A DNA stretch of 64,000 nt, taken from NCBI RefSeq assembly GCF_003261055.1, contig NZ_CP030074.1:124001-188000 (forward strand), in the 5' to 3' direction. Shown in pieces: positions 1 to 64,000 of the stretch. The translations under genes and the position numbers were made by a program. The stretch comes from Streptomyces cadmiisoli (GTDB lineage Bacteria > Actinomycetota > Actinomycetes > Streptomycetales > Streptomycetaceae). Under the pieces are notes generated by a model. The model made no database searches, had not been told where the DNA came from, and was given only the letters and a program-made list of their open reading frames with translations. Every line of letters begins with the position of its first letter. Position 1 is the first letter of the stretch.

Positions 1-228
1 CCCGAGGAGCTGGGTGTCGGTGAGCTGTCGGCGGGTGAGGACGGCCGCGCCCGGTACGGCGACCGCGGCCGTCGCCACCACCATGAGCCATCCCGGGGCG
101 TGCCCCTGCGACAGCACGTGTCCGGCCAGGGGCAGCAGCACGCAGAGCACCGCGAGGGCCCCGGCCCGCAGCCCGCGCAGCACGCCGCCGGCCGGGGAGG
201 CGGGGGATGCCGGGCTGAGTACGCGCAT
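1..228 (-). CDS. N-terminal part of an unknown membrane protein (cut by left edge)
   Basis: Reading the minus strand from an ATG at 228 gives 76 open codons to the window edge. The peptide begins MRVLSPASPA and contains two hydrophobic stretches, about residues 20-40 and 48-64, separated by a short polar loop, so it looks like the first two membrane helices of an integral membrane protein. Alanine/leucine-rich composition and G/C third positions match the neighbours. No family motif is visible in this fragment and no function is proposed. The coding call rests on codon bias and hydrophobicity only; the rest of the gene is outside the window. Confidence 0.55.
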   Translation of the reverse strand, partial: MRVLSPASPASPAGGVLRGLRAGALAVLCVLLPLAGHVLSQGHAPGWLMVVATAAVAVPGAAVLTRRQLTDTQLLG

Positions 229-528
229 GAGGTGGGGTCTTCGGGACGTCCGTCGCACGGACGGGGCGGGAGGGCGGCCGGGGTGGGCCGGTCGCACACG
301 TACGGACCGGAACGCCGTACGTCCTTGGCAGCGTACCCACCCGCTTCCGGCGGGCCCGGCGCCGGGTGGCCCGGTCGCGCGTCCCCGGCTGGTCCGGGGC
401 GCCGGCGCCCGCTGCCCTCCCCCGCGCGAAAGCCGGTGGTGGCGCCGCGGGGTTCCCCTGCCCCCGCGGCGCCACCACCGGCGGTCCCCGCCTCCCCCCG
501 GGAGCGGAGTCCGCGGTGGTACGGCCGG
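229..528. other. Intergenic, no gene seen
   Basis: This 300 bp lies between the start of the left-edge membrane protein and the 3' end of the lectin gene, both on the minus strand. It should hold the promoter of the membrane protein. It is rich in G and C runs and the open frames through it have no credible ribosome site or protein-like composition. I see no tRNA and no strong terminator hairpin. Confidence 0.5.
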
Positions 529-1098
529 TCAGCCCCAGACGCTGGTGTAGTTGTACTGGCGGTCGTAACGGGGCGTCCAAAGGCTCGGGTACGGCTCGGC
601 GATGTTGCCGCAGGTGCCGAGCCGGATCGCTTCCCGGCGGCCGGCGTCCATCAGGCACTTGCCGCTGGCGGCCTCGACGATCTCCCAGTGGTCGTTGCCG
701 CGGTCGACCCAGCGGAACAGCTGGCCGGGGCCCTGGCAGTGGCCGATCACCATCGGGGTGCCGTCGGCGACGGCGGCGTTCTGGGCGCCCACGCAGTACC
801 TGCCGTAGACGCCGATCATGAACAGGCCCGGGGTGCCGGAGGGCTGGAAGTAGAAGCGCTGGTGCAGTTTGCCCTTGCAGTCGTAGCGCTGGACGATCGC
901 GCCGGGGCTCTGCGACTCACCGCGCACGTCCATGCACTGCCACGAGTACGAGGCCCGCATCTCGTAGATCGCGGCGTTGGTGATCCAGCCGGTGTAGCGG
1001 ATCGGCGGATCGGCAGCCTGTGCCGCACTGGGGACCAGCAGAACGAACAGCGACACCAGGACCGCGGCTATCCCACCGCGGCGCACACTTCGAGCCAC
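529..1098 (-). CDS. Secreted ricin-type (beta-trefoil) lectin-like protein
   Basis: The 189-residue product starts with a Sec signal peptide: basic MARSVRR, a hydrophobic core, and cleavage probably after AQA near residue 28. The mature part carries beta-trefoil lectin features: CMDVRGESQSPGAIVQRYDC, a QRFYFQP repeat, then CQGPGQLFRWVD and a KCLMD segment, corresponding to QxW-type repeats. Such domains bind galactose-type or other sugars and are often attached to secreted hydrolases; here no catalytic domain is present. The GTG start at 1098 is chosen because AAAGGAGG lies 4 nt upstream. It is probably exported and may bind a polysaccharide; the ligand cannot be read from the sequence. Confidence 0.75.
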   Translation of the reverse strand: MARSVRRGGIAAVLVSLFVLLVPSAAQAADPPIRYTGWITNAAIYEMRASYSWQCMDVRGESQSPGAIVQRYDCKGKLHQRFYFQPSGTPGLFMIGVYGRYCVGAQNAAVADGTPMVIGHCQGPGQLFRWVDRGNDHWEIVEAASGKCLMDAGRREAIRLGTCGNIAEPYPSLWTPRYDRQYNYTSVWG

Positions 1099-1257
1099 TT
1101 TTCCTCCTTTGTTGCCCGGATTCCGACCGGCGTTCTGACCCGACGTGATGATCTGATGGCTCGTCGTGATCGCGCCGGGACGCCCTGAACCTAGTGGGCG
1201 CCAGGGCCGGGCTGTACCGCCGTTTCAGGGGGGTTGTGTGGGTGCGGGTGAGGTGCC

Positions 1258-2382
1258 ATGAGCGTGGGTTCGGGTCTGCACCGGGCGCACGCGTTCATGG
1301 TGCTGGCGACCGGCCTGTACCGGGCCAGCCATCTGGTGGTCGGTGTCCTCGCGGTGGTCCAGCACCAGCGCGCGAGCGTGCTGTCGTGGCTCGCGCTCGC
1401 GGCGGCGCTGGGTTCGAGCGTCGCGGTCTTCGCCCCGGCCCGGTCGCGTCGCCGGTTCGGTGTGCGGGCGGCGCTCGTGGACGTCGGACTCGTCGGCTGC
1501 GCGCTGCCGTTCGTCGTGTACGCGGGCGGTGCGGACCGGGCGCCGGGCCTGTCCTGGGTGATGCTGCTCGGCGGGTCGGCGAGCGCGGTCTGCGCGGTCG
1601 CGTTCGTCCGGACGCCGGCGGTGGCCGGTGCCGTCGCGGCGCTGGTGGCCACCCACACGGCCGGGTACTGGCTGGCCGGAGCGGATGTCGCGGTGATCGC
1701 CTCCCACCTCAACGCCCTGGTGTCGTCGGCCGTGTTGTCCCGGGTGTTCTGGTGGTACCTGCGCCGCCAGGGCGGTCTGCTCGACGCGGCCACGGAGCAG
1801 GCCCTCGCCGCCGAGGCCGAACGCGCCCGGTACGCCGAGCGCATCGCCCATCACCGGGCGCTGCACGACACGGTGCTGGCGACGCTCACCGCGATCGCGA
1901 GCGGCCGGGCCGACGCCGACGCGCCGTCCGTGCGCGAGCGGTGCGGCCGGGAGGCGGCGTATCTGCGTCGGCTCGTGCAGCAGCACGCCCGCGAGGACGT
2001 CGCGCCGGGCACGGCGGCGGCCGTCGAGCGCGCGGTGCGTGCGGCGGAGGGCCTGGGGCTGCGGGTCACCGCGCAGTACGGGCGCCTGCGGGAGATGCCT
2101 CCGCACGCGGCCGCGGCGCTGGGCAGCGCGGTGACCGAGGCGTTGAACAACGTGCTGCGGCACTCCGGGACCGACCACGCGTACGTGACGGTCACGGGTG
2201 ACGGCGAAGGCGTCGAGGTGACCGTGGTCGACCGCGGCTCCGGCTTCGACCCGCGGGCCGTCCGCGAAGGGCTGGGACTGCGTTCCTCGGTCGGCGCGCG
2301 GATGCGCGAGGCGGGGGGCGCCGCGGAGGTGGACAGCGCGCCCGGCGAGGGCACTCGTATCGCCCTGCGGTGGCCGGCGTGA
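1258..2382 (+). CDS. Sensor histidine kinase, NarL/NreB type
   Basis: The 374-residue protein has about five hydrophobic segments in residues 12-165 (membrane sensor module), a coiled linker, and a short kinase core. The dimerisation/phosphoacceptor motif is RALHDTVLATL with His203. The ATP-binding domain follows with N-box TEALNNVLRHSG and G-boxes DRGSGFD and GLGLRSSVGARM, ending GEGTRIALRWP. This order is that of kinases paired with LuxR-type response regulators. The ATG at 1258 has GAGGTG just upstream. The stop overlaps the regulator start as GTGA, so the pair is translationally coupled. The signal sensed is unknown. Confidence 0.85.
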   Translation: MSVGSGLHRAHAFMVLATGLYRASHLVVGVLAVVQHQRASVLSWLALAAALGSSVAVFAPARSRRRFGVRAALVDVGLVGCALPFVVYAGGADRAPGLSWVMLLGGSASAVCAVAFVRTPAVAGAVAALVATHTAGYWLAGADVAVIASHLNALVSSAVLSRVFWWYLRRQGGLLDAATEQALAAEAERARYAERIAHHRALHDTVLATLTAIASGRADADAPSVRERCGREAAYLRRLVQQHAREDVAPGTAAAVERAVRAAEGLGLRVTAQYGRLREMPPHAAAALGSAVTEALNNVLRHSGTDHAYVTVTGDGEGVEVTVVDRGSGFDPRAVREGLGLRSSVGARMREAGGAAEVDSAPGEGTRIALRWPA

Positions 2383-3029
2383 TCAGGGTGGCCGTGGTGG
2401 ACGACGACCGGATGCTGCTCGACGGGCTGCGGGCCTGGCTGGACGGCGTGCCCGAGGTGCGGCTGGCTGCGACGGCGGGCACGGTGGACGACCTGCTCGC
2501 CGGGGCCGGTTCGGCCGAAGTCGGCGGTCCGGTGCCGTACGACGTCGTCCTGCTGGACCTGGTGCTCGGCGACGGGTCGCAGCCGCCGGACAACATCGGG
2601 CGGCTGCGGGCCGCCGGCCCGCGGGTGCTGGTGATCAGCGCTGTGGCCGACCGGCGCCGGATCGTCGCCGCGATCGCGGCGGGCGCGGACGGCTATCTCA
2701 CCAAGGACCACGATCTGCCGACGCTGGTGAAGGCGGTCGAGGAGGTGGCCGGGGGCGGGACGGCGCACTCCGCCGAACTCGCCTTCGCCTGGGCGCACGA
2801 CGACGGCCCGGTACGGCCGAGCCTGTCGCCGAAGGAACGCCAGGTGCTGCTGGAGTACGCCTCCGGCCTCACCCTCAAGGCCACCGCGCGCCGGGCCGGG
2901 GTGAGTCCGCACACGGCCAAGTACTACCTGGACCGGGTGAAGGAGAAGTACCAGCAGGCGGGCCGCCCGACCTACACGAAGATCGACCTGGCGGCCCGCG
3001 TCCGCGAGGACGGGTGGGCGGAGGACTGA
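2379..3029 (+). CDS. Response regulator, NarL/LuxR family
   Basis: Partner of the preceding kinase. The receiver domain shows the acidic cluster VVDDDRM (residues 7-12), phosphoacceptor Asp60 in DVVLLDLVL, and the conserved Lys in YLTKD. A C-terminal HTH begins at SLSPKERQVLLEYASG and includes GVSPHTAKYYLDRVKEKYQ. It presumably binds DNA when phosphorylated by the kinase at 1258-2382. I chose the GTG at 2379 because it overlaps the kinase stop as GTGA and gives MIRVAVVDDD; an in-frame GTG nine bases earlier is possible. The product has 216 residues, normal for the family. Targets are unknown. Confidence 0.85.
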   Translation: MIRVAVVDDDRMLLDGLRAWLDGVPEVRLAATAGTVDDLLAGAGSAEVGGPVPYDVVLLDLVLGDGSQPPDNIGRLRAAGPRVLVISAVADRRRIVAAIAAGADGYLTKDHDLPTLVKAVEEVAGGGTAHSAELAFAWAHDDGPVRPSLSPKERQVLLEYASGLTLKATARRAGVSPHTAKYYLDRVKEKYQQAGRPTYTKIDLAARVREDGWAED

Positions 3030-3055
3030 CCGGGAAAGGCATCCGCAGGTTCCGT

Positions 3056-3078
3056 AATGCTCAATCGAATTGAGCATT
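3056..3078. repeat. Inverted repeat in the gap after the response regulator
   Basis: AATGCTCAAT, a 3-nt spacer, then ATTGAGCATT: perfect 10-bp arms, AT-rich against a GC-rich background. It sits 27 bp after the response-regulator stop in a 361-bp gap before the TM2 gene. It could be a dimeric-regulator operator for the downstream gene or a weak terminator; there is no U-run after it. The rest of the gap shows no gene. Confidence 0.6.
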
Positions 3079-3390
3079 GTGCGGCTCAGAAACGCGTCCG
3101 GCGAGTGCTCACCGAGCGCGGTGACTCGCCCTCTTCCGTGACGTCGCAGAACCATTCGGAAAAGGGGAATCCGCCGCCCGGCAATGCCGTACGCACGGCG
3201 AACAGCATCTGAACACACCACCGTTGACCAGGAGCGACAGCGGCTCGGACAGGGTCGGGGACTTCCGGTTCCATGCCTCTCGGCGCACCGTGGAAACGCA
3301 TCGGCGGCCACGGCGCCGTTTCTTTTCGTCGGCCCTCTCCTGTAACCATGGCGCTCAATTCCCCACCCTTTTCGCAGGAGTCGAACGACC

Positions 3391-3801
3391 GTGAGCGAAC
3401 AGCCACCCCAGTCGCCCGGAAACAGTCATCCGCAGTTCGGCGCGGCCGGGCGGTACGGCTCGTTCGGCCCGCCGCCCGGCGGCTGTCCCCCGCCCGGCCC
3501 CGCCCCGTTCCCGCCCGGCGCCCACCAGCCGCCCCCGGTGGCGTACCCCGTCGACCCCGACGCCCCGTACGGCTACGACCGCTTCGGCCGCCCCTGCTCC
3601 GACAAGATGAAGCTCATCGCCGGGCTGCTCCAGATCCTCGTCCCCTTCGGCGTGGGGCGTTTCTACGTCGGTTCGTGGGGCGTGGGCATCGCTCAACTGC
3701 TGACCTGCGGGGGCCTGGGCATCTGGTCGCTGATCGACGGCATCCTCTACCTCACGAGTGACGAGCGCACCGACGCGCGGGGGCGTGTCCTGCGTGACTG
3801 A
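3391..3801 (+). CDS. TM2-domain membrane protein
   Basis: 136 residues. A proline/glycine-rich cytoplasmic tail (residues 1-60) precedes a TM2 domain: KMKLIAGLLQILVPFGVGRF, then YVGSWGVGIAQLLTCGGLGI and WSLIDGILYL, that is two membrane helices joined by the GRFYxG turn typical of the family. TM2 proteins are small membrane proteins of mostly unknown role. The GTG at 3391 follows GCAGGAG. The last 8 nt overlap the DUF2752 gene, and a second TM2 gene (4453-4713) has an almost identical domain. The group TM2-DUF2752-TM2 looks like one functional unit. Confidence 0.85.
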   Translation: MSEQPPQSPGNSHPQFGAAGRYGSFGPPPGGCPPPGPAPFPPGAHQPPPVAYPVDPDAPYGYDRFGRPCSDKMKLIAGLLQILVPFGVGRFYVGSWGVGIAQLLTCGGLGIWSLIDGILYLTSDERTDARGRVLRD

Positions 3802-4210
3802 GGGGACGGGACCCGCACGGCCCGGACGACGTCTGCTCCGGCATCCCGCGCTGGCGCCGGCGGCGGTTGTGGTGGCGGGAGCCGTGGGCGCCGTCCACCT
3901 GTGGGGCACGGATCCGCACGAGCCCGGCGGACTGCTGCCGAAGTGCCCGTTCCGGCTCGTGACCGGGCTGCTGTGCCCGGCCTGCGGGGGCACACGGATG
4001 GCCTACGACCTGATGCACGGCGACCTCGCCCACGCCTGGCTGGACAACAGGGCCCTGTTGCTCGCCGCGCCGCTGGCGCTGGCGCTGTGGGGACGGTGGA
4101 CGGTCGAGGGCCTGCGCGGCCGGAGTTGGAGCCCGCGGATCGCCCGCCGGGGCCAGGCACTGATCCTGCTGACGGCGGTCGTCTGGACCGCCGTACGCAA
4201 TGCCGTCTGA
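3794..4210 (+). CDS. DUF2752 membrane protein
   Basis: The signature is CPFRLVTGLLCPACGGTRMA followed by YDLMHGDLAHAWLDN, which is the DUF2752 core with its CPxCGGTR motif. Hydrophobic segments lie around residues 20-36, 88-104 and near the C-terminus. The family often sits beside TM2 genes, as here, and its function is not established. I chose the GTG at 3794, which overlaps the preceding TM2 stop by 8 nt and gives 138 residues; a GTG 36 bases earlier is in frame but lies deeper in the upstream gene. Translational coupling to the TM2 gene is likely. Confidence 0.8.
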   Translation: MTEGTGPARPGRRLLRHPALAPAAVVVAGAVGAVHLWGTDPHEPGGLLPKCPFRLVTGLLCPACGGTRMAYDLMHGDLAHAWLDNRALLLAAPLALALWGRWTVEGLRGRSWSPRIARRGQALILLTAVVWTAVRNAV

Positions 4211-4452
4211 GGGCGCCCCCGGAACAGTGTGACGGCTCGTCGGAAACACATCGATCACTCAGCGTGAGCGTTTGGCCAGGAAAGGTGCCTCACCGTGCAA
4301 CCGGGTCCCTACGCTGCCTGAACGTGGGAGGAACGCCCACCTCCGCTGATCCGTGGGCCGCTGTGCGTACGCGCATGCACGTGGTGACCGAGTTCCCCCG
4401 ACTCCCGGGAAGTTCGTCCCGACTGTCACACCATCCCTTCTGGAGTAACACC

Positions 4453-4713
4453 ATGTCCCACCGTTCCGAGGCCCCCTACGGCTACGACCCGCAGGGCCGC
4501 CCGTTCTCCGACAAGTCGAAGATCATCGCCGGCATCCTCCAGATCCTGCTGGGTCCCCTGGGCGTCGGCCGCTTCTACGTCGGCTCCGTGGGTATCGGTG
4601 TCGCCCAGCTGCTCACCTGCGGCGGTCTGGGTATCTGGTCGCTGATCGACGGCATCCTCTACCTGACGGGCAACGACCGCACCGACAAGCAGGGCCGTGT
4701 CCTGCGCAGCTGA
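4453..4713 (+). CDS. TM2-domain membrane protein, second copy
   Basis: An 86-residue TM2 protein: YGYDPQGRPFSDKSKIIAGI, then GPLGVGRFYVGSVGIGVAQL and LTCGGLGIWSLIDGILYL. Its TM2 domain matches that of the 3391-3801 product almost residue for residue, but it lacks the long proline-rich tail, so one is probably a duplication of the other. The ATG at 4453 is preceded by TGGAGTAACACC, a plausible ribosome site. It has its own 240-bp upstream region and ends 37 bp before a strong terminator, so it is probably transcribed separately. Confidence 0.85.
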   Translation: MSHRSEAPYGYDPQGRPFSDKSKIIAGILQILLGPLGVGRFYVGSVGIGVAQLLTCGGLGIWSLIDGILYLTGNDRTDKQGRVLRS

Positions 4714-4750
4714 CGCCGCCACGACACTCCGGCGGCCGCACGCCGCGCGA

Positions 4751-4791
4751 GTCGAGGGCCCCGATCCGACCGACGGATCGGGGCCCTCGAC
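4751..4791 (+). terminator. Intrinsic terminator after the TM2 gene
   Basis: Perfect 18-bp arms, GTCGAGGGCCCCGATCCG and its complement, around the loop ACCGA. This is one of the strongest hairpins in the window and separates the TM2 group from the conservon. There is no U-tract, which is usual in Streptomyces. Confidence 0.85.
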
Positions 4792-5013
4792 GCATGGTGT
4801 GGACCGGTGCCTCGCCTCCGCTGAGTGACCGCCCCGGTCGATATTCACCATCAGTCGGGTTATCCCGGAGGAAAGACGACGTTTTCCGCAGCCTTTGCCA
4901 CAGACCGGCAGAGCCGCATTTCCTACAGCGTTCACGCACCCACCTCATGGGTGTGTCGTCGGTCTCAACAGGGCTCATTGGCACAGGTTCTGACGAATAT
5001 TCACGTGTTCCGC

Positions 5014-5030
5014 CGGTGATACCATCACCG
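5014..5030. promoter_or_regulatory. Inverted repeat upstream of the conservon
   Basis: CGGTGAT-ACC-ATCACCG, 7-bp arms, about 150 bp before the cvnA start. It lies in the 386-bp gap between the TM2 terminator and cvnA, which otherwise holds no gene. Position and symmetry suit an operator for the cvn promoter, but no regulator is assigned. Confidence 0.4.
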
Positions 5031-5177
5031 CGATTGCGGATCGAACGGATGGGCGAAGAGTGACAAACCGCCTTCGGGACAGCCCAGGGCGGCGGTCCCG
5101 GTACGGGCGGCACTGCCCGGTCGTCCGCATTGACGGGAAATCAGCAAGCCGGCCGTCAGTCGCCTGAAGAGAGTCCT

Positions 5178-6338
5178 ATGACCGAGTACACAGGGAACCC
5201 ACTGCTCTGGGCTCTGCTCGTCGCCCTCATCGCCGCCGTCGCCCTCATCGCCCGCCAGCGCAGGGCATCGCGTGCATTGCGGCAGGAAGTCCAGGACCTG
5301 AAAAGTCATTACACAGAGCTGGAGACCGATTACGGAAAGTCTGTGCAGGCCGCTCAGGAGCGGGCCGAGGAGGAGACTAAAACCGTCCTGAAATCCGCGA
5401 TGCGGACACTTCAGGGCCTCGCCGCGGAGCAGCAGTTGGTGCTCTCCCGGCTCCAGTCCAAGTACGGCGACTCGGCCATGTTGCAGGACCTGCTGGAAAT
5501 CGACCACACCAACTCGCAGTTCGGCCGGCGCGCGCAGTCCATCGCGGTGCTGTGCGACGGCTGGCTGGGCGGCCGGCGTGACACCGCGTCCGTGTTCGAC
5601 GTGGTCCGCAGCGCCCAGGGCCGCATCCGGCACTTCCGCCGGGTGGAGATCCTCTCCCAGGTCGACTTCGGCATCACCAGCCGGGCCGTGGAGCCCGTGG
5701 CCCTGGCGCTGGCCGAGCTGCTCGACAACGCCACCAGCTACTCCAGCCCCGACACCGTGGTCGAGATCAACATCCGGACCGTCCCCAAGGGTCTGTGTGT
5801 CATCGTCGACGACGCCGGTGTCGGTATGAGCAACGAGGAGCGCGTGCGCGCCGAGAAGCTCCTGTCGAGCGAGCGCGCCACAGGTGTGGCCGGGCTCGGC
5901 AATCCCCCGCAGTTCGGCTTCGCCGTCATCGGCCTGCTGTCCGAGCGCTTCGGCTTCGAGGCGTCGGTGGACTCCTCCTCCCCCTACGGCGGTGTGCGCG
6001 CGGTCGTCCTGCTGCCGCACGACCTGCTCACCGCGATGCCGGAGAAGAAGGCGCCGGCCGCCGCCCCGGCCGCGCGGACGGACGGCGGCCCCGAGGCCGC
6101 GCTCACCGCGCCCGCCTCCGACGACGGTCTCCCCCGCCGCCGTCGCAAGCGGCCGATGGCCATCGTTCCCGGCAGTTCCTCGCCCGCACGCTCCGCGGGC
6201 CGCTCCGATGCCGAACAGGCCCAGATCATGGGTGCCTTCCAGCGGGGCACGCAGTCCGGCAGGGCCGCGCGGCCCGGGGCCGGAGACCAGACGAGCAGCA
6301 CACCTGGTGCAAGCAGCGAAGGACATGAGGTCTCGTGA
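5178..6338 (+). CDS. cvnA: CvnA: conservon sensor-kinase-like ATPase
   Basis: 386 residues: one N-terminal membrane helix (about residues 7-25), a coiled-coil linker (30-75), then a histidine-kinase-type ATPase domain with the N-box LAELLDNATSYSSP and G-boxes DDAGVGMS and GLGNPPQFGFAVIG, and a low-complexity basic C-tail. There is no separate extracellular sensor or HisKA phosphoacceptor domain, as is normal for CvnA. In conservons this protein sits at the membrane with CvnB, C and D in a complex likened to a eukaryotic G-protein-coupled system. I chose the ATG at 5178, which follows GAAGAGAG; upstream in-frame codons do not look coding. It overlaps cvnB as GTGA. Confidence 0.9.
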   Translation: MTEYTGNPLLWALLVALIAAVALIARQRRASRALRQEVQDLKSHYTELETDYGKSVQAAQERAEEETKTVLKSAMRTLQGLAAEQQLVLSRLQSKYGDSAMLQDLLEIDHTNSQFGRRAQSIAVLCDGWLGGRRDTASVFDVVRSAQGRIRHFRRVEILSQVDFGITSRAVEPVALALAELLDNATSYSSPDTVVEINIRTVPKGLCVIVDDAGVGMSNEERVRAEKLLSSERATGVAGLGNPPQFGFAVIGLLSERFGFEASVDSSSPYGGVRAVVLLPHDLLTAMPEKKAPAAAPAARTDGGPEAALTAPASDDGLPRRRRKRPMAIVPGSSSPARSAGRSDAEQAQIMGAFQRGTQSGRAARPGAGDQTSSTPGASSEGHEVS

Positions 6339-6736
6339 ACGACGATCTGTCATGGATGCTCGACAGCGCCCTGGAGATTCCCGGGGCCCTGCACGCGGTC
6401 CTGATCTCCGCCGACGGCCTGCTGATGGCCCGCACGAAGGACATCGGCAAGGACGACGCAGACCGGGTCGCCGCGGGGATGAGCGGTGTGCAGTCGCTCA
6501 GCCGCGCGCTCGGGTTCTTCTGCGGTGACCCCAACCATGGGTGGCGGCAGACCCTGGTCGAGTTCGACGGCGGCTGGGTCTTCCTGATCTCCGCCGGCGA
6601 GGGCGCCTACCTCGGTGTGTCCGCCTCCCCCGACGTCGACATGGCCGACATCACGTTCCGTATGCAGCAGCTGGTCGCGCAGCTCGGCAAGGAGCTCACG
6701 ACACCGCCGCGCGAAAACCTCGGCGCGCGCTCATGA
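6335..6736 (+). CDS. cvnB: CvnB: roadblock/LC7 domain protein
   Basis: A 133-residue single-domain roadblock/LC7 protein: LDSALEIPGALHAVLISADG, an ISAGEGAYLGVSASPD strand-helix segment and DITFRMQQLVAQLG. Roadblock proteins are cofactors of small GTPases, and CvnB is thought to bridge CvnA and the GTPase CvnD. The GTG start at 6335 overlaps the cvnA stop and the cvnB stop overlaps cvnC as ATGA, so the genes are tightly coupled. Length and order are exactly those of other conservons. Confidence 0.9.
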   Translation: MNDDLSWMLDSALEIPGALHAVLISADGLLMARTKDIGKDDADRVAAGMSGVQSLSRALGFFCGDPNHGWRQTLVEFDGGWVFLISAGEGAYLGVSASPDVDMADITFRMQQLVAQLGKELTTPPRENLGARS

Positions 6737-7110
6737 CGCGGCACGACGGCTGGGAGCCGGAAGCCACCGATTTAGTGCGGGCGTACGTCATCACTCAGGG
6801 ACGCGCCCTGCCCGACGAGGGGAAGCTGTCCCTCATCACGCTGGTCACGGCGTCCCCCGAGCACGCACAGCGGCCGATGCGGCTGTCGCCCGAGGAGCAG
6901 AGCCTGATGGACATCTGCTCCGCGGGCTACCTGTCCGTCGCCGAGATCGCCGGGCACACCCGGCTGCCCCTGGGAGTGGTACGGATCCTGCTGGCGTCCC
7001 TGGCGGAGGGCGGTTACGTCCTGACCCGCCCGCCGGTGGCCCGTGCTCCTCTCGCCGACAGGGAGATCCTGGAGGAGGTGCTCAATGGTCTCCGCGCCAA
7101 GTTTGGATGA
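6733..7110 (+). CDS. cvnC: CvnC: DUF742 protein, with a TTA codon
   Basis: 125 residues with the DUF742 pattern: VRAYVITQGR near the N-terminus, then SPEEQSLMDICSAGYLSVAE, a winged-helix-like region HTRLPLGVVRILLASLAEGG and the C-terminal YVLTRPP. DUF742 proteins are the third component of conservons. The ATG at 6733 overlaps the cvnB stop. Codon 14 (6772-6774) is TTA, the rare leucine codon read by the bldA tRNA, so translation of cvnC, and through coupling perhaps of cvnD, may be limited to stages when bldA tRNA is abundant. Confidence 0.9.
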   Translation: MTRHDGWEPEATDLVRAYVITQGRALPDEGKLSLITLVTASPEHAQRPMRLSPEEQSLMDICSAGYLSVAEIAGHTRLPLGVVRILLASLAEGGYVLTRPPVARAPLADREILEEVLNGLRAKFG

Positions 7111-7678
7111 GCAGGCCTATGTCCGCGGCGGGGAGACCCAGACCGCGGTGAAGATCCTCGTCGTCGGACACTTCGCGGTGGGCAAGACCACGTTCATCGG
7201 GGCGATCTCCGAGATCGAGCCGTTGTCCACCGAGGAGACGATGACGCAGGCCGCCGAGGCGGTCGACGACCTCAAGGGCGTCCAGGACAAGACCACCACC
7301 ACGGTAGCCATGGACTTCGGGCGTCTGACCATCAGCGAACGCGTGGTGCTGTACCTGTTCGGGACGCCCGGGCAGCAGCGCTTCGTGCAGATGTGGGAGG
7401 ACATGGCCCGCGGCGCCCTCGGGGCGCTGGTCCTGATCGACCCCGAGCGGCTGGCGGACTCCTTCCCGGTGATCGACCTCATCGAGCAGTACGGCCTGGA
7501 CTACGCCATCGCGGTCAACCACTTCGCCGGATCACCGCCGCGTGACGAGCAGGCGCTGCGCGAGGCGCTCGACCTGCTGGACGACACACCGGTGGTCACC
7601 TGCGACGCACGCGACGAGCGCTCCTCCGCCGACGCACTGATCACCCTGGTCCGCTTTTTGCTAGACCGTTCCCACTAG
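7085..7678 (+). CDS. cvnD: CvnD: Ras-like small GTPase
   Basis: 197 residues, MglA/Ras-like. The P-loop is GHFAVGKT (residues 28-35), switch II/G3 is FGTPGQQRF, the G4 position reads VNHF rather than canonical NKxD, and a TCDARD segment stands at G5. It should act as the GTP switch of the conservon, with CvnB and CvnC as partners. I chose the ATG at 7085, which has GGAGGAGGTGCTCA just upstream and lies inside the end of cvnC. The altered G4 is common in conservon GTPases. Confidence 0.9.
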   Translation: MVSAPSLDEQAYVRGGETQTAVKILVVGHFAVGKTTFIGAISEIEPLSTEETMTQAAEAVDDLKGVQDKTTTTVAMDFGRLTISERVVLYLFGTPGQQRFVQMWEDMARGALGALVLIDPERLADSFPVIDLIEQYGLDYAIAVNHFAGSPPRDEQALREALDLLDDTPVVTCDARDERSSADALITLVRFLLDRSH

Positions 7679-7695
7679 TGAACTAGAGAGCAGAC

Positions 7696-9042
7696 ATGGA
7701 CGCTCACGACAACGCCCCGGTGCCACCACCCGGATGCCCCGCCCACGGCTCCGGCGGCCGGGTGCCGCTGTACGGGCCGGAGTTCGCCGCATCACCGCAG
7801 GCCTACTACGAGTTCATGCGGCATTACGGCCCCGCGGCGCCGGTCGAGCTCGCCCCCGGCGTCGAGGCAACGCTGGTCACCGACTATGCGGCGGCCCTCC
7901 AGCTCCTCCAGGACTCTGTTTCCTTCCGTAAAGACGCACGCCACTGGAGGGCCTTCAACGAAGGCCGGATCAGCGAGGACAGCCCCGTCGCGCCCCTGCT
8001 GGCGTACCGGCCCAACGCGATGTTCGCCGACGGCGCCGACCACCAGCGGCTGCGGCAGGCGGTCACCGACAGCATGGCGCGGGTGGACACGCGCCGGCTG
8101 ACCCGTATCACCGAACAGGTCTCCGGCTACCTCATCTCCCGGTTCGGCTCGCTGGGTTCGGCCGACCTGCTCGCCGAGTACGCCAAGCAGTTGCCCCTGT
8201 TCGTCTTCAACGAGCTCTACGGCTGCCCCGCCGACATCGGCGACCGGGTGCTGTTCGGCATCTCCGGCATGTTCGACGGCATCAACGCCGACAAGGCGAC
8301 CATGGTGCTGTTCGAGGCCGTGGGCGAACTCGTCGCGATGAAGCGGCGCCGGCCGGGCGACGACATCACCTCCTGGCTGATGCAGCACGAGGCGAAGCTC
8401 ACCGACGAGGAGATGGTCCACCAACTCGCCCTGCTCATGGGCTCCTCCGAGGCGCAGCGCGGCCTCATCGGCAACACGCTGCACCGGCTCCTCACGCACG
8501 AGCGCTACGCGCACGGCGGCGGTCTGATCGACGAGGCCCTCGACGACACGCTGTGGGAGAACCCGCCCATGGCGAACTACGCGCCGCACTACCCCACCTC
8601 CGACATGGAGTTCGCCGGGCAGCAGCTCCAGGCCGGCGACCTGGTCCTGGTCAGCTTCGCCGCGGCCAACACCGGTCCGACGCTGACGGCCGCGCGCCAG
8701 GCCGGCAGCAACCGCGCCCACCTGGCGTGGAGCGCGGGCCCGCACGCCTGCCCGTTCAAGGACCAGGCCCGGCACATCACGGTCATCGCCATCGAGAACC
8801 TGCTCAACCGGCTGCCGGACATCCAACTCGCCGTGCCCGAGGAGAGCTTGAGCTGGCGGCCGGGCCCCTTCCACCGCACGCTCACCGCGCTTCCCACCCG
8901 TTTCACCCCGGTGCAGACCGCCGATCGGCCCGGCCGGGCCCCCGCCGCGCCGGAGCCCGCGCGCGCCCAGGAAACCTCGACGGCCCCCCAGCCCCAACGC
9001 AGTGGAATGTGGAGCCAGTTCCTCAACTGGCTGACAAGGTGA
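7696..9042 (+). CDS. cvnE: CvnE: conservon cytochrome P450, non-canonical (CYP157-like)
   Basis: A 448-residue P450-like protein. The haem-binding region is HLAWSAGPHACPFKDQ with Cys352 as the expected axial ligand. The K-helix position that is normally ExxR reads DDTLW (residues 283-287), so both Glu and Arg are replaced, and the I-helix reads GSSEAQ (249-254) without the usual acid-Thr pair. Similar loss of ExxR is known for CYP157 members of S. coelicolor conservons. The tail from about 410 is Pro/Ala-rich, ending SQFLNWLTR. The ATG at 7696 follows the cvnD stop by 17 bp. It may be a structural or unusual haem protein rather than a standard monooxygenase. Confidence 0.85.
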   Translation: MDAHDNAPVPPPGCPAHGSGGRVPLYGPEFAASPQAYYEFMRHYGPAAPVELAPGVEATLVTDYAAALQLLQDSVSFRKDARHWRAFNEGRISEDSPVAPLLAYRPNAMFADGADHQRLRQAVTDSMARVDTRRLTRITEQVSGYLISRFGSLGSADLLAEYAKQLPLFVFNELYGCPADIGDRVLFGISGMFDGINADKATMVLFEAVGELVAMKRRRPGDDITSWLMQHEAKLTDEEMVHQLALLMGSSEAQRGLIGNTLHRLLTHERYAHGGGLIDEALDDTLWENPPMANYAPHYPTSDMEFAGQQLQAGDLVLVSFAAANTGPTLTAARQAGSNRAHLAWSAGPHACPFKDQARHITVIAIENLLNRLPDIQLAVPEESLSWRPGPFHRTLTALPTRFTPVQTADRPGRAPAAPEPARAQETSTAPQPQRSGMWSQFLNWLTR

Positions 9043-9099
9043 CGTGCTTAACGTCCTCCCACAGCACCTGCCCGGCATGGAGGTTGATCGGCAGGGGTA

Positions 9100-9128
9100 G
9101 TGAGCAACGCGGCATTCGAGTTGCTCAC
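9100..9128. promoter_or_regulatory. Inverted repeat just upstream of the leader-ORF ribosome site
   Basis: GTGAGCAAC, an 11-nt spacer, GTTGCTCAC: perfect 9-bp arms ending 7 nt before the AAAGGAGG of the leader ORF. It could be an operator over the promoter or an RNA hairpin controlling initiation. It is distinct from the second hairpin at 9190-9215. Confidence 0.55.
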
Positions 9129-9145
9129 GAAGCAAAGGAGGTGTC

Positions 9146-9253
9146 ATGGACCACATATCCATCGACGCCGCACATCTGCCGAGACTCCCGATACCCGCCC
9201 TACGGGGCGGGTATCTTCCTGTCCGCGTCCCGCACCACCGGACGAGCCGGTGA
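9146..9253 (+). CDS. 35-residue leader ORF coupled to the prenyltransferase
   Basis: A small ORF with the best ribosome site in the area (AAAGGAGGTGTC before ATG at 9146). The product starts MDHISIDAAHLPRLPIPALR, contains GGYLPVRVP and ends HHRTSR, with no Trp or Cys. Its TGA stop overlaps the GTG start of the prenyltransferase (GTGA at 9250-9253), so prenyltransferase translation should depend on ribosomes finishing this ORF. A perfect 11-bp hairpin lies inside it. It may be a regulatory leader peptide; a role as a modified peptide substrate is possible but has no direct support. Confidence 0.6.
   Translation: MDHISIDAAHLPRLPIPALRGGYLPVRVPHHRTSR
9190..9215 (+). promoter_or_regulatory. Strong RNA hairpin inside the leader ORF
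   Basis: GATACCCGCCC, loop TACG, GGGCGGGTATC: a perfect 11-bp stem with a 4-nt loop, about 35 nt before the prenyltransferase start. A ribosome on the leader ORF must unfold it. This suits ribosome-dependent attenuation or translational coupling; no U-run follows, so it is not an obvious terminator. Confidence 0.6.
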
Positions 9254-10377
9254 GCGGGGCGCGGGTCGGCGCTGAGTCGCCCGGCATACCCACTCTCGGT
9301 TCCTTCACCGGCGGCCAGTCGCGCAGGCTCTGCGCGGCCGCCGGTCTGTCCCAGGACGACTGCGACACCTACGCCCAGGTACTGAGCGAATCCCTGGGCA
9401 CCGCCTCCGTACGGTCGTTGGACCTCCCGCCCCCGAACCGCACCTTCCTGTCCGACGACCACACGCCCGTGGAGTTCTCCCTGTCGTTCCGGCCGGGTGC
9501 GGCACCCGCGGTACGGGTGCTGGTGGAACCGGGCTGCGGAGCGGCCGACCTGGCCCGCAACGGGCGTACCGGACTCGAGGCGGTCCGCGCCATGGCGAGC
9601 CGCTGGCGCTTCACGACCGAACCTCTCGACGCGGTCGCGGACCTGTTCCTTCCGTCGTCCCCGCAGGGCGATTTCGCCCTGTGGTGCGCCCTGGAACTGC
9701 GCCCCGGCGGCATCCCCCAGCTCAAGGTCTATCTGAACCCGGCCGCTTCCGGCCGCGAACACCGTGCCGAGACGGTACGGGAGGCGCTGCGGCGGCTCGG
9801 CCACCACCAGGCCTTCGGCGCCATGCCCGAAGCCGACGGATACCCGTTCCTCGCCCTGGACCTCGGGGACTGGGAGCAGCCGCGGGTGAAGGTCTATCTG
9901 AGCCACGACGACATGACGGCCGACCGGGCCGCACTCCTGTCGCGGATGGACCCCGGCCCCGACCCCGCGGACCTCGAGGAGTTCTTCCGCGCGGCCGCGG
10001 GCACCCGCTCCGAGGCGGACCGTCTGACCAGGCGGCCCGCTCTGACCTGTCACGCGTTCACCGACACCGCGGCCGCACGGCCGAGCGGCTTCACTCTGCA
10101 CATCCCCGTCAGGGACTACGCGCGCCACGACAAAGAGGTCCTGGCCCGCGCCACCAACCTGCTGCACCGGCACGGCATGGACGCCGGCCCGCTGGACCGC
10201 GCGCTCGCCGCCCTCACCCGACGGCGGCCCGAGGACGGCGTCGGTCTGATCTCCTACCTCGCACTGGCCCACCAGCACGGTCGGCCGGCCCGGGTGACGA
10301 CGTACCTGTCCTGTGAGGCGTACGCCGTCAGGCCGCCGAACGTGATGGCGCCGGACCCGGTGGAAGCGATGCGCTGA
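9250..10377 (+). CDS. DMATS-type aromatic (indole/tryptophan) prenyltransferase
   Basis: 375 residues of the ABBA/DMATS fold. Features include ESLGTASVRSLDL, TPVEFSLSF, the repeated Lys-Tyr strand motifs LKVYLNP and VKVYLSHDD, and the C-terminal VTTYLSCEAYAVRPP. Bacterial DMATS enzymes transfer dimethylallyl groups to the indole ring of tryptophan without needing a metal. The GTG at 9250 overlaps the leader ORF stop. The convergent flavin monooxygenase at 10510-11808 recalls the S. coelicolor SCO7467/SCO7468 pair, which turns tryptophan into a dimethylallyl-indole-acetonitrile; by analogy this enzyme probably prenylates tryptophan. Ring position cannot be told from sequence. Confidence 0.8.
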   Translation: MSGARVGAESPGIPTLGSFTGGQSRRLCAAAGLSQDDCDTYAQVLSESLGTASVRSLDLPPPNRTFLSDDHTPVEFSLSFRPGAAPAVRVLVEPGCGAADLARNGRTGLEAVRAMASRWRFTTEPLDAVADLFLPSSPQGDFALWCALELRPGGIPQLKVYLNPAASGREHRAETVREALRRLGHHQAFGAMPEADGYPFLALDLGDWEQPRVKVYLSHDDMTADRAALLSRMDPGPDPADLEEFFRAAAGTRSEADRLTRRPALTCHAFTDTAAARPSGFTLHIPVRDYARHDKEVLARATNLLHRHGMDAGPLDRALAALTRRRPEDGVGLISYLALAHQHGRPARVTTYLSCEAYAVRPPNVMAPDPVEAMR

Positions 10378-10401
10378 CTCAGGTGCCCACCCGAGGCCGA
10401 G

Positions 10402-10431
10402 GGCGCCGCCGACGCGATGCGTGGCGGCGCC
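10402..10431. terminator. Bidirectional terminator between convergent genes
   Basis: GGCGCCGCC and GGCGGCGCC arms with an inner ACGC/GCGT pairing lie in the 132 bp between the ends of the prenyltransferase and the monooxygenase. The stem can form in both transcripts. Confidence 0.6.
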
Positions 10432-10509
10432 GGACCTCCGAGAGATCCGCCGAGACGAGGACCGCTTCAGCCCTCGCTTCCGGCCGGGCAGTGCCTCCCG
10501 GACGGCGGA

Positions 10510-11808
10510 TCACACATTGATCAGCCCCCGCAACTCCCCCAGGTACGGGCCTACGTCGACCTGGATCGAGGCCCCCTGGGTACGGCCGTAGCGCTCGGCG
10601 ATGTCGTCCAGGTACGCGGAGATCTCCGCCCGCATCACATCCCGCGACGGCAGCGTCACCTCACCCTCGATGATGCGGGTGACCCACTGCGCCTGTGCCT
10701 CCACCAGTCGCGTGATCGCCCCCACCGGCCTGACCAGTCCGACGAAGTACAGGCCCGGCCGGCCCGGGGCGACCACCCTCCGGTACAGCTCCACCGAACC
10801 GTCCGGACCGATCGGGCAGCCCGGGGGCAGGAACGGGAAGGCCATGTGGAATCCGGTGCAGTAGACGACGGTGTCCGCCTCCACGTGCGTCCCGTCGGTG
10901 AAGACCACACGGTTGCCCTCGAAGCGGTCGATCGCGGGCTTCGGCGTCACCGCGCCGTGCCGGATACGACTGAGGATCTCGTCGGAGATGGTCACCGCCG
11001 AGGAGAAGATCGGGTGGTCGGGCTCGGGCAGCCCGTAGTCCCCCAGTCGGCCCCGCGCCACCAGCAGCGCCTGCTCCACGAACCGGCGCTTCTCACCGAG
11101 GGACATCACGTTCCACCAGGAAGCCTCGGCGATCTCGTCGACCGATGTCCCGAACAGCTGCTTGGGGACGATGTGCAGTCCCCGGCGTACCGAGACGACG
11201 GTCTGCGCGGCATGCCTCGACAGATCGGCCGCGATGTCCACCGCCGACGCTCCGAGGCCGACGACGACCGTCCGCTGCCCGGCGTAGTCGCTGCCCTGGC
11301 GGTAGTCCAATGAGTGCAGAATCGTTCCAGCAAAAGCGGCGGCACCCGGCGGAAGAGGATCCGGCAGGGCGGGCTCGGAGTGATGGCCCGAAGCGACGAT
11401 CACTCGCTCGAAGCGCCGCGACACCACCGCACCGTCCGCGCCACGGCTGACCACCGTCCACATGTGGTCCGCCTCCTGCTGCACCGACAGCACCTCGGTA
11501 CGCAGTTCGACATGCTCCAGAACGCCCGACCACTGGGCGAACGACCGCAGATAGGCCGCGACATCACTGTGCCGCGGGTACAGCGGATAGGAATCCGGCA
11601 TCGGAAAATCGGCGTAGCCGGTCAGCTGCTTGGCAGTGTTGAGGTGCAGTGACATGTACCCCGGGCCCCGCTCACCGGCTTCCGGCTGACGCCAGACCCC
11701 GCCGACATCGGGAGCCTTCTCAAGACAGACGACCTCGATACCGCGGTCCTTCAGGGCATACGCCACCGCCAGCCCTGACAGCCCCGCACCGATCACACAC
11801 GCACGCAC
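10510..11808 (-). CDS. Flavin-dependent monooxygenase (FMO / N-hydroxylating type)
   Basis: 432 residues with two dinucleotide folds: the FAD site [10 protein letters not shown] at residues 8-17 followed by [11 protein letters not shown], and the NADPH site [13 protein letters not shown] near the middle. [15 protein letters not shown] near residue 320 matches the FMO TGY/TGF motif. Such enzymes oxygenate amine nitrogen, for example of prenylated tryptophan on the way to an oxime or nitrile. It converges on the DMATS gene, the same partnership as SCO7468 with SCO7467, so the two probably form a short prenyl-indole pathway. The 299-bp region upstream, with parB on its far side, holds its promoter. 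Confidence 0.8.
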
Positions 11809-12062
11809 GGCTTCCCCCCTTCCTCCCCAAGCCGGACACCACCTTCCTCCGGCTCATTCGAATTCTCTGCACATTCGTTCCCTCCCACACACTGGCCCGC
11901 CGCCCATGCGTCGAAACACCGCACAGCGACCACCCCTGTACTCGGCGAAGCAAGGGGGGTGCGTGGAGGCAGACGAGGAGCACGGCCAAAGGTGGGGCTC
12001 GGGAGGAAACTGAGGCGCTCTAAGCTCCGGGCTCACGGCCGAGCGGGCGCCGAACACAGGAC

Positions 12063-12096
12063 GGGAGCCCTCCGCACGTCACGGCAGAGGGCTCCC
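12063..12096 (-). terminator. Terminator downstream of parB
   Basis: GGGAGCCCTC and GAGGGCTCCC (10-bp arms, 14-nt loop) begin 12 bp beyond the parB stop on the minus strand. The gap 11809-12107 otherwise holds only the monooxygenase promoter region. Confidence 0.65.
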
Positions 12097-12107
12097 CTGG
12101 TGGCCTG

Positions 12108-13511
12108 TCACTGGCCGACGCGGTCGCCGGCCCCGGCGTTCCTCTGTCGCTGATGGTCATTGAGAATCCGAAGCATCCGGTCGAGCTCGACGTCACTCAT
12201 CTTCTTGATGAGATGCATGGCGATGAACGTGCCGTCGTCGTAAGGAAGATTCGGCGGGGTGCGGCCTTCTGCCTGAGCGGACGCCGAGGCACCGGTCCGC
12301 TCCTCGCCACGCGGACCCGAGGGGTCGGCGGTCCCCACATCGCCGCGCGAACCTGAAGGAGCGGAAGCGGCGGTCACATCGCCGCGCGGACCTGAGGGCG
12401 TCGCGGGCCTGCTGTCGCTGCGCGGCTCGGGAACACTCTCCGGCCGCCGGGACGTCTCACCACTCCGGCTCTCGGCGGGCGCGGCAGGTTCGATGGGCTC
12501 GGCATGCTCAGCGGTTGCGGCCGGTTCGGCGGGCTCGGCGATGTCCGTTTCCCGGGCCGGGGTGATTACGCCGTAATCACTCTGCCCGTTGAGAGGCGCG
12601 GTTTCTGACTTGGGTTCGGGCTCGAGTACGGGCTCAACCGGTTCCGGTTCCGGTTCCCGTTCCCGTTCCGGGGCCGGGGCCGGGGCCGGGGCCGGGGTGA
12701 TTACGGCGTAATCACTCTGCCCGCTGAGTGGCCCGGGTTCCCGCTCGACGGCGACCGATTCGACGGGCTGCGGCTTGGGAGCCAGCGCGGCCTGCCGCTC
12801 CGCCTCCTTCCGGGCCCGCTCCGCCTTGAGTTCCTCCAGAGCCGCTGCCTGCTCCTCGTGCGGCCGGTTGCCGACGGCACGCAGCAGCTCGATCGGTTCC
12901 TCGCTGATCCGCGCCTGGAGTTCCGGGGTGAGATTGAGCAGCGCCAGCCGCTGCGACACCCAGCCCTGGGAACGGTGCAGCCGCTTCGCCAGACCCCGTT
13001 GGCTGCCGTGGATGGCCAGCAGCCGTTGCAGGGCGCGCGCCTCGTCGAGTTCCTCCAGGTCCTGACGGTGGATATTGGCGACGAGCGCGGACTCCAGGAG
13101 TTCCTCGGAGGTGGCTCCCTGCTCGTCGCTGACCATCACCTTGACGGCGGCGAGGCCGGCTTCGCGCGCGGCGGCGAGTCGGCTGCTGCCGTCGATGACG
13201 ACGTACGCGGTGTCCGGCTCGATGTCGCTCTCACGATCGGGGTTGGCCTTGACGTAGGCGTCACGGTTCATGACCGTGATGGCCTGCTTCTGGCCGTGCG
13301 TCTTCAGACTGCCCGCGAGATCGGTGAGGTCCCCGAGGGTGGAACGCGGGTTGTCCGGGTTGAGGCTGACACGGTGCGGGGGGAGTTCGTTCGGTGGTGC
13401 GACCCCCTCGGTGGGGACACCCGTGGCCGCCGCGACGGCCTGGCGGCGGGCGCTGACCGGGCGCACTCCCCCACCGAACCGGCCGGCACCCAACTGGTCG
13501 GCCTTGCTCAC
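12108..13511 (-). CDS. parB: ParB-family centromere-binding protein with parS-like sites in its own gene
   Basis: 467 residues. The N-terminal ParB domain runs from ELPPHRVSLNPDNPRSTLGD through VVIDGSSRLAAAREAG and LVANIHRQDLEELDEARALQ; a helix-turn-helix follows in RGLAKRLHRSQGWVSQRLAL. A long Pro/Glu/Ala-rich linker then holds two copies of QSDYxVIT, and a conserved-looking tail IKKMSDVELDRMLRILNDH ends the protein. It should bind the palindromes listed here and work with ParA in partition. The two QSDYxVIT peptides are the translation of two of these palindromes. The GTG at 13511 overlaps the parA stop (GTGA). It differs from the chromosomal ParB/GTTTCACGTGAAAC system. Confidence 0.85.
   Translation of the reverse strand: MSKADQLGAGRFGGGVRPVSARRQAVAAATGVPTEGVAPPNELPPHRVSLNPDNPRSTLGDLTDLAGSLKTHGQKQAITVMNRDAYVKANPDRESDIEPDTAYVVIDGSSRLAAAREAGLAAVKVMVSDEQGATSEELLESALVANIHRQDLEELDEARALQRLLAIHGSQRGLAKRLHRSQGWVSQRLALLNLTPELQARISEEPIELLRAVGNRPHEEQAAALEELKAERARKEAERQAALAPKPQPVESVAVEREPGPLSGQSDYAVITPAPAPAPAPEREREPEPEPVEPVLEPEPKSETAPLNGQSDYGVITPARETDIAEPAEPAATAEHAEPIEPAAPAESRSGETSRRPESVPEPRSDSRPATPSGPRGDVTAASAPSGSRGDVGTADPSGPRGEERTGASASAQAEGRTPPNLPYDDGTFIAMHLIKKMSDVELDRMLRILNDHQRQRNAGAGDRVGQ
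12562..12580. repeat. parS-like palindrome, copy 1 (inside parB)
   Basis: GTGATTACG-C-CGTAATCAC, perfect 9-bp arms, in the linker-coding part of parB where it encodes SDYGVIT. Confidence 0.8.
12697..12715. repeat. parS-like palindrome, copy 2 (inside parB)
   Basis: GTGATTACG-G-CGTAATCAC, perfect 9-bp arms, 135 bp from copy 1 and in the same reading phase of parB, encoding SDYAVIT. Confidence 0.8.
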
Positions 13512-14782
13512 AGCACCTCCCTGGCAAGGGCGCGCATCCCGATCGCCTGTTGTGACTTGGGGGCATACGACAGCAGAGGCTGCTTCACTCGGACGGCTTC
13601 CTTCTGTTCCTTCAGGTCGCCGATGAGACCGACGACCCTCGGATCCTTTATGTCCACCCACCCCTGAAGGGATGATGTTGCGATGTAACCACGGCGGGAG
13701 TCGTACAGGTTGACGACGATGCCGAGGTAGTCGATGTCGACATCGAGGTCGCCGCGCAGGTCGTCGATCTGGGTGGTGAGCAGGTCGTAGGCGTCCGCGG
13801 AGCTGTCCTCGGCCTGGACGACGATCAGGGCGCCCGACTGGCCGGGCCGCTCACCGTCGCGGCGGCGGCCGTAGTAGGCGGCCGCGTCCATGCTGAGTCC
13901 GAGGCTGGGCGGGCAGTCGACGATGATTACGTCGTAATCACTCTCGAGCGGTGCGAGCGCCCGCTCGAGCGCGGCCTCACGGGCTCGCACCGCGGAAAGG
14001 CGTACGTCGAGAAGGAAGGCGTCGTGGCACGCCGGAAGCAGGTGCAGCCTGCCGGCGAACTTCTCCTCGTCGACGGAGACCACGAGGTCACGGAGATCGC
14101 CCTTGGGGTCACCCGCCATGTGGTTGGTGAGGCTGTCGCCGTTCATCGGCAGGGGAGTGGCGCCCAGTTGGTTGGTGAGGTGGCACTGCGGGTCGAAGTC
14201 GACCAGGAGCACACGCTGACCGAGCCCGGGGAGGTTCTCGATGTCGAGCGGGTTCTCGTTCTGCTCCGCCTCGTCGGCCTGGACATTGCTCTGCCCGAGA
14301 GCCTTGGCGAGGGCCTTGGCGACCTGCACGGGGTGAAGGGCGTTGGAGTCCTCGGCGAGGGCTTCACCGACACCGGCGGTGACGGCCGTCTTGCCGACCC
14401 CGCCCTTCTGGTTGCAGACCACCATGCGGCGAGTGATCTCGGGCCGGGTGACGTCCGGTGCGGGGTTGGTGTCGAGCCAGAGCTGGACCGACTGGGCGAG
14501 ACCCTGGATCAGCGAGACTCGCCGGTCGGTGACGGTCTGCCGGAACTCCTCCCACTGACCCGGAGGCAGGAAGGTGGAGAAGGAGTCGGCGCCCGAGGTG
14601 TCGACGGCCGCGATGGTGGAAGCGAGGTCGCACCAGTCCCTGATGCCCTGCTCGACCGCCGCTTGGATCTCGATGCCGTGCTGGGCGGCTCTGATCTTCA
14701 GGTTCTGCCGGAGCCATCCCGGCAACTTGCTGACGACCTTTTCGCGGTCGCTGGTTGCTGGCGAGTTCATGAGGGAAACCAT
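13508..14782 (-). CDS. parA: ParA-family partition ATPase
   Basis: About 424 residues from the ATG at 14782. An N-terminal region of about 115 residues, containing SKLPGWLRQNLKIRAAQHGI, precedes the ParA ATPase: deviant Walker A NQKGGVGKTAVTAG, Walker A' VLLVDFDPQCHLTNQLG, and Walker B VIIVDCPPSLGLSMDAA. The long N-terminus is that of plasmid-type ParA (type Ia), which also represses its own promoter. Several in-frame starts exist (GTG 14815, ATG 14794, 14782, 14770) and none has a clear ribosome site, so a leaderless message is possible. The stop overlaps parB (GTGA). Together with ParB and the palindromes it should segregate a replicon. Confidence 0.85.
   Translation of the reverse strand: MVSLMNSPATSDREKVVSKLPGWLRQNLKIRAAQHGIEIQAAVEQGIRDWCDLASTIAAVDTSGADSFSTFLPPGQWEEFRQTVTDRRVSLIQGLAQSVQLWLDTNPAPDVTRPEITRRMVVCNQKGGVGKTAVTAGVGEALAEDSNALHPVQVAKALAKALGQSNVQADEAEQNENPLDIENLPGLGQRVLLVDFDPQCHLTNQLGATPLPMNGDSLTNHMAGDPKGDLRDLVVSVDEEKFAGRLHLLPACHDAFLLDVRLSAVRAREAALERALAPLESDYDVIIVDCPPSLGLSMDAAAYYGRRRDGERPGQSGALIVVQAEDSSADAYDLLTTQIDDLRGDLDVDIDYLGIVVNLYDSRRGYIATSSLQGWVDIKDPRVVGLIGDLKEQKEAVRVKQPLLSYAPKSQQAIGMRALAREVL
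13923..13941. repeat. parS-like palindrome, copy 3 (inside parA)
   Basis: ATGATTACG-T-CGTAATCAC. The outer base of one arm is changed but the 17-bp core is perfect. It lies in parA at the SDYDVIIVD codons, just before the Walker B region. Confidence 0.75.
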
Positions 14783-14821
14783 ACTAACGTCCATGATCTT
14801 TTGAAGCATCGACACGTTAGT
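14783..14821. promoter_or_regulatory. Inverted repeat at the parA start
   Basis: ACTAACGT at 14783-14790 and ACGTTAGT at 14814-14821, 8-bp perfect arms with 23 bp between. They straddle the candidate parA starts, where an autorepressor such as ParA would bind. They differ from the TGATTACG palindromes. Confidence 0.5.
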
Positions 14822-14863
14822 TATGGAAGGTTCCCGGCCCGCAAACCCTCTCTCAGGGAGCCC

Positions 14864-14892
14864 AGAGGGTGATTACGCCGTAATCACCCTCT
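14864..14892. repeat. parS-like palindrome, copy 4, extended, upstream of parA
   Basis: The core GTGATTACG-C-CGTAATCAC at 14869-14887 is extended by 5 more paired bases on each side (AGAGG/CCTCT), a 29-bp perfect palindrome. It lies between the parA start and the 3' end of the next gene, so it could serve both partition and parAB autoregulation. Confidence 0.8.
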
Positions 14893-14936
14893 CAGCACTC
14901 GGCACATGAGTCACGGGTCGGCAGGGTCCGTCACGG

Positions 14937-15746
14937 TCATTGCTCAACGAAGTGAGCGGCCGCGGACAGGGCGAGACCGGCCTCATCCGTCATGGTGACC
15001 GGTCGGGCCGTCCGCTGCTCCAGCCGGCTCAAGGCGCGGACCGCGGCACCGAGATAGCGGTGGAGGCTCACCATCTGAATCCCGGTGACGCAGTTGGGGA
15101 GGACTTCGGCGACCTCGTCGAGCCAGTACTCGGCGTCCTCGTCCAGGACCAGACCCTCGCGGTGATCCAGGAGGCGTTGCGCCACGGGCATCAGGAGACG
15201 GTGACGTTGCCGAGCGGCTTCCTCGGCTCGCTGGGCTTCCTGCTTCTGACGGGCGATCCGGAGTTCGGCCGCGATGACGGCTTCCGGTGTCCGGCGCAAC
15301 GGGTCACCGTCCGGCACCTCGTCGTCCAGAGCGGCGGCCCGGAGCCGCTTGGCCTTGTTGTAGGCGGCGCTGGGTGCGTTGACCGCGAGAGCGGGGGCGA
15401 GCTCCACCCACTCCGCACCCGCGGCACGTGCGTCGGCGACGGCTCGGGCCTGATGGATCTCGGCACGCTCGCGCAGGTACTCCCAGAGCTGGACCCGCCG
15501 GGCAGCCGCCGCCCGCTGCTTCTCCAGAGCGAGCTTCCGCAGAGCGCCCGCGTGCTTCTCCGCGTACAGCAGCGCACCGTAGACCTCGTCGTCGGCCGGC
15601 ATACGTTCAACGCTGGGATCCTCGGCCTCCTCGTGCAGCTGCCGCAGCTCACCGACGACGGCCGCGGCGTCCATCCTGCCGATCCTTACAGGCGGCTTGA
15701 CGAGGGGTTTTGTGGGAGCGGGTGCCTTACCGGTGCGACGAGCCAT
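14937..15746 (-). CDS. Unknown plasmid-type protein, helical, possibly DNA-binding
   Basis: 269 residues starting MARRTGKAPAPTKPL. Mostly helical and charged, with Arg/Ala/Glu-rich segments. The central stretch AGAEWVELAPALAVNAPSAA followed by YNKAKRLRAAAL resembles a helix-turn-helix with a sigma-like recognition helix. A basic Lys/Pro N-tail and a C-terminal helical domain flank it. It lies on the same strand as, and directly upstream of, parAB, so it may be an accessory partition or regulatory factor of the same replicon. A long perfect palindrome lies 20 bp upstream of its start and could be its own operator. I do not recognise a named family. Confidence 0.65.
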   Translation of the reverse strand: MARRTGKAPAPTKPLVKPPVRIGRMDAAAVVGELRQLHEEAEDPSVERMPADDEVYGALLYAEKHAGALRKLALEKQRAAAARRVQLWEYLRERAEIHQARAVADARAAGAEWVELAPALAVNAPSAAYNKAKRLRAAALDDEVPDGDPLRRTPEAVIAAELRIARQKQEAQRAEEAARQRHRLLMPVAQRLLDHREGLVLDEDAEYWLDEVAEVLPNCVTGIQMVSLHRYLGAAVRALSRLEQRTARPVTMTDEAGLALSAAAHFVEQ

Positions 15747-15765
15747 ACGACAGATTCTGCCCGCT

Positions 15766-15798
15766 CAACCTCGATTCACAGACTGTGAATCGAGGTTG
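15766..15798. promoter_or_regulatory. 33-bp perfect palindrome upstream of the unknown plasmid gene
   Basis: CAACCTCGATTCACAG and its exact complement around a single A. It begins 20 bp upstream of the start at 15746. This is far longer than chance allows and unrelated to the parS-like sites; the likeliest role is an autoregulatory operator. The rest of the 293-bp gap carries parS-like copy 5. Confidence 0.65.
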
Positions 15799-15884
15799 AT
15801 AACCGATTAGATGAGTGCGGGGGAGTCCGCTGGGACCTGAACCGAGGGCCGCTGACCAGGGGTTTTATGGTCCGCCGTGCCAGG

Positions 15885-15903
15885 GTGATTACGGCGTAAT
15901 CAC
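15885..15903. repeat. parS-like palindrome, copy 5
   Basis: GTGATTACG-G-CGTAATCAC, perfect, intergenic between the 14937-15746 gene and the small zinc-ribbon gene. Confidence 0.8.
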
Positions 15904-16039
15904 TTGCCGCCCCGCCAGGAGGTACCGCTGCTGTGGCTGTTCACGTTCCGCCCGCCTGGCAGCCGGCCCGGGGGTGCCCCTATGTGTTTGGTCAAGGTGG
16001 TGGGTGCCGGGCGGGAGTCCGTCTGGCACTCTGCCGGCC

Positions 16040-16201
16040 ATGAGTGATGAAGCGCGCGTGCAGGAATCAGCCGATGAGGGCATGCGTCCGTGCGTCTTCT
16101 GTAGTCACCCAGTTGTGATCGACTGTCTCGACGAATGGGACTGCCCGGTGTGCGGTGCGCGCGATGAGGATCAGCCTGAGGTGGCGGGCCGGGATTCGTA
16201 G
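16040..16201 (+). CDS. Small zinc-ribbon protein
   Basis: 53 residues from the ATG at 16040: MSDEARVQESADEGMR, then two Cys pairs in CVFCSHPVVIDCLDEWDCPV and CGAR, spaced like a CxxC...CxxC zinc ribbon, and an acidic tail. It probably binds one zinc ion; its partner is unknown. No good ribosome site is near the ATG (GCGGGAG lies about 25 nt away), so the call rests on the ordered cysteines. Its last 31 nt overlap the 3' end of the decayed transposase on the other strand. Confidence 0.5.
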   Translation: MSDEARVQESADEGMRPCVFCSHPVVIDCLDEWDCPVCGARDEDQPEVAGRDS

Positions 16202-17265
16202 AAGGTTGCGTCGCGGAGCATGGCGAAGAGGACGTCGGCTCGTCGTCGGGCGAGGCAGAGCAGGGCCTGGGTGCGGTGCTTGCCCTGGGCGATCTTCTTG
16301 TCGTAGTAGGCCCGGGACGCGGGGTCGCCGGGGCGAGTCCGGCGTCGGCGGCGAAGTGGCCGGAGGTCGGGAAGGTGCTGCCGTCGCCGACCTCGATCAG
16401 GATCCTGGCCCCGGTTCTGACACCGACTCCCGGCATGGACGTCAGGACCGAAAGAGGGTGAGCCTCCAGCAGTTCCTCGATCCGTCCCGCCAGGAGTTTT
16501 CGCTGGTCGAGCACCGCCGCCAGCGAGGCGGCCAGGCTCGCGGCGATCAGCGCGGCCGCCTCGGTGCCCGGGACCGTCACAGTCTGCTCGTCCAACGCGG
16601 CGAAGATCTCTTCGACCAGCCGGTCGGCCATCACGGTGCCTTCGGCCGCAGCAGAGTGACCAGGCGCCGTCTGCCGGTCTGGCGGATCTGAGCCGGTGAC
16701 CCGAACCGTTCCAGCAACGTGAGGACGGCCGGGTGCTGCAACCGCGGCCCCAGCACCCGCTCCAGCGACGGATGGATCTGCGTCAGCAGGCCGTGCGACC
16801 GGTTCGCGACCCGGGTCGTCTCGCCGGCCAGGTCGTCGTCGAACCCCACGATCATCTCCAGCTCGGCGATCGTCTCGTCCACGCCGTCGATCGCCCGCAG
16901 CGGGTGCGGCAGGGCCCGGGCGGCGTCGGCGATGATGATCGCGTCCTCCGCATCCGTCTTCGCCTCGCCCGGATAGAGGTCGGCGATCCGCCGCATCGTC
17001 AGCCCCGGCAGATAGGCGACCGGGCAACCCATGTCCCTCGCGACCGTCAGCGGCAGGGCCCCGATCGAGGCCGGCTGGTCGACCACGACCAGAACGGTCC
17101 CGTGCTTGGCCTGGAGTTGGGCGAACAGTTCGCGGAGCTTGGGTTCGATATTGGGCAGGCGTTTGTCGAACGCCTTCTTCCCGGCCGGGTGACGGCCGTG
17201 GCGTGGTGTTCGCCCTTGCCCACATCCAGGCCGAGGAAGACGTCGATGCCGTCGGCGTCGATCAC
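16171..17265 (-). pseudogene. Decayed IS110-family transposase
   Basis: The minus strand encodes an IS110 transposase in pieces. The N-terminus MIDADGIDVFLGLDVGKGEH starts at 17265; the frame shifts near 17185 to a piece with VVVDQPASIGALPLTVARDM, YPGEAKTDAEDAIIIADAAR and TLLERFGSPAQI; it shifts again near 16630 to the C-terminal transposase_20 part with LTSMPGVGVRTGARILIEVG and FAADAGLAP; and again near 16340 to a last piece ending FYESRPATSG. At least three frameshifts make it inactive. IS110 elements use a RuvC-like DEDD domain and usually leave no long terminal repeats, and I see none. It marks past mobility in the parAB region. Confidence 0.8.
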
Positions 17266-17301
17266 GTGCAGGCCCCTCGGGGGGCGTCGTCTCGGCGCGT
17301 A

Positions 17302-17320
17302 GTGATTACGGCGTAATCAC
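17302..17320. repeat. parS-like palindrome, copy 6
   Basis: GTGATTACG-G-CGTAATCAC, perfect, 37 bp upstream of the decayed IS110 reading frame. Confidence 0.8.
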
Positions 17321-17465
17321 TTTCGCCGGGGTCTGGCACTCGCGGGGCAGCTCCGCACTCGACATCACCACGCCGCCACGCCGTCCTGAAGTGACCACAC
17401 GGCGATCATTACAGGCAGGCTGACTGCGGCGGCGGATGTCGCCGCCGCACCACGGGAGACTGCGC

Positions 17466-17969
17466 ATGACTGACTACTACCCCTACCGCATCTCGAGCAG
17501 AAGCGGGGAGCTGATCCTGATCTGGCGGCCGGGAGAGGAGGACGCACCCGATGAACTCCTCGTGGACGACAGTGGTCGGCTCCTTGCGTTCCACGACCTC
17601 AAGACGCTCCAGGACTACTGCGCTCACAACGGCTGGGAGCTCGTCATGGAAGAGGCCGCCGCTCTCGATCTCGATGCTGTCCGACGGTGGGCCGAGCACC
17701 CTCACCGTGGCCCCGTGTCCGCCGGGCTGCTGCTGGACGCGTGGAACTTCTTCGACGATCTGTCCCGCAGCTTGAAGACCGGCTCACCGCTTCCCGCACC
17801 AGGATCGGTCCACGACAACGCCTACGAAAAGGTCTTCAGCGGCGACCCTCTAGCAGCCGACGTCAGCCGGGGAGCCTGGACGGACGAGGAGACGGAAGCC
17901 ATGAGAGAACTCCTCCGCGCGGGCCTGGACCTGTGGGAACAGGCGGTACAGGGATCCGCCTCCGGCTGA
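17466..17969 (+). CDS. Hypothetical acidic protein
   Basis: 167 residues from the ATG at 17466, with GGGAG upstream. MTDYYPYRISSRSGELILIW leads into LLVDDSGRLLAFHDLKTLQD, a mixed strand/helix start, and a helical C-terminal half with WNFFDDLSRSLKTG and DEETEAMRELLRAGLDLWEQ. No signal peptide or membrane helix. The composition resembles small immunity-type or antitoxin-like proteins of actinomycetes, but no family motif is certain. It stands alone between the dead IS110 and the dead SUKH gene. Confidence 0.6.
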   Translation: MTDYYPYRISSRSGELILIWRPGEEDAPDELLVDDSGRLLAFHDLKTLQDYCAHNGWELVMEEAAALDLDAVRRWAEHPHRGPVSAGLLLDAWNFFDDLSRSLKTGSPLPAPGSVHDNAYEKVFSGDPLAADVSRGAWTDEETEAMRELLRAGLDLWEQAVQGSASG

Positions 17970-18022
17970 CTGACGGACCTGCAACGGCTCCACCCCTGAT
18001 TCCTGCCGCCGAGGTCGGCGCA

Positions 18023-18405
18023 TCAGATGCCGGGGTCTGGGCCGTACCGAGGCTCGGGGCGTTCATCGACTGACATCGGAAGGTGCTGCAGTTTCACCGG
18101 ACCTGGGTAGTAGGCGGAGCTCTTGGGGCCGGCCAGGTCCCCGCCGATCAGGTAGCGGTAGAGCCATTCGGCGAAGCTCATGGTGTACCGCGACCATCCG
18201 CCTGCCTGTCTTCGGCCATCAGGCATGGAGCGCCAGATTCCACCACTCGGTCGCCGGGTGGCGAAGATGCAGATGACCGTTGAGCTGAACCGGTGCATAG
18301 GCGTCGACAAGAACCTGGTAGTCGAATGGCAGATGCACCCCGAGTCGTTGATGGAGACGGGCCCAGGCGGAGGGGTCCGCGTAGCGGTTCTGGGCCGGTC
18401 CGAGC
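18023..18405 (-). pseudogene. Remnant of a SUKH (SMI1/KNR4) family gene
   Basis: Two minus-strand fragments in different frames look like a SMI1/KNR4 protein. The upstream piece reads NRYADPSAWARLHQRLGVHL, PFDYQVLVDAYAPVQLNGHL and HPATEWWNLALHA before a stop. The other piece, in a new frame, reads MSFAEWLYRYLIGGDLAGPK and ends PMSVDERPEPRYGPDPGI, the usual C-terminus of this family. The initiation region and the middle are missing, so the gene is dead. SUKH proteins are often immunity proteins against contact toxins; no toxin gene is nearby. Confidence 0.6.
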
Positions 18406-18458
18406 CTGGGCCGGTCCGAGCATCGCCAGGGCGGCGGCTGCCGATAGCTGTGTCGGTA

Positions 18459-18477
18459 GTGATTACGGCGTAATCAC
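18459..18477. repeat. parS-like palindrome, copy 7
   Basis: GTGATTACG-G-CGTAATCAC, perfect, beside the decayed SUKH gene. Confidence 0.8.
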
Positions 18478-18649
18478 TCAGCAGCCCGCCGAGAGACGAG
18501 AGCGATGCGGCCTGCCCTACGGCGGGCAGGCCGTGGGTGATCCCACCGAGGTCCGCGCAAGTGGCGTCCTTGTGCTGGCGTCGTGTGCTGTCGCGCAGGA
18601 CCCCACCAGCAGATCCCGTCACCCAGCACCGGTCCGCCTTTGCTGCTGG

Positions 18650-18668
18650 GTGATTACGGCGTAATCAC
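18650..18668. repeat. parS-like palindrome, copy 8
   Basis: GTGATTACG-G-CGTAATCAC, perfect, the last copy, about 190 bp before the RGTCGCT repeat field begins. Confidence 0.8.
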
Positions 18669-18855
18669 CATGGCGCGGCCGGGGGAGGAGGACCGACCCG
18701 GTACACAGGGAGGCCACACACGTGGGGGAGACCTCACCGGGCATGCCCGGCCCGGGCATGCTCTCCCCGGATTCCGCGCTCATCGGTGTGCCGGCCGGTA
18801 GGGCATCATCGACACCCGGGCGGCGTTCAGGATCGCTCGGTGATGTTCGAGACCC

Positions 18856-19890
18856 AGTCGCTTCAGTCGCTTCGGTCGCTGGATCCAGGCCTCGGTTGCG
18901 CACTTCGGTCGCTGGATTCGAACCCTGGCATCGCGCTTGAGTCGCTTCGGTCGCTTCAGTCGCTGGATCCGGCGCGCCCGGCCAGGGGCTCATGTCGAGC
19001 GGATCAGCCCAGCGGAGACCGTGCGCGGCCCAGGAACTGGCGGGGGAGGGGCCTCCAAAAGTACCTCGCTATATATAGGGGACAGGTGCGGGCGCAGTCG
19101 GCGGGGATCGTCTCCGTCCCGATGCCAGGCCTTGAGTCGCTTCAGTCGCTTCGGTCGCTGTCGAGAACAAGCCTGGCTTCCCATAGGGTGGTTCTCGGTC
19201 AGGAGTTTGCAGGCGCTCGACCTGGCGGGCGATCCAGCCTGAATCGGGGCGTAAGTCCGGAGGTTCAACCCTGAAGCCATGCCGGGAGCCCCGCCGCGGG
19301 CGCGCCCCGGCAGCGCACTTCGGTACCGCTCCACCCCGTGTCTCATTCTTGGTCGCTTCAGTCGCTCGGGTCGCTTCAGTCGCTGGCGGAAATACGGCGG
19401 TTCTGGGGCAGCGACTGAAGGTTCAGCGACTCAGCGACTGTTCAGTCGCTGCCCCCAGGGGGGATAAAACCGCAGGTCAGAGGCCTATGGAACAGAATCA
19501 GCGACCGAAGCGACTGAAGTTCCGGGTATATGAAGACATTCATGTGCGCGCGTGTGCGTTATATATAGGAAGCTTGAGTCGCTTCAGTCGCTGTTCCAGG
19601 TATGGCTACCTGTTTGACCTGCGGTTTTGTCCGCGTGCCTGAGCAGCGACCAAAAGCCCCTCGGTCGCTGACAGGCTCGTTCGGTCGCTCGAGAGCCTTC
19701 CGACCGTCGCATCATCGACACGGCGGCAACGCAACTTCGCATGTGCTCCACTACCTCACCAGCCACGTTCGCTAGTCTGTGTCCGTCGTTGAGTCGCTTC
19801 GGTCGCTGATAGGGGGTGCAGATGCCTGTTGAACTGCGGTTTCCCCGCAGCGACTCAGGGCAGCCCGCCCCTGGTCCTTCAGTCGCTGAG
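18856..19890. repeat. RGTCGCT direct-repeat field, putative origin of replication module 1
   Basis: I count close to 30 copies of RGTCGCT or its complement, often in tandem with 9-bp period (AGTCGCTTC AGTCGCTTC GGTCGCT). Clusters lie at 18856-18880, 18937-18964, 19132-19158, 19351-19384, 19410-19450, 19500-19519, 19574-19592 and 19789-19807. AT-rich patches (CTATATATAGG near 19068; GTTATATATAGG at 19559-19570) lie among them; the second is 3 nt before TTGAGTCGCTTCAGTCGCT. Iterons plus AT-rich DNA directly before a primase-polymerase gene are the expected form of a plasmid origin. No gene is evident between 18406 and 19821. Confidence 0.7.
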
Positions 19891-20937
19891 CTGTCACTCG
19901 CCACCGCGCGCTGGTGTACGCGCCGTGGCTGGCCCGTGCATCCCCTCTCCGCGGGCCGCAAGACCCCCGCAGGCAACTGCCCCGACTGCCGGGAGAACCC
20001 GCACCCGCCGGCCGACTGCGCCTGCCTGCCTGCCGGCCGCTGGTGCCACGGGTTCCACGCTGCGACCCTCGATCAGGATCGCATCCAGCAATGGTGGGGG
20101 ACACACCCGGAGTTCGGTATCGGGGTCTCCTGCGGTCCGGCCGGGCTGATCGTGCTCGACGTGGATGCTCACGCCGCAGAGCCGCCCATCCGGGACCGGC
20201 TCCTGCCCGGCATCCCCATCGCCGACCACATCGACCTCACCGGACTGGCCAACGGCTTCCACACCCTCGCCATCCTGGCCGCACTCCGCGGCCGGCCCAG
20301 CCCCGCCGCCGACGAGACCACCTTGCGCGTCCGAACCCCCTCCGGGGGCCTGCATGTCTGGTACCGGGTCGGCGACGGCCGACCCTGGCAGTCCTCCGTC
20401 GGCTCCAGTGCGGGCCGTGCGCTGGCCTGGCAGGTCGACATCCGAGCCCACGGCAGCTACATCATCGCCCCGGGCACCACCACCCGGCAGGGCACCTACA
20501 CACCGATCGGTGATGCCCGTGAGCCCGCTGCGCTTCCCCTCTGGCTGGCGCAGGAGCTGGAGCGCACCGGTCATCTGCCCGCCCCCAACCTCCCCGGGCC
20601 CAGGCCGGTCCCGCCCCGTGCCCGGCAGGCCGTGCTCGCCGCCGGCGGCGGCCGCGACCGGGTGCGCCCCGTGCTGGCCTCGGTACTGGCTCCCGTCGAA
20701 GTGTGCGGGCAGGTGAGTGAGGGCGCGGGGTTCTCCGACGCGCTCAACCGTGCCGCCTACACGCTCGGCGGGCTGATCGCAGCCGGCCGCCTGCCCCGGG
20801 AAGAGGCGGAACAGGCCCTGAAGGAGGCCGCGACCGTGGCCCGTCCCGGACAGGAGCGGCGTATCGAGCAGATCATCCGCAGCGGCCTCGCCGCCGGCCT
20901 CAAGCGCCCCCTCCACGACAACGGGGGGCGCGCATGA
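19822..20937 (+). CDS. Bifunctional primase-polymerase (Prim-Pol), module 1
   Basis: 371 residues. A Cys-rich segment, CPDCRENPHPPADCACLPAG plus RWCHGFH (residues 53-78), is a probable zinc site. The Prim-Pol catalytic core follows with LIVLDVDAH (Asp113 and Asp115), TPSGGLHVWY (173-181) and DIRAHGSYIIAPGT. A C-terminal helical region with SDALNRAAYTLGGLIAAGRL may contact the helicase. Such enzymes make primers and extend DNA in plasmids, phages and actinomycete integrative elements. I chose the ATG at 19822, behind AGGGGGTGCAG. It overlaps the helicase gene as ATGA. A close paralogue sits at 32534-33601. Confidence 0.85.
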   Translation: MPVELRFPRSDSGQPAPGPSVAELSLATARWCTRRGWPVHPLSAGRKTPAGNCPDCRENPHPPADCACLPAGRWCHGFHAATLDQDRIQQWWGTHPEFGIGVSCGPAGLIVLDVDAHAAEPPIRDRLLPGIPIADHIDLTGLANGFHTLAILAALRGRPSPAADETTLRVRTPSGGLHVWYRVGDGRPWQSSVGSSAGRALAWQVDIRAHGSYIIAPGTTTRQGTYTPIGDAREPAALPLWLAQELERTGHLPAPNLPGPRPVPPRARQAVLAAGGGRDRVRPVLASVLAPVEVCGQVSEGAGFSDALNRAAYTLGGLIAAGRLPREEAEQALKEAATVARPGQERRIEQIIRSGLAAGLKRPLHDNGGRA

Positions 20938-22454
20938 CGTCGCCCAGGCCCGAGACCCTCTTCGAGTTCGACCCCGAGGCGGTCGCCGCCCAGATCCGGG
21001 CTCAGGGGCCCGCCGCCGTGCCGCGTCCGGCGAAGTCCGACACGGACCGGGCCGCGGCCGGTGAGGCGACGGCGGACGGGCTGCTGCCCGACACGCTGTC
21101 CGACCGCGGCAACGCCAAGCTGTTCGTCAGGCTCTACGCCAACGACTACCGGCACGTCCCCGGTATCGGCTGGTACCGGTGGGACACCACCCGCTGGCAG
21201 ATCGACGAGGACGACACGGTCCTGTGGGCCGCCGGTGACCTCGCGGAGAACATCGCCACCCACGATCCGCGAGGCGTCTACACCACCACCGCGCTCCAGC
21301 GGCACCGCCAGCGGGCCCTGTCCACCACCGGCATCAACGCCATGCTCTCCCAGGCGAAGTCCGCCCCCGGAATGGTCCTGAACGCCGCCCTACTGGACGC
21401 GGACCCGTACGCGCTGTGCACGCCGGCGGGCATCGTGGACCTGCGGACCGGTCTGCTGAAGGTCCCCGACCCGAACAAGGACTTCCACTCCCGCTCCACC
21501 ACCGTGGGCCCCCAGCACCTGCCCACGCCCCGGTGGGAGAGGTTCCTCAGCGACACCTTCGGCGAGGGCACCGAAGGCCGGGAGATGATCGACTACCTGC
21601 AACTGCTGCTCGGATACTCCGTGACAGGCGACGTCGGTGGCCAGATCCTCCCGTTCCTCTTCGGCTCCGGCAAGAACGGCAAGTCCGTTCTGCTCGACGT
21701 CCTGATGAAGTTGCTGGGCGACTACGCCGACGCCGCCCCGCCCGGCTTCCTGATGGCCCGTCCCTACGAGGGCCACCCCACGGACCTCGCGGAGCTGCAC
21801 GGCCGCCGAGTCATCGTCTGCTCCGAGGTCAAGCCGGGCGACAAGTTCGACGAGGCCCGCGTCAAGCTGCTGACAGGCGGCGACCGTATCAAGGCCCGCC
21901 GTATGCGGCAGGACTTCTTCAGCTTCGAGCCGACCCACAAACTGTGGCTGCTGGGCAACCACCGGCCCGAGGTCGGCACCGGAGGCTTCGCCTTCTGGCG
22001 CCGTATGCGGCTGATCCCGTTCGAGCGCGTCGTCCCCGACCATCTGAAGATCGACAACCTGGCCGACATCCTCGTCACCGAGGAAGGGCCCGGGATCCTG
22101 GGCTGGCTCATCGCCGGTGCACGGCACTACCTCGCCGGCGACCGCGACCTCACCGGTCCCGAGTGCGTCCGTATCGCCACCACGGCCTACGCGGAGACCG
22201 AGGATCACACCGGCCGTTTCTACGAGGAGTGCTGCATTCTGGACCCGGATCTTCGAGCGGAGCAGACGGCGCTCTACGCCGCATACAAGTCGTGGTGCCA
22301 GAATGAAGGGGCGCCGGTCATGTCCTCACGGGCGTTCGCGGCCCGGACCCGTGAACTCGTGGGGCTGGCCTCGCCCAAGGAGATGATCCTGTCCAACCAG
22401 CGCAAGCACTACCCGGGCATCGGACTGCTCACCGACCAGGAAAGGGACGCATGA
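20934..22454 (+). CDS. SF3/P4-type replicative helicase (D5-like), module 1
   Basis: 506 residues. An N-terminal domain (LPDTLSDRGNAKLFVRLY, then YRWDTTRWQID and ADPYALCTPAGIVDLRTG) precedes the SF3 ATPase with Walker A FGSGKNGKSVLLDVL (residues 243-257), Walker B-like RRVIVCSEVK, KARRMRQDFFSF, and sensor-like LWLLGNHRPEV. A short C-terminal winged domain follows. This matches phage/plasmid primase-helicases of the P4 alpha/D5 type, which open origins and unwind DNA. The ATG overlaps the Prim-Pol stop and the gene end overlaps the third gene, so the three are one coupled operon. Confidence 0.85.
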   Translation: MTSPRPETLFEFDPEAVAAQIRAQGPAAVPRPAKSDTDRAAAGEATADGLLPDTLSDRGNAKLFVRLYANDYRHVPGIGWYRWDTTRWQIDEDDTVLWAAGDLAENIATHDPRGVYTTTALQRHRQRALSTTGINAMLSQAKSAPGMVLNAALLDADPYALCTPAGIVDLRTGLLKVPDPNKDFHSRSTTVGPQHLPTPRWERFLSDTFGEGTEGREMIDYLQLLLGYSVTGDVGGQILPFLFGSGKNGKSVLLDVLMKLLGDYADAAPPGFLMARPYEGHPTDLAELHGRRVIVCSEVKPGDKFDEARVKLLTGGDRIKARRMRQDFFSFEPTHKLWLLGNHRPEVGTGGFAFWRRMRLIPFERVVPDHLKIDNLADILVTEEGPGILGWLIAGARHYLAGDRDLTGPECVRIATTAYAETEDHTGRFYEECCILDPDLRAEQTALYAAYKSWCQNEGAPVMSSRAFAARTRELVGLASPKEMILSNQRKHYPGIGLLTDQERDA

Positions 22455-22852
22455 GCTCCCTGATCACCGAGGACGAGGTCAGCCACGAAACCGAGTTCGT
22501 ATGGCTGGAAGACATCGCCGACCTGGATTACGTGCGCCAGAGTCTGGACAGGCTCCCGACTCGCAAGGGCAGGCCTGCGTACCACCGCGACGGCCGTATG
22601 GTGGGTTACGCCCTGCTCGGGCCCACCGCCAAACCCTCACGTACCTCGGGGACGTTCCGCCGTCGGGTCTTCTGGCTGCTGCCCCACGATCGCGACACCG
22701 AGCCGGACGGCCTCTACGCCAAGAGCGCTCCGGCCGAAGCCGTCGACCCGCGCACCCTGGAGCCGCGCGTGAAGGGCTACAAGACGGAGCGGTCCGAGGG
22801 CGGGCCACCCTCCACCGCGATGCAGCAACTGGGGATAACGCTGCCGCTCTGA
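22451..22852 (+). CDS. Conserved small protein of the replication cassette, module 1
   Basis: 133 residues, no recognised family. It starts MSSLITEDEVSHETEFVWLE and contains DYVRQSLD, RDGRMVGYALLG, RRRVFWLLPHDRD and PDGLYAKSAPAEAVDPRTLE. The same pattern recurs in the 30361-30768 product: MSSLL, VWLE, DYVRQALD, RDGRMVGY, RRRVFFLLPHDRDNQPDGLY and EAVDPRT. Being third in both cassettes and coupled to the helicase by ATGA, it is likely an accessory replication factor (loader, processivity or copy control). Soluble, basic C-terminus. Confidence 0.75.
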   Translation: MSSLITEDEVSHETEFVWLEDIADLDYVRQSLDRLPTRKGRPAYHRDGRMVGYALLGPTAKPSRTSGTFRRRVFWLLPHDRDTEPDGLYAKSAPAEAVDPRTLEPRVKGYKTERSEGGPPSTAMQQLGITLPL

Positions 22853-23120
22853 ACGGCACGCCCGCGGTCGCCGATGGCGGAGACCGGTGAAGGCCGGTGA
22901 GGGAAGCGGGTCAACCGCAAACCTTCGGTGAGCACTTCGCACCGGTGGCGGTGGGTGCGGTGCCTGAGGGATTCCGCTGATTTTCCCGCTCCGCCACCTT
23001 GTCCGCGCCGGAAATCCTTCGTCCGGCGATCTCCGCGAAAGCAATCCCCGCCGTCGTGCCGGCTCCGCGCCCGTCCCCGGGGGTGCGGGACGGACCGTCC
23101 CGTATGGCACCGTGGATGTG

Positions 23121-23154
23121 GGTTTGGCCCGTGCTCCCCCGAGCGGGCCAAACC
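23121..23154 (-). terminator. Terminator of the L,D-transpeptidase gene
   Basis: GGTTTGGCCCG and CGGGCCAAACC (11-bp arms, 12-nt loop), 30 bp past the minus-strand stop. The 331-bp gap 22853-23183 also contains a 17-bp palindrome CGGGACGG-A-CCGTCCCG at 23086-23102 and no gene. Confidence 0.65.
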
Positions 23155-23183
23155 TTCCCCACAGCACCTGTGCCGCCCGCGGC

Positions 23184-24383
23184 TCAGCGCAGGGCGCTCC
23201 TGCGCTGCCACGCGTCCCAGGACAGGTTCCACTCGCCGAAGCCGTTGTTCGGCGCGACCGTGCCCTTGGTGTCCTCGCCCTCGATCTCGAACGGGTCGCC
23301 GGGCCGCACCTGCCCGTAGAGCCATCGCGCGTCGGCGTCGCTCATCCCGATGCAGCCCGAACTGCGGTTGGCGTTGCCGAGATACCGGGCGTTCCACGGC
23401 GCGGCGTGCGCATACGTTCCGGACCAGGTCAGTCGCATCGACCAGTCGACCATCTTGTTGTAGGCGTCACCGAGGCCGACGGTCTCGGAGTTCATGTTGA
23501 TCGTGCCCTCCTTCGCCATCAGCACCGTGGTGCCCCGCCAGGAGCGTTTGTCGCCGCCGGGTGTGCCCCCGGAGACCGGGATCCGCCGGACGGTGCTGCC
23601 GTCGCGCACCAGCGTCAGCTCGTGTTCGTCGAGGTCGACCCGTACGACCTGGCGGTCGCCGATGGTGAAGTCGGTCGAGTAGTCGCGGACGAACCAGCCG
23701 CCGTCCGGCCCGGAATCGGTGCCGTTCAGCTCTGCCTTCAGGGTGACCCTGGTGCCGGGCTTCCAGTACGTCCTGGGCCGCCAGTCCACCCGGTCCTTGC
23801 CCGACCAGTCGCGCATCCAGCCCCAGGAGCCCTCGGTGCCGTTCGACGTGGTGACCTCGAGCTGCTTCTCCACCTCGGCACGGTTCTCGACGGGGTGGTC
23901 GAAGACGAGCGAGATCGGCTGGGCGATTCCGACGGTGGTGCCGGTGCCGGGCCGCCAGTCCACCTTGTTGACCTTGTCGGCCTCCGCCGTGGTGAAGGAG
24001 GCCCGCCTCGTGCCGGCGGTGCCGCCCTTGCTCCGGGTCGCGGCCGTGACCCGATAGGCCGCGCCGGGCACCGTTTTGCGGTTCGAGATCCAGGACGTGC
24101 GGTCGGCCGAGAACCGGCCGTCGAGTCTGCCTCCTTCGGCGTCGGTGACCGTGACCGAGGTGAGGCTGCCCCGCTCGGCGGTGACCTCGACCGGTTCGCC
24201 GGCCGTGACCCGCCGTCCCTCCGGGGCCACGGACACGACGGCGGGCCGGTCGTCCGCCACCCCGCCGTCGGCCGGTGGGGGAGTGGTGCCGCCGGAGCAG
24301 GCGGCGAGCGGTGCCAGCAGGGCGGCGGCGCCGGCAGCCCGCAGGCCCGAGCGGGCAAGGGCAGGTACACGTATGCGCTGCAA
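23184..24383 (-). CDS. Lipoprotein L,D-transpeptidase (YkuD) with Ig-like domains
   Basis: 399 residues. A signal peptide with lipobox LAAC (Cys29) is followed by two Ig-like domains (about 45-250; the second has GIAQPISLVFDHPVENRAEV) and a YkuD catalytic domain with YAHAAPWNARYLGNANRS and the nucleophile motif SSGCIGMSDADA. These enzymes make 3-3 cross-links in peptidoglycan outside the membrane. The TTG at 24383 is chosen because GGAGG lies 6 nt upstream. It diverges from the FemX-MurJ operon over a 215-bp shared promoter region, which suggests common control of envelope genes. Confidence 0.9.
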   Translation of the reverse strand: MQRIRVPALARSGLRAAGAAALLAPLAACSGGTTPPPADGGVADDRPAVVSVAPEGRRVTAGEPVEVTAERGSLTSVTVTDAEGGRLDGRFSADRTSWISNRKTVPGAAYRVTAATRSKGGTAGTRRASFTTAEADKVNKVDWRPGTGTTVGIAQPISLVFDHPVENRAEVEKQLEVTTSNGTEGSWGWMRDWSGKDRVDWRPRTYWKPGTRVTLKAELNGTDSGPDGGWFVRDYSTDFTIGDRQVVRVDLDEHELTLVRDGSTVRRIPVSGGTPGGDKRSWRGTTVLMAKEGTINMNSETVGLGDAYNKMVDWSMRLTWSGTYAHAAPWNARYLGNANRSSGCIGMSDADARWLYGQVRPGDPFEIEGEDTKGTVAPNNGFGEWNLSWDAWQRRSALR

Positions 24384-24598
24384 CAGGACCTCCGTGGGTG
24401 GGACAGCGGCCCGGACAGGGCGGCTGCCGTGACCCTAGAGTCGGAAAATCCCAGGTGAGCGCCGCGACGGCGATGTGACAGCGACTGGTGGGAAACGGTC
24501 ATGGTCCGGTCACATACGCCGCGCGGCCCGGTCACAGGCGGCTGTGAGCATCTCGGCACCCCCGCGACAGGACGGGGAGGAACAGAGAGGCCCACACC

Positions 24599-25795
24599 GT
24601 GTCAGCGCTGCTCGTGCCGCCCGGCCGCGGTCACCCGGCCCGGAATCCGGATGTCCGGCTGACGTCCCTCCCCGCCGGGACCTACCGCGCGTTCCTCGCC
24701 TCCCCCGCCGGCACCGCGCTCGGTGCCGGATTCCTACAGTGCCCGTCCTGGGCGGCCGTCAAGGAGGGCTGGCGGGCCCTGCTGCTCGGCTGGGGACCGG
24801 ACCCGGAAGCCGGTGGGCTGAACGGCGTCGCACTGGTCCTGCTCCGCCAGTTCCCCGGCACGCGCAAGTACTTCGCCTACCTCCCGGAGGGGCCCGTCGT
24901 CGACTGGGCGGACCCGGACCTCGACGGCTGGCTCACGCCGCTGCTGGAGCGTCTGCGCGCCGAGGGCGCCTTCGCGGTGCGCATCGGCCCGACCCCGCCG
25001 TACCGGCGCTGGGACGCGGCCCTCCTGAAGTCCCGCACCGGCCCCGGCCGGAGTCTGGGTGACGTCCTCGCCGCCGAGGTCGACCCGCTGGGCACGGCGG
25101 TCGCCGAACGGCTGCGCGCCCGCGGCTGGCACCGGTGCGGCGGCGACGGCCCCGGCCAGGACGGCGACGCCCAGCCGCGCCATGTCTTCCGCATACCGCT
25201 CACCGGACGCGACAGGGACGACCTGTGGGCCGGACTCAACCAGGAGTGGCGGCGCAATGTCCGCCGCGCCGGGAAGGAAGGCGTGGAGGTGGTGCTGGGC
25301 AGCGCCGCCGACCTGCCCGAGTTCCACCGGCTGCTGCGGATCACCGAGGAGCGCGACGGCTTCCGGCTCGGGCGGTCGCAGGCGTACTACGAGCGCCAGT
25401 ACGCGGCCCTCAACGCCGAGGAGCCGGGCCGGATGAAGCTGTATCTCGCCCGTCACCACGGTGAGGTCCTCGCCGCCCACACGATGATCACGGTGGGCCG
25501 ACGGGTCTGGTACCAGACGGGCGCCTCCGCCGACCACCGCCGTGAGGTGCGGCCCTCCAACGCCCTGCAGTGGCGGATGCTGCTGGACGCCCACGCGCTC
25601 GGGGCCGACGAGTACGACATGCGCGGGGTACCCTCCACACTCGACCCCGACGAACGTGCGTACGGACTGCTGCGGTGGAAGCTCGGCACCGGCGGACAGG
25701 TCGTCGAGACGCTGGGGGAGTGGGAGAGACCCTTGGGTGGCACCGCCAATCACACGCTGTACCGCGCCTTCCAGGCGTATCTGGCCCGCCGATGA
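24599..25795 (+). CDS. FemX/FemAB-type peptidoglycan aminoacyltransferase
   Basis: 398 residues with two GNAT-like halves as in the Fem family. Landmarks are LLRQFPGTRKYFAYLPEGPV near residue 85, FRIPLTGRDRDDLWAGLNQE then RRNVRRAGKEGVEVV near 210, FHRLLRITEERDGF, and YDMRGVPSTLDPDE near 340. Fem enzymes use aminoacyl-tRNA to add bridge residues to lipid II on the inner membrane face. The GTG at 24599 starts the operon; the stop overlaps the flippase gene (ATGA). A Fem-type gene (VanK) is needed for glycopeptide resistance in S. coelicolor, which makes an envelope-modification role likely here. Confidence 0.85.
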   Translation: MSALLVPPGRGHPARNPDVRLTSLPAGTYRAFLASPAGTALGAGFLQCPSWAAVKEGWRALLLGWGPDPEAGGLNGVALVLLRQFPGTRKYFAYLPEGPVVDWADPDLDGWLTPLLERLRAEGAFAVRIGPTPPYRRWDAALLKSRTGPGRSLGDVLAAEVDPLGTAVAERLRARGWHRCGGDGPGQDGDAQPRHVFRIPLTGRDRDDLWAGLNQEWRRNVRRAGKEGVEVVLGSAADLPEFHRLLRITEERDGFRLGRSQAYYERQYAALNAEEPGRMKLYLARHHGEVLAAHTMITVGRRVWYQTGASADHRREVRPSNALQWRMLLDAHALGADEYDMRGVPSTLDPDERAYGLLRWKLGTGGQVVETLGEWERPLGGTANHTLYRAFQAYLARR

Positions 25796-27447
25796 CGACG
25801 GTGACACCGGGCGCGGGACGTGCCGTGCCCGATCCGCGGGCCGAGGCCGCGGACACCGAAGGGACGGCTGAGCCGCCGTCGGCGCTGCGCAGCAGCGCGG
25901 TCATGGCCGCCGGGTCGCTGGTGTCCCGCGTCACCGGGTTCGCCCGGTCCGCCGTGGTCGCCGCGGCACTCGGTATCGGCCTGACCGCCGACGGCTACGC
26001 GGTCGGCAACTCCCTGCCCACGATCGTCTACGTCCTGCTCCTCGGCGGCGCGCTCAACGCCGTCTTCGTGCCCGAACTGGTCAAGGCCGCCAAGGAACAC
26101 GACGACGGCGGCGCGGCGTACACGGACCGGCTGCTCACCGTCTGCGTCGTCGCCCTGCTCGCCCTCACCGCAGGCGCCGTGTGGGCGGCACCCGTGATCG
26201 TCGACGCGTACACCGACTACAGCGGCGACCAGGCCGCCATGACGGTCGCGTTCGCCCGCTTCTGCCTGCCGCAGATCTTCTTCCTCGGGCTGTTCACGCT
26301 GCTCGGCCAAGTGCTCAACGCGCGTGGCCGGTTCGGCGCGATGATGTGGACCCCCGTCCTCAACAACGTCGTGGTCATCGCCGTCTTCGGCCTGTTCCTC
26401 GCCCTGGGCGCCGGGGATCCGCTCACCGCCGGGGAGACCGCGCTGCTCGGCTGGGGCACCACCGCCGGTATCGCCGTCCAGGCGCTGGCCCTCGTCCCCG
26501 TCCTGCGCGCGGTGCGCTTCCGCTGGCGGCCCCGCTTCGACTGGCGCGGCAGCGGACTGACCCGCCCGCTGCGTTCGGCGGGCTGGCTGGTGCTGCTGGT
26601 CCTCGCCAACCAGGCGGCCTACTGGGTCACCACCCGGCTCGCCACGACCGCGGGCCTGGCGGGCGGTCCCGGATTCAGCGCGTACAACAACGCCTACCTC
26701 CTGTGGGTCGTCCCGCACGGCATCATCACGGTCTCCCTGGTCACCGCGCTGATGCCACGGATGAGCGCGGCCGCCGCCGACGAGGACACCGCGGCCGTCC
26801 GGCGCGACGTCTCCGCCGCGCTGCGCAACAGTGCCGCCGCCGTCGTACCTGCCGCCTGCATGCTGTTCGCCCTCGCCCAGCCGCTGATGTCCGTCGTCTT
26901 CGGCTACGGCAGGACCGGCGCCGCGGACACGGCGGCCATGGCCGGGATCCTGATGGCCTTCGCGCCGGGACTCGTCGCCCTGTCCGGCCAGTACGTGCTC
27001 TCGCGCGCCTTCTACGCGCTGTTCGACACCCGCACCCCCTTCCTGCTCAACCTGGTGGTCGTCTGCCTGAACGCGGGTCTGTCCGTGGCCGCCTGCATGC
27101 TGCTGCCGAACCGGTGGGCCGTGACCGGCATGGCGGCGGCGTACTCCCTGGCCCTGTGGGCGGGTTGGGCGGTGACCGGCCGGGTGCTGGGGCGGCGGCT
27201 GGCCGTGGCCCGGCCGCTGCGGTCGTCCGCGGCCGGCGCCCATGTACGGCTGCTGCTCGCCGCGCTGCCGGCCACCGCACTCGGTCAGCTGGCCGCCCGC
27301 GGCGCCGCTCCGGCCGGGGCCGTCGCCGCGCTGGCCGCCGGAGCGGCCGTCATCGTGCTCACCTTCGCCCTGCTCGCCCGCCCGCTGCGGCTCACCGAAG
27401 TCCAGGCCCTGCTCACCGGCGCCCGCCGGCGACTGGCCCGGAGCTGA
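25792..27447 (+). CDS. murJ: MurJ/MviN-family lipid II flippase paralogue
   Basis: 551 residues with about 14 membrane helices. Family features are SLVSRVTGFARSAVVAAALG near residue 45, ADGYAVGNSLPTIVYVLLLG, ALNAVFVPEL, LGQVLNARGRFGAMMWTPVL, LMPRMSAAAAD and SRAFYALFDTRTPF. MurJ moves lipid II to the outer face of the membrane. It has no large C-terminal kinase-like domain as in the essential mycobacterial MurJ, so it is probably a second, specialised copy. The ATG at 25792 overlaps the FemX stop, so lipid II modification and export are coupled genetically. Confidence 0.85.
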   Translation: MTTVTPGAGRAVPDPRAEAADTEGTAEPPSALRSSAVMAAGSLVSRVTGFARSAVVAAALGIGLTADGYAVGNSLPTIVYVLLLGGALNAVFVPELVKAAKEHDDGGAAYTDRLLTVCVVALLALTAGAVWAAPVIVDAYTDYSGDQAAMTVAFARFCLPQIFFLGLFTLLGQVLNARGRFGAMMWTPVLNNVVVIAVFGLFLALGAGDPLTAGETALLGWGTTAGIAVQALALVPVLRAVRFRWRPRFDWRGSGLTRPLRSAGWLVLLVLANQAAYWVTTRLATTAGLAGGPGFSAYNNAYLLWVVPHGIITVSLVTALMPRMSAAAADEDTAAVRRDVSAALRNSAAAVVPAACMLFALAQPLMSVVFGYGRTGAADTAAMAGILMAFAPGLVALSGQYVLSRAFYALFDTRTPFLLNLVVVCLNAGLSVAACMLLPNRWAVTGMAAAYSLALWAGWAVTGRVLGRRLAVARPLRSSAAGAHVRLLLAALPATALGQLAARGAAPAGAVAALAAGAAVIVLTFALLARPLRLTEVQALLTGARRRLARS

Positions 27448-27469
27448 CCCCGACCGAGGGAGGTACCTG

Positions 27470-28153
27470 ATGCCCCGAGTGCTCCTGGTGGAGGACGACC
27501 CGTCCGTACGCGAAGGGGTCGAGCTCGGCCTGCGCCGCCGCGGCCACGACGTGCGCTCCGCCGCGACGGGGGAGGCCGGACTCGTCGCGCTGCGCGAGTT
27601 CCACCCCGATCTGCTCCTGCTGGACCTGATGCTGCCCGGGATGAACGGCGTCCAGGTCTGCCGGCAGGTGCGGGAGAACAGCCAGCTCCCGATCATCATG
27701 CTCACGGCCCGCGGCGACGACTTCGACGTGGTGGTGGGACTGGAGGCCGGGGCCGACGACTACATCGTCAAGCCGGCCCGTACCGAGGTGATCGAGGCCC
27801 GGATCCGCGCTGTGCTGCGCCGTATCGACGACCCCGGCCAGGGCCGCCCGGCCGTCGAGGTGCACGGCGACCTCGCCATCGACCGGGCGGGACTGACGGT
27901 GACCAGGTCCGGGCACCGCCTGGCGCTCGCGCCCTCCGAACTGAAACTGCTGCTGCACCTGTCCGCCGCCCCCGAGCAGGTGTTCAGCAGACAACAACTG
28001 CTGGAGCACGTGTGGGAGCACAGCTTCCACGCCGACGCGCGGCTGGTCGACGCGTGCGTCAGACGGCTCCGCACCAAGATCGAGGACGAGTCGCAGCCGC
28101 CGCGCTACATCCAGACCCTGCGGGGTTTCGGCTACCGCTTCGGACCGCTGTGA
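27470..28153 (+). CDS. Response regulator, OmpR/PhoB family
   Basis: 227 residues. The receiver has LVEDD (7-11), phosphoacceptor Asp52 in LLLLDLMLPGMNG, Thr in MLTARGDD and Lys in YIVKPAR. The C-terminal winged helix includes LAPSELKLLLHLSAAPEQVF, DACVRRLRTKIED and TLRGFGYRFGP. The ATG at 27470 follows GAGGGAGGTACCTG. It is fourth-from-last in the envelope operon and coupled to its kinase by GTGA. It probably controls this operon and/or the divergent transpeptidase gene. Confidence 0.9.
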   Translation: MPRVLLVEDDPSVREGVELGLRRRGHDVRSAATGEAGLVALREFHPDLLLLDLMLPGMNGVQVCRQVRENSQLPIIMLTARGDDFDVVVGLEAGADDYIVKPARTEVIEARIRAVLRRIDDPGQGRPAVEVHGDLAIDRAGLTVTRSGHRLALAPSELKLLLHLSAAPEQVFSRQQLLEHVWEHSFHADARLVDACVRRLRTKIEDESQPPRYIQTLRGFGYRFGPL

Positions 28154-29727
28154 TCACCCTGTCCCGTTCCGAGGCCGGCCCCGCGCACGGCGCCCGCACG
28201 GCCGACGGCTCCCCGGCGGGCGACGACCCCGCACCGGCCGTGCGCCGCGCGAGCCTCGGGCGGGCGCTGCGCCGGGCCCGGACCCTGACGTTCGGGCTGC
28301 GTACCCGGCTCGTGCTGGCGTTTCTGCTGATCGCCGCCGTCACCGCCGTCACCACCGCCGCGCTGACCTACCGCGAGGCCCGCAACGCCCTGCTCAAGAC
28401 GACCCAGGACACAGCCGTCTCGTCGTTCCGCGACCAGGTCCAGCAGACCGCCTTCTCGCTGCCCGTGGAGGCCGTCACCCTCCAGGAGCGGTTGCGCGAG
28501 ATCGCCGCCAAGGGCAAGCCGCGCCCCTGGGTGGTCTTCGCGGAGTACGGCGCGGTGCGGGCCTCGTCGGGCGCGAACCCCGTCTCCACCGTGATCACCC
28601 CCGAACTGCGCCGCGCCGCCGGCGCCGACCCCCACGGCACCTTCCAGCGGGTCGTCAAGGACGGCGAGCCCTATCTGACGATCGCCATGCCCACCGTCTT
28701 CGCGGCAGGCCCGGACACGGTGCTGCCCACCCGGCTCGTGGTCTACGCCGTCATGCCGATGACCGACGAGCAGACCAACGTCGACGCGCTCCTCGTCGCG
28801 GCCCGCAACGGCGCCCTGCCCGGCCTCGCCATCGCCCTCGTCCCCGCGCTGCTCACCGCCCGCAGTGTCCTGCGCCCGGTGCGCGAGCTGCGGCGGGCCG
28901 CCCGCAGCATGGGCAGCGGCCGGCTCGACACCCGCATCCGGCCGCAGGGAAACGACGAACTCGCCGAACTCGCCCACACCTTCAACGACTCCGCGAGCGA
29001 ACTCGAGCACACCGTGCGCGAGTTGCGCCAGGCCGAGGCCCGGGCCCGCCGTTTCGCCGCCGACGTCTCCCACGAACTGCGCACCCCGCTGGCCGGGATG
29101 CTGGCGGTCACGGAAGTCCTCGACGAGAGCGCGGAACAGCTCGATCCCGACACCGCGCGGGCGGTACGGCTGGTCAGCACCGAGACCGGCAAGCTCGCCG
29201 TGCTCGTCGAGGACCTCATGGAGATCTCCCGCTTCGACGCGCGCGCGGCCGAGCTGAACACCGACGAGGTCGATCCGGCGGAGGCCGTCCGCAAGACCCT
29301 TCAGGCCCGGCACTGGACCGACGACCGGTTCCGCACCGAACTGCCCGAGGGCCTACGGGCGCTGCTCGATCCGCGTCGCTTCGACATCGTGATCGCCAAT
29401 CTCGTCGGCAACGCGCTGCACCACGGCGGGGCGCCCGTCACCGTACGGCAGCGCACCGGCGTGCGCTCCGACGGCAGCCCCGTGCTGATCACCGAGGTCG
29501 CCGACAGCGGCCCCGGCATCAGCCCCGAGGCCCTGCCGCACATCTTCGACCGCTTCTTCAAGGCGGACGCCGCCCGCACCCGTTCCGCGGGCAGCGGCCT
29601 CGGGCTGGCGATCACACTGGAGAACGTACGGCTGCACGGCGGGACGATCCACGCGGGGAACCTGCCCGGTGGCGGTGCCCTCTTCACCGTCGAACTGCCG
29701 CTGCACACGGAAGGCCACGTCGGATGA
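28150..29727 (+). CDS. Sensor histidine kinase, HisKA type
   Basis: 525 residues. A 45-residue cytoplasmic lead, TM1 at about 52-73, an extracellular sensor of about 140 residues, TM2 at about 215-238, a HAMP-like linker (RPVRELRRAARSMGSGRLDT), H-box FAADVSHELRTPLAGM with His308, N-box IVIANLVGNALHHGG and G-boxes VADSGPGIS, FDRFFKAD and GSGLGLAIT. The extracellular loop probably senses envelope state. The GTG at 28150 overlaps the regulator stop and the gene end overlaps the lipoprotein gene (ATGA). This arrangement, kinase plus lipoprotein, recalls CseB/CseC with CseA. Confidence 0.9.
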   Translation: MITLSRSEAGPAHGARTADGSPAGDDPAPAVRRASLGRALRRARTLTFGLRTRLVLAFLLIAAVTAVTTAALTYREARNALLKTTQDTAVSSFRDQVQQTAFSLPVEAVTLQERLREIAAKGKPRPWVVFAEYGAVRASSGANPVSTVITPELRRAAGADPHGTFQRVVKDGEPYLTIAMPTVFAAGPDTVLPTRLVVYAVMPMTDEQTNVDALLVAARNGALPGLAIALVPALLTARSVLRPVRELRRAARSMGSGRLDTRIRPQGNDELAELAHTFNDSASELEHTVRELRQAEARARRFAADVSHELRTPLAGMLAVTEVLDESAEQLDPDTARAVRLVSTETGKLAVLVEDLMEISRFDARAAELNTDEVDPAEAVRKTLQARHWTDDRFRTELPEGLRALLDPRRFDIVIANLVGNALHHGGAPVTVRQRTGVRSDGSPVLITEVADSGPGISPEALPHIFDRFFKADAARTRSAGSGLGLAITLENVRLHGGTIHAGNLPGGGALFTVELPLHTEGHVG

Positions 29728-30329
29728 GAGGCACGCGCGCGAGCTGCCGGCGCATCGCCGCCGCGCTGCCGGTCGCGCTGCTGCTCGCCGGGTGCGGTAT
29801 CCAGCGGACCGGTGTCGTGGAAGCGGGCGGTCCGGCCACGATCGAGATGCCACGGGACCGGCGTGCCGCGATGCTGCTCTTCTTCCGGTCCCCGGACGGC
29901 GGGCTGAGCCCGGTGTCGCGGCCCAACTTCCAGGGATCCGCGGCGGATCTCGCGCAGAACGAGGTTCCGCCCCGGTTCGCGGAGAAGGCGATCATGGCGC
30001 TGCTCGCCGGTCCCAAGGGTGCCGACGAGACCGCGGCCGGGCTCAGCACGTCACTGCCCCGTGCCACCGGCGGGGAGTCCGTGGGGGTCAAACCCGTGTC
30101 GGAAACCGAGGCTTTGGCCCGGGTGCCCGTCGCGCTGGACGAACTCGACGACACCGCACTGCGTCAGCTGATCTGCACGATCGCCTACGCCGTGGACGAC
30201 GACGGCCGCGCTCTGGTGCGGATGACGGGAACGTACGACTCCGCGGCGTCCGGCAGCTGCGATCTCGACGTCAAGGGCGGGACCGAGCGCGAAGCGGTCG
30301 GGACACGGCCGCCCACCACGACCGGGTAG
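29724..30329 (+). CDS. GerMN-domain lipoprotein
   Basis: 201 residues with a lipoprotein signal (lipobox LLAGC, Cys near residue 25). The mature part has a GerMN-like fold: MLLFFRSPDGGLSPVSR, IMALLAGPKGADETAAG, and LARVPVALDELDDTALRQLI. GerMN domains occur in LpqB, which modulates the MtrAB two-component system, so this lipoprotein may modulate the adjacent kinase at the outer membrane face. It is the last gene of the FemX operon and is translationally coupled to the kinase. Confidence 0.8.
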   Translation: MRGTRASCRRIAAALPVALLLAGCGIQRTGVVEAGGPATIEMPRDRRAAMLLFFRSPDGGLSPVSRPNFQGSAADLAQNEVPPRFAEKAIMALLAGPKGADETAAGLSTSLPRATGGESVGVKPVSETEALARVPVALDELDDTALRQLICTIAYAVDDDGRALVRMTGTYDSAASGSCDLDVKGGTEREAVGTRPPTTTG

Positions 30330-30360
30330 ACCACCGGTCCTGTGCCGGGCCCGGCCCGTT

Positions 30361-30768
30361 TCAGCCGGGCAGGCTGTCCACGGCGGGCTTGGCCGGAGCG
30401 GTCAGCGGGGCCGGGCCACGCTGTGACCGCGGGGTCTTCTCGCCGACCTTTCTGGGGCGGATGGTCCGCGGATCGACGGCCTCCCCGGGGGCGCCCTCCT
30501 GGTAGAGCCCGTCGGGCTGGTTGTCCCGGTCGTGCGGGAGGAGGAAGAACACGCGCCGCCGGTACAGTCCGCTGTCCGGGTCGGCCGGGGCCGAGTCGTC
30601 GAGCTCCGTGTATCCGACCATGCGGCCGTCACGGGCGTAGCGCGGCTTGTTCCGCCGGCGCGGCGTCTTGTCGAGGGCTTGGCGTACATAGTCGAGGCCG
30701 CCCACGTTCTCCAACCACACCACTTGCGCTTCGTGGGCGAGATCGCTGTCGCTCAGCAGCGAACTCAT
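30361..30768 (-). CDS. Conserved small protein of the replication cassette, module 2
   Basis: 135 residues, paralogue of the 22451-22852 product: MSSLLSDSDLAHEAQVVWLE, DYVRQALDKTP, YARDGRMVGYTELDD, RRRVFFLLPHDRDNQPDGLY and EAVDPRTIRP, with a different Pro/Arg-rich C-terminus. The ATG at 30768 is preceded on the minus strand by a GGAAGGGATCCCACCC stretch that can serve as ribosome site. Unlike module 1 it is 227 bp away from the helicase, not coupled. It converges on the GerMN gene. Function unknown; presence in both cassettes argues that it matters for replication. Confidence 0.75.
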   Translation of the reverse strand: MSSLLSDSDLAHEAQVVWLENVGGLDYVRQALDKTPRRRNKPRYARDGRMVGYTELDDSAPADPDSGLYRRRVFFLLPHDRDNQPDGLYQEGAPGEAVDPRTIRPRKVGEKTPRSQRGPAPLTAPAKPAVDSLPG

Positions 30769-30995
30769 GGGTGGGATCCCTTCCTGGTCCATCCGGCCGG
30801 GGGGCGGCCACAGTTCGTGTTCGTCAGAGGGCCCGACAAGGGGGACCTGGTACGACGCACGTCGCCGAAGCCCGCCGGACCTTGCCGTCCGGAGCCGGGC
30901 CCGGTGCCCCACATGATGCCATCGTATGAGGCACGGGCGAGAGCTGCGAGGGGTTCTGCCCCCCGTGCTCTCCGATCGCGATCATTCAGGGACAC

Positions 30996-32537
30996 CTAGT
31001 CCACCACCAGGGCGATGCCGGGGTAGTACTTCCGGCCGTTGGATTTGATCATGTCTGCGGGGGTGGTGAGGCCGACTTCTTGTCGGACGCGTTGGGCGAA
31101 GACGCGGGCGTTGGCGGGGCGGATGCCTTCGGTGGTGCTGCACCAGGCGCTGTAGGCGGTGTAGAGGTGGCCTTGTTCGGTGCGGAGTTCGGTACCGTGT
31201 CCGGTTTCTGTGTTGGTGTTTTGGGTGCAGCATTCGGTGAGGAAGCGTCCGATGTGGTCTTCGGTGGCTGCGTAGGCGTGGGTGGCGATGCGGACGCGGT
31301 CGGGGCCGGCGAGGGTGTTGCGGGTGGTGAGGTATCGGTGTGCTCCGGTGAGGAGCCATTGGAGGATGCCGGGTCCTTCGTCGCGGACGAGTTCGAGGGC
31401 GAGGTTGTCGATTTTGGCTTCGTCGGGGACGACGCGTTCGAAGGGGATGAGGCGTATGCGGCGCCAGAAGGCGAAGCCGCCGGTGGAGACTTCGGGGCGG
31501 TGGTTGCCGAGGAGCCAGAGGTGGTGGGTGGGGGTGAAGGAGAAGAAGTCCTGGCGCATGCGGCGGGCTTTGATTTTGTCGCCGCCGGTGAGGAGGCGGA
31601 CGCGGGCTTCGTCGAATTTGTCGTTGGGTTTGAGTTCGCTGCAGACGATGAGGCGTCGGCCGTGGAGTTCGGTGAGTTCGGTGGAGTGTTCGGAGAAGGA
31701 GCCGCGGTCCATGAGGAAGCCGGGTGGGGCGGCGTCGGCGTAGTCGCCGAGGATCTGCATCATCACGTCGAGCAGGACGGACTTGCCGTTCTTTCCCTCG
31801 CCGTGCAGGAACGGGAGCACTTGTGCGCCGACGTCGCCGGTGACGGAGTAGCCGAGCAGCAGGTGCAGGAACTCGATCATCTCCCGCCCTTCCGCGTCCC
31901 CACCGAACGTGTCCGTCAAGAACCGGTGCCAGCGGGGGATCGGCATGTCCTGGGGAGCGACGCTGGTGGCACGGGAGTGACAGCCCTTCTCCGGATCGGG
32001 ATCACTGAGCAGACCCGTGTACAGGTCGATCACCCCCGCCGGGGTGCACAGGGCGTAGGGGTCACCGTCCAGCTCGTCGGGGTCGACGGACAGGCTGGGA
32101 GAGGCCTTCGCCTGGGTCAGCAGCGCCTTGACCCCGGCGGTCGACAGCGTCCGCCTGCGGTGCATGTGCAGCTCCCGCTCGCTGAAGCGACCGCTCGGGT
32201 CGCGCAGCGGCATGGCTTCGGCCATTTCGCCGGCCGCCCACAGTGCGGCCTTCTCACCGCCGGTGCGCTTCCACCGGTAGCCGTCCCACGCGAACCAGCC
32301 CAGCCCGTCCACATGCCGGAACCGCCCACGGAACCGCTCCACGAACAGCTTCGCGTTCCCCCGGTCCGTCAACGTCCCCGGCAGATCGCGGTCGTTGACG
32401 GCGTGCGCCGCGCCGGTCGGCGGGGGACCGCCCTGGGCGGGCACGGAGGGCGTCAGGGGCCCCTCCAGGCTCTCGAACTCGAGCATCTGCTGTGCGGCCG
32501 CCCCCGCGTCGAACCGCACGCTCCTGCCGCCGCTCAC
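30996..32537 (-). CDS. SF3/P4-type replicative helicase, module 2, mosaic codon use
   Basis: 513 residues, same domain order as the module-1 helicase: LPGTLTDRGNAKLFVERFRG, GDPYALCTPAGVIDLYTG, Walker A HGEGKNGKSVLLDVMM, RRLIVCSELKPNDKFDEARV, MRQDFFSFTPTHHLWLLGNH and GGFAFWRRIRLIPFERVVPD. The GTG at 32537 overlaps the Prim-Pol stop. Codon choice changes inside the gene: from about 31740 downward the minus strand uses GAA, AAA, CTC and CGC almost exclusively, whereas the upstream half uses GAG, AAG and CTG like its neighbours. That suggests recombination with a foreign homologue. Confidence 0.85.
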   Translation of the reverse strand: MSGGRSVRFDAGAAAQQMLEFESLEGPLTPSVPAQGGPPPTGAAHAVNDRDLPGTLTDRGNAKLFVERFRGRFRHVDGLGWFAWDGYRWKRTGGEKAALWAAGEMAEAMPLRDPSGRFSERELHMHRRRTLSTAGVKALLTQAKASPSLSVDPDELDGDPYALCTPAGVIDLYTGLLSDPDPEKGCHSRATSVAPQDMPIPRWHRFLTDTFGGDAEGREMIEFLHLLLGYSVTGDVGAQVLPFLHGEGKNGKSVLLDVMMQILGDYADAAPPGFLMDRGSFSEHSTELTELHGRRLIVCSELKPNDKFDEARVRLLTGGDKIKARRMRQDFFSFTPTHHLWLLGNHRPEVSTGGFAFWRRIRLIPFERVVPDEAKIDNLALELVRDEGPGILQWLLTGAHRYLTTRNTLAGPDRVRIATHAYAATEDHIGRFLTECCTQNTNTETGHGTELRTEQGHLYTAYSAWCSTTEGIRPANARVFAQRVRQEVGLTTPADMIKSNGRKYYPGIALVVD

Positions 32538-33601
32538 GGGCTCTCCCGGAGTCGGAACGGATGCCGGTGGCCGGCGTCGAGCCCGCCTTCGATGATGCGG
32601 TCGTTGCGCCGGGACTGCCACGGCCGCGCGGCCTCGGCGGCGTCGTGCAGCAGCCCGCGGGCCTCGTCGGCGGCGAGGGAGCCCGCGGCGACGAGTCCCC
32701 CGGCCGTGTACGCGGCCCGGTTGAGCTTCTCGCTGAACCCCGCGCCCTCGGGTGTCGCGGCGCACTCGCGCACCTCGTCGAGCAGGGGCCCGAGCACCCG
32801 CCGCGCCTCTCCGGTGCCGGCCGCCCCGGCACGGGCCGTGGCGGGGGCTGTGGCGGCCGTACGGCGGGGGAGCGGGTCTTCCCCGTGGCCGGTGCGCAGC
32901 AACTCGTCCGCCAGCCAGCCCGGCAGGGGCGCCGGAGCCCGCGCCGGGCCGACGGGGCGGTAGTCGCCGTCCTGGGTGCGGGTGCCGGGGGCGACGATGT
33001 ACCCGCCGTCCGCGCGGACGTCCACCTGCCAGGCGAGGGCGGCCCGGGAGCCGGAGCCGGTCGAGGAGCGGAACAGCGTGGGGTGGGCGGAGGCGTCGTA
33101 CCAGACGTGCAGCCCTCCGGAGGGTGTGCGGACTCTGAGGGTCGACACGTCCTCGGCGGGATCGGGGCGGCCGCGGTAGGCGGCGAGCAGGGCGAGGGTG
33201 TCGAACCCGGTGGTCATGCCGGACAGGTCGACCCGGTCGTCGATGCGGATCCCGGGCAGGAGCCTGGCCCGCTCCGGGACCGGCACGGAGTGGGCGTCGA
33301 CGTCGACCACCACCAGGCGCGCGGCCCCGCAGGAAACACCCACCCCGAAACCGGGGTTGGCCGACCACCAGCTGTCCAGGAGCCGCGTGTCCGTGGTGGC
33401 CGCGTGGAAACCGTGGCACCAGCCTCCCCGGGCCAGGCACGGGCAGTCCTGCGGCCTGTGGGGGTGCGCTCTGCACGCCGCGCAGTTCCCCGCGGGCGTC
33501 TTGCGGCCCAGGGCGAGCGGATGGACGGGCCAGCCGCGCGAGGCGCACCAGCGCGCCACCTCCACCGGTGCGGCAGGGGAGTTGTTCGCGGTCGTCAGCA
33601 C
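32534..33601 (-). CDS. Bifunctional primase-polymerase (Prim-Pol), module 2
   Basis: 355 residues, clear paralogue of 19822-20937: RGWPVHPLALGRKTPAGNC, the Cys-rich CAACRAHPHRPQDCPCLARG, LVVVDVDAH (Asp100 and Asp102), LRVRTPSGGLHVWY and DVRADGGYIVAPGT. All catalytic positions seen in copy 1 are kept, so both should be active. The GTG at 33601 is chosen because AAGGACGACCAC precedes it. Its upstream region, unlike that of copy 1, carries RGTCCCT repeats, so the two cassettes probably recognise different origins. Confidence 0.85.
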   Translation of the reverse strand: MLTTANNSPAAPVEVARWCASRGWPVHPLALGRKTPAGNCAACRAHPHRPQDCPCLARGGWCHGFHAATTDTRLLDSWWSANPGFGVGVSCGAARLVVVDVDAHSVPVPERARLLPGIRIDDRVDLSGMTTGFDTLALLAAYRGRPDPAEDVSTLRVRTPSGGLHVWYDASAHPTLFRSSTGSGSRAALAWQVDVRADGGYIVAPGTRTQDGDYRPVGPARAPAPLPGWLADELLRTGHGEDPLPRRTAATAPATARAGAAGTGEARRVLGPLLDEVRECAATPEGAGFSEKLNRAAYTAGGLVAAGSLAADEARGLLHDAAEAARPWQSRRNDRIIEGGLDAGHRHPFRLRESP

Positions 33602-33768
33602 GTGGTCGTCCTTGTGGGGTTTGCCGGCCCACCGCCCGGCACCCGGCAGTCGCCGACGCACAGGCGAGAGGACCACAGCGGCAGGGACGTCGGGGACCGT
33701 TCTGCGCGGGTGTGGTCGAGCCGGGGGACGGAAGGAACAGTGCATCGCACCACGTTCTACCAGCTCTC

Positions 33769-34231
33769 CGGTCCCTTGAGTCCCTTACGAAAGTTCCAGC
33801 AAGAAGCCCGCCGGAGCCGGTCGGGGGCACATGCCGTCTTCCATCGGTTCGGCGGAAATCCGGTTGCTCCGAGCCGACGGAACGAGGGACCCGGCCGGAC
33901 AGGGTCTGAACCCGGTAGTGCTTCAGTACCTTCGGTCCCTGGGGTGTTTTTGCCGGTCAGAGGCCTTCTCGACGGCTGAACAGGGTCTGAAGGGACTGAG
34001 ATCCCTATTTATCAGCGGAGTATGCATTGTTTCGTATGTGTGTACGCGCGTGTGCATACATACACAAGTATGTATATCTTACCTATGCGTATGTGCGCTG
34101 ATAATAGGCGAGTTGAGTCCCTTCAGTCCCTCAGAAGAGGCTGGACAAGGCTCTGACCTGGGTTTTTATGCCAGGGACCGAGCAGGGTCCGGTCCCGGTC
34201 CCTGCCCCGGGTTCCGTCCCTGGACCCTCCG
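33769..34231. repeat. RGTCCCT direct-repeat field, putative origin of replication module 2
   Basis: Copies or complements of GTCCCT lie at 33769-33786 (GGTCCCTTGAGTCCCTTA), 33930-33941, 33990-33996, 34113-34131 (TTGAGTCCCTTCAGTCCCT), 34174-34202 and 34216-34221. Between them 34018-34107 is AT-rich and alternating purine-pyrimidine (TATGTGTGTACGCGCGTGTG, then TACACAAGTATGTATATC). It ends ATAATAGG a few bases before the longest repeat, the same layout as ATATATAGG-AGC-TTGAGTCGCTTCAGTCGCT at 19561-19592. Likely iterons plus an unwinding element. Confidence 0.65.
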
Positions 34232-35193
34232 CCTGGCGGGCGGCGGCCACCCGCTCCGCTCGGGGTGTCCGTCCTGGAGGGGCGGTCGAGGGTGTCGCCC
34301 GGTCGAGGCGAATTCCAGTCAGTGCCCGGGTGGGTGAGGCCGAAAAGTGGTCCCGAGGGACGCGCGACGCCTCTGTTCTGCGGGAAATCTTTTTCACGGC
34401 GAAAGGGCTTGCGTTATCAACCCCCCGAAAGAGCCTTAACCCGCTCCCGGGTCCCCGAGCTTGGCGCGCGCCGAAAAACCCGCGGGCGCTTTTGTCCCCT
34501 TGTAGCTGGCGAGCGATTGCTCACGCAGGTTGAGCATTTCTGGGGCGAACAGATATTCCTACTCTCCAGTACGGGAGTTGGGAGGGGACGGCAATCTTCG
34601 AAAGGGGTGCACCCCGTACCCCGTGCGCGCTCTGGATCCGGCTGGAAGCACCGCGGCCGCGGTGCGGGATCACCCCCGGGCGACCGCGACTGGCGAACGG
34701 CGCGGCCACGCACGGCTGTTGCTCAGGGTTACGGCCGGAGCGTCGCCCCCGTAGGGGCGGCGGTCGACGCGGAGAGCGGGCGAATCGGCGGGGTGCGTCC
34801 TCCCACCTGGGGTGATGCCCGCCGGGTGCCCGCAGCCACGACCGGACCGTGGCCGGTGGATTCCTCGGGTCGTCACAAGTGCCGCTCACTGGCTGTTTTC
34901 CCGCCCGGAACGACGACATGCCGACACGATCGACGACCGCGCGCCGCGGAGCTGCTTTCCGCGGGCCCGGTGTGGTGGCCGCGCACGTTCGGAAGCGCCT
35001 TTACAGCCCGGGCAGCCCCGGGAAATACGGCCCCGAAGTGAATCTTGTTCCGGCGGGGTTCGTCGTGCCAGTCTCGACGCCGCACGAGCGCGCACGGCGA
35101 AAAGGATCGGGGCCACCGCGACCCACGGTGACTCCCTCGCCGTACGGCGGACGGTCACCGGCCTCCCCGGGAAGCACGGCTGAAGGAGGATTC
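34232..35193. other. Intergenic region between origin 2 and the sigma-like gene
   Basis: About 960 bp without a convincing gene on either strand; open frames here lack ribosome sites and normal codon bias. It contains an 18-bp perfect palindrome GCACCGCGGCCGCGGTGC at 34648-34665 and a locally less GC-rich stretch around 34500-34600. The promoter of the 35194 gene should lie at its right end. Confidence 0.45.
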
Positions 35194-36687
35194 TTGTCGC
35201 ACCTGCTCACCCGCCGCCCGCCGGCCCGCCGGTCAGTCGTCGACTCCGCGCCGCTCACCCGGCAGATCGGACGCGAGCTGTGGGACGGCGAGCCGGGCCC
35301 GGCGCTGACGTACGCGGGACTGTGCACCCGTGACGCCGCCTCCGCCGAACGACTTGCCGCGCAGGCGGACGAACGGGCCCGGAGCACCCCCGGGCAGGGC
35401 TCCTCCCGCGGGCTGCCCTCCGTCCCCGTCGCGCTGAACGCCGTCCTCGACACCGCCGTCGCGTGGGCCGCGTCGCCCGAGGAGCGGGACCGGCTGTCCG
35501 CCGGGCTGCTGGACCGGCTGGGCGACGCCGGGGCCGGGCGCGGACCCTGGGAGGACGCCGGAGAGCCGCTGGCCCTGCGCAGCCTGCGCGCGCTGGACGA
35601 GCCGGACGGCGAACTGCTGTGGTGGGCCTGCGTCGAGGGGCTGCCCGACACGGTCATCGCCCGGCGGCTGGGCAGCAGCCGTACCGACGTCGCGGAGGAC
35701 GTCCGCAGGGTGACGGCCGAGTTCCGGGAGCGCGGCTGGCTGGCGCACAACCTACGGCTCCAGAACCCCGTGTGCCGTACCTACGCCGGTCTGCTGGACG
35801 CCACCGCCCGGCAGAGCGCCCCCGCCACGCCGGTCGACCTCCTGGAGCACCTCAACCAGTGCCGCGACTGCACCGAGGCCTTCGCATGTCTGAGGATCGA
35901 CAGCAATCTGCTGCCCTCGGTGATCGCCGAGGCCGCGCTGCGCTGGAACGGCTCCGCGTACGCGGCGAGAAGGCGCAGGCAACTGGCGGAGGTCCCGGCC
36001 GCGACGGTGCCGCGCCCGGCGGACCGCAGCGCGGCACCGCCCCGCCCGTCCGGCGGGCTGCGGGACCGGCGGCACGCGCTGCGCGCGGCGGGTGTGGCGG
36101 TCGGCCTGGTGCTGCTGGTGGCCGCGCTGTACGTGCGCGGGGACGACGCGCCGCCGCGGGCCGACCGGCCGCCGGGCGTGACGGAAGCGCCGGGGCAGAT
36201 CACCCCCGGCTTCCCCGAGCAGCCCGGAGCCGGGGCCGACGAACCCGGGCCCGCCGACACCGCCGAACCTCCCGAAGAGTCTTCCGGCGCCGAGCCGTCG
36301 TCCACCGGGTCCGCACCGCCGCCGAGTGCCGCGTCCGATCCGCCGCCCCGTGGGCGGGCGCCCGCCGCGCCACCGGCCTGCACCGCGACGTTCGACGTGC
36401 AGAACACGTGGCCCGACGGAGTCCAGGCCGACCTGGAACTCTCGTCGCGGCACGCGCTCGAGCGGGGCTGGGTCGTGACGTTCCGGGTGCCGGACGGCGT
36501 CGACGTCGAGGTCTGGCACGGCACCTACACCCGGCAGGGCGACCGCGTCACGGTGACCGCCGCGGACTACAACCGCGCGTACACGCCGGGCGAGACGGTC
36601 GTGATCGGGCTGGTGCTGCGGGGCCGCGCGGCCGGGGACACCTGGCTGTCCGACATCCGCGTCGAGGGGCGGGCCTGCCGGTCGTAG
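35194..36687 (+). CDS. Sigma-like membrane protein with extracellular cellulose-binding-like domain
   Basis: 497 residues from a TTG at 35194, chosen because AAGGAGG lies 4 nt upstream. The cytoplasmic half contains a sigma-70 region-4-like HTH (LLWWACVEGLPDTVIARRLG, SSRTDVAEDVRRV) and a Cys pair HLNQCRDCTEAF like a zinc-binding anti-sigma segment. One membrane helix follows (about residues 285-305: AAGVAVGLVLLVAALYV), then a Pro/Ser/Glu linker, then a C-terminal CBM2-like beta domain (CTATFDVQNTWPDGVQADLE to IRVEGRACRS). It could link binding of an external polysaccharide to gene control inside; that is inference. Confidence 0.7.
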   Translation: MSHLLTRRPPARRSVVDSAPLTRQIGRELWDGEPGPALTYAGLCTRDAASAERLAAQADERARSTPGQGSSRGLPSVPVALNAVLDTAVAWAASPEERDRLSAGLLDRLGDAGAGRGPWEDAGEPLALRSLRALDEPDGELLWWACVEGLPDTVIARRLGSSRTDVAEDVRRVTAEFRERGWLAHNLRLQNPVCRTYAGLLDATARQSAPATPVDLLEHLNQCRDCTEAFACLRIDSNLLPSVIAEAALRWNGSAYAARRRRQLAEVPAATVPRPADRSAAPPRPSGGLRDRRHALRAAGVAVGLVLLVAALYVRGDDAPPRADRPPGVTEAPGQITPGFPEQPGAGADEPGPADTAEPPEESSGAEPSSTGSAPPPSAASDPPPRGRAPAAPPACTATFDVQNTWPDGVQADLELSSRHALERGWVVTFRVPDGVDVEVWHGTYTRQGDRVTVTAADYNRAYTPGETVVIGLVLRGRAAGDTWLSDIRVEGRACRS

Positions 36688-36717
36688 CCCAGCGTGGAAC
36701 TCCCGTTTCCACCGCTG

Positions 36718-37623
36718 TCAGACCGGCTTTGACTCCTCGGCCGGACGTGAGAGGACCAGATACATGGCGAACAGGATGAACAGGCCCCCGATGAGCGTGC
36801 GGGCGCCCGGCGGTGTGCCGACCAGGAAGCTGAACGCGGAGACGAACAGCGGTTCACAGGCCAGGACGACGGCCGCGACCGCCGCCGGGATCCGTGCCTG
36901 CGCCCATGTCTGGACCCCGTACATGAACAGGGTCGCCATGAGGGTCAGATAGACCAGCCACCACCAGCCGGCCGGGGTGTCCGGGAGATCCAGGCCGGAG
37001 CCCGGCAGTCCCACCGAGGCGATCAGTCCCGCGCTGAGCAACTGCACCGCCGTCATCCCGTAGACGGCCCGCCGGTCGCCGAACTGGGACAGCAGCACCA
37101 TCTGGGCCGCGTAGCCGAGGGCGCCCGCCAGTGTCAGCCAGCTGCCGACGCCCACGCTCACCCCGTTGAAGGAGATGATCGCGAGTCCCGCCGTCGCCAC
37201 CACCACGGCGGCCCACACCGCGGCGGACACCCGCACGCGGAAGGCCGCCCGGGCGACCAGCGGGGTGAGGACGACGAACAGCGAACTCAGGAACCCGGAC
37301 TCGGCCGCCGACAGATGGTGCTGCCCCTGGATCTGGAGGAGGGTGGCCGTGCCCAGGCAGGCACCGGTGAGCATCCCGACGACCGCGGGGCGGCGCCCCA
37401 CCGACAGCACCGCGCGGGGCCGCAGCAGCACGAGCACGGCTCCCGCCACGGCGAAGCGGACGGTCACCATGCTGGAGACACTCATCTCGGGCAGCAGCCA
37501 GACCACGGTGAGGTAGGCCCAGCCCCACACGGCCGTGGCGGCGGTGAGGGCGACGAGGGCGACGTGGTACTCCCAGCGCCCGGGGGACAGGCCGCGCGCG
37601 GGCGCCGAAGGGGCGGTGACCAT
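36718..37623 (-). CDS. EamA/DMT-family transporter
   Basis: 301 residues with ten predicted membrane helices in two EamA repeats. Marks include TAATAVWGWAYLTVVWLLPE in helix 1, SMVTVRFAVAGAVLVLLRP, LSAAESGFLSSLFVVLTPL, GYAAQMVLLSQFGDRRAVYG and AVVLACEPLFVSAFSFLVG. Family members export metabolites such as amino acids or take up small solutes. The ATG at 37623 follows AGGAGAAAGTGTC. It lies 165 bp downstream of the substrate-binding protein gene on the same strand and may share its transcript. Confidence 0.85.
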   Translation of the reverse strand: MVTAPSAPARGLSPGRWEYHVALVALTAATAVWGWAYLTVVWLLPEMSVSSMVTVRFAVAGAVLVLLRPRAVLSVGRRPAVVGMLTGACLGTATLLQIQGQHHLSAAESGFLSSLFVVLTPLVARAAFRVRVSAAVWAAVVVATAGLAIISFNGVSVGVGSWLTLAGALGYAAQMVLLSQFGDRRAVYGMTAVQLLSAGLIASVGLPGSGLDLPDTPAGWWWLVYLTLMATLFMYGVQTWAQARIPAAVAAVVLACEPLFVSAFSFLVGTPPGARTLIGGLFILFAMYLVLSRPAEESKPV

Positions 37624-37787
37624 GACACTTTCTCCTGGGGTGGCAGCAATGGTGTTCGCCGGAGGCGTGCCGTACGACGCGACGGCCGGTACGCGGGCGA
37701 GCGGGCACGGCCGACCGGCCACGCAGCAAGGCGAGGCGCCCGGCGGGAGGACCGTCGCCCCGTGGTGAAGAAGGGTGCCGCGCTCGG

Positions 37788-39458
37788 TCAGCCCAGCCAG
37801 AGACGGTCGTAGTAGGTGCCCGTCTCGCCCCTGGCCCGGAAGTTCTGGAGCAGGGGGGTGCGTGCGGTCACGATCCGCTTGGACGACAGGAACACGCCGG
37901 GCGCGTCCTTGACGAGGACTTCCTCGGCCTCGGCCAGGATCGCGTTGCAGCGCTTCTCGCTGTCCTGGCGGCGCGCCTCGGCGAGCAGCGCGTCCACCTT
38001 CTTGTTGCTGTAGCCGGTGTAGTTGCCGGAGCCGTCCGAGCCGAAGCACTGCGCGGCCAGGTCGAGGCCGTTGGGCATCGCCATCAGCCACTGGGTGGGG
38101 TAGACGTCGCCCTGCTTGGCGTACGTGGCCTCGTCGAAGGCGCCCTCCGACATCAGGTTCAGGTCCAGCTCGATACCCGCCTGCGCCCACTGCTGCTGGA
38201 GGACCTGGGTGATGTTCAGCCAGGGGTCCTTCCGGGTGTAGAGGTAGCTCAGGCGCAGCTTCTTCACCCCGGCGTCCCGCAGCAGCCGCCCGGCCCGGTC
38301 CGGGTCGTAGGTGTACGGCTCGGCGGTCCGCTCGTAGTCGGTGAGTCCCTTGGGCAGCGGGAGCCCCCAGGGCAGTTCCGTGCCGTAGGTGAGCTTGAGC
38401 AGGTTCTCCCGGTCGGTGGCGTGGTTGAGGGCCTGGCGGACGCGCCGGTCGCGCAGCTCCGGGCGGTTGAAGTTGACGGCGAGCCAGCCCGTGCCGAGCA
38501 CGGGTATCTCCTGGGTGTACTTCTCGCCGAGGCTCGGGTCGGCGCGGATCTGCGGGGCGAGCGAGCTGGGGACCCCGTCGCCGAGGATGGACGTCTGGCT
38601 CTTGCGCAGCTGGAGGAGGCCGAGTTCGCTGCTGGTGCCCCAGCGGAACTCGACGGAGTCGATGAACGGGGTGCCGGTCCAGAAGTAGCGGGGGTTGCGG
38701 CGGAACACCGCCTTGCGCCCCGACCGGTCGTACGAGGCGATCATGAAGGGACCGGTGCCCACCGGCCGCCGTCCGAAGTCCTTGCCGAGGCGCTCGACCT
38801 CCTCGCGGGGCACGGCTGCCGTGTAGGGCTGGCACAGCACGTACGGGAAGGTGATGTCGGGCTCCTCCAGGCGCACCCGCAGTGTGTGGTCGTCCAGCCG
38901 CTGGAGGCCGGTGACACGTTGGGCCTTGCCCTCGTTGTACGCCCGTGCCCCGCGGATGCTGGAGAGGAAGCTGCTCGCCCACGACGCCAGGTCGGGGTCC
39001 AGTACGCGGCTCCAGGAGTAGATGTAGTCGTCCGCCACGACGGGGCGGCCGTTGTGGAAGCGCACGTCGCGGCGCAGCCGGATCGTGTAGGTGCGTCCGT
39101 CGGAGGAGACCGAGGGAAGGGCGGCGGCCGCGCTGGGCGCCGGGCCGCCGCTGGCCCCGTCCAGTTGGAGGAGCGGGGTGTTGAGGACCGTGCTGATGGC
39201 CTCCCAGGCTTGGAAGTCCCAGGCCAGCGCGGGATCGTAGGTCAGCGCCTCCTCGGCCCAGGACGTGATCACCCGCCCGCCGCGGCGGACGAGTCCCCGC
39301 ACCTCGGGACCCGGGGCCAGGCGGGAGGGGGGAGTGATGTCGCCCCTGCGGGGCGTCACCGCCACGTCGCTGCCGCGCAGGCAGCCGGACAGCAGCGCCG
39401 ACGAGGCGCCGAGCCCCATGCCCAGCAGAGCGGTGCGGCGTTTCACAGGCGCAGACAT
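37788..39458 (-). CDS. ABC transporter substrate-binding lipoprotein, peptide/nickel family 5
   Basis: 556 residues. The N-terminus VKRRTALLGMGLGASSALLS plus GC is a lipoprotein (possibly Tat, KRR) signal. The mature protein has family-5 marks: DPALAWDFQAWEAISTVLNT, TYTIRLRRDVRFHNGRPVVA, GTGPFMIASYDRSG, and VNFNRPELRDRRVRQALNHA. It binds oligopeptides or related solutes outside the membrane. The matching permeases and ATPases lie at 43223-46852, separated by the mscR, MBL and TetR genes, but both units have the same type of candidate operator upstream (39553 and 42574), so they likely work together. Confidence 0.9.
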   Translation of the reverse strand: MSAPVKRRTALLGMGLGASSALLSGCLRGSDVAVTPRRGDITPPSRLAPGPEVRGLVRRGGRVITSWAEEALTYDPALAWDFQAWEAISTVLNTPLLQLDGASGGPAPSAAAALPSVSSDGRTYTIRLRRDVRFHNGRPVVADDYIYSWSRVLDPDLASWASSFLSSIRGARAYNEGKAQRVTGLQRLDDHTLRVRLEEPDITFPYVLCQPYTAAVPREEVERLGKDFGRRPVGTGPFMIASYDRSGRKAVFRRNPRYFWTGTPFIDSVEFRWGTSSELGLLQLRKSQTSILGDGVPSSLAPQIRADPSLGEKYTQEIPVLGTGWLAVNFNRPELRDRRVRQALNHATDRENLLKLTYGTELPWGLPLPKGLTDYERTAEPYTYDPDRAGRLLRDAGVKKLRLSYLYTRKDPWLNITQVLQQQWAQAGIELDLNLMSEGAFDEATYAKQGDVYPTQWLMAMPNGLDLAAQCFGSDGSGNYTGYSNKKVDALLAEARRQDSEKRCNAILAEAEEVLVKDAPGVFLSSKRIVTARTPLLQNFRARGETGTYYDRLWLG

Positions 39459-39552
39459 GTATTCCTCGATCCGGTCCAGAGGTGGCGCCCTGCGAAGGAG
39501 GTGTGCCTCCGGGGTCAGGACTACGGCTCAGCGGAGAGAACGGAACATGATA

Positions 39553-39572
39553 TTGACCGTCGATTCAGTCAA
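39553..39572. promoter_or_regulatory. Candidate TetR operator 1 (substrate-binding protein promoter)
   Basis: TTGACCGTCGATTCAGTCAA, 95 bp upstream of the 39458 start. It aligns without gaps to four other 20-bp sites in 39698-42593 with pattern YTGAC-N8-CAGTC. Confidence 0.5.
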
Positions 39573-39697
39573 TCGATGCCTCCGTTCTGTGTCAAGGGTC
39601 GGGCCGGAGGACCCTGAATACGAGGGCCTCTGCGCAATTGCGCACGGCGCCGGACGATGATTTCGCCTCACCGCGACGGCATCGCCGACGCCGAATA

Positions 39698-39717
39698 TTG
39701 ACTCGCGAATCAGTACA
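39698..39717. promoter_or_regulatory. Candidate TetR operator 2 (mscR side)
   Basis: TTGACTCGCGAATCAGTACA, 110 bp upstream of mscR in the same 369-bp divergent gap as operator 1. Apart from these sites the gap shows no gene. Confidence 0.45.
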
Positions 39718-39827
39718 GCCGTACGGTCCCCTGGGTCGGCGCCCGCCCGCCGGGGCCGACATCCGGTGACGGCCGGGCGCGACGGCGGCGGGCGTACGGA
39801 TCACGGACGGCGAGGAAGGAACGTGCG

Positions 39828-40913
39828 ATGACGCAGCGCGTGCAGGGGGTCGTGGCCCTCGGGAAGAACGAACCGGTACGGGTCGAGACGGTGCTCGTGC
39901 CCGACGCCGGGCCGGGGGAGGCGGTGGTCCGGATCCAGGCGTGCGGGGTCTGCCACACGGACCTGCACTACAAACAGGGCGGTATCGGCGACGACTTCCC
40001 GTTCCTGCTCGGCCATGAGGCCGCCGGTGTGGTCGAGCAGGTCGGCCCGGACGTCACCGACGTCGCGCCGGGCGACTTCGTGATCCTCAACTGGCGTGCC
40101 GTGTGCGGCCACTGCCGGGCCTGTCTGCGCGGACGCCCCTGGTACTGCTTCGACACCCACAACGCCCGGCAGAGGATGACCCTGGCCGACGGACGGGAAC
40201 TGTCGCCGGCGCTGGGCATCGGCGCGTTCGCGGAGAAGACGCTGGTCGCCGCGGGCCAGTGCACGAAGGTCGACGCCTCGGTGGCGCCGGCGGTGGCCGG
40301 TCTGCTCGGCTGCGGTGTGATGGCGGGCATCGGCGCGGCGATCAACACCGGTGGCGTCGAACGGGGCGACACCGTCGCGGTGATCGGCTGTGGCGGGGTC
40401 GGCGGCGCGGCGATCGTCGGGGCGCGACTGGCCGGGGCGGCGAAGATCATCGCGGTCGACATCGACGCCCGCACGCTGGAGACCGCCCGGTCCATGGGCG
40501 CCACGCACACGGTCGACTCCCGGGCGACGGACATGGTCGACGCCGTGCGCGAGCTGACCGGCGGCTTCGGCGCGGACGTCGTCATCGACGCCGTGGGCAG
40601 GCCCGAGACCTACCGTCAGGCCTTCTACGCCCGCGACCTCGCCGGCACCGTCGTCCTCGTCGGTGTCCCCACCCCCGAGATGCGGCTGGAACTGCCGCTG
40701 CTCGACGTGTTCGGCCGGGGCGGCGCGCTGAAGTCGTCCTGGTACGGGGACTGTCTGCCCTCGCGGGACTTCCCGATGCTGGTCGACCTGCACCAGCAGG
40801 GCCGGATCGACCTGGACGCGTTCGTCACCGAGACCATCGGGCTCGGCGACGTCGAGGACGCCTTCGCGCGGATGCACGACGGCGACGTGCTGCGCTCGGT
40901 GGTGGTCCTGTGA
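39828..40913 (+). CDS. mscR: S-(hydroxymethyl)mycothiol dehydrogenase (zinc alcohol dehydrogenase family)
   Basis: 361 residues of a class III-like zinc ADH. Catalytic zinc ligands lie in [10 protein letters not shown] and [14 protein letters not shown], structural zinc cysteines in [19 protein letters not shown], and the NAD fold in [17 protein letters not shown] with Asp in VDID. Length and motifs match the mycothiol-dependent formaldehyde/nitrosothiol dehydrogenase MscR. It oxidises the formaldehyde-mycothiol adduct in the cytosol. The ATG at 39828 follows GAGGAAGGAACGTGCG. The GTGA-coupled MBL hydrolase downstream is the usual partner, as in Mycobacterium. Confidence 0.85.
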
Positions 40914-41542
40914 GCGGCGCCCTCGTCGACCAGCTCGTCACCTCGGGCACGTTCTCGCTGGACGACGGCGTCCGGCAGGTCGAGAACAACGTCTGGGTCG
41001 TCGGCGACGACCGTGAGGCGATCGTCATCGACGCCGCCCACGACGCCGACGCCGTCCTCGCGCTGCTGGCCGGGCGGGAACTGCGGGCGATCGTGTGCAC
41101 CCACGCGCACAGCGACCATGTCGCGGCGGCTCCCGCCCTGGCCGCGGCCACCGGCGCGCCCGTCCTGCTGCACCCCGACGACATGCCGCTGTGGAAGCTG
41201 ACCCACCCCGAGGTGCGGCCGGACGGCGCGCTGAGCGACGGGCAGAGGCTGAGCGTCGCGGGCGTCGATCTCACCGTGCTGCACACCCCGGGGCACGCGC
41301 CGGGGGCCGTGTGCCTCCACGCGCCCGAACTGGGGGCCGTCTTCACCGGGGACACCCTCTTCCACGGCGGACCGGGCGCCACGGGCCGGTCGTTCTCCAG
41401 TTTCCCCGTCATCGTCGAATCCATCCGGACCCGGCTGCTGACCCTGCCCCCGGAGACGGTGGTCCGTACCGGGCACGGCGAGAACACCACGGTGGGTGCC
41501 GAGGCGCCGCAGTTGGAGGAGTGGATCCGGCGCGGGTTCTGA
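40910..41542 (+). CDS. Metallo-beta-lactamase fold hydrolase (MscR partner)
   Basis: 210 residues. The metal motif is [12 protein letters not shown] (HxHxDH), followed by [31 protein letters not shown] and [13 protein letters not shown]. This is a glyoxalase-II-like hydrolase. Sitting directly after mscR with a GTGA overlap, it probably hydrolyses S-formylmycothiol to formate and mycothiol, finishing formaldehyde detoxification. The exact substrate is inferred from the gene pair. Confidence 0.8.
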
Positions 41543-41678
41543 CCGGGGTCAGGTCTGCGGACGGGCCGGGGCCGTGTCCGTGAGCGGGCCGCCGGGGCCG
41601 TGCCGGCGCCGGCTCGCCCGCGACGACGCTCACGCGTGCGCCGCTCGGATCGTGCCCGGGGCGCGGCCCGAGCCGTGG

Positions 41679-42293
41679 TCAGCGGCGCGAACCCAGGACG
41701 TCCGGGTCGATCCCGAGCTCCGCGGCCGTGTGCTCCCGCATCCAGGTGATGGCCTCGTCCCGCTTCAACGGACCGCGGCGGGCGACCATTTGGACGGCCA
41801 GGCCGTCGAGGAACAGGGTGATCCGCCACACCGTCCGCCGGGCGTCGGCGCAGTGGAAGTCACCGCTCGCCATGCCTTCCTCGACCAGCGCGGTGAAGAT
41901 CCTCTTCCACTCCTCGTCCATCTCCTGCATGACCGTGCTCAGACCCCGGTCGCGCAGGCCCGCGGAGTAGCCGTCGATCCACAGCCGCCATCCGGGAACG
42001 GTCTTGGCCGTCGGGCTGTAGAGCCTGAGCAGTGCCTTGAGGCGGGTGACGACCGGGGCGGGGCGGGACAGCACCGCGCGGGCCGCGTCCAGTTCGAGGC
42101 GTGCCGCGTGTGCGAACGTCGCCTCGATCAACTGCTCTTTGGTCTCGAAGTGGTAGTAGATAAGGCCGCTGCTCACGCCCAGGGAACTCGCCACATCGGT
42201 GATACGGGTCGTCGCGATACCGCGCTGTTCGATCTGCTCCACCGTGGCGTCGAGGATCTCCTCACGCCTCAGGACCACCTTTTTCCTTACCAC
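41679..42293 (-). CDS. TetR/AcrR-family regulator
   Basis: 204 residues. The N-terminal HTH runs EEILDATVEQIEQRGIATTR, ITDVASSLGVSSGLIYYHFE, TKEQLIEATF; the C-terminal domain includes WRLWIDGYSAGLRDRG and ITLFLDGLAVQMVARRGPL. The family binds small effectors and represses neighbours. The GTG at 42293 begins VVRKKVVLRREE. Five similar candidate operators occur in its own promoter region and at the promoters on both sides, so it likely controls the peptide transporter units and mscR-MBL. Confidence 0.85.
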   Translation of the reverse strand: MVRKKVVLRREEILDATVEQIEQRGIATTRITDVASSLGVSSGLIYYHFETKEQLIEATFAHAARLELDAARAVLSRPAPVVTRLKALLRLYSPTAKTVPGWRLWIDGYSAGLRDRGLSTVMQEMDEEWKRIFTALVEEGMASGDFHCADARRTVWRITLFLDGLAVQMVARRGPLKRDEAITWMREHTAAELGIDPDVLGSRR

Positions 42294-42314
42294 GCGGTCA
42301 CCTTATCCCTCGTG

Positions 42315-42334
42315 CTGACTGAGGTGTCAGCCGG
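42315..42334. promoter_or_regulatory. Candidate TetR operator 3 (tetR promoter, proximal)
   Basis: CTGACTGAGGTGTCAGCCGG, 22 bp upstream of the tetR start, placed for autoregulation. Confidence 0.5.
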
Positions 42335-42405
42335 AAGCCGTACCTGGCCAGGCCGTCGTACGGCTCCGTCGAATCCACTGAAAACCTACGATTTCACTGC
42401 ACCAA

Positions 42406-42425
42406 GTGATTGATACATCAGTCAG
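42406..42425. promoter_or_regulatory. Candidate TetR operator 4
   Basis: GTGATTGATACATCAGTCAG; inner TGATTGA-TACA-TCAGTCA is a near-perfect palindrome. It lies in the 686-bp gap between tetR and the transporter operon, which shows no other clear gene up to 42979. Confidence 0.5.
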
Positions 42426-42573
42426 CAACGAGATCGCGACTGCGTCCGCCAACCCTACTCGGGGATCACCGTTCGGTGTATGCCTTCAACGGCTTGCATC
42501 TGATGTGACCTGCGCAAATGATCGCCATCGTGTAGTGCGCGGGATCGGTGATCAAAGGATCGCCGCCGATCCA

Positions 42574-42593
42574 CTGACTTACGTATTGGTCAG
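42574..42593. promoter_or_regulatory. Candidate TetR operator 5 (transporter operon side)
   Basis: CTGACTTACGTATTGGTCAG, arms CTGAC/GTCAG, about 650 bp before the first permease and about 400 bp before the small coupled ORFs. Confidence 0.5.
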
Positions 42594-42979
42594 GCAAACA
42601 CCGGCGCAATGGTTACCGATGCCTTGACGGCGTCCGAACGGCGTCTCTACTCTCGCCATGTCTGCAGAGCCTGCCCGCCGAGCGCAGTCGTTGCGGGCCG
42701 GTGAGAGTGCGCCGGTTCCTGCCGCAGACGAGACAGCTGCCCGTCCCGGACGCTCATCGGCTCCCACCCCGTCGTAGGCGCCCACGTTCCGACCCGAATC
42801 GGCGAGCCGACCGCTCACCGGACCTGGGCAGGACCGCGCAATGCGTACAGCCTCCCCCTTTTCACATCCAGCCCGCACTTCCTCTCAGGAAATTGTCATT
42901 TCGACCCGGGTACGGCCGGTCGGCGATTTCCGGGAAATGCCGTGCGGCAGCGGAGACCACAGCCCTCAGGGAGAAGACC

Positions 42980-43099
42980 ATGCGAGCCGCACTCGACCCC
43001 GCGACCGGATCCCGCACCGGTCTCCGGGACGTCCGGTCCGGCGGCCCGCACCGAGACGCGCCGCGGCGACGTCAGGAGAGGACCAGCGATGCCCCATAA
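42980..43099 (+). CDS. Possible 39-residue leader ORF before the ABC operon
   Basis: An ATG at 42980 with AGGGAGAAGACC before it opens 39 codons (MRAALDPATGSRTGLRDVRS ... TSDAP). It ends inside the next small ORF. The product is Arg-rich with no recognised motif. Either a translated leader or a relic; the good ribosome site is the main support. Confidence 0.3.
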   Translation: MRAALDPATGSRTGLRDVRSGGPHRDAPRRRQERTSDAP

Positions 43100-43226
43100 C
43101 AGAGAGACCCACGGCGGGTCCTTCGCGCGGAGCGGGGGAGCGCGGCTGCGGCCCGGCCCCGGCACACCGCCCCCGCGCCCCCGCCGGGACGGGTCCTGTA
43201 CCAGGTGGGCGGGCGAGCGGCGATGA
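43089..43226 (+). CDS. Possible 45-residue ORF coupled to the first permease
   Basis: An ATG at 43089 behind GGAGAGGACCAGCG opens 45 codons (MPHNRETHGGSFARSGGARL ... WAGERR). Its stop overlaps the permease ATG as ATGA. The chain of small ORFs 42980-43099, 43089-43226 and then the permease suggests translational coupling into the operon. No family is recognised. Confidence 0.35.
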   Translation: MPHNRETHGGSFARSGGARLRPGPGTPPPRPRRDGSCTRWAGERR

Positions 43227-44131
43227 CCGGACTCGGCGTCACCACGACCGTCACCCCGAAAGCCGCCGCCCATCGGCCCGCCGCCGCACGCGCGTCCGCC
43301 GGCCGCGGCCTGTGGGTGACGGGCCTGCTGCTCCTGCTGGCGCTCGGTCTGCTGGCCCTGCTCGCACCGCTCACGGGATCGCCCTACCGCATCCACACCG
43401 AATCGCTCACCGCCCAGGGACTGCCCGGCGGCCCGGGGACGCCCGGCCATCCGCTCGGTACCGACGCCATCGGGCGCGACATGCTCGCCCGCGCCGCCCA
43501 CGGGCTGCGCTCCACCCTCGTCATCGCCGCCGTCGCCAACCTCGCCTCCGTGGGCCTGGGAACGGTGGTCGGACTCGTCGCCGGCTTCTACCGCGGGTGG
43601 ATCGACCAGGTGCTGATGCGCACCGTCGACGTCTTCCTGTCCGTACCCACCGTGCTGTCGGGTCTCGCCCTGGCGAGCATCGTGGGCCAGGGCCGCACCG
43701 GCGCCGTCGTCGTCATCACCGCCCTGTACTGGGCCTGGACCGCCCGCCTGGTGCACGGCGAGGTGACCCGGCTCAGAGCCCGGGGCTGGGTCGAGGCGGC
43801 GCTCGCCCACGGAGTCCCCCCGCGGACCGTGCTGCGGCGACACGTCCTGCCCCATCTGTCCACGATCCTGCTGAACATCGCGGCCCTCAACGGCGCGTCC
43901 GTCGTCGTGGTGGGCGCGGGGCTGTCCTTCCTCGGCGCGGGCATCCAGCCGCCGACACCCGAACTCGGCAACCTCCTCGCCGACGGCTCCAACAGCATGA
44001 TGTACGCACCGCACGCCCTGGTCGTCCCGCTCGTCCTCGTCATCGCGACCGTCCTGTCCTTCGTGCTCATCGCCGAAGGGCTCAACCGGCGCAACCCCCT
44101 CTCGAAGAGACACTCATGGCTCGACGCATAG
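43223..44131 (+). CDS. ABC transporter permease, DppC/OppC type
   Basis: 302 residues, about six membrane helices, with an N-terminal helix LWVTGLLLLLALGLLALLAP and the DppC lead-in HPLGTDAIGRDMLARAAHGL. The coupling (EAA-like) loop is WVEAALAHGVPPRTVLRRHV followed by LPHL. It forms half of the membrane channel of a peptide/nickel-type importer. The ATG at 43223 overlaps the small upstream ORF and the gene end overlaps the next permease by 16 nt. Confidence 0.85.
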   Translation: MTGLGVTTTVTPKAAAHRPAAARASAGRGLWVTGLLLLLALGLLALLAPLTGSPYRIHTESLTAQGLPGGPGTPGHPLGTDAIGRDMLARAAHGLRSTLVIAAVANLASVGLGTVVGLVAGFYRGWIDQVLMRTVDVFLSVPTVLSGLALASIVGQGRTGAVVVITALYWAWTARLVHGEVTRLRARGWVEAALAHGVPPRTVLRRHVLPHLSTILLNIAALNGASVVVVGAGLSFLGAGIQPPTPELGNLLADGSNSMMYAPHALVVPLVLVIATVLSFVLIAEGLNRRNPLSKRHSWLDA

Positions 44132-45036
44132 GCATCCGCATCCTCCTGGGCCTGCTCACCATCCTGGCCGTGCTGCTGCTCACCTTCGTGCTCCAGTACG
44201 TGCTGCCCGGCGACCCGGCCCGCAGCATCGCCGGTCCCAAGGCGAGCCCCGAGGTCCTGGCCCGCATCCGGGAACAACTCCACCTGAACGACCCGCTGCC
44301 GGCGCAGCTGGGCCACTACCTCGCCGGGGCGGTCACCGGTGACCTCGGCACCTCCTACGCCAAGGACGCCCCCGTCCTCTCCCTGATCCTCGACCGCATC
44401 CCGGCCACCGCGGTCCTCGCGGGCGCCGCGCTGCTCATCGAACTCGTCGTCGGCACGGTGTGGGGCACCTGGGAGGCGCTGCGCCCCAAGCGCAGCTGGC
44501 TGCTGGCCACCTTCCACGTCGGCCTGCTGTCCGTCCCCGCCTTCTCCCTGGGGTTCGCCCTCCTGCTGCTGTTCGCCTACCAGATCCCGCTCTTCCCGAT
44601 CGACGGCGGCACCGGCGCGGCCAAGATCGTGCTGCCGGCGGTCACCCTGGGCATCCTGGGCGCCCCCTTCTACGCCAACGTCGTACGCGACAGCATGCGC
44701 GACGCCCTCGCCTCCCCGTATGTGCGCACCGCGGTCTCCAAGGGGCTGCGCCGCCGCCGGATCCTGCTGCGGCACGTCGCCCGGAACACCGCCTCGCCGG
44801 TGGTGACCATGCTCGGGATGGACGTGGCGGTCTTCTTCTCCAGCGTCGTCTTCGTCGAGAAGATCTTCGCCTGGCCCGGGGTCGGCCTGCTGCAGACCGA
44901 GGCGTTCGCCGACCTGGACCGCCCCCTGCTGACCGGCACGGTGGTGGTGGTCGCGGTGATCGTCGTGCTGGGCAACCTGACCGCCGACGTCACCCGCATG
45001 TTCATCGACCCGCGCGTCAGGACGGAGGCGCTGTGA
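44116..45036 (+). CDS. ABC transporter permease, DppB/OppB type
   Basis: 306 residues, six membrane helices. The N-terminus ILLGLLTILAVLLLTFVLQY VLPGDPAR is the DppB signature, with QLHLNDPLPAQLGHYLAGAV GDLGTSY in the first loop and the EAA-like loop YVRTAVSKGLRRRRILLRHV. It is the second channel subunit, partner of the preceding DppC-type protein. The order C-B-D-F is less common than B-C-D-F. It overlaps both neighbours and so belongs to one coupled operon. Confidence 0.85.
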   Translation: MARRIGIRILLGLLTILAVLLLTFVLQYVLPGDPARSIAGPKASPEVLARIREQLHLNDPLPAQLGHYLAGAVTGDLGTSYAKDAPVLSLILDRIPATAVLAGAALLIELVVGTVWGTWEALRPKRSWLLATFHVGLLSVPAFSLGFALLLLFAYQIPLFPIDGGTGAAKIVLPAVTLGILGAPFYANVVRDSMRDALASPYVRTAVSKGLRRRRILLRHVARNTASPVVTMLGMDVAVFFSSVVFVEKIFAWPGVGLLQTEAFADLDRPLLTGTVVVVAVIVVLGNLTADVTRMFIDPRVRTEAL

Positions 45037-46027
45037 CTGTGCTCGACGACCCGACCCCCGTCGCGCTCGGGGACGCTGTGTCGATCAGCGGCCTGACGGT
45101 GTCCTACGGCACCACCACCGCGCTGCGCGACGCGCACCTGCACATCCCCGCCGGGACCACCACGGCCCTGGTCGGCGAGTCCGGCTCCGGCAAGTCCACG
45201 CTCGCGCTCGCGGCGAGCCGGCTGCTGCCCCCCGACGCGAGCATCACCGCCGGTTCGGTACGGGTCGGGGAGACCGACCTCGCCGCGCTGACCGGCCGGC
45301 CGCTGCGCGAGGCCCGGGGCAGCGTCGCCGCCTATCTGGCCCAGGACGCCTCCGTCGCCCTCAACCCCGTCCTGCGGGTGGGCGGGCAGATCGCCGAGGT
45401 CCACCGGGTCCGGCACGGAGCGGGCCGCCGCGAGGCCGCGGCGCTCGCCGAGCAGAACCTCGCCGACGTCGGCATCCCCGACCCCGCGCGGGTCGCGCGC
45501 CGCTACCCGCACGAACTGTCCGGCGGGATGCGCCAGCGCGCCGTCATCGCCATCGCGCTGGCGTTCCGGCCCCGGCTGCTCATCGCCGACGAACCGACCA
45601 CCGCGCTCGACACGACCGTCCAGGCGGACATCCTCGCCCTGGTCGGCCGGCTCCAGCGCCAGTGCGGACTGACCGTCCTGTGGATCACCCACGACATGTC
45701 GGTGGTGGCGGAGATCGCCGACCGGGTCGCCGTGATGTACGGCGGACGGATCGTCGAACAGGCCGACGTCCTCACCCTGTTCGAGTCCCCCGCCCATCCG
45801 TACACCCGGGCTCTGCTCCGCTGCTTCCAGGAGGGGCGGACCGCCCGGCCCAAACAGATCCTCGCCGCCATCAACGGCTCCCCGCCCGTCGGGGGCGTCC
45901 CGGACGGCTGCCCGTTCCACCCGCGCTGCCCGAAGGCCGACGACAGCCGCTGCCGGACCCTGCTGCCCGAGCCGCGCCCCATCGCGCGGGACCGGCAAGC
46001 GGCCTGCCACCACCTGGAGTTCACCTC

Positions 46028-46031
<4 letters not shown>
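45033..46031 (+). CDS. ABC transporter ATPase, DppD/OppD type
   Basis: 332 residues. Walker A GESGSGKSTLAL, Q-loop YLAQDASVALNP, signature LSGGMRQRAVIAIALAF, Walker B LLIADEPTTALD, and H-loop ITHDMSVVAEIADR. The C-terminal oligopeptide/dipeptide domain has CPFHPRCPKADDSRC, the four-Cys region typical of OppD/DppD. It energises uptake of the substrate delivered by the family-5 binding protein. The GTG at 45033 overlaps the permease stop and the gene end overlaps the next ATPase (ATGA). Confidence 0.9.
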
Positions 46032-46852
<821 letters not shown>

Positions 46853-46856
46853 AGCG

Positions 46857-47864
46857 CTACTTGAAGAGGAAGTCCCAGTCCCAGAAGTCCGAGGGCGCGG
46901 GCGGCGGTGAGGGGGACGGGGACGGGGACGGACCGGGCGGTGGGTCGGACGACTCCGAAGGGCTCGGTCCGTCGGGATCCGGCGGCGGCTGCGACGTGGA
47001 CGAGTCGGGGGAGGGGCCCGTGGTGTCCTCGGGTCCGGGGTCCTGCTCGGACCCGGTACCGGACGTGGATTCCGACGGGCTCGGGGACGGGTCCCGGGTC
47101 GTGTCGGCGACGATGTCGGGCTCCGGCGTGCCGGCGTAGCGGGCGATCCAGCCGAGCACGGTGTCGGCGTAGGTGTCGGACCGGTTGTAGCTCAGCAGCG
47201 CCTCGCGCAACTGACGCGGGTCGGCCAGGTCCCGGCCGCCCGCGCACAGGTAACGGCCGGCGCTCAGGGCCGCGTCGTACATGTTGTGCGGGTTCGCCGC
47301 CCCGTCGTCGTTGCCGTCGCTGCCCCACACCGCCCAGGTGGTGGGGATGAACTGCATGGGGCCCACCGCCCTGTCCCACCGGGTGTCCCCGTCCAGCCGT
47401 CCGCCGTCCGAATCGGGCACGCTCGCGAACCCGTCGCCGTCGAGCGCCGGTCCGAGGATCGGTTCGACGGTCGTGCCGTCCGCGGTGAGTGCCCCGCCCC
47501 GCGCCTGACCGGACTCGACCTGGCCGATCCCCGCGAGCACCGCCCAGCCCAGCCGGCAGCCCGGCAGGCTCCGCGCCAGCCGGTCCTCGGCGTTGCGGTA
47601 GGCCTTGTACACCGTGGCCGGAAGGGTGAGCCCGGAGGGCAGCAGGGTCTCCGCGGTGTCCGGAGCAGGTGACGGACCCGGCGACGGTGGCGTGGTGGGC
47701 GGTGTGACGAACGGCCGCGGCACGTCCTGGAATCCCTCGTCGGCGGCCCCGGCCCAGTCGGTGGGCTGCCGGCTCTCGTACACGCCCGCCCCCACCGTCA
47801 CCAGCGTGGCCGCCACCGCCACGGCCGCGAAGCCCTGTGTGGCGCGCTGAATCGGTGACGCCAT
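46857..47864 (-). CDS. Secreted/anchored lytic transglycosylase (SLT-like)
   Basis: 335 residues. An N-terminal membrane helix or uncleaved signal (GFAAVAVAATLVTVGAGVYE) leads to a Pro-rich spacer and a lytic transglycosylase domain: GCRLGWAVLAGIGQVESGQA with the catalytic Glu in GQVESG, then WDRAVGPMQFIPTTWAVWGS and NPHNMYDAALSAGRYLCAGG. A long Pro/Ser/Asp-rich tail ends WDWDFLFK. It should cleave peptidoglycan glycan strands outside the membrane. I chose the ATG at 47864, which gives a compact signal; earlier in-frame starts would add a poor N-terminus. Confidence 0.85.
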   Translation of the reverse strand: MASPIQRATQGFAAVAVAATLVTVGAGVYESRQPTDWAGAADEGFQDVPRPFVTPPTTPPSPGPSPAPDTAETLLPSGLTLPATVYKAYRNAEDRLARSLPGCRLGWAVLAGIGQVESGQARGGALTADGTTVEPILGPALDGDGFASVPDSDGGRLDGDTRWDRAVGPMQFIPTTWAVWGSDGNDDGAANPHNMYDAALSAGRYLCAGGRDLADPRQLREALLSYNRSDTYADTVLGWIARYAGTPEPDIVADTTRDPSPSPSESTSGTGSEQDPGPEDTTGPSPDSSTSQPPPDPDGPSPSESSDPPPGPSPSPSPSPPPAPSDFWDWDFLFK

Positions 47865-48232
47865 CCGTCCGTTTCCCCTGCGGTCGCCTGATGGGCGCGG
47901 CACACGGGCCACGGCCCGCCCCGGTCCCGGCACCGTGCCGGCCACGGCCCCTGCCGGGTGATGCTCGCAGCCGGTCCGGTGCGGGTCGGCGTCCATAGGG
48001 GAGGGCGTGGGGGCACGTCCGGTGCCCTCGCGGTCCGGCGGGACCGGGACCACGCCCGGCGGCGGGGTCGCTCCGGACACCCACCGGCGTTCGCAACGCC
48101 GCCTGTCGCGCGCGGGTACGCCCGGGAGCGGGCGGGGTGTCCCCACGGGACCGCGGATCCGGCCCTTTCGTGCAGCGCCGCGGGACCTGAACGACGCCCC
48201 CGGGCCGCTACGGCCCGCACGTCCCCGGAGCC
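47865..48232. other. Divergent intergenic region
   Basis: 368 bp between the divergent transglycosylase and CIS-associated membrane-protein genes. It must hold both promoters. Apart from GC-rich runs and short imperfect repeats I see no gene, no RNA and no strong hairpin. Confidence 0.45.
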
Positions 48233-49627
48233 ATGCTGGGCCGGGTGGGAGCCATCGTATTGCTGCTCGAGGACGACACCCCGGCCGTACCAGGAGAGGA
48301 GACCAGGCGAGCCCTGCAGATCTGCAACGCCGGTTCCGTCGTCGACCGTTTCGAGCTGGACGTCGTCGGCGACGCCAAGGACTGGATCCGCGTCGAGCCG
48401 GCCGAGGTCAACGTCTTCCCCGACCAGTCCGCCGGCGCCGAGCTGGTCTTCACCCCGCCCCGCTCCACCGACCTGCCCGCCGGGGAGGTGACCTTCGCCC
48501 TCAGGGTGATGTCCCACGAGGACATCGAGGGCTCGGTGGTCGAGGAGGCCACGGTCACCGTCGGCTCCTTCACCGACTTCGGCGTCAAACTGCTGCCGAG
48601 GACCAGACGGGCACGACTCGGCGCCCGTTTCCACGCGGTCGTCGACAACCGCGGCAACGCGCCCCTGCGGGTCCAGCTCTACGCCGCCGACCCCGACGCC
48701 GGACTCGGCTTCACCTTCTCCTACAAGGAGATCGAGGTCACCCGCGGCACGGGTTCGGTCGTCCCGGTCAAGGTCAAGCCCGCGGCCCGGCGGTGGCGCG
48801 GCGCCGATCTGACCCTGCCCTTCCAGGTACTCGCGGTGCACCGGGCGGAGGGCGGCGAGGAGGAGCAGACGGCCGACGGGGCGGTGGTGCAGGCCGCCCT
48901 GGTCTCCGACGCCGTGGTGAAGTTCGTGATGGCGGTGGCCGCCGCGGTGGTCGCGCTGATCGCGCTGTGGCTGTTCGTCCTGAAACCGAGCGTGGAGTCC
49001 GAGGCGCGCAGGCAGGCGTCCGCCGTCGTCGGCGAGGAGTCCGGACCGCCCGGGAACGGCACGGGGGAGTCTCCCCCGCCGGACGGGGCGACGGAGAGCC
49101 CCGGCGCGGGGCAGGCCGGGGGGCCCGGAGCCGACCGGAGTCCTCCGCCGTCCCAGGACACCGGATCCGGCAGCGGCGGCGGTGCGGGTGGCGGGGGCGG
49201 CCGGGACGACCCCGGCGACCAGGAGTCGCAGTCGGAGGAACCGCCCGGCGACCAGGGCGGCGGAGGCGAGGCCTTCGACTTCCGCCTGGAGGCCGACGCG
49301 CCGGTCTCGGCCGAGTTCGACGCCGAGGCCACGTACACCGTGCCCGAGGGATCGACGCTCTACCTCATCGACGTGGTGTACGAGAACGTGGCCGGGGACG
49401 CCGGTGTCGTGCGGCTCCAGCGCGGGAACTCGGTGCTGCGCCAACTGGCCCTGGACACCTTCCGCAACCTCGACGAGAGCTACGAGCAGCCGATCGAGTT
49501 CGGACCGGGCGAGAACGTCGTCCTCGCGGTCCGCTGCCAGGACCCGGCTGCCCAGTCCGAGGCACCGGCGCAGAACTGCACCCCCGCCGCCTACTTCTCC
49601 GGCCGCCTCGTCAAGGCCGGAACGTGA
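48233..49627 (+). CDS. Membrane protein with Ig-like domains, contractile-injection-associated (COG1470-like)
   Basis: 464 residues. The N-terminal 230 residues form two beta-sandwich modules (TRRALQICNAGSVVDRFELD, WIRVEPAEVNVFPDQSAGAE; then FHAVVDNRGNAPLRVQLYAA). One membrane helix follows (KFVMAVAAAVVALIALWLFV), then a 90-residue Gly/Pro/Ser linker, then a C-terminal beta domain (STLYLIDVVYENVAGDAGVV). The N-terminal type resembles the 'hydrolytic protein' encoded in Streptomyces contractile-injection clusters. It is followed by a PAAR gene, which supports that link. No sheath, tube or baseplate gene is in the window. Confidence 0.65.
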   Translation: MLGRVGAIVLLLEDDTPAVPGEETRRALQICNAGSVVDRFELDVVGDAKDWIRVEPAEVNVFPDQSAGAELVFTPPRSTDLPAGEVTFALRVMSHEDIEGSVVEEATVTVGSFTDFGVKLLPRTRRARLGARFHAVVDNRGNAPLRVQLYAADPDAGLGFTFSYKEIEVTRGTGSVVPVKVKPAARRWRGADLTLPFQVLAVHRAEGGEEEQTADGAVVQAALVSDAVVKFVMAVAAAVVALIALWLFVLKPSVESEARRQASAVVGEESGPPGNGTGESPPPDGATESPGAGQAGGPGADRSPPPSQDTGSGSGGGAGGGGGRDDPGDQESQSEEPPGDQGGGGEAFDFRLEADAPVSAEFDAEATYTVPEGSTLYLIDVVYENVAGDAGVVRLQRGNSVLRQLALDTFRNLDESYEQPIEFGPGENVVLAVRCQDPAAQSEAPAQNCTPAAYFSGRLVKAGT

Positions 49628-49670
49628 ACCGTCGAGTGCGCTCGCGCACGCCACGAGGAAGGAGACGAAC

Positions 49671-50066
49671 ATGCCCGGACCGGCCGCGGCGGCCCTCGGG
49701 GACCGGATCGTCGGCATCGACACGCACATCGTGCTGGTGCCCTCCCCGGGCGGCCCGGTGCCGACTCCGATGCGGCTGCCGTTTACGGGACCGATCGTGC
49801 ACGGCTGCTGCCCGACGGTGCTCATCGCCGGACGGCCCGCCGCGACCGAGGGCAGCGTGGCGCTCAACACCCCGCCGCACGTCCCGCCGACCGGTGTCTT
49901 CCAGACCCCGCCCGACAACCGGGGCACGGTGTCCCGCGGCAGTACGACGGTGTTCATCGGCGGCAAGCCGGCGGCCCGCACCGGGGACCCGGCCACGACC
50001 TGCAACGACCCCGCCGTGCAGCACACCTCGAAGGTCGTCGCGAGTTGCACTGTCCTGATCGGCTGA
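49671..50066 (+). CDS. PAAR-like spike-tip protein
   Basis: 131 residues with a PAAR-type repeat pattern: ALGDRIVGIDTHIVLVPSPG, GGPVPTPMRLPFTG, VLIAGRPAATEGSVALNTPP, VFIGGKPAARTGDPATTCND, ending VVASCTVLIG. PAAR proteins sharpen the tip of type VI or contractile-injection spikes and can carry effectors; this one has no effector extension. The ATG at 49671 follows GAGGAAGGAGACGAAC. It lies 43 bp after the membrane-protein gene in the same direction, so the two are probably cotranscribed. Confidence 0.75.
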   Translation: MPGPAAAALGDRIVGIDTHIVLVPSPGGPVPTPMRLPFTGPIVHGCCPTVLIAGRPAATEGSVALNTPPHVPPTGVFQTPPDNRGTVSRGSTTVFIGGKPAARTGDPATTCNDPAVQHTSKVVASCTVLIG

Positions 50067-50433
50067 GGCGCGCCGAGCGCCTCGGTGGACAAGTGCTCTG
50101 CTGAAGCGGGTGTCAGTCACTCGCCGAGCTGGGCGATGCGAGCGCCGCATCAGGCGTGGGAGTGGTCGGGGGCACGGAGTCGCGCCCGGCGCCGGTTCTC
50201 CAGCGACCACAACCGGTCCAAGTCGGTGGCGTCGGCTTTCTCCGGTTCAAGTTTCCCTCGGTGTTCTCGCACCATCCGTGATTTCGGCGGCTGCGAGGAC
50301 GCCACGTATCGGGATTGAACTTGTGTCCGGTCAATCGCGGGTCGCTGCTCTCCAGGGGGTTCTTCCAAGGCAGGATGGCGTGCGACGAATCTCGTCCGCC
50401 CGCCAGGGATTCTCGCTATGGAGTCAACCCGGA
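50067..50433. other. Intergenic region, one weak small ORF on the minus strand
   Basis: 367 bp before the multicopper oxidase. The minus strand has one protein-like open stretch at 50150-50368 (72 codons; part reads KADATDLDRLWSLENRRRAR), but there is no ribosome site and I do not call it a gene. The oxidase promoter should lie near 50300-50430. The region is somewhat less GC-rich than the flanks. Confidence 0.35.
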
Positions 50434-51903
50434 ATGTATTCGCGTTTCATGTGGAGTTGGTCCACCGTCGTATCTCTTCTCGCCGTCCTCGCTCTGATGT
50501 CGGGCTGTGCCGGAAGTCCGGACGTCGGCACGCACTCCCATTCGACGCCGCCACCGGCGGGCCTGGCCACGGTCTCCCCGTCGGCCGCCCTCACCGCCCC
50601 GGCCACGACCGAACTGCGTGACCCCGCACAGGTGGCGAGCAGAAACGGGCTGCTCCGCACACGCATCGTCGTCGAGCAGAAGAAGGTCGACCTGGTGGGC
50701 CGCCGCCTGTGGGCCCTGACCTACAACGGCCAGTACATGCCGCCGACGCTGCGCCTCAAGCCCGGCGACCGCATGGAGATCACGTTCGAGAACAAGCTCG
50801 ACAAGCAGACCAATCTACATGTGCACGGAATGCACGTATCACCGGCGGCGAATTCTGACAATGTCTTGCTGGCGACCGAACCGGGAAAGACCTTCCGATA
50901 CTCCTACCGTTTTCCGGAGAGCCTCGAGCCCGGCACGTACTGGTACCACCCACACCCGCACACGCAATCGGCGGCTCAGACCGCCGGTGGACTGTCCGGC
51001 ATCATCGTGGTCGACGGGCTCGACAAGTATCTGCCGCCGTCCCTGCGTGGTATCACCGAACACGTCATCGCGCTGAAGGACTTCCAGATCGTCGGTGACC
51101 GGATCAAGACCCAGGACCTGAAGATGGGCGCACCGACCACGCGGACCGTCAACGGGCAGCTCAATCCCCGGATCCGGATCCGCCCCGGTGAGACGCAGTT
51201 GTGGCGGATCGCCAACATCGGAGCCAACATCTTCTACAAAGTCGCCCTGCCGGGCCAGAAGTTCTACGTGGTGGCCCAGGACGGTTATCCGGTCAACAAG
51301 GTCTATTCGGCCGACTCGATCGTCATTCCCGCAGGTGCCCGCTACGACGTGCTCGTCCAAGGCGGCCCTGTGGGCTCCCGGGAACTGCGGACGCTCCCCT
51401 ACAACTCCGGAAAGGCCGGCAACCAGTTCCCGCAGGCGACCCTCGCGACCGTCGAGTCCGCCGGCGAGCCGATGACCCCCGAGCCCATGCCCACCACCTT
51501 CGGGCCCACCGACGACCTCGCCAAGGCTTCCGTCGCCGCCCGCAAGACGATTACATACACCGAAAACGCGGCCGGTACCCAGTTCTTCATCAACGGCAAG
51601 CAGTTCGACCACAACCGCGTCGACTTCCGGGTCAAGCTGAACACGGTTGAGGAGTGGACCATCCGTAACGACACCGACGAGGTGCACTCGTTCCACGTCC
51701 ACACCAACGACTTCCAGGTGATGAGCATCAACGGCAAACCGAAGACCAATTACGGCTTCCAGGACACCGTGGACATTCCGCCGCGCGGCACCATGGTGAT
51801 CCGGTCCCGGTTCCTGGACTATCCGGGCAGGACCGTGCTCCACTGCCACATCCTCAACCACGAGGATCTCGGCATGATGTCCGTGCTGCAGATCGAGAAG
51901 TAG
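50434..51903 (+). CDS. Lipoprotein multicopper oxidase (laccase-like)
   Basis: 489 residues. The lipoprotein signal WSTVVSLLAVLALMSGCAG places it on the outer membrane face. Copper sites are all present: NLHVHGMH and TYWYHPHPHTQ for the trinuclear centre, VHSFHVHTNDFQV, and HCHILNHEDLGMM, where Cys binds type-1 copper and the terminal Met is the axial ligand. Three cupredoxin domains fit the length. It may oxidise phenols or Cu(I) and help copper tolerance. The ATG at 50434 gives a normal signal peptide; its ribosome site is weak. It seems to be a single-gene unit. Confidence 0.85.
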   Translation: MYSRFMWSWSTVVSLLAVLALMSGCAGSPDVGTHSHSTPPPAGLATVSPSAALTAPATTELRDPAQVASRNGLLRTRIVVEQKKVDLVGRRLWALTYNGQYMPPTLRLKPGDRMEITFENKLDKQTNLHVHGMHVSPAANSDNVLLATEPGKTFRYSYRFPESLEPGTYWYHPHPHTQSAAQTAGGLSGIIVVDGLDKYLPPSLRGITEHVIALKDFQIVGDRIKTQDLKMGAPTTRTVNGQLNPRIRIRPGETQLWRIANIGANIFYKVALPGQKFYVVAQDGYPVNKVYSADSIVIPAGARYDVLVQGGPVGSRELRTLPYNSGKAGNQFPQATLATVESAGEPMTPEPMPTTFGPTDDLAKASVAARKTITYTENAAGTQFFINGKQFDHNRVDFRVKLNTVEEWTIRNDTDEVHSFHVHTNDFQVMSINGKPKTNYGFQDTVDIPPRGTMVIRSRFLDYPGRTVLHCHILNHEDLGMMSVLQIEK

Positions 51904-52121
51904 GCCGGCCCGCTGGCTCAGGTGGGGCGCCGGCTCCCGATCAGCGTGTCGGCGAAGCCCGCCGGGGCGGCGGGAGCGCACCACGGAGGGCAGACGCCTC
52001 CTCCGGCCGGAGGGGCGTACGGAGGATCCGGACTGCTGCCGCCGACTGTCTGATGACCCTTGTCGTCAGCTCAGCAGCGGATCAGAGCGTTGATCGATCA
52101 GGCGGCCGCAGGTGAAAGCCT

Positions 52122-54554
52122 TCAGCCGCGGGAGTGCAGCATGCGGCGCATCCGGTCGGCCTGCTCCAGGAGGTTCGTACGGACGACCGGGACAGCCTGC
52201 GCCGCCAGGTCTTCCGCTCGTCCCACGAAGGTCAGGTCGATACCGAACAGCGGGAAGAGCCATTTGGTGTAGGTCCTCGCCGGCACGGTTCCGCTGCGGT
52301 GGATGGTCGGCACGAGATCGAGGTAGGCCTCCGTGTGGGGCCTGAGCAAGTCGTCCTGGCCGGCGCTCCAGAACAGTGCCGCAACTGAGTGGACCGAAGC
52401 GATAGGCACCGCGCGGTCCGTCACCAGCGTCTGCCACACCGCTTTCTTCTCTGCCGCGTCCGGGGTCGCAGCGCGGACCTGGAGCCTGCTGACCCACGCT
52501 TCGGGATCCGGGTCGCGGTCGAGCAGAGCTTGAGCCTCGGCTGCGTTCGGGCTTCCGAGCTGAGCCTTGCGCACCAGTGCTCGCCACTGGAGATCAATGT
52601 CCTCCCCAGCCTCGGTCTGGAGCCACGCAACATCCTCCACCTCGGCGGCAGTGCGAGCGAAGCCACGCAACGCCGCTTTGCGGTAGGCGCCGACGCCGGA
52701 GAGGCTGCGGCACACCGCGGCCACTGCCCGCAGCAACTCGTCCCGCTCCGACTCCGGGCTCCACAGATCTGCGGCCTCGACAGCCAGGTTGAGATACGGC
52801 TCGATCACCGACGCGGACGTCTCGACAGCCAGCACTCCGGTCAGGCACTGCACAGCTTCGGCGGCTGTCGCTTCGCCGTTGATCAGCATGTCCCAGGCCG
52901 TGGTGACAGCGACACCCCGCGCGGTCGCAGTGGGCAGGCGGGCGGCGTTGCGGAAGAACGCGTCCCTGGTCGCGGCGTCAGGTCTCGTCGAGGCGAAGGT
53001 CAGGTCTTCATCGTTGACCAGATACAGGTCGGCTCCTGCCGGCAGGTCGAGCCGCGTCCGTTCGCCCGCTACCTCGACTCCGACGAGTGCCATCCGCTCA
53101 AGGCGGTCCCCTGAACGCTCGTAGGCGCCGACGGCAAGCACATGCGGGCGCGGCCGGCCACCCGGACCCTGAGCGACCAGGGCAAACCCATCTTCGTCGT
53201 GGTCAAGAGTCAGCCGGTCGGTGCCCGCTGTTTCCAGCCATCCCGCACGCCACTGGTCCAGGTCACGTCCGCTGGCGTCGGCGACCGCATCGATCAGGTC
53301 CTCCAGCGTGGTGCTGCCCCAGGCATGCGTGGCGAAGTAGCTGGTCAGACCCGCGGAGAACTCTGCCTCGCCGACATACGTCATCAACTGCTGCAGCACG
53401 GACGCGCCCTTGGGGTAGGTGATGGCGTCGAACGTCGCCGCGGCCTCGGAGACGTCGCGGACCTGCTGGCGGATCGGGTGCGTCGTCGGTCCCTGGTCCA
53501 TGAAATAGGCTTTGAGTTTCTCGCCGGCCAGATGCGCCGTCCAGGCGTCGGTGTACGACGTCACGCTCACCGCGGCCCAATTGCTCGCGAACTCCGCGAA
53601 CGCCTCATTCAGCCACAGGTCGTCCCACCAGCGCATCGTGACGATGTTGCCGAACCACATATGCGCGAGCTCGTGCAACAGGTACCGCGCGAAGATGTCC
53701 CACTCCGCCCTGGTCGGCGTGCTCCTGCGCAGGAACCAGTCCATCCAGGTGACGCAGCCGAAGTTCTCCATCGCGCCGGGGAACTCGGGCGTGAAGACCT
53801 GGTCGTACTTGTGCTGCGGAAACGGCATGCCGAACTTGCCGGCGAAGAACTCGAGCCCCTGGGTGGTCAGGGTGAACAGTTCGTCGGCGTCCCGGTCCAG
53901 GATCGAAGCCAGCGACTGCCGGGCGAAGAGCCCGAGATCATGACCAGCTCCGCTACGACGCAATTCGTAGTACGGGCCCGCATTGATCACAGTGTTGTAC
54001 GCCGCCAGCGGCGGCGTCGGCGGGAAGGTCCAGCGTCGCACCGAGCCGAGGTCTTCGATCTGCGGGTCACCGCTGTTGCTCAACACCCGCCAGCCGGCAG
54101 GAGCGGTCATGGTGAACGCCCACGGCGCCTTGAGATCCGGCTGATCGAAGCAGGCCAACACGTACCGGGCGTAGTCGGGACTGAAGTCGGTGTAGACATA
54201 CGTCTCGCCGTCGGCGGGATCGACCGCCTTGTGCACGCCCCGGCCATCGGCCGAGCACTCCGTCACCGAAACCACCGTGAGGACGTTGCGCTCGGCAAGA
54301 TCGGGCAGCGCGATCCGGCCCTCAACAGCCGACCGCAACACGACCCCGTTGAGCGTGGCGCTCTCGACCATCGCCGCACAATCGACAAAGGTCTCGGCCC
54401 CGGGCCGGTGACACGTAAAAGTGATCGTCGACGCGCACCGGACCCGCGAACCGGTCATCAACTCCGAAAGGTCCACGGCAACGTCATACCGCTCGACCGT
54501 CAGCAGGCTCGCCCGCCCCTCGGCCTCAGTTCGGGTCAGACTCCTGCCGCTCAT
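52122..54554 (-). CDS. pepN: Aminopeptidase N (M1 zinc metallopeptidase)
   Basis: 810 residues from the ATG at 54554, chosen because GAGAGGGAACGTG precedes it; an ATG 27 bases earlier is in frame but lacks a site. The substrate-anchoring motif FPGAMENFGCVTW is present, then the zinc site HELAHMWFGNIVTMRWWDDL WLNEAFAEF (HExxH-18-E). The long helical C-terminal domain follows. M1 enzymes remove N-terminal residues from peptides, usually in the cytosol; no signal peptide is visible. Its codon choice includes more A/T-ending codons than neighbouring genes, which may hint at separate ancestry. Confidence 0.9.
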   Translation of the reverse strand: MSGRSLTRTEAEGRASLLTVERYDVAVDLSELMTGSRVRCASTITFTCHRPGAETFVDCAAMVESATLNGVVLRSAVEGRIALPDLAERNVLTVVSVTECSADGRGVHKAVDPADGETYVYTDFSPDYARYVLACFDQPDLKAPWAFTMTAPAGWRVLSNSGDPQIEDLGSVRRWTFPPTPPLAAYNTVINAGPYYELRRSGAGHDLGLFARQSLASILDRDADELFTLTTQGLEFFAGKFGMPFPQHKYDQVFTPEFPGAMENFGCVTWMDWFLRRSTPTRAEWDIFARYLLHELAHMWFGNIVTMRWWDDLWLNEAFAEFASNWAAVSVTSYTDAWTAHLAGEKLKAYFMDQGPTTHPIRQQVRDVSEAAATFDAITYPKGASVLQQLMTYVGEAEFSAGLTSYFATHAWGSTTLEDLIDAVADASGRDLDQWRAGWLETAGTDRLTLDHDEDGFALVAQGPGGRPRPHVLAVGAYERSGDRLERMALVGVEVAGERTRLDLPAGADLYLVNDEDLTFASTRPDAATRDAFFRNAARLPTATARGVAVTTAWDMLINGEATAAEAVQCLTGVLAVETSASVIEPYLNLAVEAADLWSPESERDELLRAVAAVCRSLSGVGAYRKAALRGFARTAAEVEDVAWLQTEAGEDIDLQWRALVRKAQLGSPNAAEAQALLDRDPDPEAWVSRLQVRAATPDAAEKKAVWQTLVTDRAVPIASVHSVAALFWSAGQDDLLRPHTEAYLDLVPTIHRSGTVPARTYTKWLFPLFGIDLTFVGRAEDLAAQAVPVVRTNLLEQADRMRRMLHSRG

Positions 54555-55069
54555 CACGTTCCCTCTCGAAGATTCGTTCATTCGCTGCGAACCACCCGCT
54601 CAGCAGCAAGAGGCACACGTGCACCGCGTGTCTCCATCGCGTCGCCCATCGAAGGACACGACTGGTCCTTCGCCGCTACAGCTCAGCTAAAGGTCGGCTC
54701 CACGAGGGCCCCGAACCCCAGTCGCTGCCGGCGGAGGTCCAGCTGATCGGCGGCTTCCTCCCAAACCTTGGAGGACAGAGCACCCAGAAACAGTAAATGA
54801 TCGCCTTTCCGCCGAGTTTGAGCATCTCCTACTCATCCGATGCCGTGGAACCTGGTGATCACCCGATTGGGAATAGGGCGTCCAGTCGCCTGCTAGTAGG
54901 CTCGTCTGGCCTCCTCGGAAGCACCCGCTCATACCCAGAGCCGCTGCTGGAAGGCTGTGGGGACGGAAGCGTGGGTTCGCCCGTTGGCAGCGGCCGTTAC
55001 AGAACGTCACTGATCGGCGGATCTGACTCAGCTTCTCACAGAGAGGTGATCCGCATCAGACCGCCGCGT
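54555..55069. other. Intergenic, no intact gene
   Basis: 515 bp between pepN and the kinase-fold gene. The minus strand between about 54690 and 54850 has short open frames but no consistent frame, start or ribosome site; it may be the worn end of a lost gene. I see no strong hairpin or tRNA. Confidence 0.35.
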
Positions 55070-56011
55070 TCAGAACGCTCCCCAGGAGTCGCGGCCTTCG
55101 CCAGTGCGCAGTGACCGCATGCGTCGCGCGAACTCCGCGGCGTAGCGCTCGCTCGTGCCGACCTGGTGGCCGATCCACGCCACCATCATCAGCTCCCGCA
55201 GGTCGGCCAGTGTCTCGTACCCCGGCCAGTTCATGAGGTCGAAGCCGTACCGGTGGACGAACTCTGCGTACTCCGCCTTGCTGTGCCAGCCGTAACGGTC
55301 GTAGTAGATCGCGGTCAGGATCAGGTCCCACTCACGCGGGGCGAGGGTGAGCCCGTCGAGGTCGATGAGGACCGCGTGGCCGTCCCGGTGCCGGAGGACG
55401 TTCCCGATGTTGGCGTCCCCGTGGATCAGGCCGAAGGGGAGGGCAAAGTCCAGTCGGTCGTACTCCTTGGCGAGCGTGGCCGCCCGCTCCTCCAGGAAGG
55501 ACCGGTCCTCCGTGGAAACGGCGGTCAAGCCGTCCAGCGAGGCCGACAGCTTGGCCAGCGGGTCGAAGTACGGGAGACGCAACGACTCGGGTTCTTCGAG
55601 CCAGTGGAAATGGCGGAGCAGGTCGGCCAGCTCTCCGACCGTCGCGTACTCCTCGCGCTCCTGGACGCTCTCCCAGAAGGTCACCACCCGCTTGTGCACG
55701 ACCAGGGGCTGAGCGACGCCGGCCAGCACGCGCGTCGCCGGGAAGGCGACCGTCTCCAGCCATCGGGCCACGGCCACGGACCGTTCCATATCGGCGAGAA
55801 GAGCCGGGGCACGGGCGATACGGACGATGACCGGTAAGGACGCCAGCCGGTACACCGCGTTCGATCCCAAGCGCAGGAGCTCTGCCCCGGTCGGGTCCAG
55901 TCCGGCCGCCTCGCACGCCTCGCGGAGGACGCCTTCCATCCCCTCCGCCGTGAACTCCGTACCGCCGCCGTGCGCCGCCCCGCCGCTGCCCGAGTTCATG
56001 CCTTCGACCAT
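55070..56011 (-). CDS. APH/choline-kinase-fold phosphotransferase, with a TTA codon
   Basis: 313 residues. N-lobe: ELLRLGSNAVYRLASLPVIV with a P-loop-like SNAVYRL. Catalytic loop: FGLIHGDANIGNVLRHRDGH (Brenner motif HGDxxxxN), and the metal-binding Asp in VLIDLDGLTLAPREWDL. The family phosphorylates aminoglycosides, macrolides, choline, homoserine or similar; the substrate cannot be told. The codon at 55836-55834 (Leu in RLASLPV) is TTA, so translation may depend on bldA. No resistance cluster is adjacent. The start could also be the ATG at 55999. Confidence 0.8.
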   Translation of the reverse strand: MVEGMNSGSGGAAHGGGTEFTAEGMEGVLREACEAAGLDPTGAELLRLGSNAVYRLASLPVIVRIARAPALLADMERSVAVARWLETVAFPATRVLAGVAQPLVVHKRVVTFWESVQEREEYATVGELADLLRHFHWLEEPESLRLPYFDPLAKLSASLDGLTAVSTEDRSFLEERAATLAKEYDRLDFALPFGLIHGDANIGNVLRHRDGHAVLIDLDGLTLAPREWDLILTAIYYDRYGWHSKAEYAEFVHRYGFDLMNWPGYETLADLRELMMVAWIGHQVGTSERYAAEFARRMRSLRTGEGRDSWGAF

Positions 56012-56090
56012 ACGGCGCGGCCCCGACGCCGGACAGGGCGTCCACGTAATAGGGGCGTAATGAGCTTCGTCCGTGCTGCCCTATGTCGCC

Positions 56091-56179
56091 GCTCCTCCGC
56101 AGCTCAGGGCACTGTTCACCCCTCACCTACCCCTGGCGTCCGGAGCCGTGTGGGCAGGTTCGAATCCTGCCGGGGGCAC
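56091..56179 (+). pseudogene. tRNA-Arg(CCG)-like pseudogene or att remnant
   Basis: The 3' half is well kept: anticodon arm CTGGC-GTCCGGA-GCCGT (anticodon CCG, U33 present), T-arm GCAGG-TTCGAAT-CCTGC, and acceptor strand CGGGGGCA. The 5' half is damaged: GCTCCTCCGCAGCTCAGGG resembles an acceptor plus GTAGCTCAG D-arm, but the D-loop region is too long and does not fold. A truncated tRNA with intact 3' end is the usual trace of integration by a tyrosine recombinase. It lies at the border of an accessory region. Confidence 0.5.
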
Positions 56180-56389
56180 ACTGTGTAAGTGGATCAGAAG
56201 GTTGTGAGGGGGGTGGGTGCGGAGCCATTCGGAGTCCCGGGACCCACTGGTCCGGAGACCCCTATCCGGCCATCCCCCTTGGCCGTCGTGTTCTTCGGCG
56301 AGAACATCGAACCGGCTCATCTCTGCCACGGAAGCTAACAGCCCCCACTGACAACGCTTTTGTTCCTCTGGGCGGCGCTCCCGGCAGAC

Positions 56390-56537
56390 GTGCCAGAACC
56401 GTGTCAGGCAGGCGGGAAGCCACGGGGAACACCGGGGAACTCAGGCCGCACGCTTCAGGCGCCGACATCGTTCCGCCGCAAGTCAGCACGCTTCCCGCCC
56501 ATGAGGCACACGAGCTTCCCAAGCTGAGAGCGCGAGG
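56390..56537 (+). repeat. Integrase-arm/att-like repeat A
   Basis: Contains CGTGCCAGAACCGTGTCAG, GGGAAGCCACGGGGAACACC, TTCCGCCGCAAGTCAGC and ends GAGCTTCCCAAGCTGAGAGC. Repeats B and C share these blocks in order. The terminal block resembles the anticodon arm of tRNA-Gly(CCC) (loop TTCCCAA), a typical integrase crossover region. Confidence 0.5.
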
Positions 56538-56684
56538 CAAAAGGCTGGCCCGCCCTCAGTCTTCCCAAGCCTCTTCGCCACCGGGTCCCACAGTGACAGC
56601 GCTGACGCCAGTGCCGATCAGGTATCCCGACTCCGTACAACTCGGGGCAGGCCGGAGCCTCTACCCGACCCGGGGCGGTTCAAA

Positions 56685-56710
56685 GAGCCCGTCAGCAAGC
56701 TGACGGGCTC
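56685..56710. terminator. Terminator 3' of the 56743 gene
   Basis: GAGCCCGTCAGC-AA-GCTGACGGGCTC: a perfect 12-bp stem. It lies 33 bp past the minus-strand stop at 56743, with TTTG after it on that strand. Confidence 0.75.
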
Positions 56711-56742
56711 CCGCGAAAGACCGAGGCTAACCTGCCATCAGG

Positions 56743-57342
56743 TCAGATCGTCGGTGTCTCATCGACTACCTCTTTGTGCGGTTCGACAATGAACCTCCAG
56801 CCATCGCTGGGCTCCATGAACCGCACTCGGGTCGGGTAGATGTCCAAGGCGCGGCGGTCGCGGATCTGGCTGCTCGCGTTCTTCCGCCCCCGGGCCGGCT
56901 CCTCGAACAAGTCGACCTTGACATCCGGCACCGTGACGACTTCCTCACTCCAGCGCTGAACGATCCCCGCGCCGAAGGCGTCCCGGGCGGCGGAGTAGAG
57001 CGACTCCAGAGATTCCTTGTTGCCGTTGGGCACGAAGAGGGCGAGATTCAGGAGGACGCCGGCATTCTGAAGAACGTCGATTTCTTCCCCTGCCTTGTCG
57101 GCAACCCAGATCCCGGGCTCTTCGGCATTGTCCGGGAGGACGCGGATTTCCTGACCGAATATCGTCCTTGCGGTGAAGGACCCTCCCTCAAAATTCTTAC
57201 CCGGCCCCGTAAGGGAAGCCGGGGCGTAGCAGTCGAGAGGAAGGCCATCCATCTCTGCCGAGACGAAGATTCCGTCCTGGGGACTCAACTCTGAAACCTC
57301 TTCGGCCGTAAGACGTCGAGCCGTGACCTTCTCGGTATTCAC
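56743..57342 (-). CDS. Hypothetical protein
   Basis: 199 residues, no recognised family. It starts with a GTG at 57342 behind AAGGGGAA. The N-terminal part (TAEEVSELSPQDGIFVSAEM) and the middle (TARTIFGQEIRVLPDNAEEP, GIWVADKAGEEIDV) look like a beta-rich soluble domain; the C-terminus is charged and ends IVEPHKEVVDETPTI. Codon use is less GC-biased than in core genes. It lies between att-like repeats A and B, so it is probably cargo of an old integrated element. It has its own terminator. Confidence 0.65.
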   Translation of the reverse strand: MNTEKVTARRLTAEEVSELSPQDGIFVSAEMDGLPLDCYAPASLTGPGKNFEGGSFTARTIFGQEIRVLPDNAEEPGIWVADKAGEEIDVLQNAGVLLNLALFVPNGNKESLESLYSAARDAFGAGIVQRWSEEVVTVPDVKVDLFEEPARGRKNASSQIRDRRALDIYPTRVRFMEPSDGWRFIVEPHKEVVDETPTI

Positions 57343-57801
57343 GCCATTCCCCTTTTTTCGCGGCGTCCTGTGAATTCATTGAACTCTACCACGAAAACGA
57401 TCACTCAACTCCCGTTCAATTCCCCCTGGGAGAACAGCAGAAGAACCCTCCCACCGTTACCGGCGAAACGTGCCAAATGGCCAATGATGACCAATGACGA
57501 TCGCTCTGCCACATGTGCACGCCGACTTGACCAGCAAACACCGAGCTCACCAAGATTCCCGGCAAGACCCAGGGCAAGAAGAAGTAGCACGCACTGATCG
57601 AGCCCCCTGCCTGCGGGTTTTCCGTCGGTAGGGGGCTTGTCGCTGTGCTGTAGCCGTCTCTGGGCCCTCAACTGCTTGGTTGGGCCGTCACACGGCAGGA
57701 CCAGATGACTGAGTGATACAGCAGCGGCCTGCTGTAGGACCGCAGACCGAGTAACTGGTCTGGAAGGGCGTGGTGTCGGAAGTCTGGTCTAGGTTTGGCC
57801 C
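57343..57801. other. Gene remnant region with terminator
   Basis: 459 bp without an intact gene. On the plus strand a coding-like tail reads ANTELTKIPGKTQGKKK and stops at about 57587, with stops close upstream, as if the 3' end of a lost small gene. A hairpin follows at 57601-57637 (AGCCCCCT ... AGGGGGCT), which would have been its terminator. The last 100 bp should hold the promoter of the 57802 gene. Confidence 0.4.
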
Positions 57802-58548
57802 GTGACCAGCAGTCGTTCCCATGCCGGGGCGCCCCGCGAGCCTGACTTGCCGCCCTACCAGGTTGTCCTGGCGGAGACCGACTGGGGGTCGCTCCAGACG
57901 GCTTTCGGGTCCGGTGAGGACCTTCCCAGGGTTCTGACGCAACTCTTGGAGCCCGATCCCAAGGTCCAGGTCACCACCTTGTGGGAGCTGGGTGAGCTGG
58001 TCGGCCATCAGAACACCATTTACGAAGCCACCGCCCCCGCCGTCATGTACGTCGCCGGCATCCTCACCCACCCGGCGGCCATGACACGACGGCCCTATCG
58101 CGACGTCCCCATCCGCGCGACGCTGCTGGGCTGGCTGGCCTCCACGCTTCACGACGCCTCCGACGAGATCGTCGCCCGCAACAAGGAGTACTGCCCCGGC
58201 TTCCTCGCCCCGGGCACCACTGTGGCGGCCTTCCGGGAGTTGCGGCCCATGCTCTATCGGGCCGTCGCGCCCTTCCTGCGAGACAGCCACGAGGATGTGC
58301 TTGAAGCCGCCGTCATCGCCGCGCTTCTCCTCGCCGAACACCCCGCGCTCGCCTGGCACCGTGCTCACCTCGCCGTGCACGCCCGCCGCATCCTGGACGC
58401 CAGCAGCGACGACCCCAACCGTCGCGTCGCGTGGAGGGCCCTCGCAGCATGGGGTCACAATCCGCCCGGCCCGGAGCCTCTCTCGGAGGAGGCCGAGGAC
58501 TGGGGACCGCACAGTGATGGCCGCGGCGATCTCGAACCTCCCTTCTGA
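57802..58548 (+). CDS. Hypothetical protein with HEAT-like helical repeats
   Basis: 248 residues. After a short polar start (PPYQVVLAETDWGSLQTAFG) it consists of helical pairs: PRVLTQLLEPDPKVQVTTLW, ATAPAVMYVAGILTHPAAM, PIRATLLGWLASTLHDASDE, EDVLEAAVIAALLLAEHPAL, resembling HEAT/ARM repeats. An acidic tail follows. No catalytic residues or signal. Such proteins often act in protein-protein contacts and are frequent in polymorphic-toxin immunity regions, but no function is claimed. The GTG at 57802 is chosen as the first start before the protein-like part. Confidence 0.65.
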   Translation: MTSSRSHAGAPREPDLPPYQVVLAETDWGSLQTAFGSGEDLPRVLTQLLEPDPKVQVTTLWELGELVGHQNTIYEATAPAVMYVAGILTHPAAMTRRPYRDVPIRATLLGWLASTLHDASDEIVARNKEYCPGFLAPGTTVAAFRELRPMLYRAVAPFLRDSHEDVLEAAVIAALLLAEHPALAWHRAHLAVHARRILDASSDDPNRRVAWRALAAWGHNPPGPEPLSEEAEDWGPHSDGRGDLEPPF

Positions 58549-58565
58549 CCGATACGCGCACGGCA

Positions 58566-58756
58566 CATCTGCGGACCATGGCAGCAGGTGAGCGACACAC
58601 CGGCTCAAGGTCGCGCGTGCCACATCCGTGCCAGAACGGGCAGGGAACCACGGGGAATGGCGGGGACCAGGCCGTCGATCAGCCAGGCTCCGCGTCCGCT
58701 CCGCCGCAAGTCGGCCAAGCAGCCTCACGCCGAGAGCCCGAGCTTCCCAAGCTGAG
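58566..58756 (+). repeat. Integrase-arm/att-like repeat B
   Basis: Starts CATCTGCGGACCATGGCAGC, continues with CGTGCCAGAACGGGCAGGGA, CCACGGGGAATGGCGGGGAC, CTCCGCCGCAAGTCGGC and ends GAGCTTCCCAAGCTGAG at 58740-58756. Same block order as A and C. The end matches the tRNA-Gly-like core of A exactly over 17 bp. Confidence 0.5.
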
Positions 58757-58778
58757 GTTTCAACGCTGACGTGGCCCG

Positions 58779-59279
58779 TCAGTCCAGCCAGACGAGCATC
58801 GCGTCGTCCGCCCTGGCAGCAGCCTCGAAGAACTGTGTGAGGCCGTCGTAGCAGGGACGCCCCCATTCCAGCGAGCCGGGTTCACCCCATCCGAGGGGAT
58901 ATACCTTGGCGCTGATCAGTTCAGCAGGATCCACGCTGCTGATGAGCTGGGCATAGCTGGTGGCCCGCAGAGCTTCCGCGGCGAGCCGGACGCGCTCAGG
59001 CTGCAGGTACCTCGGTGGCCCGTATCCCCAATCCTCATCCTCTGCGAACGGCTCCTCACCATGGATCACGTTAACGGGAAACTCGGCGCGCGCCAGCAGG
59101 AAGCGGAGCATGTCCCAGGTCTTGTACGTGCTGAAGTGGCGTGCTTCCGCCGACACAGGCTCCGTCTCCTCCTCCACGTCCTGGACCTCTTCGACGAAAT
59201 CCAATGCCCAGTCCGGGTCTTGGATCGCTCTGTCCAGCTCAGCAGCCGTGACACGCAGGTATTCACCGATCATGCTCAT
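58779..59279 (-). CDS. DUF1877 (YfbM-like) protein
   Basis: 166 residues: MSMIGEYLRVTAAELDRAIQ, then YKTWDMLRFLLARAEFPVNV, AEALRATSYAQLISSVDPAE, AKVYPLGWGEPGSLEW and GLTQFFEAAARADDAMLVWL. This is the DUF1877 pattern. The family is soluble and of unknown function, widespread in Streptomyces and often near secretion or immunity genes. The ATG at 59279 gives the full domain. It lies between att-like repeats B and C and has no coupled neighbour. Confidence 0.75.
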   Translation of the reverse strand: MSMIGEYLRVTAAELDRAIQDPDWALDFVEEVQDVEEETEPVSAEARHFSTYKTWDMLRFLLARAEFPVNVIHGEEPFAEDEDWGYGPPRYLQPERVRLAAEALRATSYAQLISSVDPAELISAKVYPLGWGEPGSLEWGRPCYDGLTQFFEAAARADDAMLVWLD

Positions 59280-59666
59280 ACCCGGAAGCTAGACGAGGCC
59301 ACTGACAACGGCGTCGGACCGGCCGTCTCATTCAGCCCTGTTCACGGCTGTTCAGCGAGACCCTGAGCCGTTCCCACACGGCGGCTACCCGCCCCTGGAC
59401 CCGAGTGAACGCACCCGAACGACACCCACCGCTCCACCACCACAGTCGGAAAGCGTGAGGGGATCTCAAGCGATGCCGGCGGCTTCCCTCACGGAGGATG
59501 AGGGGGGTGGGGATCCATGGCCTGCAACATAGTCCCGAGGTGGCTCCCGGGGACCTTTGTGCCCACCCCCCTTGACCGCGGACCTCGAAGGTTCTCTGAC
59601 CGGTCTCACTCCACCAGGCAACCTAGCAAGCAGCACTGACAACGCTCCGGCGCCAGGAGGACCGAC

Positions 59667-59813
59667 CTACGAGGTCGCCAAGCGGTAGGCCGTCTCAGCT
59701 CCCCAGGTTCGGCCAGACAACTTGTAGACCCCCTCGTAGGTCCTGACTGCGGCATCCTCGAGTGCGGGTGCTACGGCGTCGATTTCCGCGGCCACCTCGA
59801 GGCCGTGCTTCAC
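59667..59813 (-). CDS. Possible 48-residue protein or gene tail
   Basis: A minus-strand frame with good codon bias: GTG at 59813 gives MKHGLEVAAEIDAVAPALED, then AAVRTYEGVYKLSGRTWGAE and TAYRLATS before TAG. It starts just downstream of the strong terminator at 59862-59898. It reads like the C-terminus of a larger protein, and no ribosome site is clear, so it may be a relic. Function unknown. Confidence 0.3.
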   Translation of the reverse strand: MKHGLEVAAEIDAVAPALEDAAVRTYEGVYKLSGRTWGAETAYRLATS

Positions 59814-59861
59814 GCCCTGCCGAGGAAGAGCGCGCGTGAGCTGCGCGCCCGTTCGAGGGAG

Positions 59862-59898
59862 AGCTGGGAGTCCCGGACTGTTTCCGGGACTCCCAGCT
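59862..59898 (-). terminator. Strong terminator of the small-gene operon
   Basis: AGCTGGGAGTCCCGG, 7-nt loop, CCGGGACTCCCAGCT: a perfect 15-bp stem, 31 bp beyond the stop of the 59929-60225 gene. Confidence 0.8.
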
Positions 59899-59928
59899 GC
59901 GCTGCACGCGGCTGCCGTTCCGTTGCCG

Positions 59929-60225
59929 TCAGGAGCGCCCAGGTGCTACCTGGCAGCGGCCGCGGCTGGTCGCCACGCGCAGGACATCGCGTAATGCGCT
60001 CGCCAACTGAGTGGCGAGCAAGTTCAGCTCCTCCGGATCCTTGGTCTCGTCGTCGAGTACCTGGCTTGAATGTTCCAGGAGCTGGTACGCCAGCCCGAGT
60101 TGGAATGCCTCGATGTGGTCCGCCAGGCGGGATACGTAGCCGCCTGGGTTGTCGGTGCTCAGGTAGCACGGTTTGCCGTCCCGCCCCGCCCATGGGAGCA
60201 GCCTGAGTTCGTCGTGTGCCGTCAT
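59929..60225 (-). CDS. Small hypothetical protein with a TTA codon
   Basis: 98 residues from the ATG at 60225: MTAHDELRLLPWAGRDGKPC, YLSTDNPGGYVSRLADHIEA, FQLGLAYQLLEHSSQVLDDE, then LLATQLASALRDVLRVA. It looks like a helical small protein of the kind found in operons next to GntR regulators in Streptomyces. The ATG overlaps the stop of the preceding small gene (ATGA). The Leu codon at 59994-59992 is TTA, a possible bldA control point. Last gene before the strong terminator. No function is known to me. Confidence 0.6.
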   Translation of the reverse strand: MTAHDELRLLPWAGRDGKPCYLSTDNPGGYVSRLADHIEAFQLGLAYQLLEHSSQVLDDETKDPEELNLLATQLASALRDVLRVATSRGRCQVAPGRS

Positions 60226-60509
60226 CCCTGCGTATGCCTCTCGGCGACCTTGGCATTGGACGCCGGCGTGCCACCCGATGCCGAGCCGATCCCCGAGGTA
60301 GCCGACGTCGTCTCCGACCGGCCGGGCCGGGGCTGGCCTGATGCCGAGTGGCACGTGCAGTCGCAAGCCTCGTAGATCAAGGGGAGGTCGACCGGGGCCG
60401 AGTCCGGAGAGGACTCCGCGCAGGCGCGGTGCGTGCCGATCTGGCAAGCGGTCGAGCGATACGAGGTGGCTGGGGCGTCCGGGCCGCGAGTCTGTTGCTG
60501 CGAGGGCAT
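60222..60509 (-). CDS. Small Cys-rich hypothetical protein
   Basis: 95 residues. The core CQIGTHRACAESSPDSAPVD and LPLIYEACDCTCHS has ordered Cys/His pairs (CxxGxHxxC ... CDCxCH) that recur in small Streptomyces proteins encoded near GntR-type regulators and could bind zinc. It begins with an ATG at 60509 in a TGATG context and its stop overlaps the next gene. Another open frame covers the same DNA, but this frame has the recognisable motif and better codon bias. Confidence 0.55.
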   Translation of the reverse strand: MPSQQQTRGPDAPATSYRSTACQIGTHRACAESSPDSAPVDLPLIYEACDCTCHSASGQPRPGRSETTSATSGIGSASGGTPASNAKVAERHTQG

Positions 60510-60512
60510 CAG

Positions 60513-60828
60513 TGAACCCCAGGAGTGTCGACCAGGCGTCGGTCGGCAGGTGGGGAGCGATGACGACCGTCGGGTGCCGTTGTGTGCGCGCTTCTTGCGC
60601 CAGTACGTACGGACGGACGAGCGCGGTGTCCTCGCCTCGGAGTGACGGCCGGTGACTCGCCGACCTGTCGCGGGGGGTCTGGCCCAGGACGACCGCCCGC
60701 TCGTGAATGCGTGCAGAAGGCGCGGGGGCGATCGGTGGCCGCGACTGAGTCAAGGGGCGGCGGTGCCTGCCCTTGGGGAAGTATCGCGCTCTGGTGAGCG
60801 AGGCGGCCTGGCGGATACGGTTGAGCAT
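60513..60828 (-). CDS. Small hypothetical protein, 3' end uncertain
   Basis: The ATG at 60828 has GTAGGAGCTGACCAGC before it, so initiation is credible. The start MLNRIRQAASLTRARYFPKG and the segment SLRGEDTALVRPYVLAQEAR look like a small protein family seen in such operons. The frame has no stop until 59929 and would run through the Cys-rich gene and fuse to the 98-residue protein. I suspect a frameshift removed the natural stop near 60510. The end given is therefore a guess. Confidence 0.4.
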
Positions 60829-60840
60829 GCTGGTCAGCTC

Positions 60841-61146
60841 CTACTGCTGATGGCTCGGTCCCCCGACATCGCCCGTCGCGGGGACCGTTCTGTTGACGAC
60901 CGCCCAGAGAGTGCGGCTGTTCAGGCTGGTGGCGAGGAGCCCGAACCGATCGGCCTCGGCCACCAGGGCCAGGACCTCCCTCCATGCGTCGGCGGAGAGC
61001 GATTCCGGCACCTCGGCTTCGACTGATGTGAACCGGGCGTGTTCCTCCAGGCGTGTGGGAAGCCCGAGGTCGGACAGCCGGGCAGCGATGGCTGCCGCGC
61101 GTACTCCCGAAGCGGGCACAGGGCAGCCTCCGTCACCGCCGATCAC
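60841..61146 (-). CDS. Hypothetical protein divergent from the GntR regulator
   Basis: 101 residues: IAARLSDLGLPTRLEEHARF, TSVEAEVPESLSADAWREVL and ALVAEADRFGLLATSLNSRT. A small alpha/beta protein without known function, typical of operons divergent from a GntR-family gene. Its start is 52 bp from the GntR start, so its promoter overlaps the two 12-bp operator-like sites. The start could be internal to the reading given. It is the first gene of the minus-strand small-gene operon. Confidence 0.6.
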   Translation of the reverse strand: MIGGDGGCPVPASGVRAAAIAARLSDLGLPTRLEEHARFTSVEAEVPESLSADAWREVLALVAEADRFGLLATSLNSRTLWAVVNRTVPATGDVGGPSHQQ

Positions 61147-61157
61147 TTTAAGTGAAG

Positions 61158-61189
61158 CTAGTTAACTAGGATTAGAGTTAGTGGACTAG
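61158..61189. promoter_or_regulatory. Paired operator-like sites and promoter between divergent genes
   Basis: CTAGTTAACTAG (perfect, 61158-61169) and TTAGTGGACTAG (61178-61189) have centres exactly 20 bp apart, that is on the same DNA face. TAGATT at 61187-61192 lies 6 nt before the GntR ATG and suits a -10 box for a leaderless message. The likely binder is the GntR protein itself. Confidence 0.6.
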
Positions 61190-61198
61190 ATTTTCCAT

Positions 61199-61954
61199 AT
61201 GCCTGAGCAACCGCCCTACCTCCGCATCGCCGACGAACTCCGGCGGCGGATCGCGGAGCACGAGTGGGAGCCGGGGGACCGGCTTCCCTCGCGCGCCCAG
61301 ATCGGTCAGGAGTGCGGTGTGGGCGAGAACGTCGTCCGCCGGGCGCAGGAACTACTGATCTCCCAGGGTGTCCTGGAGGGCCGCGCCGGATCGGGTACGT
61401 ACGTCGCCGAGCCCCGGCAGCGTGTGCGGGTCGTCCGGTCCTCGGCGCGCGAGCAGCCTCAGGGGTCGCCGTTTCGCGCGGACATGAAGGCCGTCGGCAG
61501 GCAGGGCGACTGGGAGAGCCGGACCGACGCCAAGGTGCCGGCCCCGGCGGACATCGCGGCGCGGCTGGGTATCGCCGAGGGCGACCTGTGCGTCCGGACG
61601 TCGTACGAGTTCCTGGCCGACGGCAGGCCGGTGCAGTTGTCCACGAGCTGGGAGCCCTACGACCTCACCGCCGGCACACTCGTCGTCCTCCCGGAGGGAG
61701 GGCCGCACGCCGGGGCGGGTGTCGTGAATCGCATGGCCGCCATCGGCATCACCGTCAGTCATGCGGTGGAGCAACCGGAGCCCAGGCAGGCGACCGCCGA
61801 GGAGGCGTCACTGCTCGGCATCCAGAAGGCCGCACTCGTGACGCGCATCCAGCGGACGTACTACAGCGACCAGGGGCGGCCCGTCGAGACGGCGGACATC
61901 GTGCTGCCGGCCGCTCACTGCGAGATCGTTTACGAGATCCCGATCAACCGGTAG
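61199..61954 (+). CDS. GntR-family regulator with UTRA domain (HutC type)
   Basis: 251 residues. The winged HTH: YLRIADELRRRIAEHEWEPG, DRLPSRAQIGQECGVGENVV, RRAQELLISQGVLEGRAGSG, TYV. The UTRA ligand domain follows: IAARLGIAEGDLCVRTSYEF, VQLSTSWEPYDLTAGT and TRIQRTYYSDQGRPVETADI. Members control sugar, amino-acid or plasmid-transfer genes (KorSA of pSAM2 is in this family). The ATG at 61199 has no ribosome site and a -10-like TAGATT just upstream, so a leaderless transcript is likely. It probably represses itself and the divergent small-gene operon. Confidence 0.85.
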   Translation: MPEQPPYLRIADELRRRIAEHEWEPGDRLPSRAQIGQECGVGENVVRRAQELLISQGVLEGRAGSGTYVAEPRQRVRVVRSSAREQPQGSPFRADMKAVGRQGDWESRTDAKVPAPADIAARLGIAEGDLCVRTSYEFLADGRPVQLSTSWEPYDLTAGTLVVLPEGGPHAGAGVVNRMAAIGITVSHAVEQPEPRQATAEEASLLGIQKAALVTRIQRTYYSDQGRPVETADIVLPAAHCEIVYEIPINR

Positions 61955-62117
61955 GCGCAGGCTTTCGAGGGCGGGCTGTGGCACCGCTTCCGGCGCGTCT
62001 ACGGCCGCCAAGCGGCGTGCACCGTCACCAGCTCAGCGGAGTGTCATGATCAGCTGATGGAAGAAGTGTCCAACTGCGTGACGACGTGGGCGAAAAGCGG
62101 CGGGCGAGCGCGAACGT

Positions 62118-62195
62118 CTGCGGACCATCAGCACAGGTGAGAGACACACGAGCCCAAGGTAGAACTCCCACCCAAGTTGCTTCGGGACGAAGGAG
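62118..62195 (+). repeat. Partial att-like repeat (5' part only)
   Basis: CTGCGGACCATCAGCACAGG matches the start of repeat B, and CCCAAGTTGCTTCGGGACGA matches the start of repeat C. It thus joins the two and shows that the full repeat unit is about 190 bp; this copy lacks the tRNA-like end. The rest of the 241-bp gap 61955-62195 shows no gene. Confidence 0.4.
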
Positions 62196-62564
62196 TCAGT
62201 CGTCCATGTCTTCTGGACCGATGTCGCGGAAGACAGTCCTGTAGTCACCGCTGCGTACAAGGTCGTCGACGACGTCGACCATCCCGGGAATTCCTCGGTC
62301 GCGGACGATCAGCCCGTCCCAGACGTGGAAGTACCTGCCACCCAGGCATTCACCGGTCCGGCGCCAACGGTCCATGACGCGGTGGACATTGTCCAGGGTG
62401 CAGATCGTCCCCGACCAGCGTTCCCCGTGGTCGAAGACCACCCACATGTCGACGTCATCGATCTCGTCGAGGGGTACCCCGGCATCGGGGACGAAGCAGA
62501 TCTCGTAGCCGTCGCGCTGGACGCGGTAGAACGCCCCATCCCACACTGAGATGACTCCCAACAA
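62196..62564 (-). CDS. Hypothetical protein
   Basis: 122 residues, acidic: MLGVISVWDGAFYRVQRDGY, EICFVPDAGVPLDEIDDVDM, WVVFDHGERWSGTICTLDNV, HRVMDRWRRTGECLGGRYFH, and VVDDLVRSGDYRTVFRDIGP. A compact alpha/beta domain without signal or membrane helix. The many Trp and Asp residues suggest an immunity-type small protein, but no family is identified. It lies between the partial repeat and repeat C. The start at 62564 is the only ATG before the protein-like part. Confidence 0.6.
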   Translation of the reverse strand: MLGVISVWDGAFYRVQRDGYEICFVPDAGVPLDEIDDVDMWVVFDHGERWSGTICTLDNVHRVMDRWRRTGECLGGRYFHVWDGLIVRDRGIPGMVDVVDDLVRSGDYRTVFRDIGPEDMDD

Positions 62565-62949
62565 TTCGGCCGCTCAACGCGGATGTCAGCCCACTTGGCC
62601 CGGCTCGAACGGGCTGGCCCCCTCCACAGCGGGCCGGTGCTGCGGGTCTACAGCTGCCGGCCGACGCAAGCAGGGCGATCGTAGAGCAGCGCTCAGCACT
62701 CCCGCACCGCAGTTTCCCGCACGATCACCCATGGCGAGCGCCCATCCAAGTTGCTCCGGAACAAAGGGGTCCGTGCCCTATGCGTGCCAGTTCGTGCGGG
62801 AAACCATGGGGAACACCGGGGAAACCAGTCAGCCGGCCACCAGCGCCGACGCCGCTCCGTGCCAGGTCGGCAGAACAGTCGAGGCCGAAGCTACGAGCTT
62901 CCTGAGCTGAGAGCGTTTATAGCCCTGAGTCGCGGATTCGGGCGACTGC
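62565..62949. other. Intergenic with att-like repeat C
   Basis: 385 bp with no intact gene. The right half is repeat C; the left half holds the promoter region of the 62196-62564 gene. Confidence 0.45.
62741..62915 (+). repeat. Integrase-arm/att-like repeat C
   Basis: Contains CATCCAAGTTGCTCCGGAAC, GCGTGCCAGTTCGTGCGGGA, AACCATGGGGAACACCGGGG, a diverged middle and ends GAGCTTCCTGAGCTGAGAGC at 62895. Block order equals A and B, though the tRNA-like core has two changes. It marks the right border of the accessory region. Confidence 0.5.
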
Positions 62950-63192
62950 ATGGCTGTCGGAGCCGACGGCTACCGTCCGACCGTGCTGCTGCCACAACCT
63001 GTCGAAGGCGCCGAAGGTCCGTACGACGCCGGCTATCTCCCTCGGTTTGAGGTGACGTTCCACCCTGCCGAGGAACCCATCACTGAGCCCAGCGCCAAGC
63101 TGGGCGGTGATGCCGTATGGCTGGGCGAGCCCTGCTGGCCAGTGGACCCCGGCGCGGGGGAGCCAGTGGACTTCATCGGACATGGGCCGTGA
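62950..63192 (+). pseudogene. N-terminal remnant of a YwqG/DUF1963-like gene
   Basis: 80 codons: MAVGADGYRPTVLLPQPVEG, AEGPYDAGYLPRFEVTFHPA, SAKLGGDAVWLGEPCWPVDP and GEPVDFIGHGP. The KLGGxPVWL...WP...G.P..FIG pattern is the start of DUF1963/YwqG-like proteins, which should continue for more than 100 residues. Here the frame stops right after FIG and no continuation is seen in other frames, so the gene is truncated. Function of the family is unknown. Confidence 0.45.
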
Positions 63193-63307
63193 CCGTCGGG
63201 ACGACTGCTGGCTCGTCGATGCATTCCGGACGAGCAGGGGTGATCGGTGGTCGGGACAGGGTTGAGGGGCGCGGTGGTGCCTGCCCCTGCTCTCGATCAC
63301 GTCCGGA

Positions 63308-64000
63308 CTAGCGGCTGCGGTAGTTCTGCGGCGCGACCCCCATGACCGCCTTGAACTGCCGGCTGAACAGGAACGAGTCGGTGTAGCCCAGGGCCGCCGC
63401 CACCTGCGCCACCGACCGGTCCGCCTGGTCGAGCAGGAGGGCGGCCCGCTGGATGCGCCGCCGCACGATCCACTCCCGCGGCGGCATGCCGAACGTCCTG
63501 CGGAAGACCCTGGTGAAGTAGTCGGGCGAGAGCCCGGCGACCCGGGCCAGATCGGAGACCCGCGGGCGTTCGGCGATGGTGGTGTCGACGTAGTCCTCGA
63601 TGGCGTGCCGCGCCGATGAACTCAGCGGTCCGCCGTTCGGCCGCCGGCCCGCCCGGCGCAGCAGCGCCGTGAACAGGACGAGCAGCAGTCCGCGGATGTG
63701 TTCGTCCCGGTGCGGCAGCGTCGACGGCAGCTCCGCCGCCAGCAGATCGAACGTGCTCCGCAGGTCCCAGGCGTCCTCGACGTACAGCAGCGGACCGAGA
63801 CAGGCGTCGCCGTCCGGGTCCCCGGTCAGCCGGAAGCCGTGCAGCACCGTCGGCCGGTCGTCCGCGCCGCGCAGCAGGAAGGGGGCGCCGGGGCGGGTCC
63901 ACAGGACGCTTCCGGCCGTCAGCCGGTGCTGCTCCCGCCCCGCCGACACCGCGCAGGTGCCGCTGACGACGAAGTGCACGAGGTGTTCCGGCAGGCCGCG
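63308..64000 (-). CDS. AraC-family regulator with cupin-like sensor (cut by right edge)
   Basis: The minus strand is open from the window edge to a stop at 63308. The sensor part (HLVHFVVSGTCAVSAGREQH, LTAGSVLWTRPGAPFLLRGA, DRPTVLHGFRL) is a cupin-like AraC ligand domain. The C-terminal DNA-binding domain has both HTH motifs: PRVSDLARVAGLSPDYFTRV, FRRTFGMPPREWIVRRRIQR, AALLLDQADRSVAQVAAALG, YTDSFLFSRQFKAVMGVAPQ. Effector and targets are unknown. The start lies beyond position 64000. Confidence 0.85.
   Translation of the reverse strand, partial: RGLPEHLVHFVVSGTCAVSAGREQHRLTAGSVLWTRPGAPFLLRGADDRPTVLHGFRLTGDPDGDACLGPLLYVEDAWDLRSTFDLLAAELPSTLPHRDEHIRGLLLVLFTALLRRAGRRPNGGPLSSSARHAIEDYVDTTIAERPRVSDLARVAGLSPDYFTRVFRRTFGMPPREWIVRRRIQRAALLLDQADRSVAQVAAALGYTDSFLFSRQFKAVMGVAPQNYRSR

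Follow-up and report, generated by a model that had tools for sequence, protein, structure and literature searches.

In the 64,000-nucleotide stretch of Streptomyces cadmiisoli DNA analysed here (the window), a cassette of Prim-Pol, SF3 helicase and DUF6009 genes occurs twice, as A and B, with its motifs intact in both copies. The two cassettes are convergent and 7.5 kb apart, and the arrays of 9-bp-period iterons adjoining them differ at one base, AGCGAC in A and AGGGAC in B. In relatives this base goes together with the clade of the cassette proteins, and the two types recur on the same contig. We consider it probable, as judged from these sequences, that A and B are both autonomous replicons, compatible with one another as their initiators read different iterons; both origins would fire at present. 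The initial annotation, which had described the cassettes, was silent on the one-base difference of the repeat fields and on its match to the two clades.

The host contig was recognised as a linear Streptomyces plasmid (970 kb) by its terminal inverted repeats, a 12,768-bp (12.8-kb) inverted repeat at 99.9% being present between the contig ends. The parA/parB-like genes of the plasmid adjoin cassette A. The coordinates and the order given earlier for the two cassettes were right, and Pfam assigned the three gene families which they share (Table 1). The convergent layout around 7.5 kb of DNA also stood, but the enclosed genes, described before as cell-envelope genes, are largely and not purely of this kind: L,D-transpeptidase, FemAB and MurJ are found together with a response regulator, a histidine kinase and one product without Pfam match. 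The idea that the envelope genes form a part of the module was rejected, since no PLSDB record covered 80% of the inter-cassette region in a megablast search and other A+B pairs differ in spacing and orientation. GC skew in sampled stretches of the plasmid gave no clear switch point or origin signal.

Table 1. Features of the two cassettes and their surroundings (positions in the window).
Feature	Position	Strand	Basis or remark
ParB-like protein	12108..13661	-	HTH_ParB above cut-off, ParB_N just below
ParA-like ATPase	13508..14815	-	sole PF01656 match found on host plasmid
Origin A, AGCGAC/GTCGCT iteron field, many at 9-bp period, unit about AGCGACTGA	18857..19890	+	29 copies
Origin A left arm, type-common element AAAACCGCAGGTCAGAG	19466..19482	+	element search, origin alignment
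Origin A core between inverted iteron arms	19532..19560	+	arms 19499-19531 and 19561-19593; inner ends TATAT-rich
Origin A right arm, type-common element, 2 mismatches	19612..19628	-	inverted pair
Cassette A Prim-Pol (PF09250)	19822..20937	+	Pfam E 1.6e-35; motifs
Cassette A SF3 helicase	20934..22454	+	D5_N (2.7e-35), DUF5906, Pox_D5; TIGR01613; motifs
Cassette A DUF6009 protein	22451..22852	+	Pfam E 8.1e-64
Genes between the cassettes	22853..30360	.	YkuD, FemAB, MurJ, response regulator, histidine kinase, unknown
Cassette B DUF6009 protein	30361..30768	-	Pfam E 5.4e-64; longer frame 30361-30912
Cassette B SF3 helicase	30996..32537	-	D5_N 7e-33; GTG start overlaps Prim-Pol stop; motifs
Cassette B Prim-Pol (PF09250)	32534..33601	-	Pfam E 5.9e-34; motifs; alternative upstream ATG at 33745
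Origin B, AGGGAC/GTCCCT iteron field, partly 9-bp period, variants e.g. AGGGTCTGA	33771..34361	-	11 copies
Origin B inverted iteron arms 33982-34017 / 34096-34131	33982..34131	-	comparatively AT-rich core; aligned to origin A
Origin B type-common element AAAAACCCAGGTCAGAG, 2 mismatches	34151..34167	-	element search, origin alignment

The clear homology claimed for the proteins was borne out by BLASTP identities between A and B of 55% (Prim-Pol), 60% (helicase) and 58% (DUF6009). The motifs DVD, SGGLH, GxGKNGKS, CSE, GNHRP and FWRR were found in both cassettes, in agreement with the claim that all visible catalytic residues are kept; which of these residues are catalytic is our assumption. The Prim-Pols have the PF09250 domain and the DxD, SxH and hD motifs, which we take to bear the meaning usual for AEP Prim-Pols, and both helicases have D5_N and an SF3 ATPase with Walker A, B and C motifs (TIGR01613 scores of 277 and 251 bits). 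Pox_D5 was matched by helicase A (6.8e-6) and fell below the cut-off in helicase B. In each cassette the Prim-Pol gene shares 4 bases with the helicase gene; between helicase and DUF6009 there is a 4-base overlap in A and a gap of about 230 bp in B. Helicase A is under purifying selection (dN/dS 0.07, versus one relative). The dN/dS of B versus the third B copy was set aside, because codons 203-502 of the two differ by one base, which indicates an exchange. A C-terminal winged-helix iteron reader in the helicase, suggested by Pox_D5 and a helix-helix-strand-strand pattern, is only a guess, because the structure model of the helicase is poor (pLDDT 47.5) and too weak for fold search. The DUF6009 model (pLDDT 73.5) matched nothing in the PDB at an E-value of 0.001 or below, and no paper mentioning the term DUF6009 was found in the literature searched.

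Both repeat fields stand far above chance. AGCGAC occurs 29 times in 18800-19899, as compared with a mean of 1.07 and a maximum of 5 in 500 dinucleotide shuffles, and AGGGAC 11 times in 33741-34800 (shuffle mean 0.78, maximum 5); neither field holds the other type, there being no AGGGAC in A and no AGCGAC in B. These counts argue, at the sequence level, for the earlier proposal of replication-initiator cassettes with repeat fields. As in iteron replicons, a short direct-repeat array adjoins the putative initiator gene and an AT-rich region is present: AT between the inverted common elements averaged 46% in 28 A pairs and 45% in 23 B pairs, as compared with about 30% in the window. Ten of the 12 genome-wide matches of the tandem pair (up to 2 mismatches) lie inside field A, and the inverted pair of this origin (19462-19479 / 19615-19632) is 94% complementary; the core between the arms is presumed to be the unwinding region. 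Array A is the larger of the two, and array B shows more variation. DnaA boxes are common, though not universal, in the origins of iteron plasmids; TTGTCCACA, which we take to be the DnaA box, was not enriched, with 10 occurrences within 1 mismatch in 56 A regions and 2 in 42 B regions, versus 14 and 15 for the reversed control.

In order to follow the two types among relatives, 392 genomes of the genus were searched and 132 of the matches listed were taken, the window's own two, G168, G330, G320 and listed matches weaker than 6.1e-44 being left out. Of 119 stretches defined 100 were fetched, omitting three that lay close to a contig end and 16 that were mostly weaker matches; together with the window they gave 110 helicases above 500 bits, of which 12 had no usable Prim-Pol upstream and were unscored for iterons. 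In this sample of the matches listed plus the window, the helicase tree contains clades A (57 members) and B (50), each monophyletic with support of 1.0 and 0.92, respectively. Labelled by helicase, the Prim-Pols split likewise (support 0.91 and 1.0), and so do the DUF6009 proteins, but with a support of 0.52 at that node. An exchange of Prim-Pols between the types, suggested by best-hit labels, was rejected, since the helicase labels split Prim-Pol cleanly into 55 and 42.

The 9-bp-period iterons differ at one base between the two clades, the flanks of the core being alike. Among the matches listed, AGCGAC was found upstream of 51 of the 56 A cassettes and AGGGAC upstream of 37 of the 42 B cassettes, four of the five B exceptions belonging to a subclade, B', with CGGGAC. 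The A regions hold 885 AGCGAC and 50 AGGGAC in total (means of 15.8 and 0.9 per cassette), and the B regions 641 AGGGAC and 30 AGCGAC (15.3 and 0.7). The B' core was present in all four members with Prim-Pol upstream and in two Prim-Pol-less members. Thus, ten of the 98 upstream regions scored broke the rule, five in each type, four of these being B'; the others are four divergent A cassettes in which a clear array is absent (L116, L126A, L127 and L139), L049, where no array was found, and L100, a composite with a decayed B. A later set of 10 stretches, from which three further matches in new places were omitted (one near a contig end, two partial), contained eight scorable cassettes besides L202 (without helicase) and L210 (cut by the contig end), and all eight, one of them from another family, fitted the rule, as did 4/4 hand-picked PLSDB cassettes. 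The AAAACCGCAGGTCAGAG element was common to both types, being found with at most 4 mismatches in 48/56 A and 37/42 B regions, versus 4 and 1 for the reversed-pattern control.

In the mechanism we propose, the SF3 helicase would be the initiator and would assemble, perhaps with DUF6009, on the 9-bp iterons around the core, comparatively rich in AT, that immediately precedes the operon; it would open this core and work with the Prim-Pol, which would prime the synthesis. DUF6009 thereby gains a likely setting in replication initiation. A and B would be ancient paralogues whose iterons differ at the one base, the second element staying common to both. Since the initiators would read different iterons, the A and B origins could coexist on one DNA molecule without mutual incompatibility, and therefore fused or composite linear plasmids could survive as A+B; the host plasmid would be such a composite, and surplus copies of the same type would tend toward loss of the array or the Prim-Pol. 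In phage P4 it is the C-terminal domain that reads the origin iterons. Sharply type-specific columns were counted here in Prim-Pol (1/340), DUF6009 (14/127) and helicase (32/486), but they cannot prove which protein reads the iteron, because of shared ancestry.

There are few independent events from which a coupling of the iteron base to protein specificity can be argued, because the A/B change coincides with one ancient split, with B' in addition. The base could therefore be a founder effect of the old divergence, either initiator accepting either array, and the similar core flanks would suit this explanation. We regard it as unlikely, since hundreds of iteron copies in each type retain the base, while origin A DNA is merely 60-80% identical in 193 of the 202 PLSDB records that match it, and since contigs with several complete cassettes, among the matches listed, are A+B only.

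This last observation bears on the compatibility of the types. Among the matches listed, 81 sampled contigs have complete cassettes; 15 of them, the window's included, have more than one, and all 15 carry A and B; in a permutation test the mean was 7.67 and one of 20,000 permutations reached 15. The search proposed earlier for other replicons with two cassettes was thus successful, and the view of such a double occurrence on one segment as unusual is not supported, DUF6009 being present in 324 of 72,556 PLSDB records (505 places). That the homologues are always chromosomal single genes is likewise excluded, though contigs above 7 Mb account for 7 of the 100 stretches fetched. Similarities of A and B helicases were uncorrelated in 17 paired contigs (Spearman -0.06, p about 0.63), and therefore the pairs were assembled on many separate occasions; the paired state took 12 and 15 parsimony changes. 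A conserved ancient A-B pair was rejected, co-phylogeny being absent. Of the two origins suggested earlier for this arrangement, plasmid fusion and a dual-origin replicon, both are consistent with the linear contig with terminal repeats, with the existence of records with A helicases only or B helicases only, and with the uncorrelated pairs.

The recurrence of A+B pairs, and the difference of operon layout (DUF6009 closely following the helicase in A, 130-245 bp off in the listed B cassettes), might also reflect a division of labour, for example between vegetative replication and replication after transfer or in spores. This seems to us rather improbable, since among the matches listed, in a sample with many draft assemblies, contigs with a single complete A (39) or B (27) outnumber the 15 pairs, and A and B of the pairs are not co-inherited.

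Copies of the same type present a different picture. B-type DUF6009 loci occur twice on three contigs, in two of them as B and B' (L060; L076 with L077) and in G317 as two B loci with no B'; G179 has two complete, divergent A and one B on one contig. Six A loci adjoin a second A-type helicase without stop in the aligned part, and extra helicases of the same type are mostly without array. The decay of cassettes in relatives, considered in the initial annotation, is partly seen, in that some second cassettes are without Prim-Pol or array; Prim-Pol-less cassettes sometimes retain a type-matched array. On the plasmid studied here, 67-84 kb away from cassette B, there are also an incomplete third B locus and the relic of an A origin.

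It is conceivable, but in our estimate the weaker reading, that only A is a working origin of the host plasmid and that B, left over from a fused plasmid, persists by chance while slowly decaying. The par-like genes adjoin A, array B is smaller and variable, origin B is rarer in PLSDB (12 records vs 202), the partial B locus 84 kb off consists of helicase and array only, and Prim-Pol-less B copies were found on other contigs. Moreover, in the available text on SCP1 both ParABS systems work biochemically and one alone is crucial for maintenance (PMC13245405). However, all three B genes are open with motifs kept, B retains its array and the common element, and both types are complete on the 15 contigs mentioned above.

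A role other than replication, such as defence against incoming DNA, has very little probability. A Prim-Pol beside a helicase in a Thermus element was, according to the part of the report available, dispensable for replication of the element and lowered the uptake of external DNA (PMC7693054), and some of our cassettes have no Prim-Pol; but large iteron arrays adjoin the operon, the cassettes are frequently on plasmids, and an A-only linear plasmid of 84 kb has no other initiator in the PLSDB gene table, which is incomplete. No cassette was annotated within the 45 kb examined of SAP1 of S. avermitilis.

Returning to compatible A and B replicons, we would tentatively go further, at somewhat less than even confidence: one base of the 9-bp iteron may act as a code for compatibility, dividing actinomycete plasmids into two replicon classes, or three with B', that are blind to each other, and giant linear Streptomyces plasmids may have been repeatedly built as A+B dual-origin composites, with own iterons for each, a common second element and one Prim-Pol that can be shared. 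If true, the two-type rule would type about 500 DUF6009 places in PLSDB from sequence alone, would predict which plasmids are able to coexist or fuse, and would offer a clean test bed for initiator specificity set by one base pair. The literature search gave no title or abstract on these two iteron types; a prior description is possible in subscription papers, outside the search, that deal with SCP1, pSLA2-L or the replication loci of linear plasmids. In the available text of a 2026 paper the replication mode of two of the linear replicons of an Embleya strain could not be defined, and Streptomycetaceae replicons are still to be characterised (PMC13152386).

The cassette helicases belong to the same family as the phage P4 alpha / D5-type SF3 primase-helicases (TIGR01613, PF08706), and helicase B is 42.6% identical over 89% to the fused form of actinophage Taquito. 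Unlike that type, the cassettes have Prim-Pol and helicase as separate genes together with DUF6009, and come in two types with one-base-different iterons. The Streptomyces plasmid pWTY27 (repA, Prim-Pol repB, iteron) resembles them in its Prim-Pol gene with adjacent iteron field, and its locus is also able to run a linear plasmid; however, the binding site of its RepA is a long inverted repeat that overlaps GTGGGAAC/TTCCCAC repeats, and an SF3 helicase/DUF6009 cassette is not described in the available part of that paper (PMC3583192). The rep1/rep2 replicons of linear Streptomyces plasmids (SCP1, pSLA2-L) are similar by description only, the origin consisting of iterons and a helicase gene as here (PMC13152386, in part). 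The dual ParABS of SCP1 is like A+B in that two systems of one type with distinct DNA sites reside on one linear plasmid; as described in the available text it serves partition, whereas the cassettes would serve replication initiation (PMC13245405).

The window (bases 124001-188000) lies on a contig of 969,901 bp, one of two in the 10.24-Mb genome. Because a 12.77-kb inverted repeat of 99.9% identity was found at its ends, we read this contig as a linear plasmid. The best matches of the cassette proteins in the plasmid record database PLSDB were on Streptomyces plasmids. The proteins of cassettes A and B are 55-60% identical and the expected motifs are kept in both; the cassettes are convergent, with 7.5 kb between them. 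When the plasmid was searched for PF01656, the ParA-like locus near cassette A was the only one found. An IS110-family transposase lies near cassette A, and immediately outside cassette B is a frame whose C-terminus carries a cellulose-binding domain (CBM_2).

Coordinates of the features on the plasmid (window positions unless marked as contig)
Feature	Position	Strand	Remarks
Cassette A: Prim-Pol, SF3 helicase, DUF6009	19822-22852	+	Pfam
Cassette B: Prim-Pol, SF3 helicase, DUF6009	33601-30361	-	Pfam
ParA- and ParB-like genes	12.1-14.8 kb		beside cassette A
IS110-family transposase	15900-17225
CBM_2 frame	34849-36687
Third locus: B-type helicase behind AGGGAC iterons	contig 239.6-242.1 kb		G000 contig C2; L152:11648-13950
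Short stretch with A iterons and CAGGTCAGAG common element	contig ~224.9-225.1 kb		G000 contig C2; L218

The iteron fields upstream of the cassettes, origins A and B, differ in their core word. The 1.1 kb upstream of cassette A contained 29 copies of AGCGAC and none of AGGGAC, while in the 1.06 kb upstream of cassette B AGGGAC occurred 11 times and AGCGAC was absent; many copies follow a 9-bp period. With at most two mismatches, the tandem pair of the A unit was found 12 times genome-wide, ten of them inside the origin A field, and its reversed control gave no match in the whole genome. The B-unit search returned five matches, divided between cassette B (three) and the third locus (two). Alignment of the origins revealed one layout, consisting of iterons, a common element, inverted iterons flanking the core and the common element in reverse, the last being incomplete in origin B. 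In blastn searches of PLSDB, 202 records matched origin A and 12 matched origin B.

DUF6009 is present in at least 120 of 392 Streptomyces genomes, from which 100 stretches were fetched; seven of these stretches lie on contigs larger than 7 Mb. Together with the window the stretches yielded 61 A and 49 B helicases scoring above 500 bits, 110 in total. A tree built with FastTree from 57 A and 50 B helicases, one of the latter from the third locus, resolved each type as a single clade when the actinophage Taquito was used as root. Iterons were typed by word counts in up to 1.9 kb upstream of the cassettes. AGCGAC-type iterons were found at 51 of the 56 scorable A cassettes and AGGGAC-type iterons at 37 of the 42 scorable B cassettes; the pooled discriminating base was 885 C vs 50 G in A regions and 641 G vs 30 C in B regions. 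Four B exceptions belong to one subclade, B', with CGGGAC iterons. Within the scored upstream region, four divergent A cassettes had no clear array and the exception L049 had none. The exception L100 is composite: its Prim-Pol is that of a decayed B. Members of B' with CGGGAC for AGGGAC were L060, L069, L076, L099, L105 and L135. Eight cassettes from ten later stretches were scorable and all followed the rule, among them a type A cassette with 14 AGCGAC copies in a genome of another family in the same class (L201); the four cassettes hand-picked from PLSDB also followed it.

Both types carry the element AAAACCGCAGGTCAGAG, frequently present as two inverted copies flanking the core. Within 4 mismatches it was present in 48 of 56 A regions and 37 of 42 B regions (reversed pattern as control: 4 and 1). 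Its majority consensus is identical in both types, which is partly expected since that word was the search query. Within one origin, then, the iterons changed with the type whereas AAAACCGCAGGTCAGAG stayed alike in A and B.

The inferred binder of the iterons is the helicase, alone or possibly together with DUF6009; each of these two proteins has more type-specific columns than Prim-Pol, and the arrays persist without Prim-Pol. P4-type initiators are a known class, and the P4 origin-binding domain sits at the initiator C-terminus; the Pox_D5 domain that Pfam detected at the C-terminus of helicase A is a candidate counterpart.

Among the matches listed, 22 contigs, the window's included, had more than one DUF6009 match (16 AB, 2 AAB, 3 BB, 1 AA), and two of the three BB contigs have B' as one member. 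Complete cassettes were found on 81 contigs: 39 with one A, 27 with one B, 14 with one of each and one with two A and one B. All 15 contigs with several complete cassettes carry both types; in the permutation, which treats contigs as independent (not strictly true) and includes the window's contig, chosen for having the pair, the mean was 7.67 and 1 of 20,000 runs reached 15. The spacing and orientation of the cassettes differ between paired contigs, and A and B similarities were uncorrelated across 17 paired contigs, which argues that the pairing arose repeatedly. Single-type plasmids include a linear A-only plasmid of 84 kb with parAB, for which the incomplete PLSDB gene table holds no other replication initiator. 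They also include a 130-kb record, 30 kb of which was read, with a single helicase place, of type B.

Some findings run counter to a rule as simple as this. Six loci with a second A-type helicase at the stretch end, beside A cassettes, were examined (L212-L217). All six helicases are stop-free in the aligned part, five are convergent to the A genes, and none has its own complete cassette within the DNA read. AGCGAC occurred 9, 6, 2, 2, 2 and 1 times upstream, mostly without an iteron array, and these helicases are possibly regulators or leftovers. Among those Prim-Pol-less cassettes that were examined, a type-matched array was found at L060, L077, L099, L203-A, the third copy on the window's plasmid and HUAS 31, and few iteron copies at L054, L121, L123 and L134. 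In the main set, a usable Prim-Pol is lacking at 12 helicases, of which three are truncated at contig ends; since the genome has another helicase with Prim-Pol upstream in nine of the 12 cases, the Prim-Pol-less cassettes fit redundancy, and this suggests that Prim-Pol can be supplied in trans. In L203 (2836-8996) a B cassette stands in tandem before an A helicase and DUF6009, which have A iterons of their own; this segment gave no second Prim-Pol match and apparently holds two origins with one common Prim-Pol.

The third-locus helicase is of type B (90% identity), and Prim-Pol and DUF6009 matches were absent at this locus. It differs from the helicase of cassette B by one base across codons 203-502, with strong divergence before, pointing to recent exchange or gene conversion between the two. 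The stretch at contig ~225 kb, where 20 kb were read without any cassette match, is interpreted as what remains of an A-type origin. Both the third locus and this relic would be accounted for if another A+B segment had been duplicated or had fused with the plasmid.

A Prim-Pol and iteron replicon is already known in pWTY27 (PMC3583192), helicase and iteron replicons of linear plasmids are summarised in PMC13152386, and two partition systems on a single linear plasmid have a precedent in PMC13245405. In the literature searched, which did not extend to key subscription papers, no text describing the two types of iteron, the element common to them or the A+B rule was found. Embleya also has DUF6009 proteins (P0323, P0324). 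This genus carries linear replicons whose replication PMC13152386 leaves unexplained, and the proteins provide a lead for those replicons.
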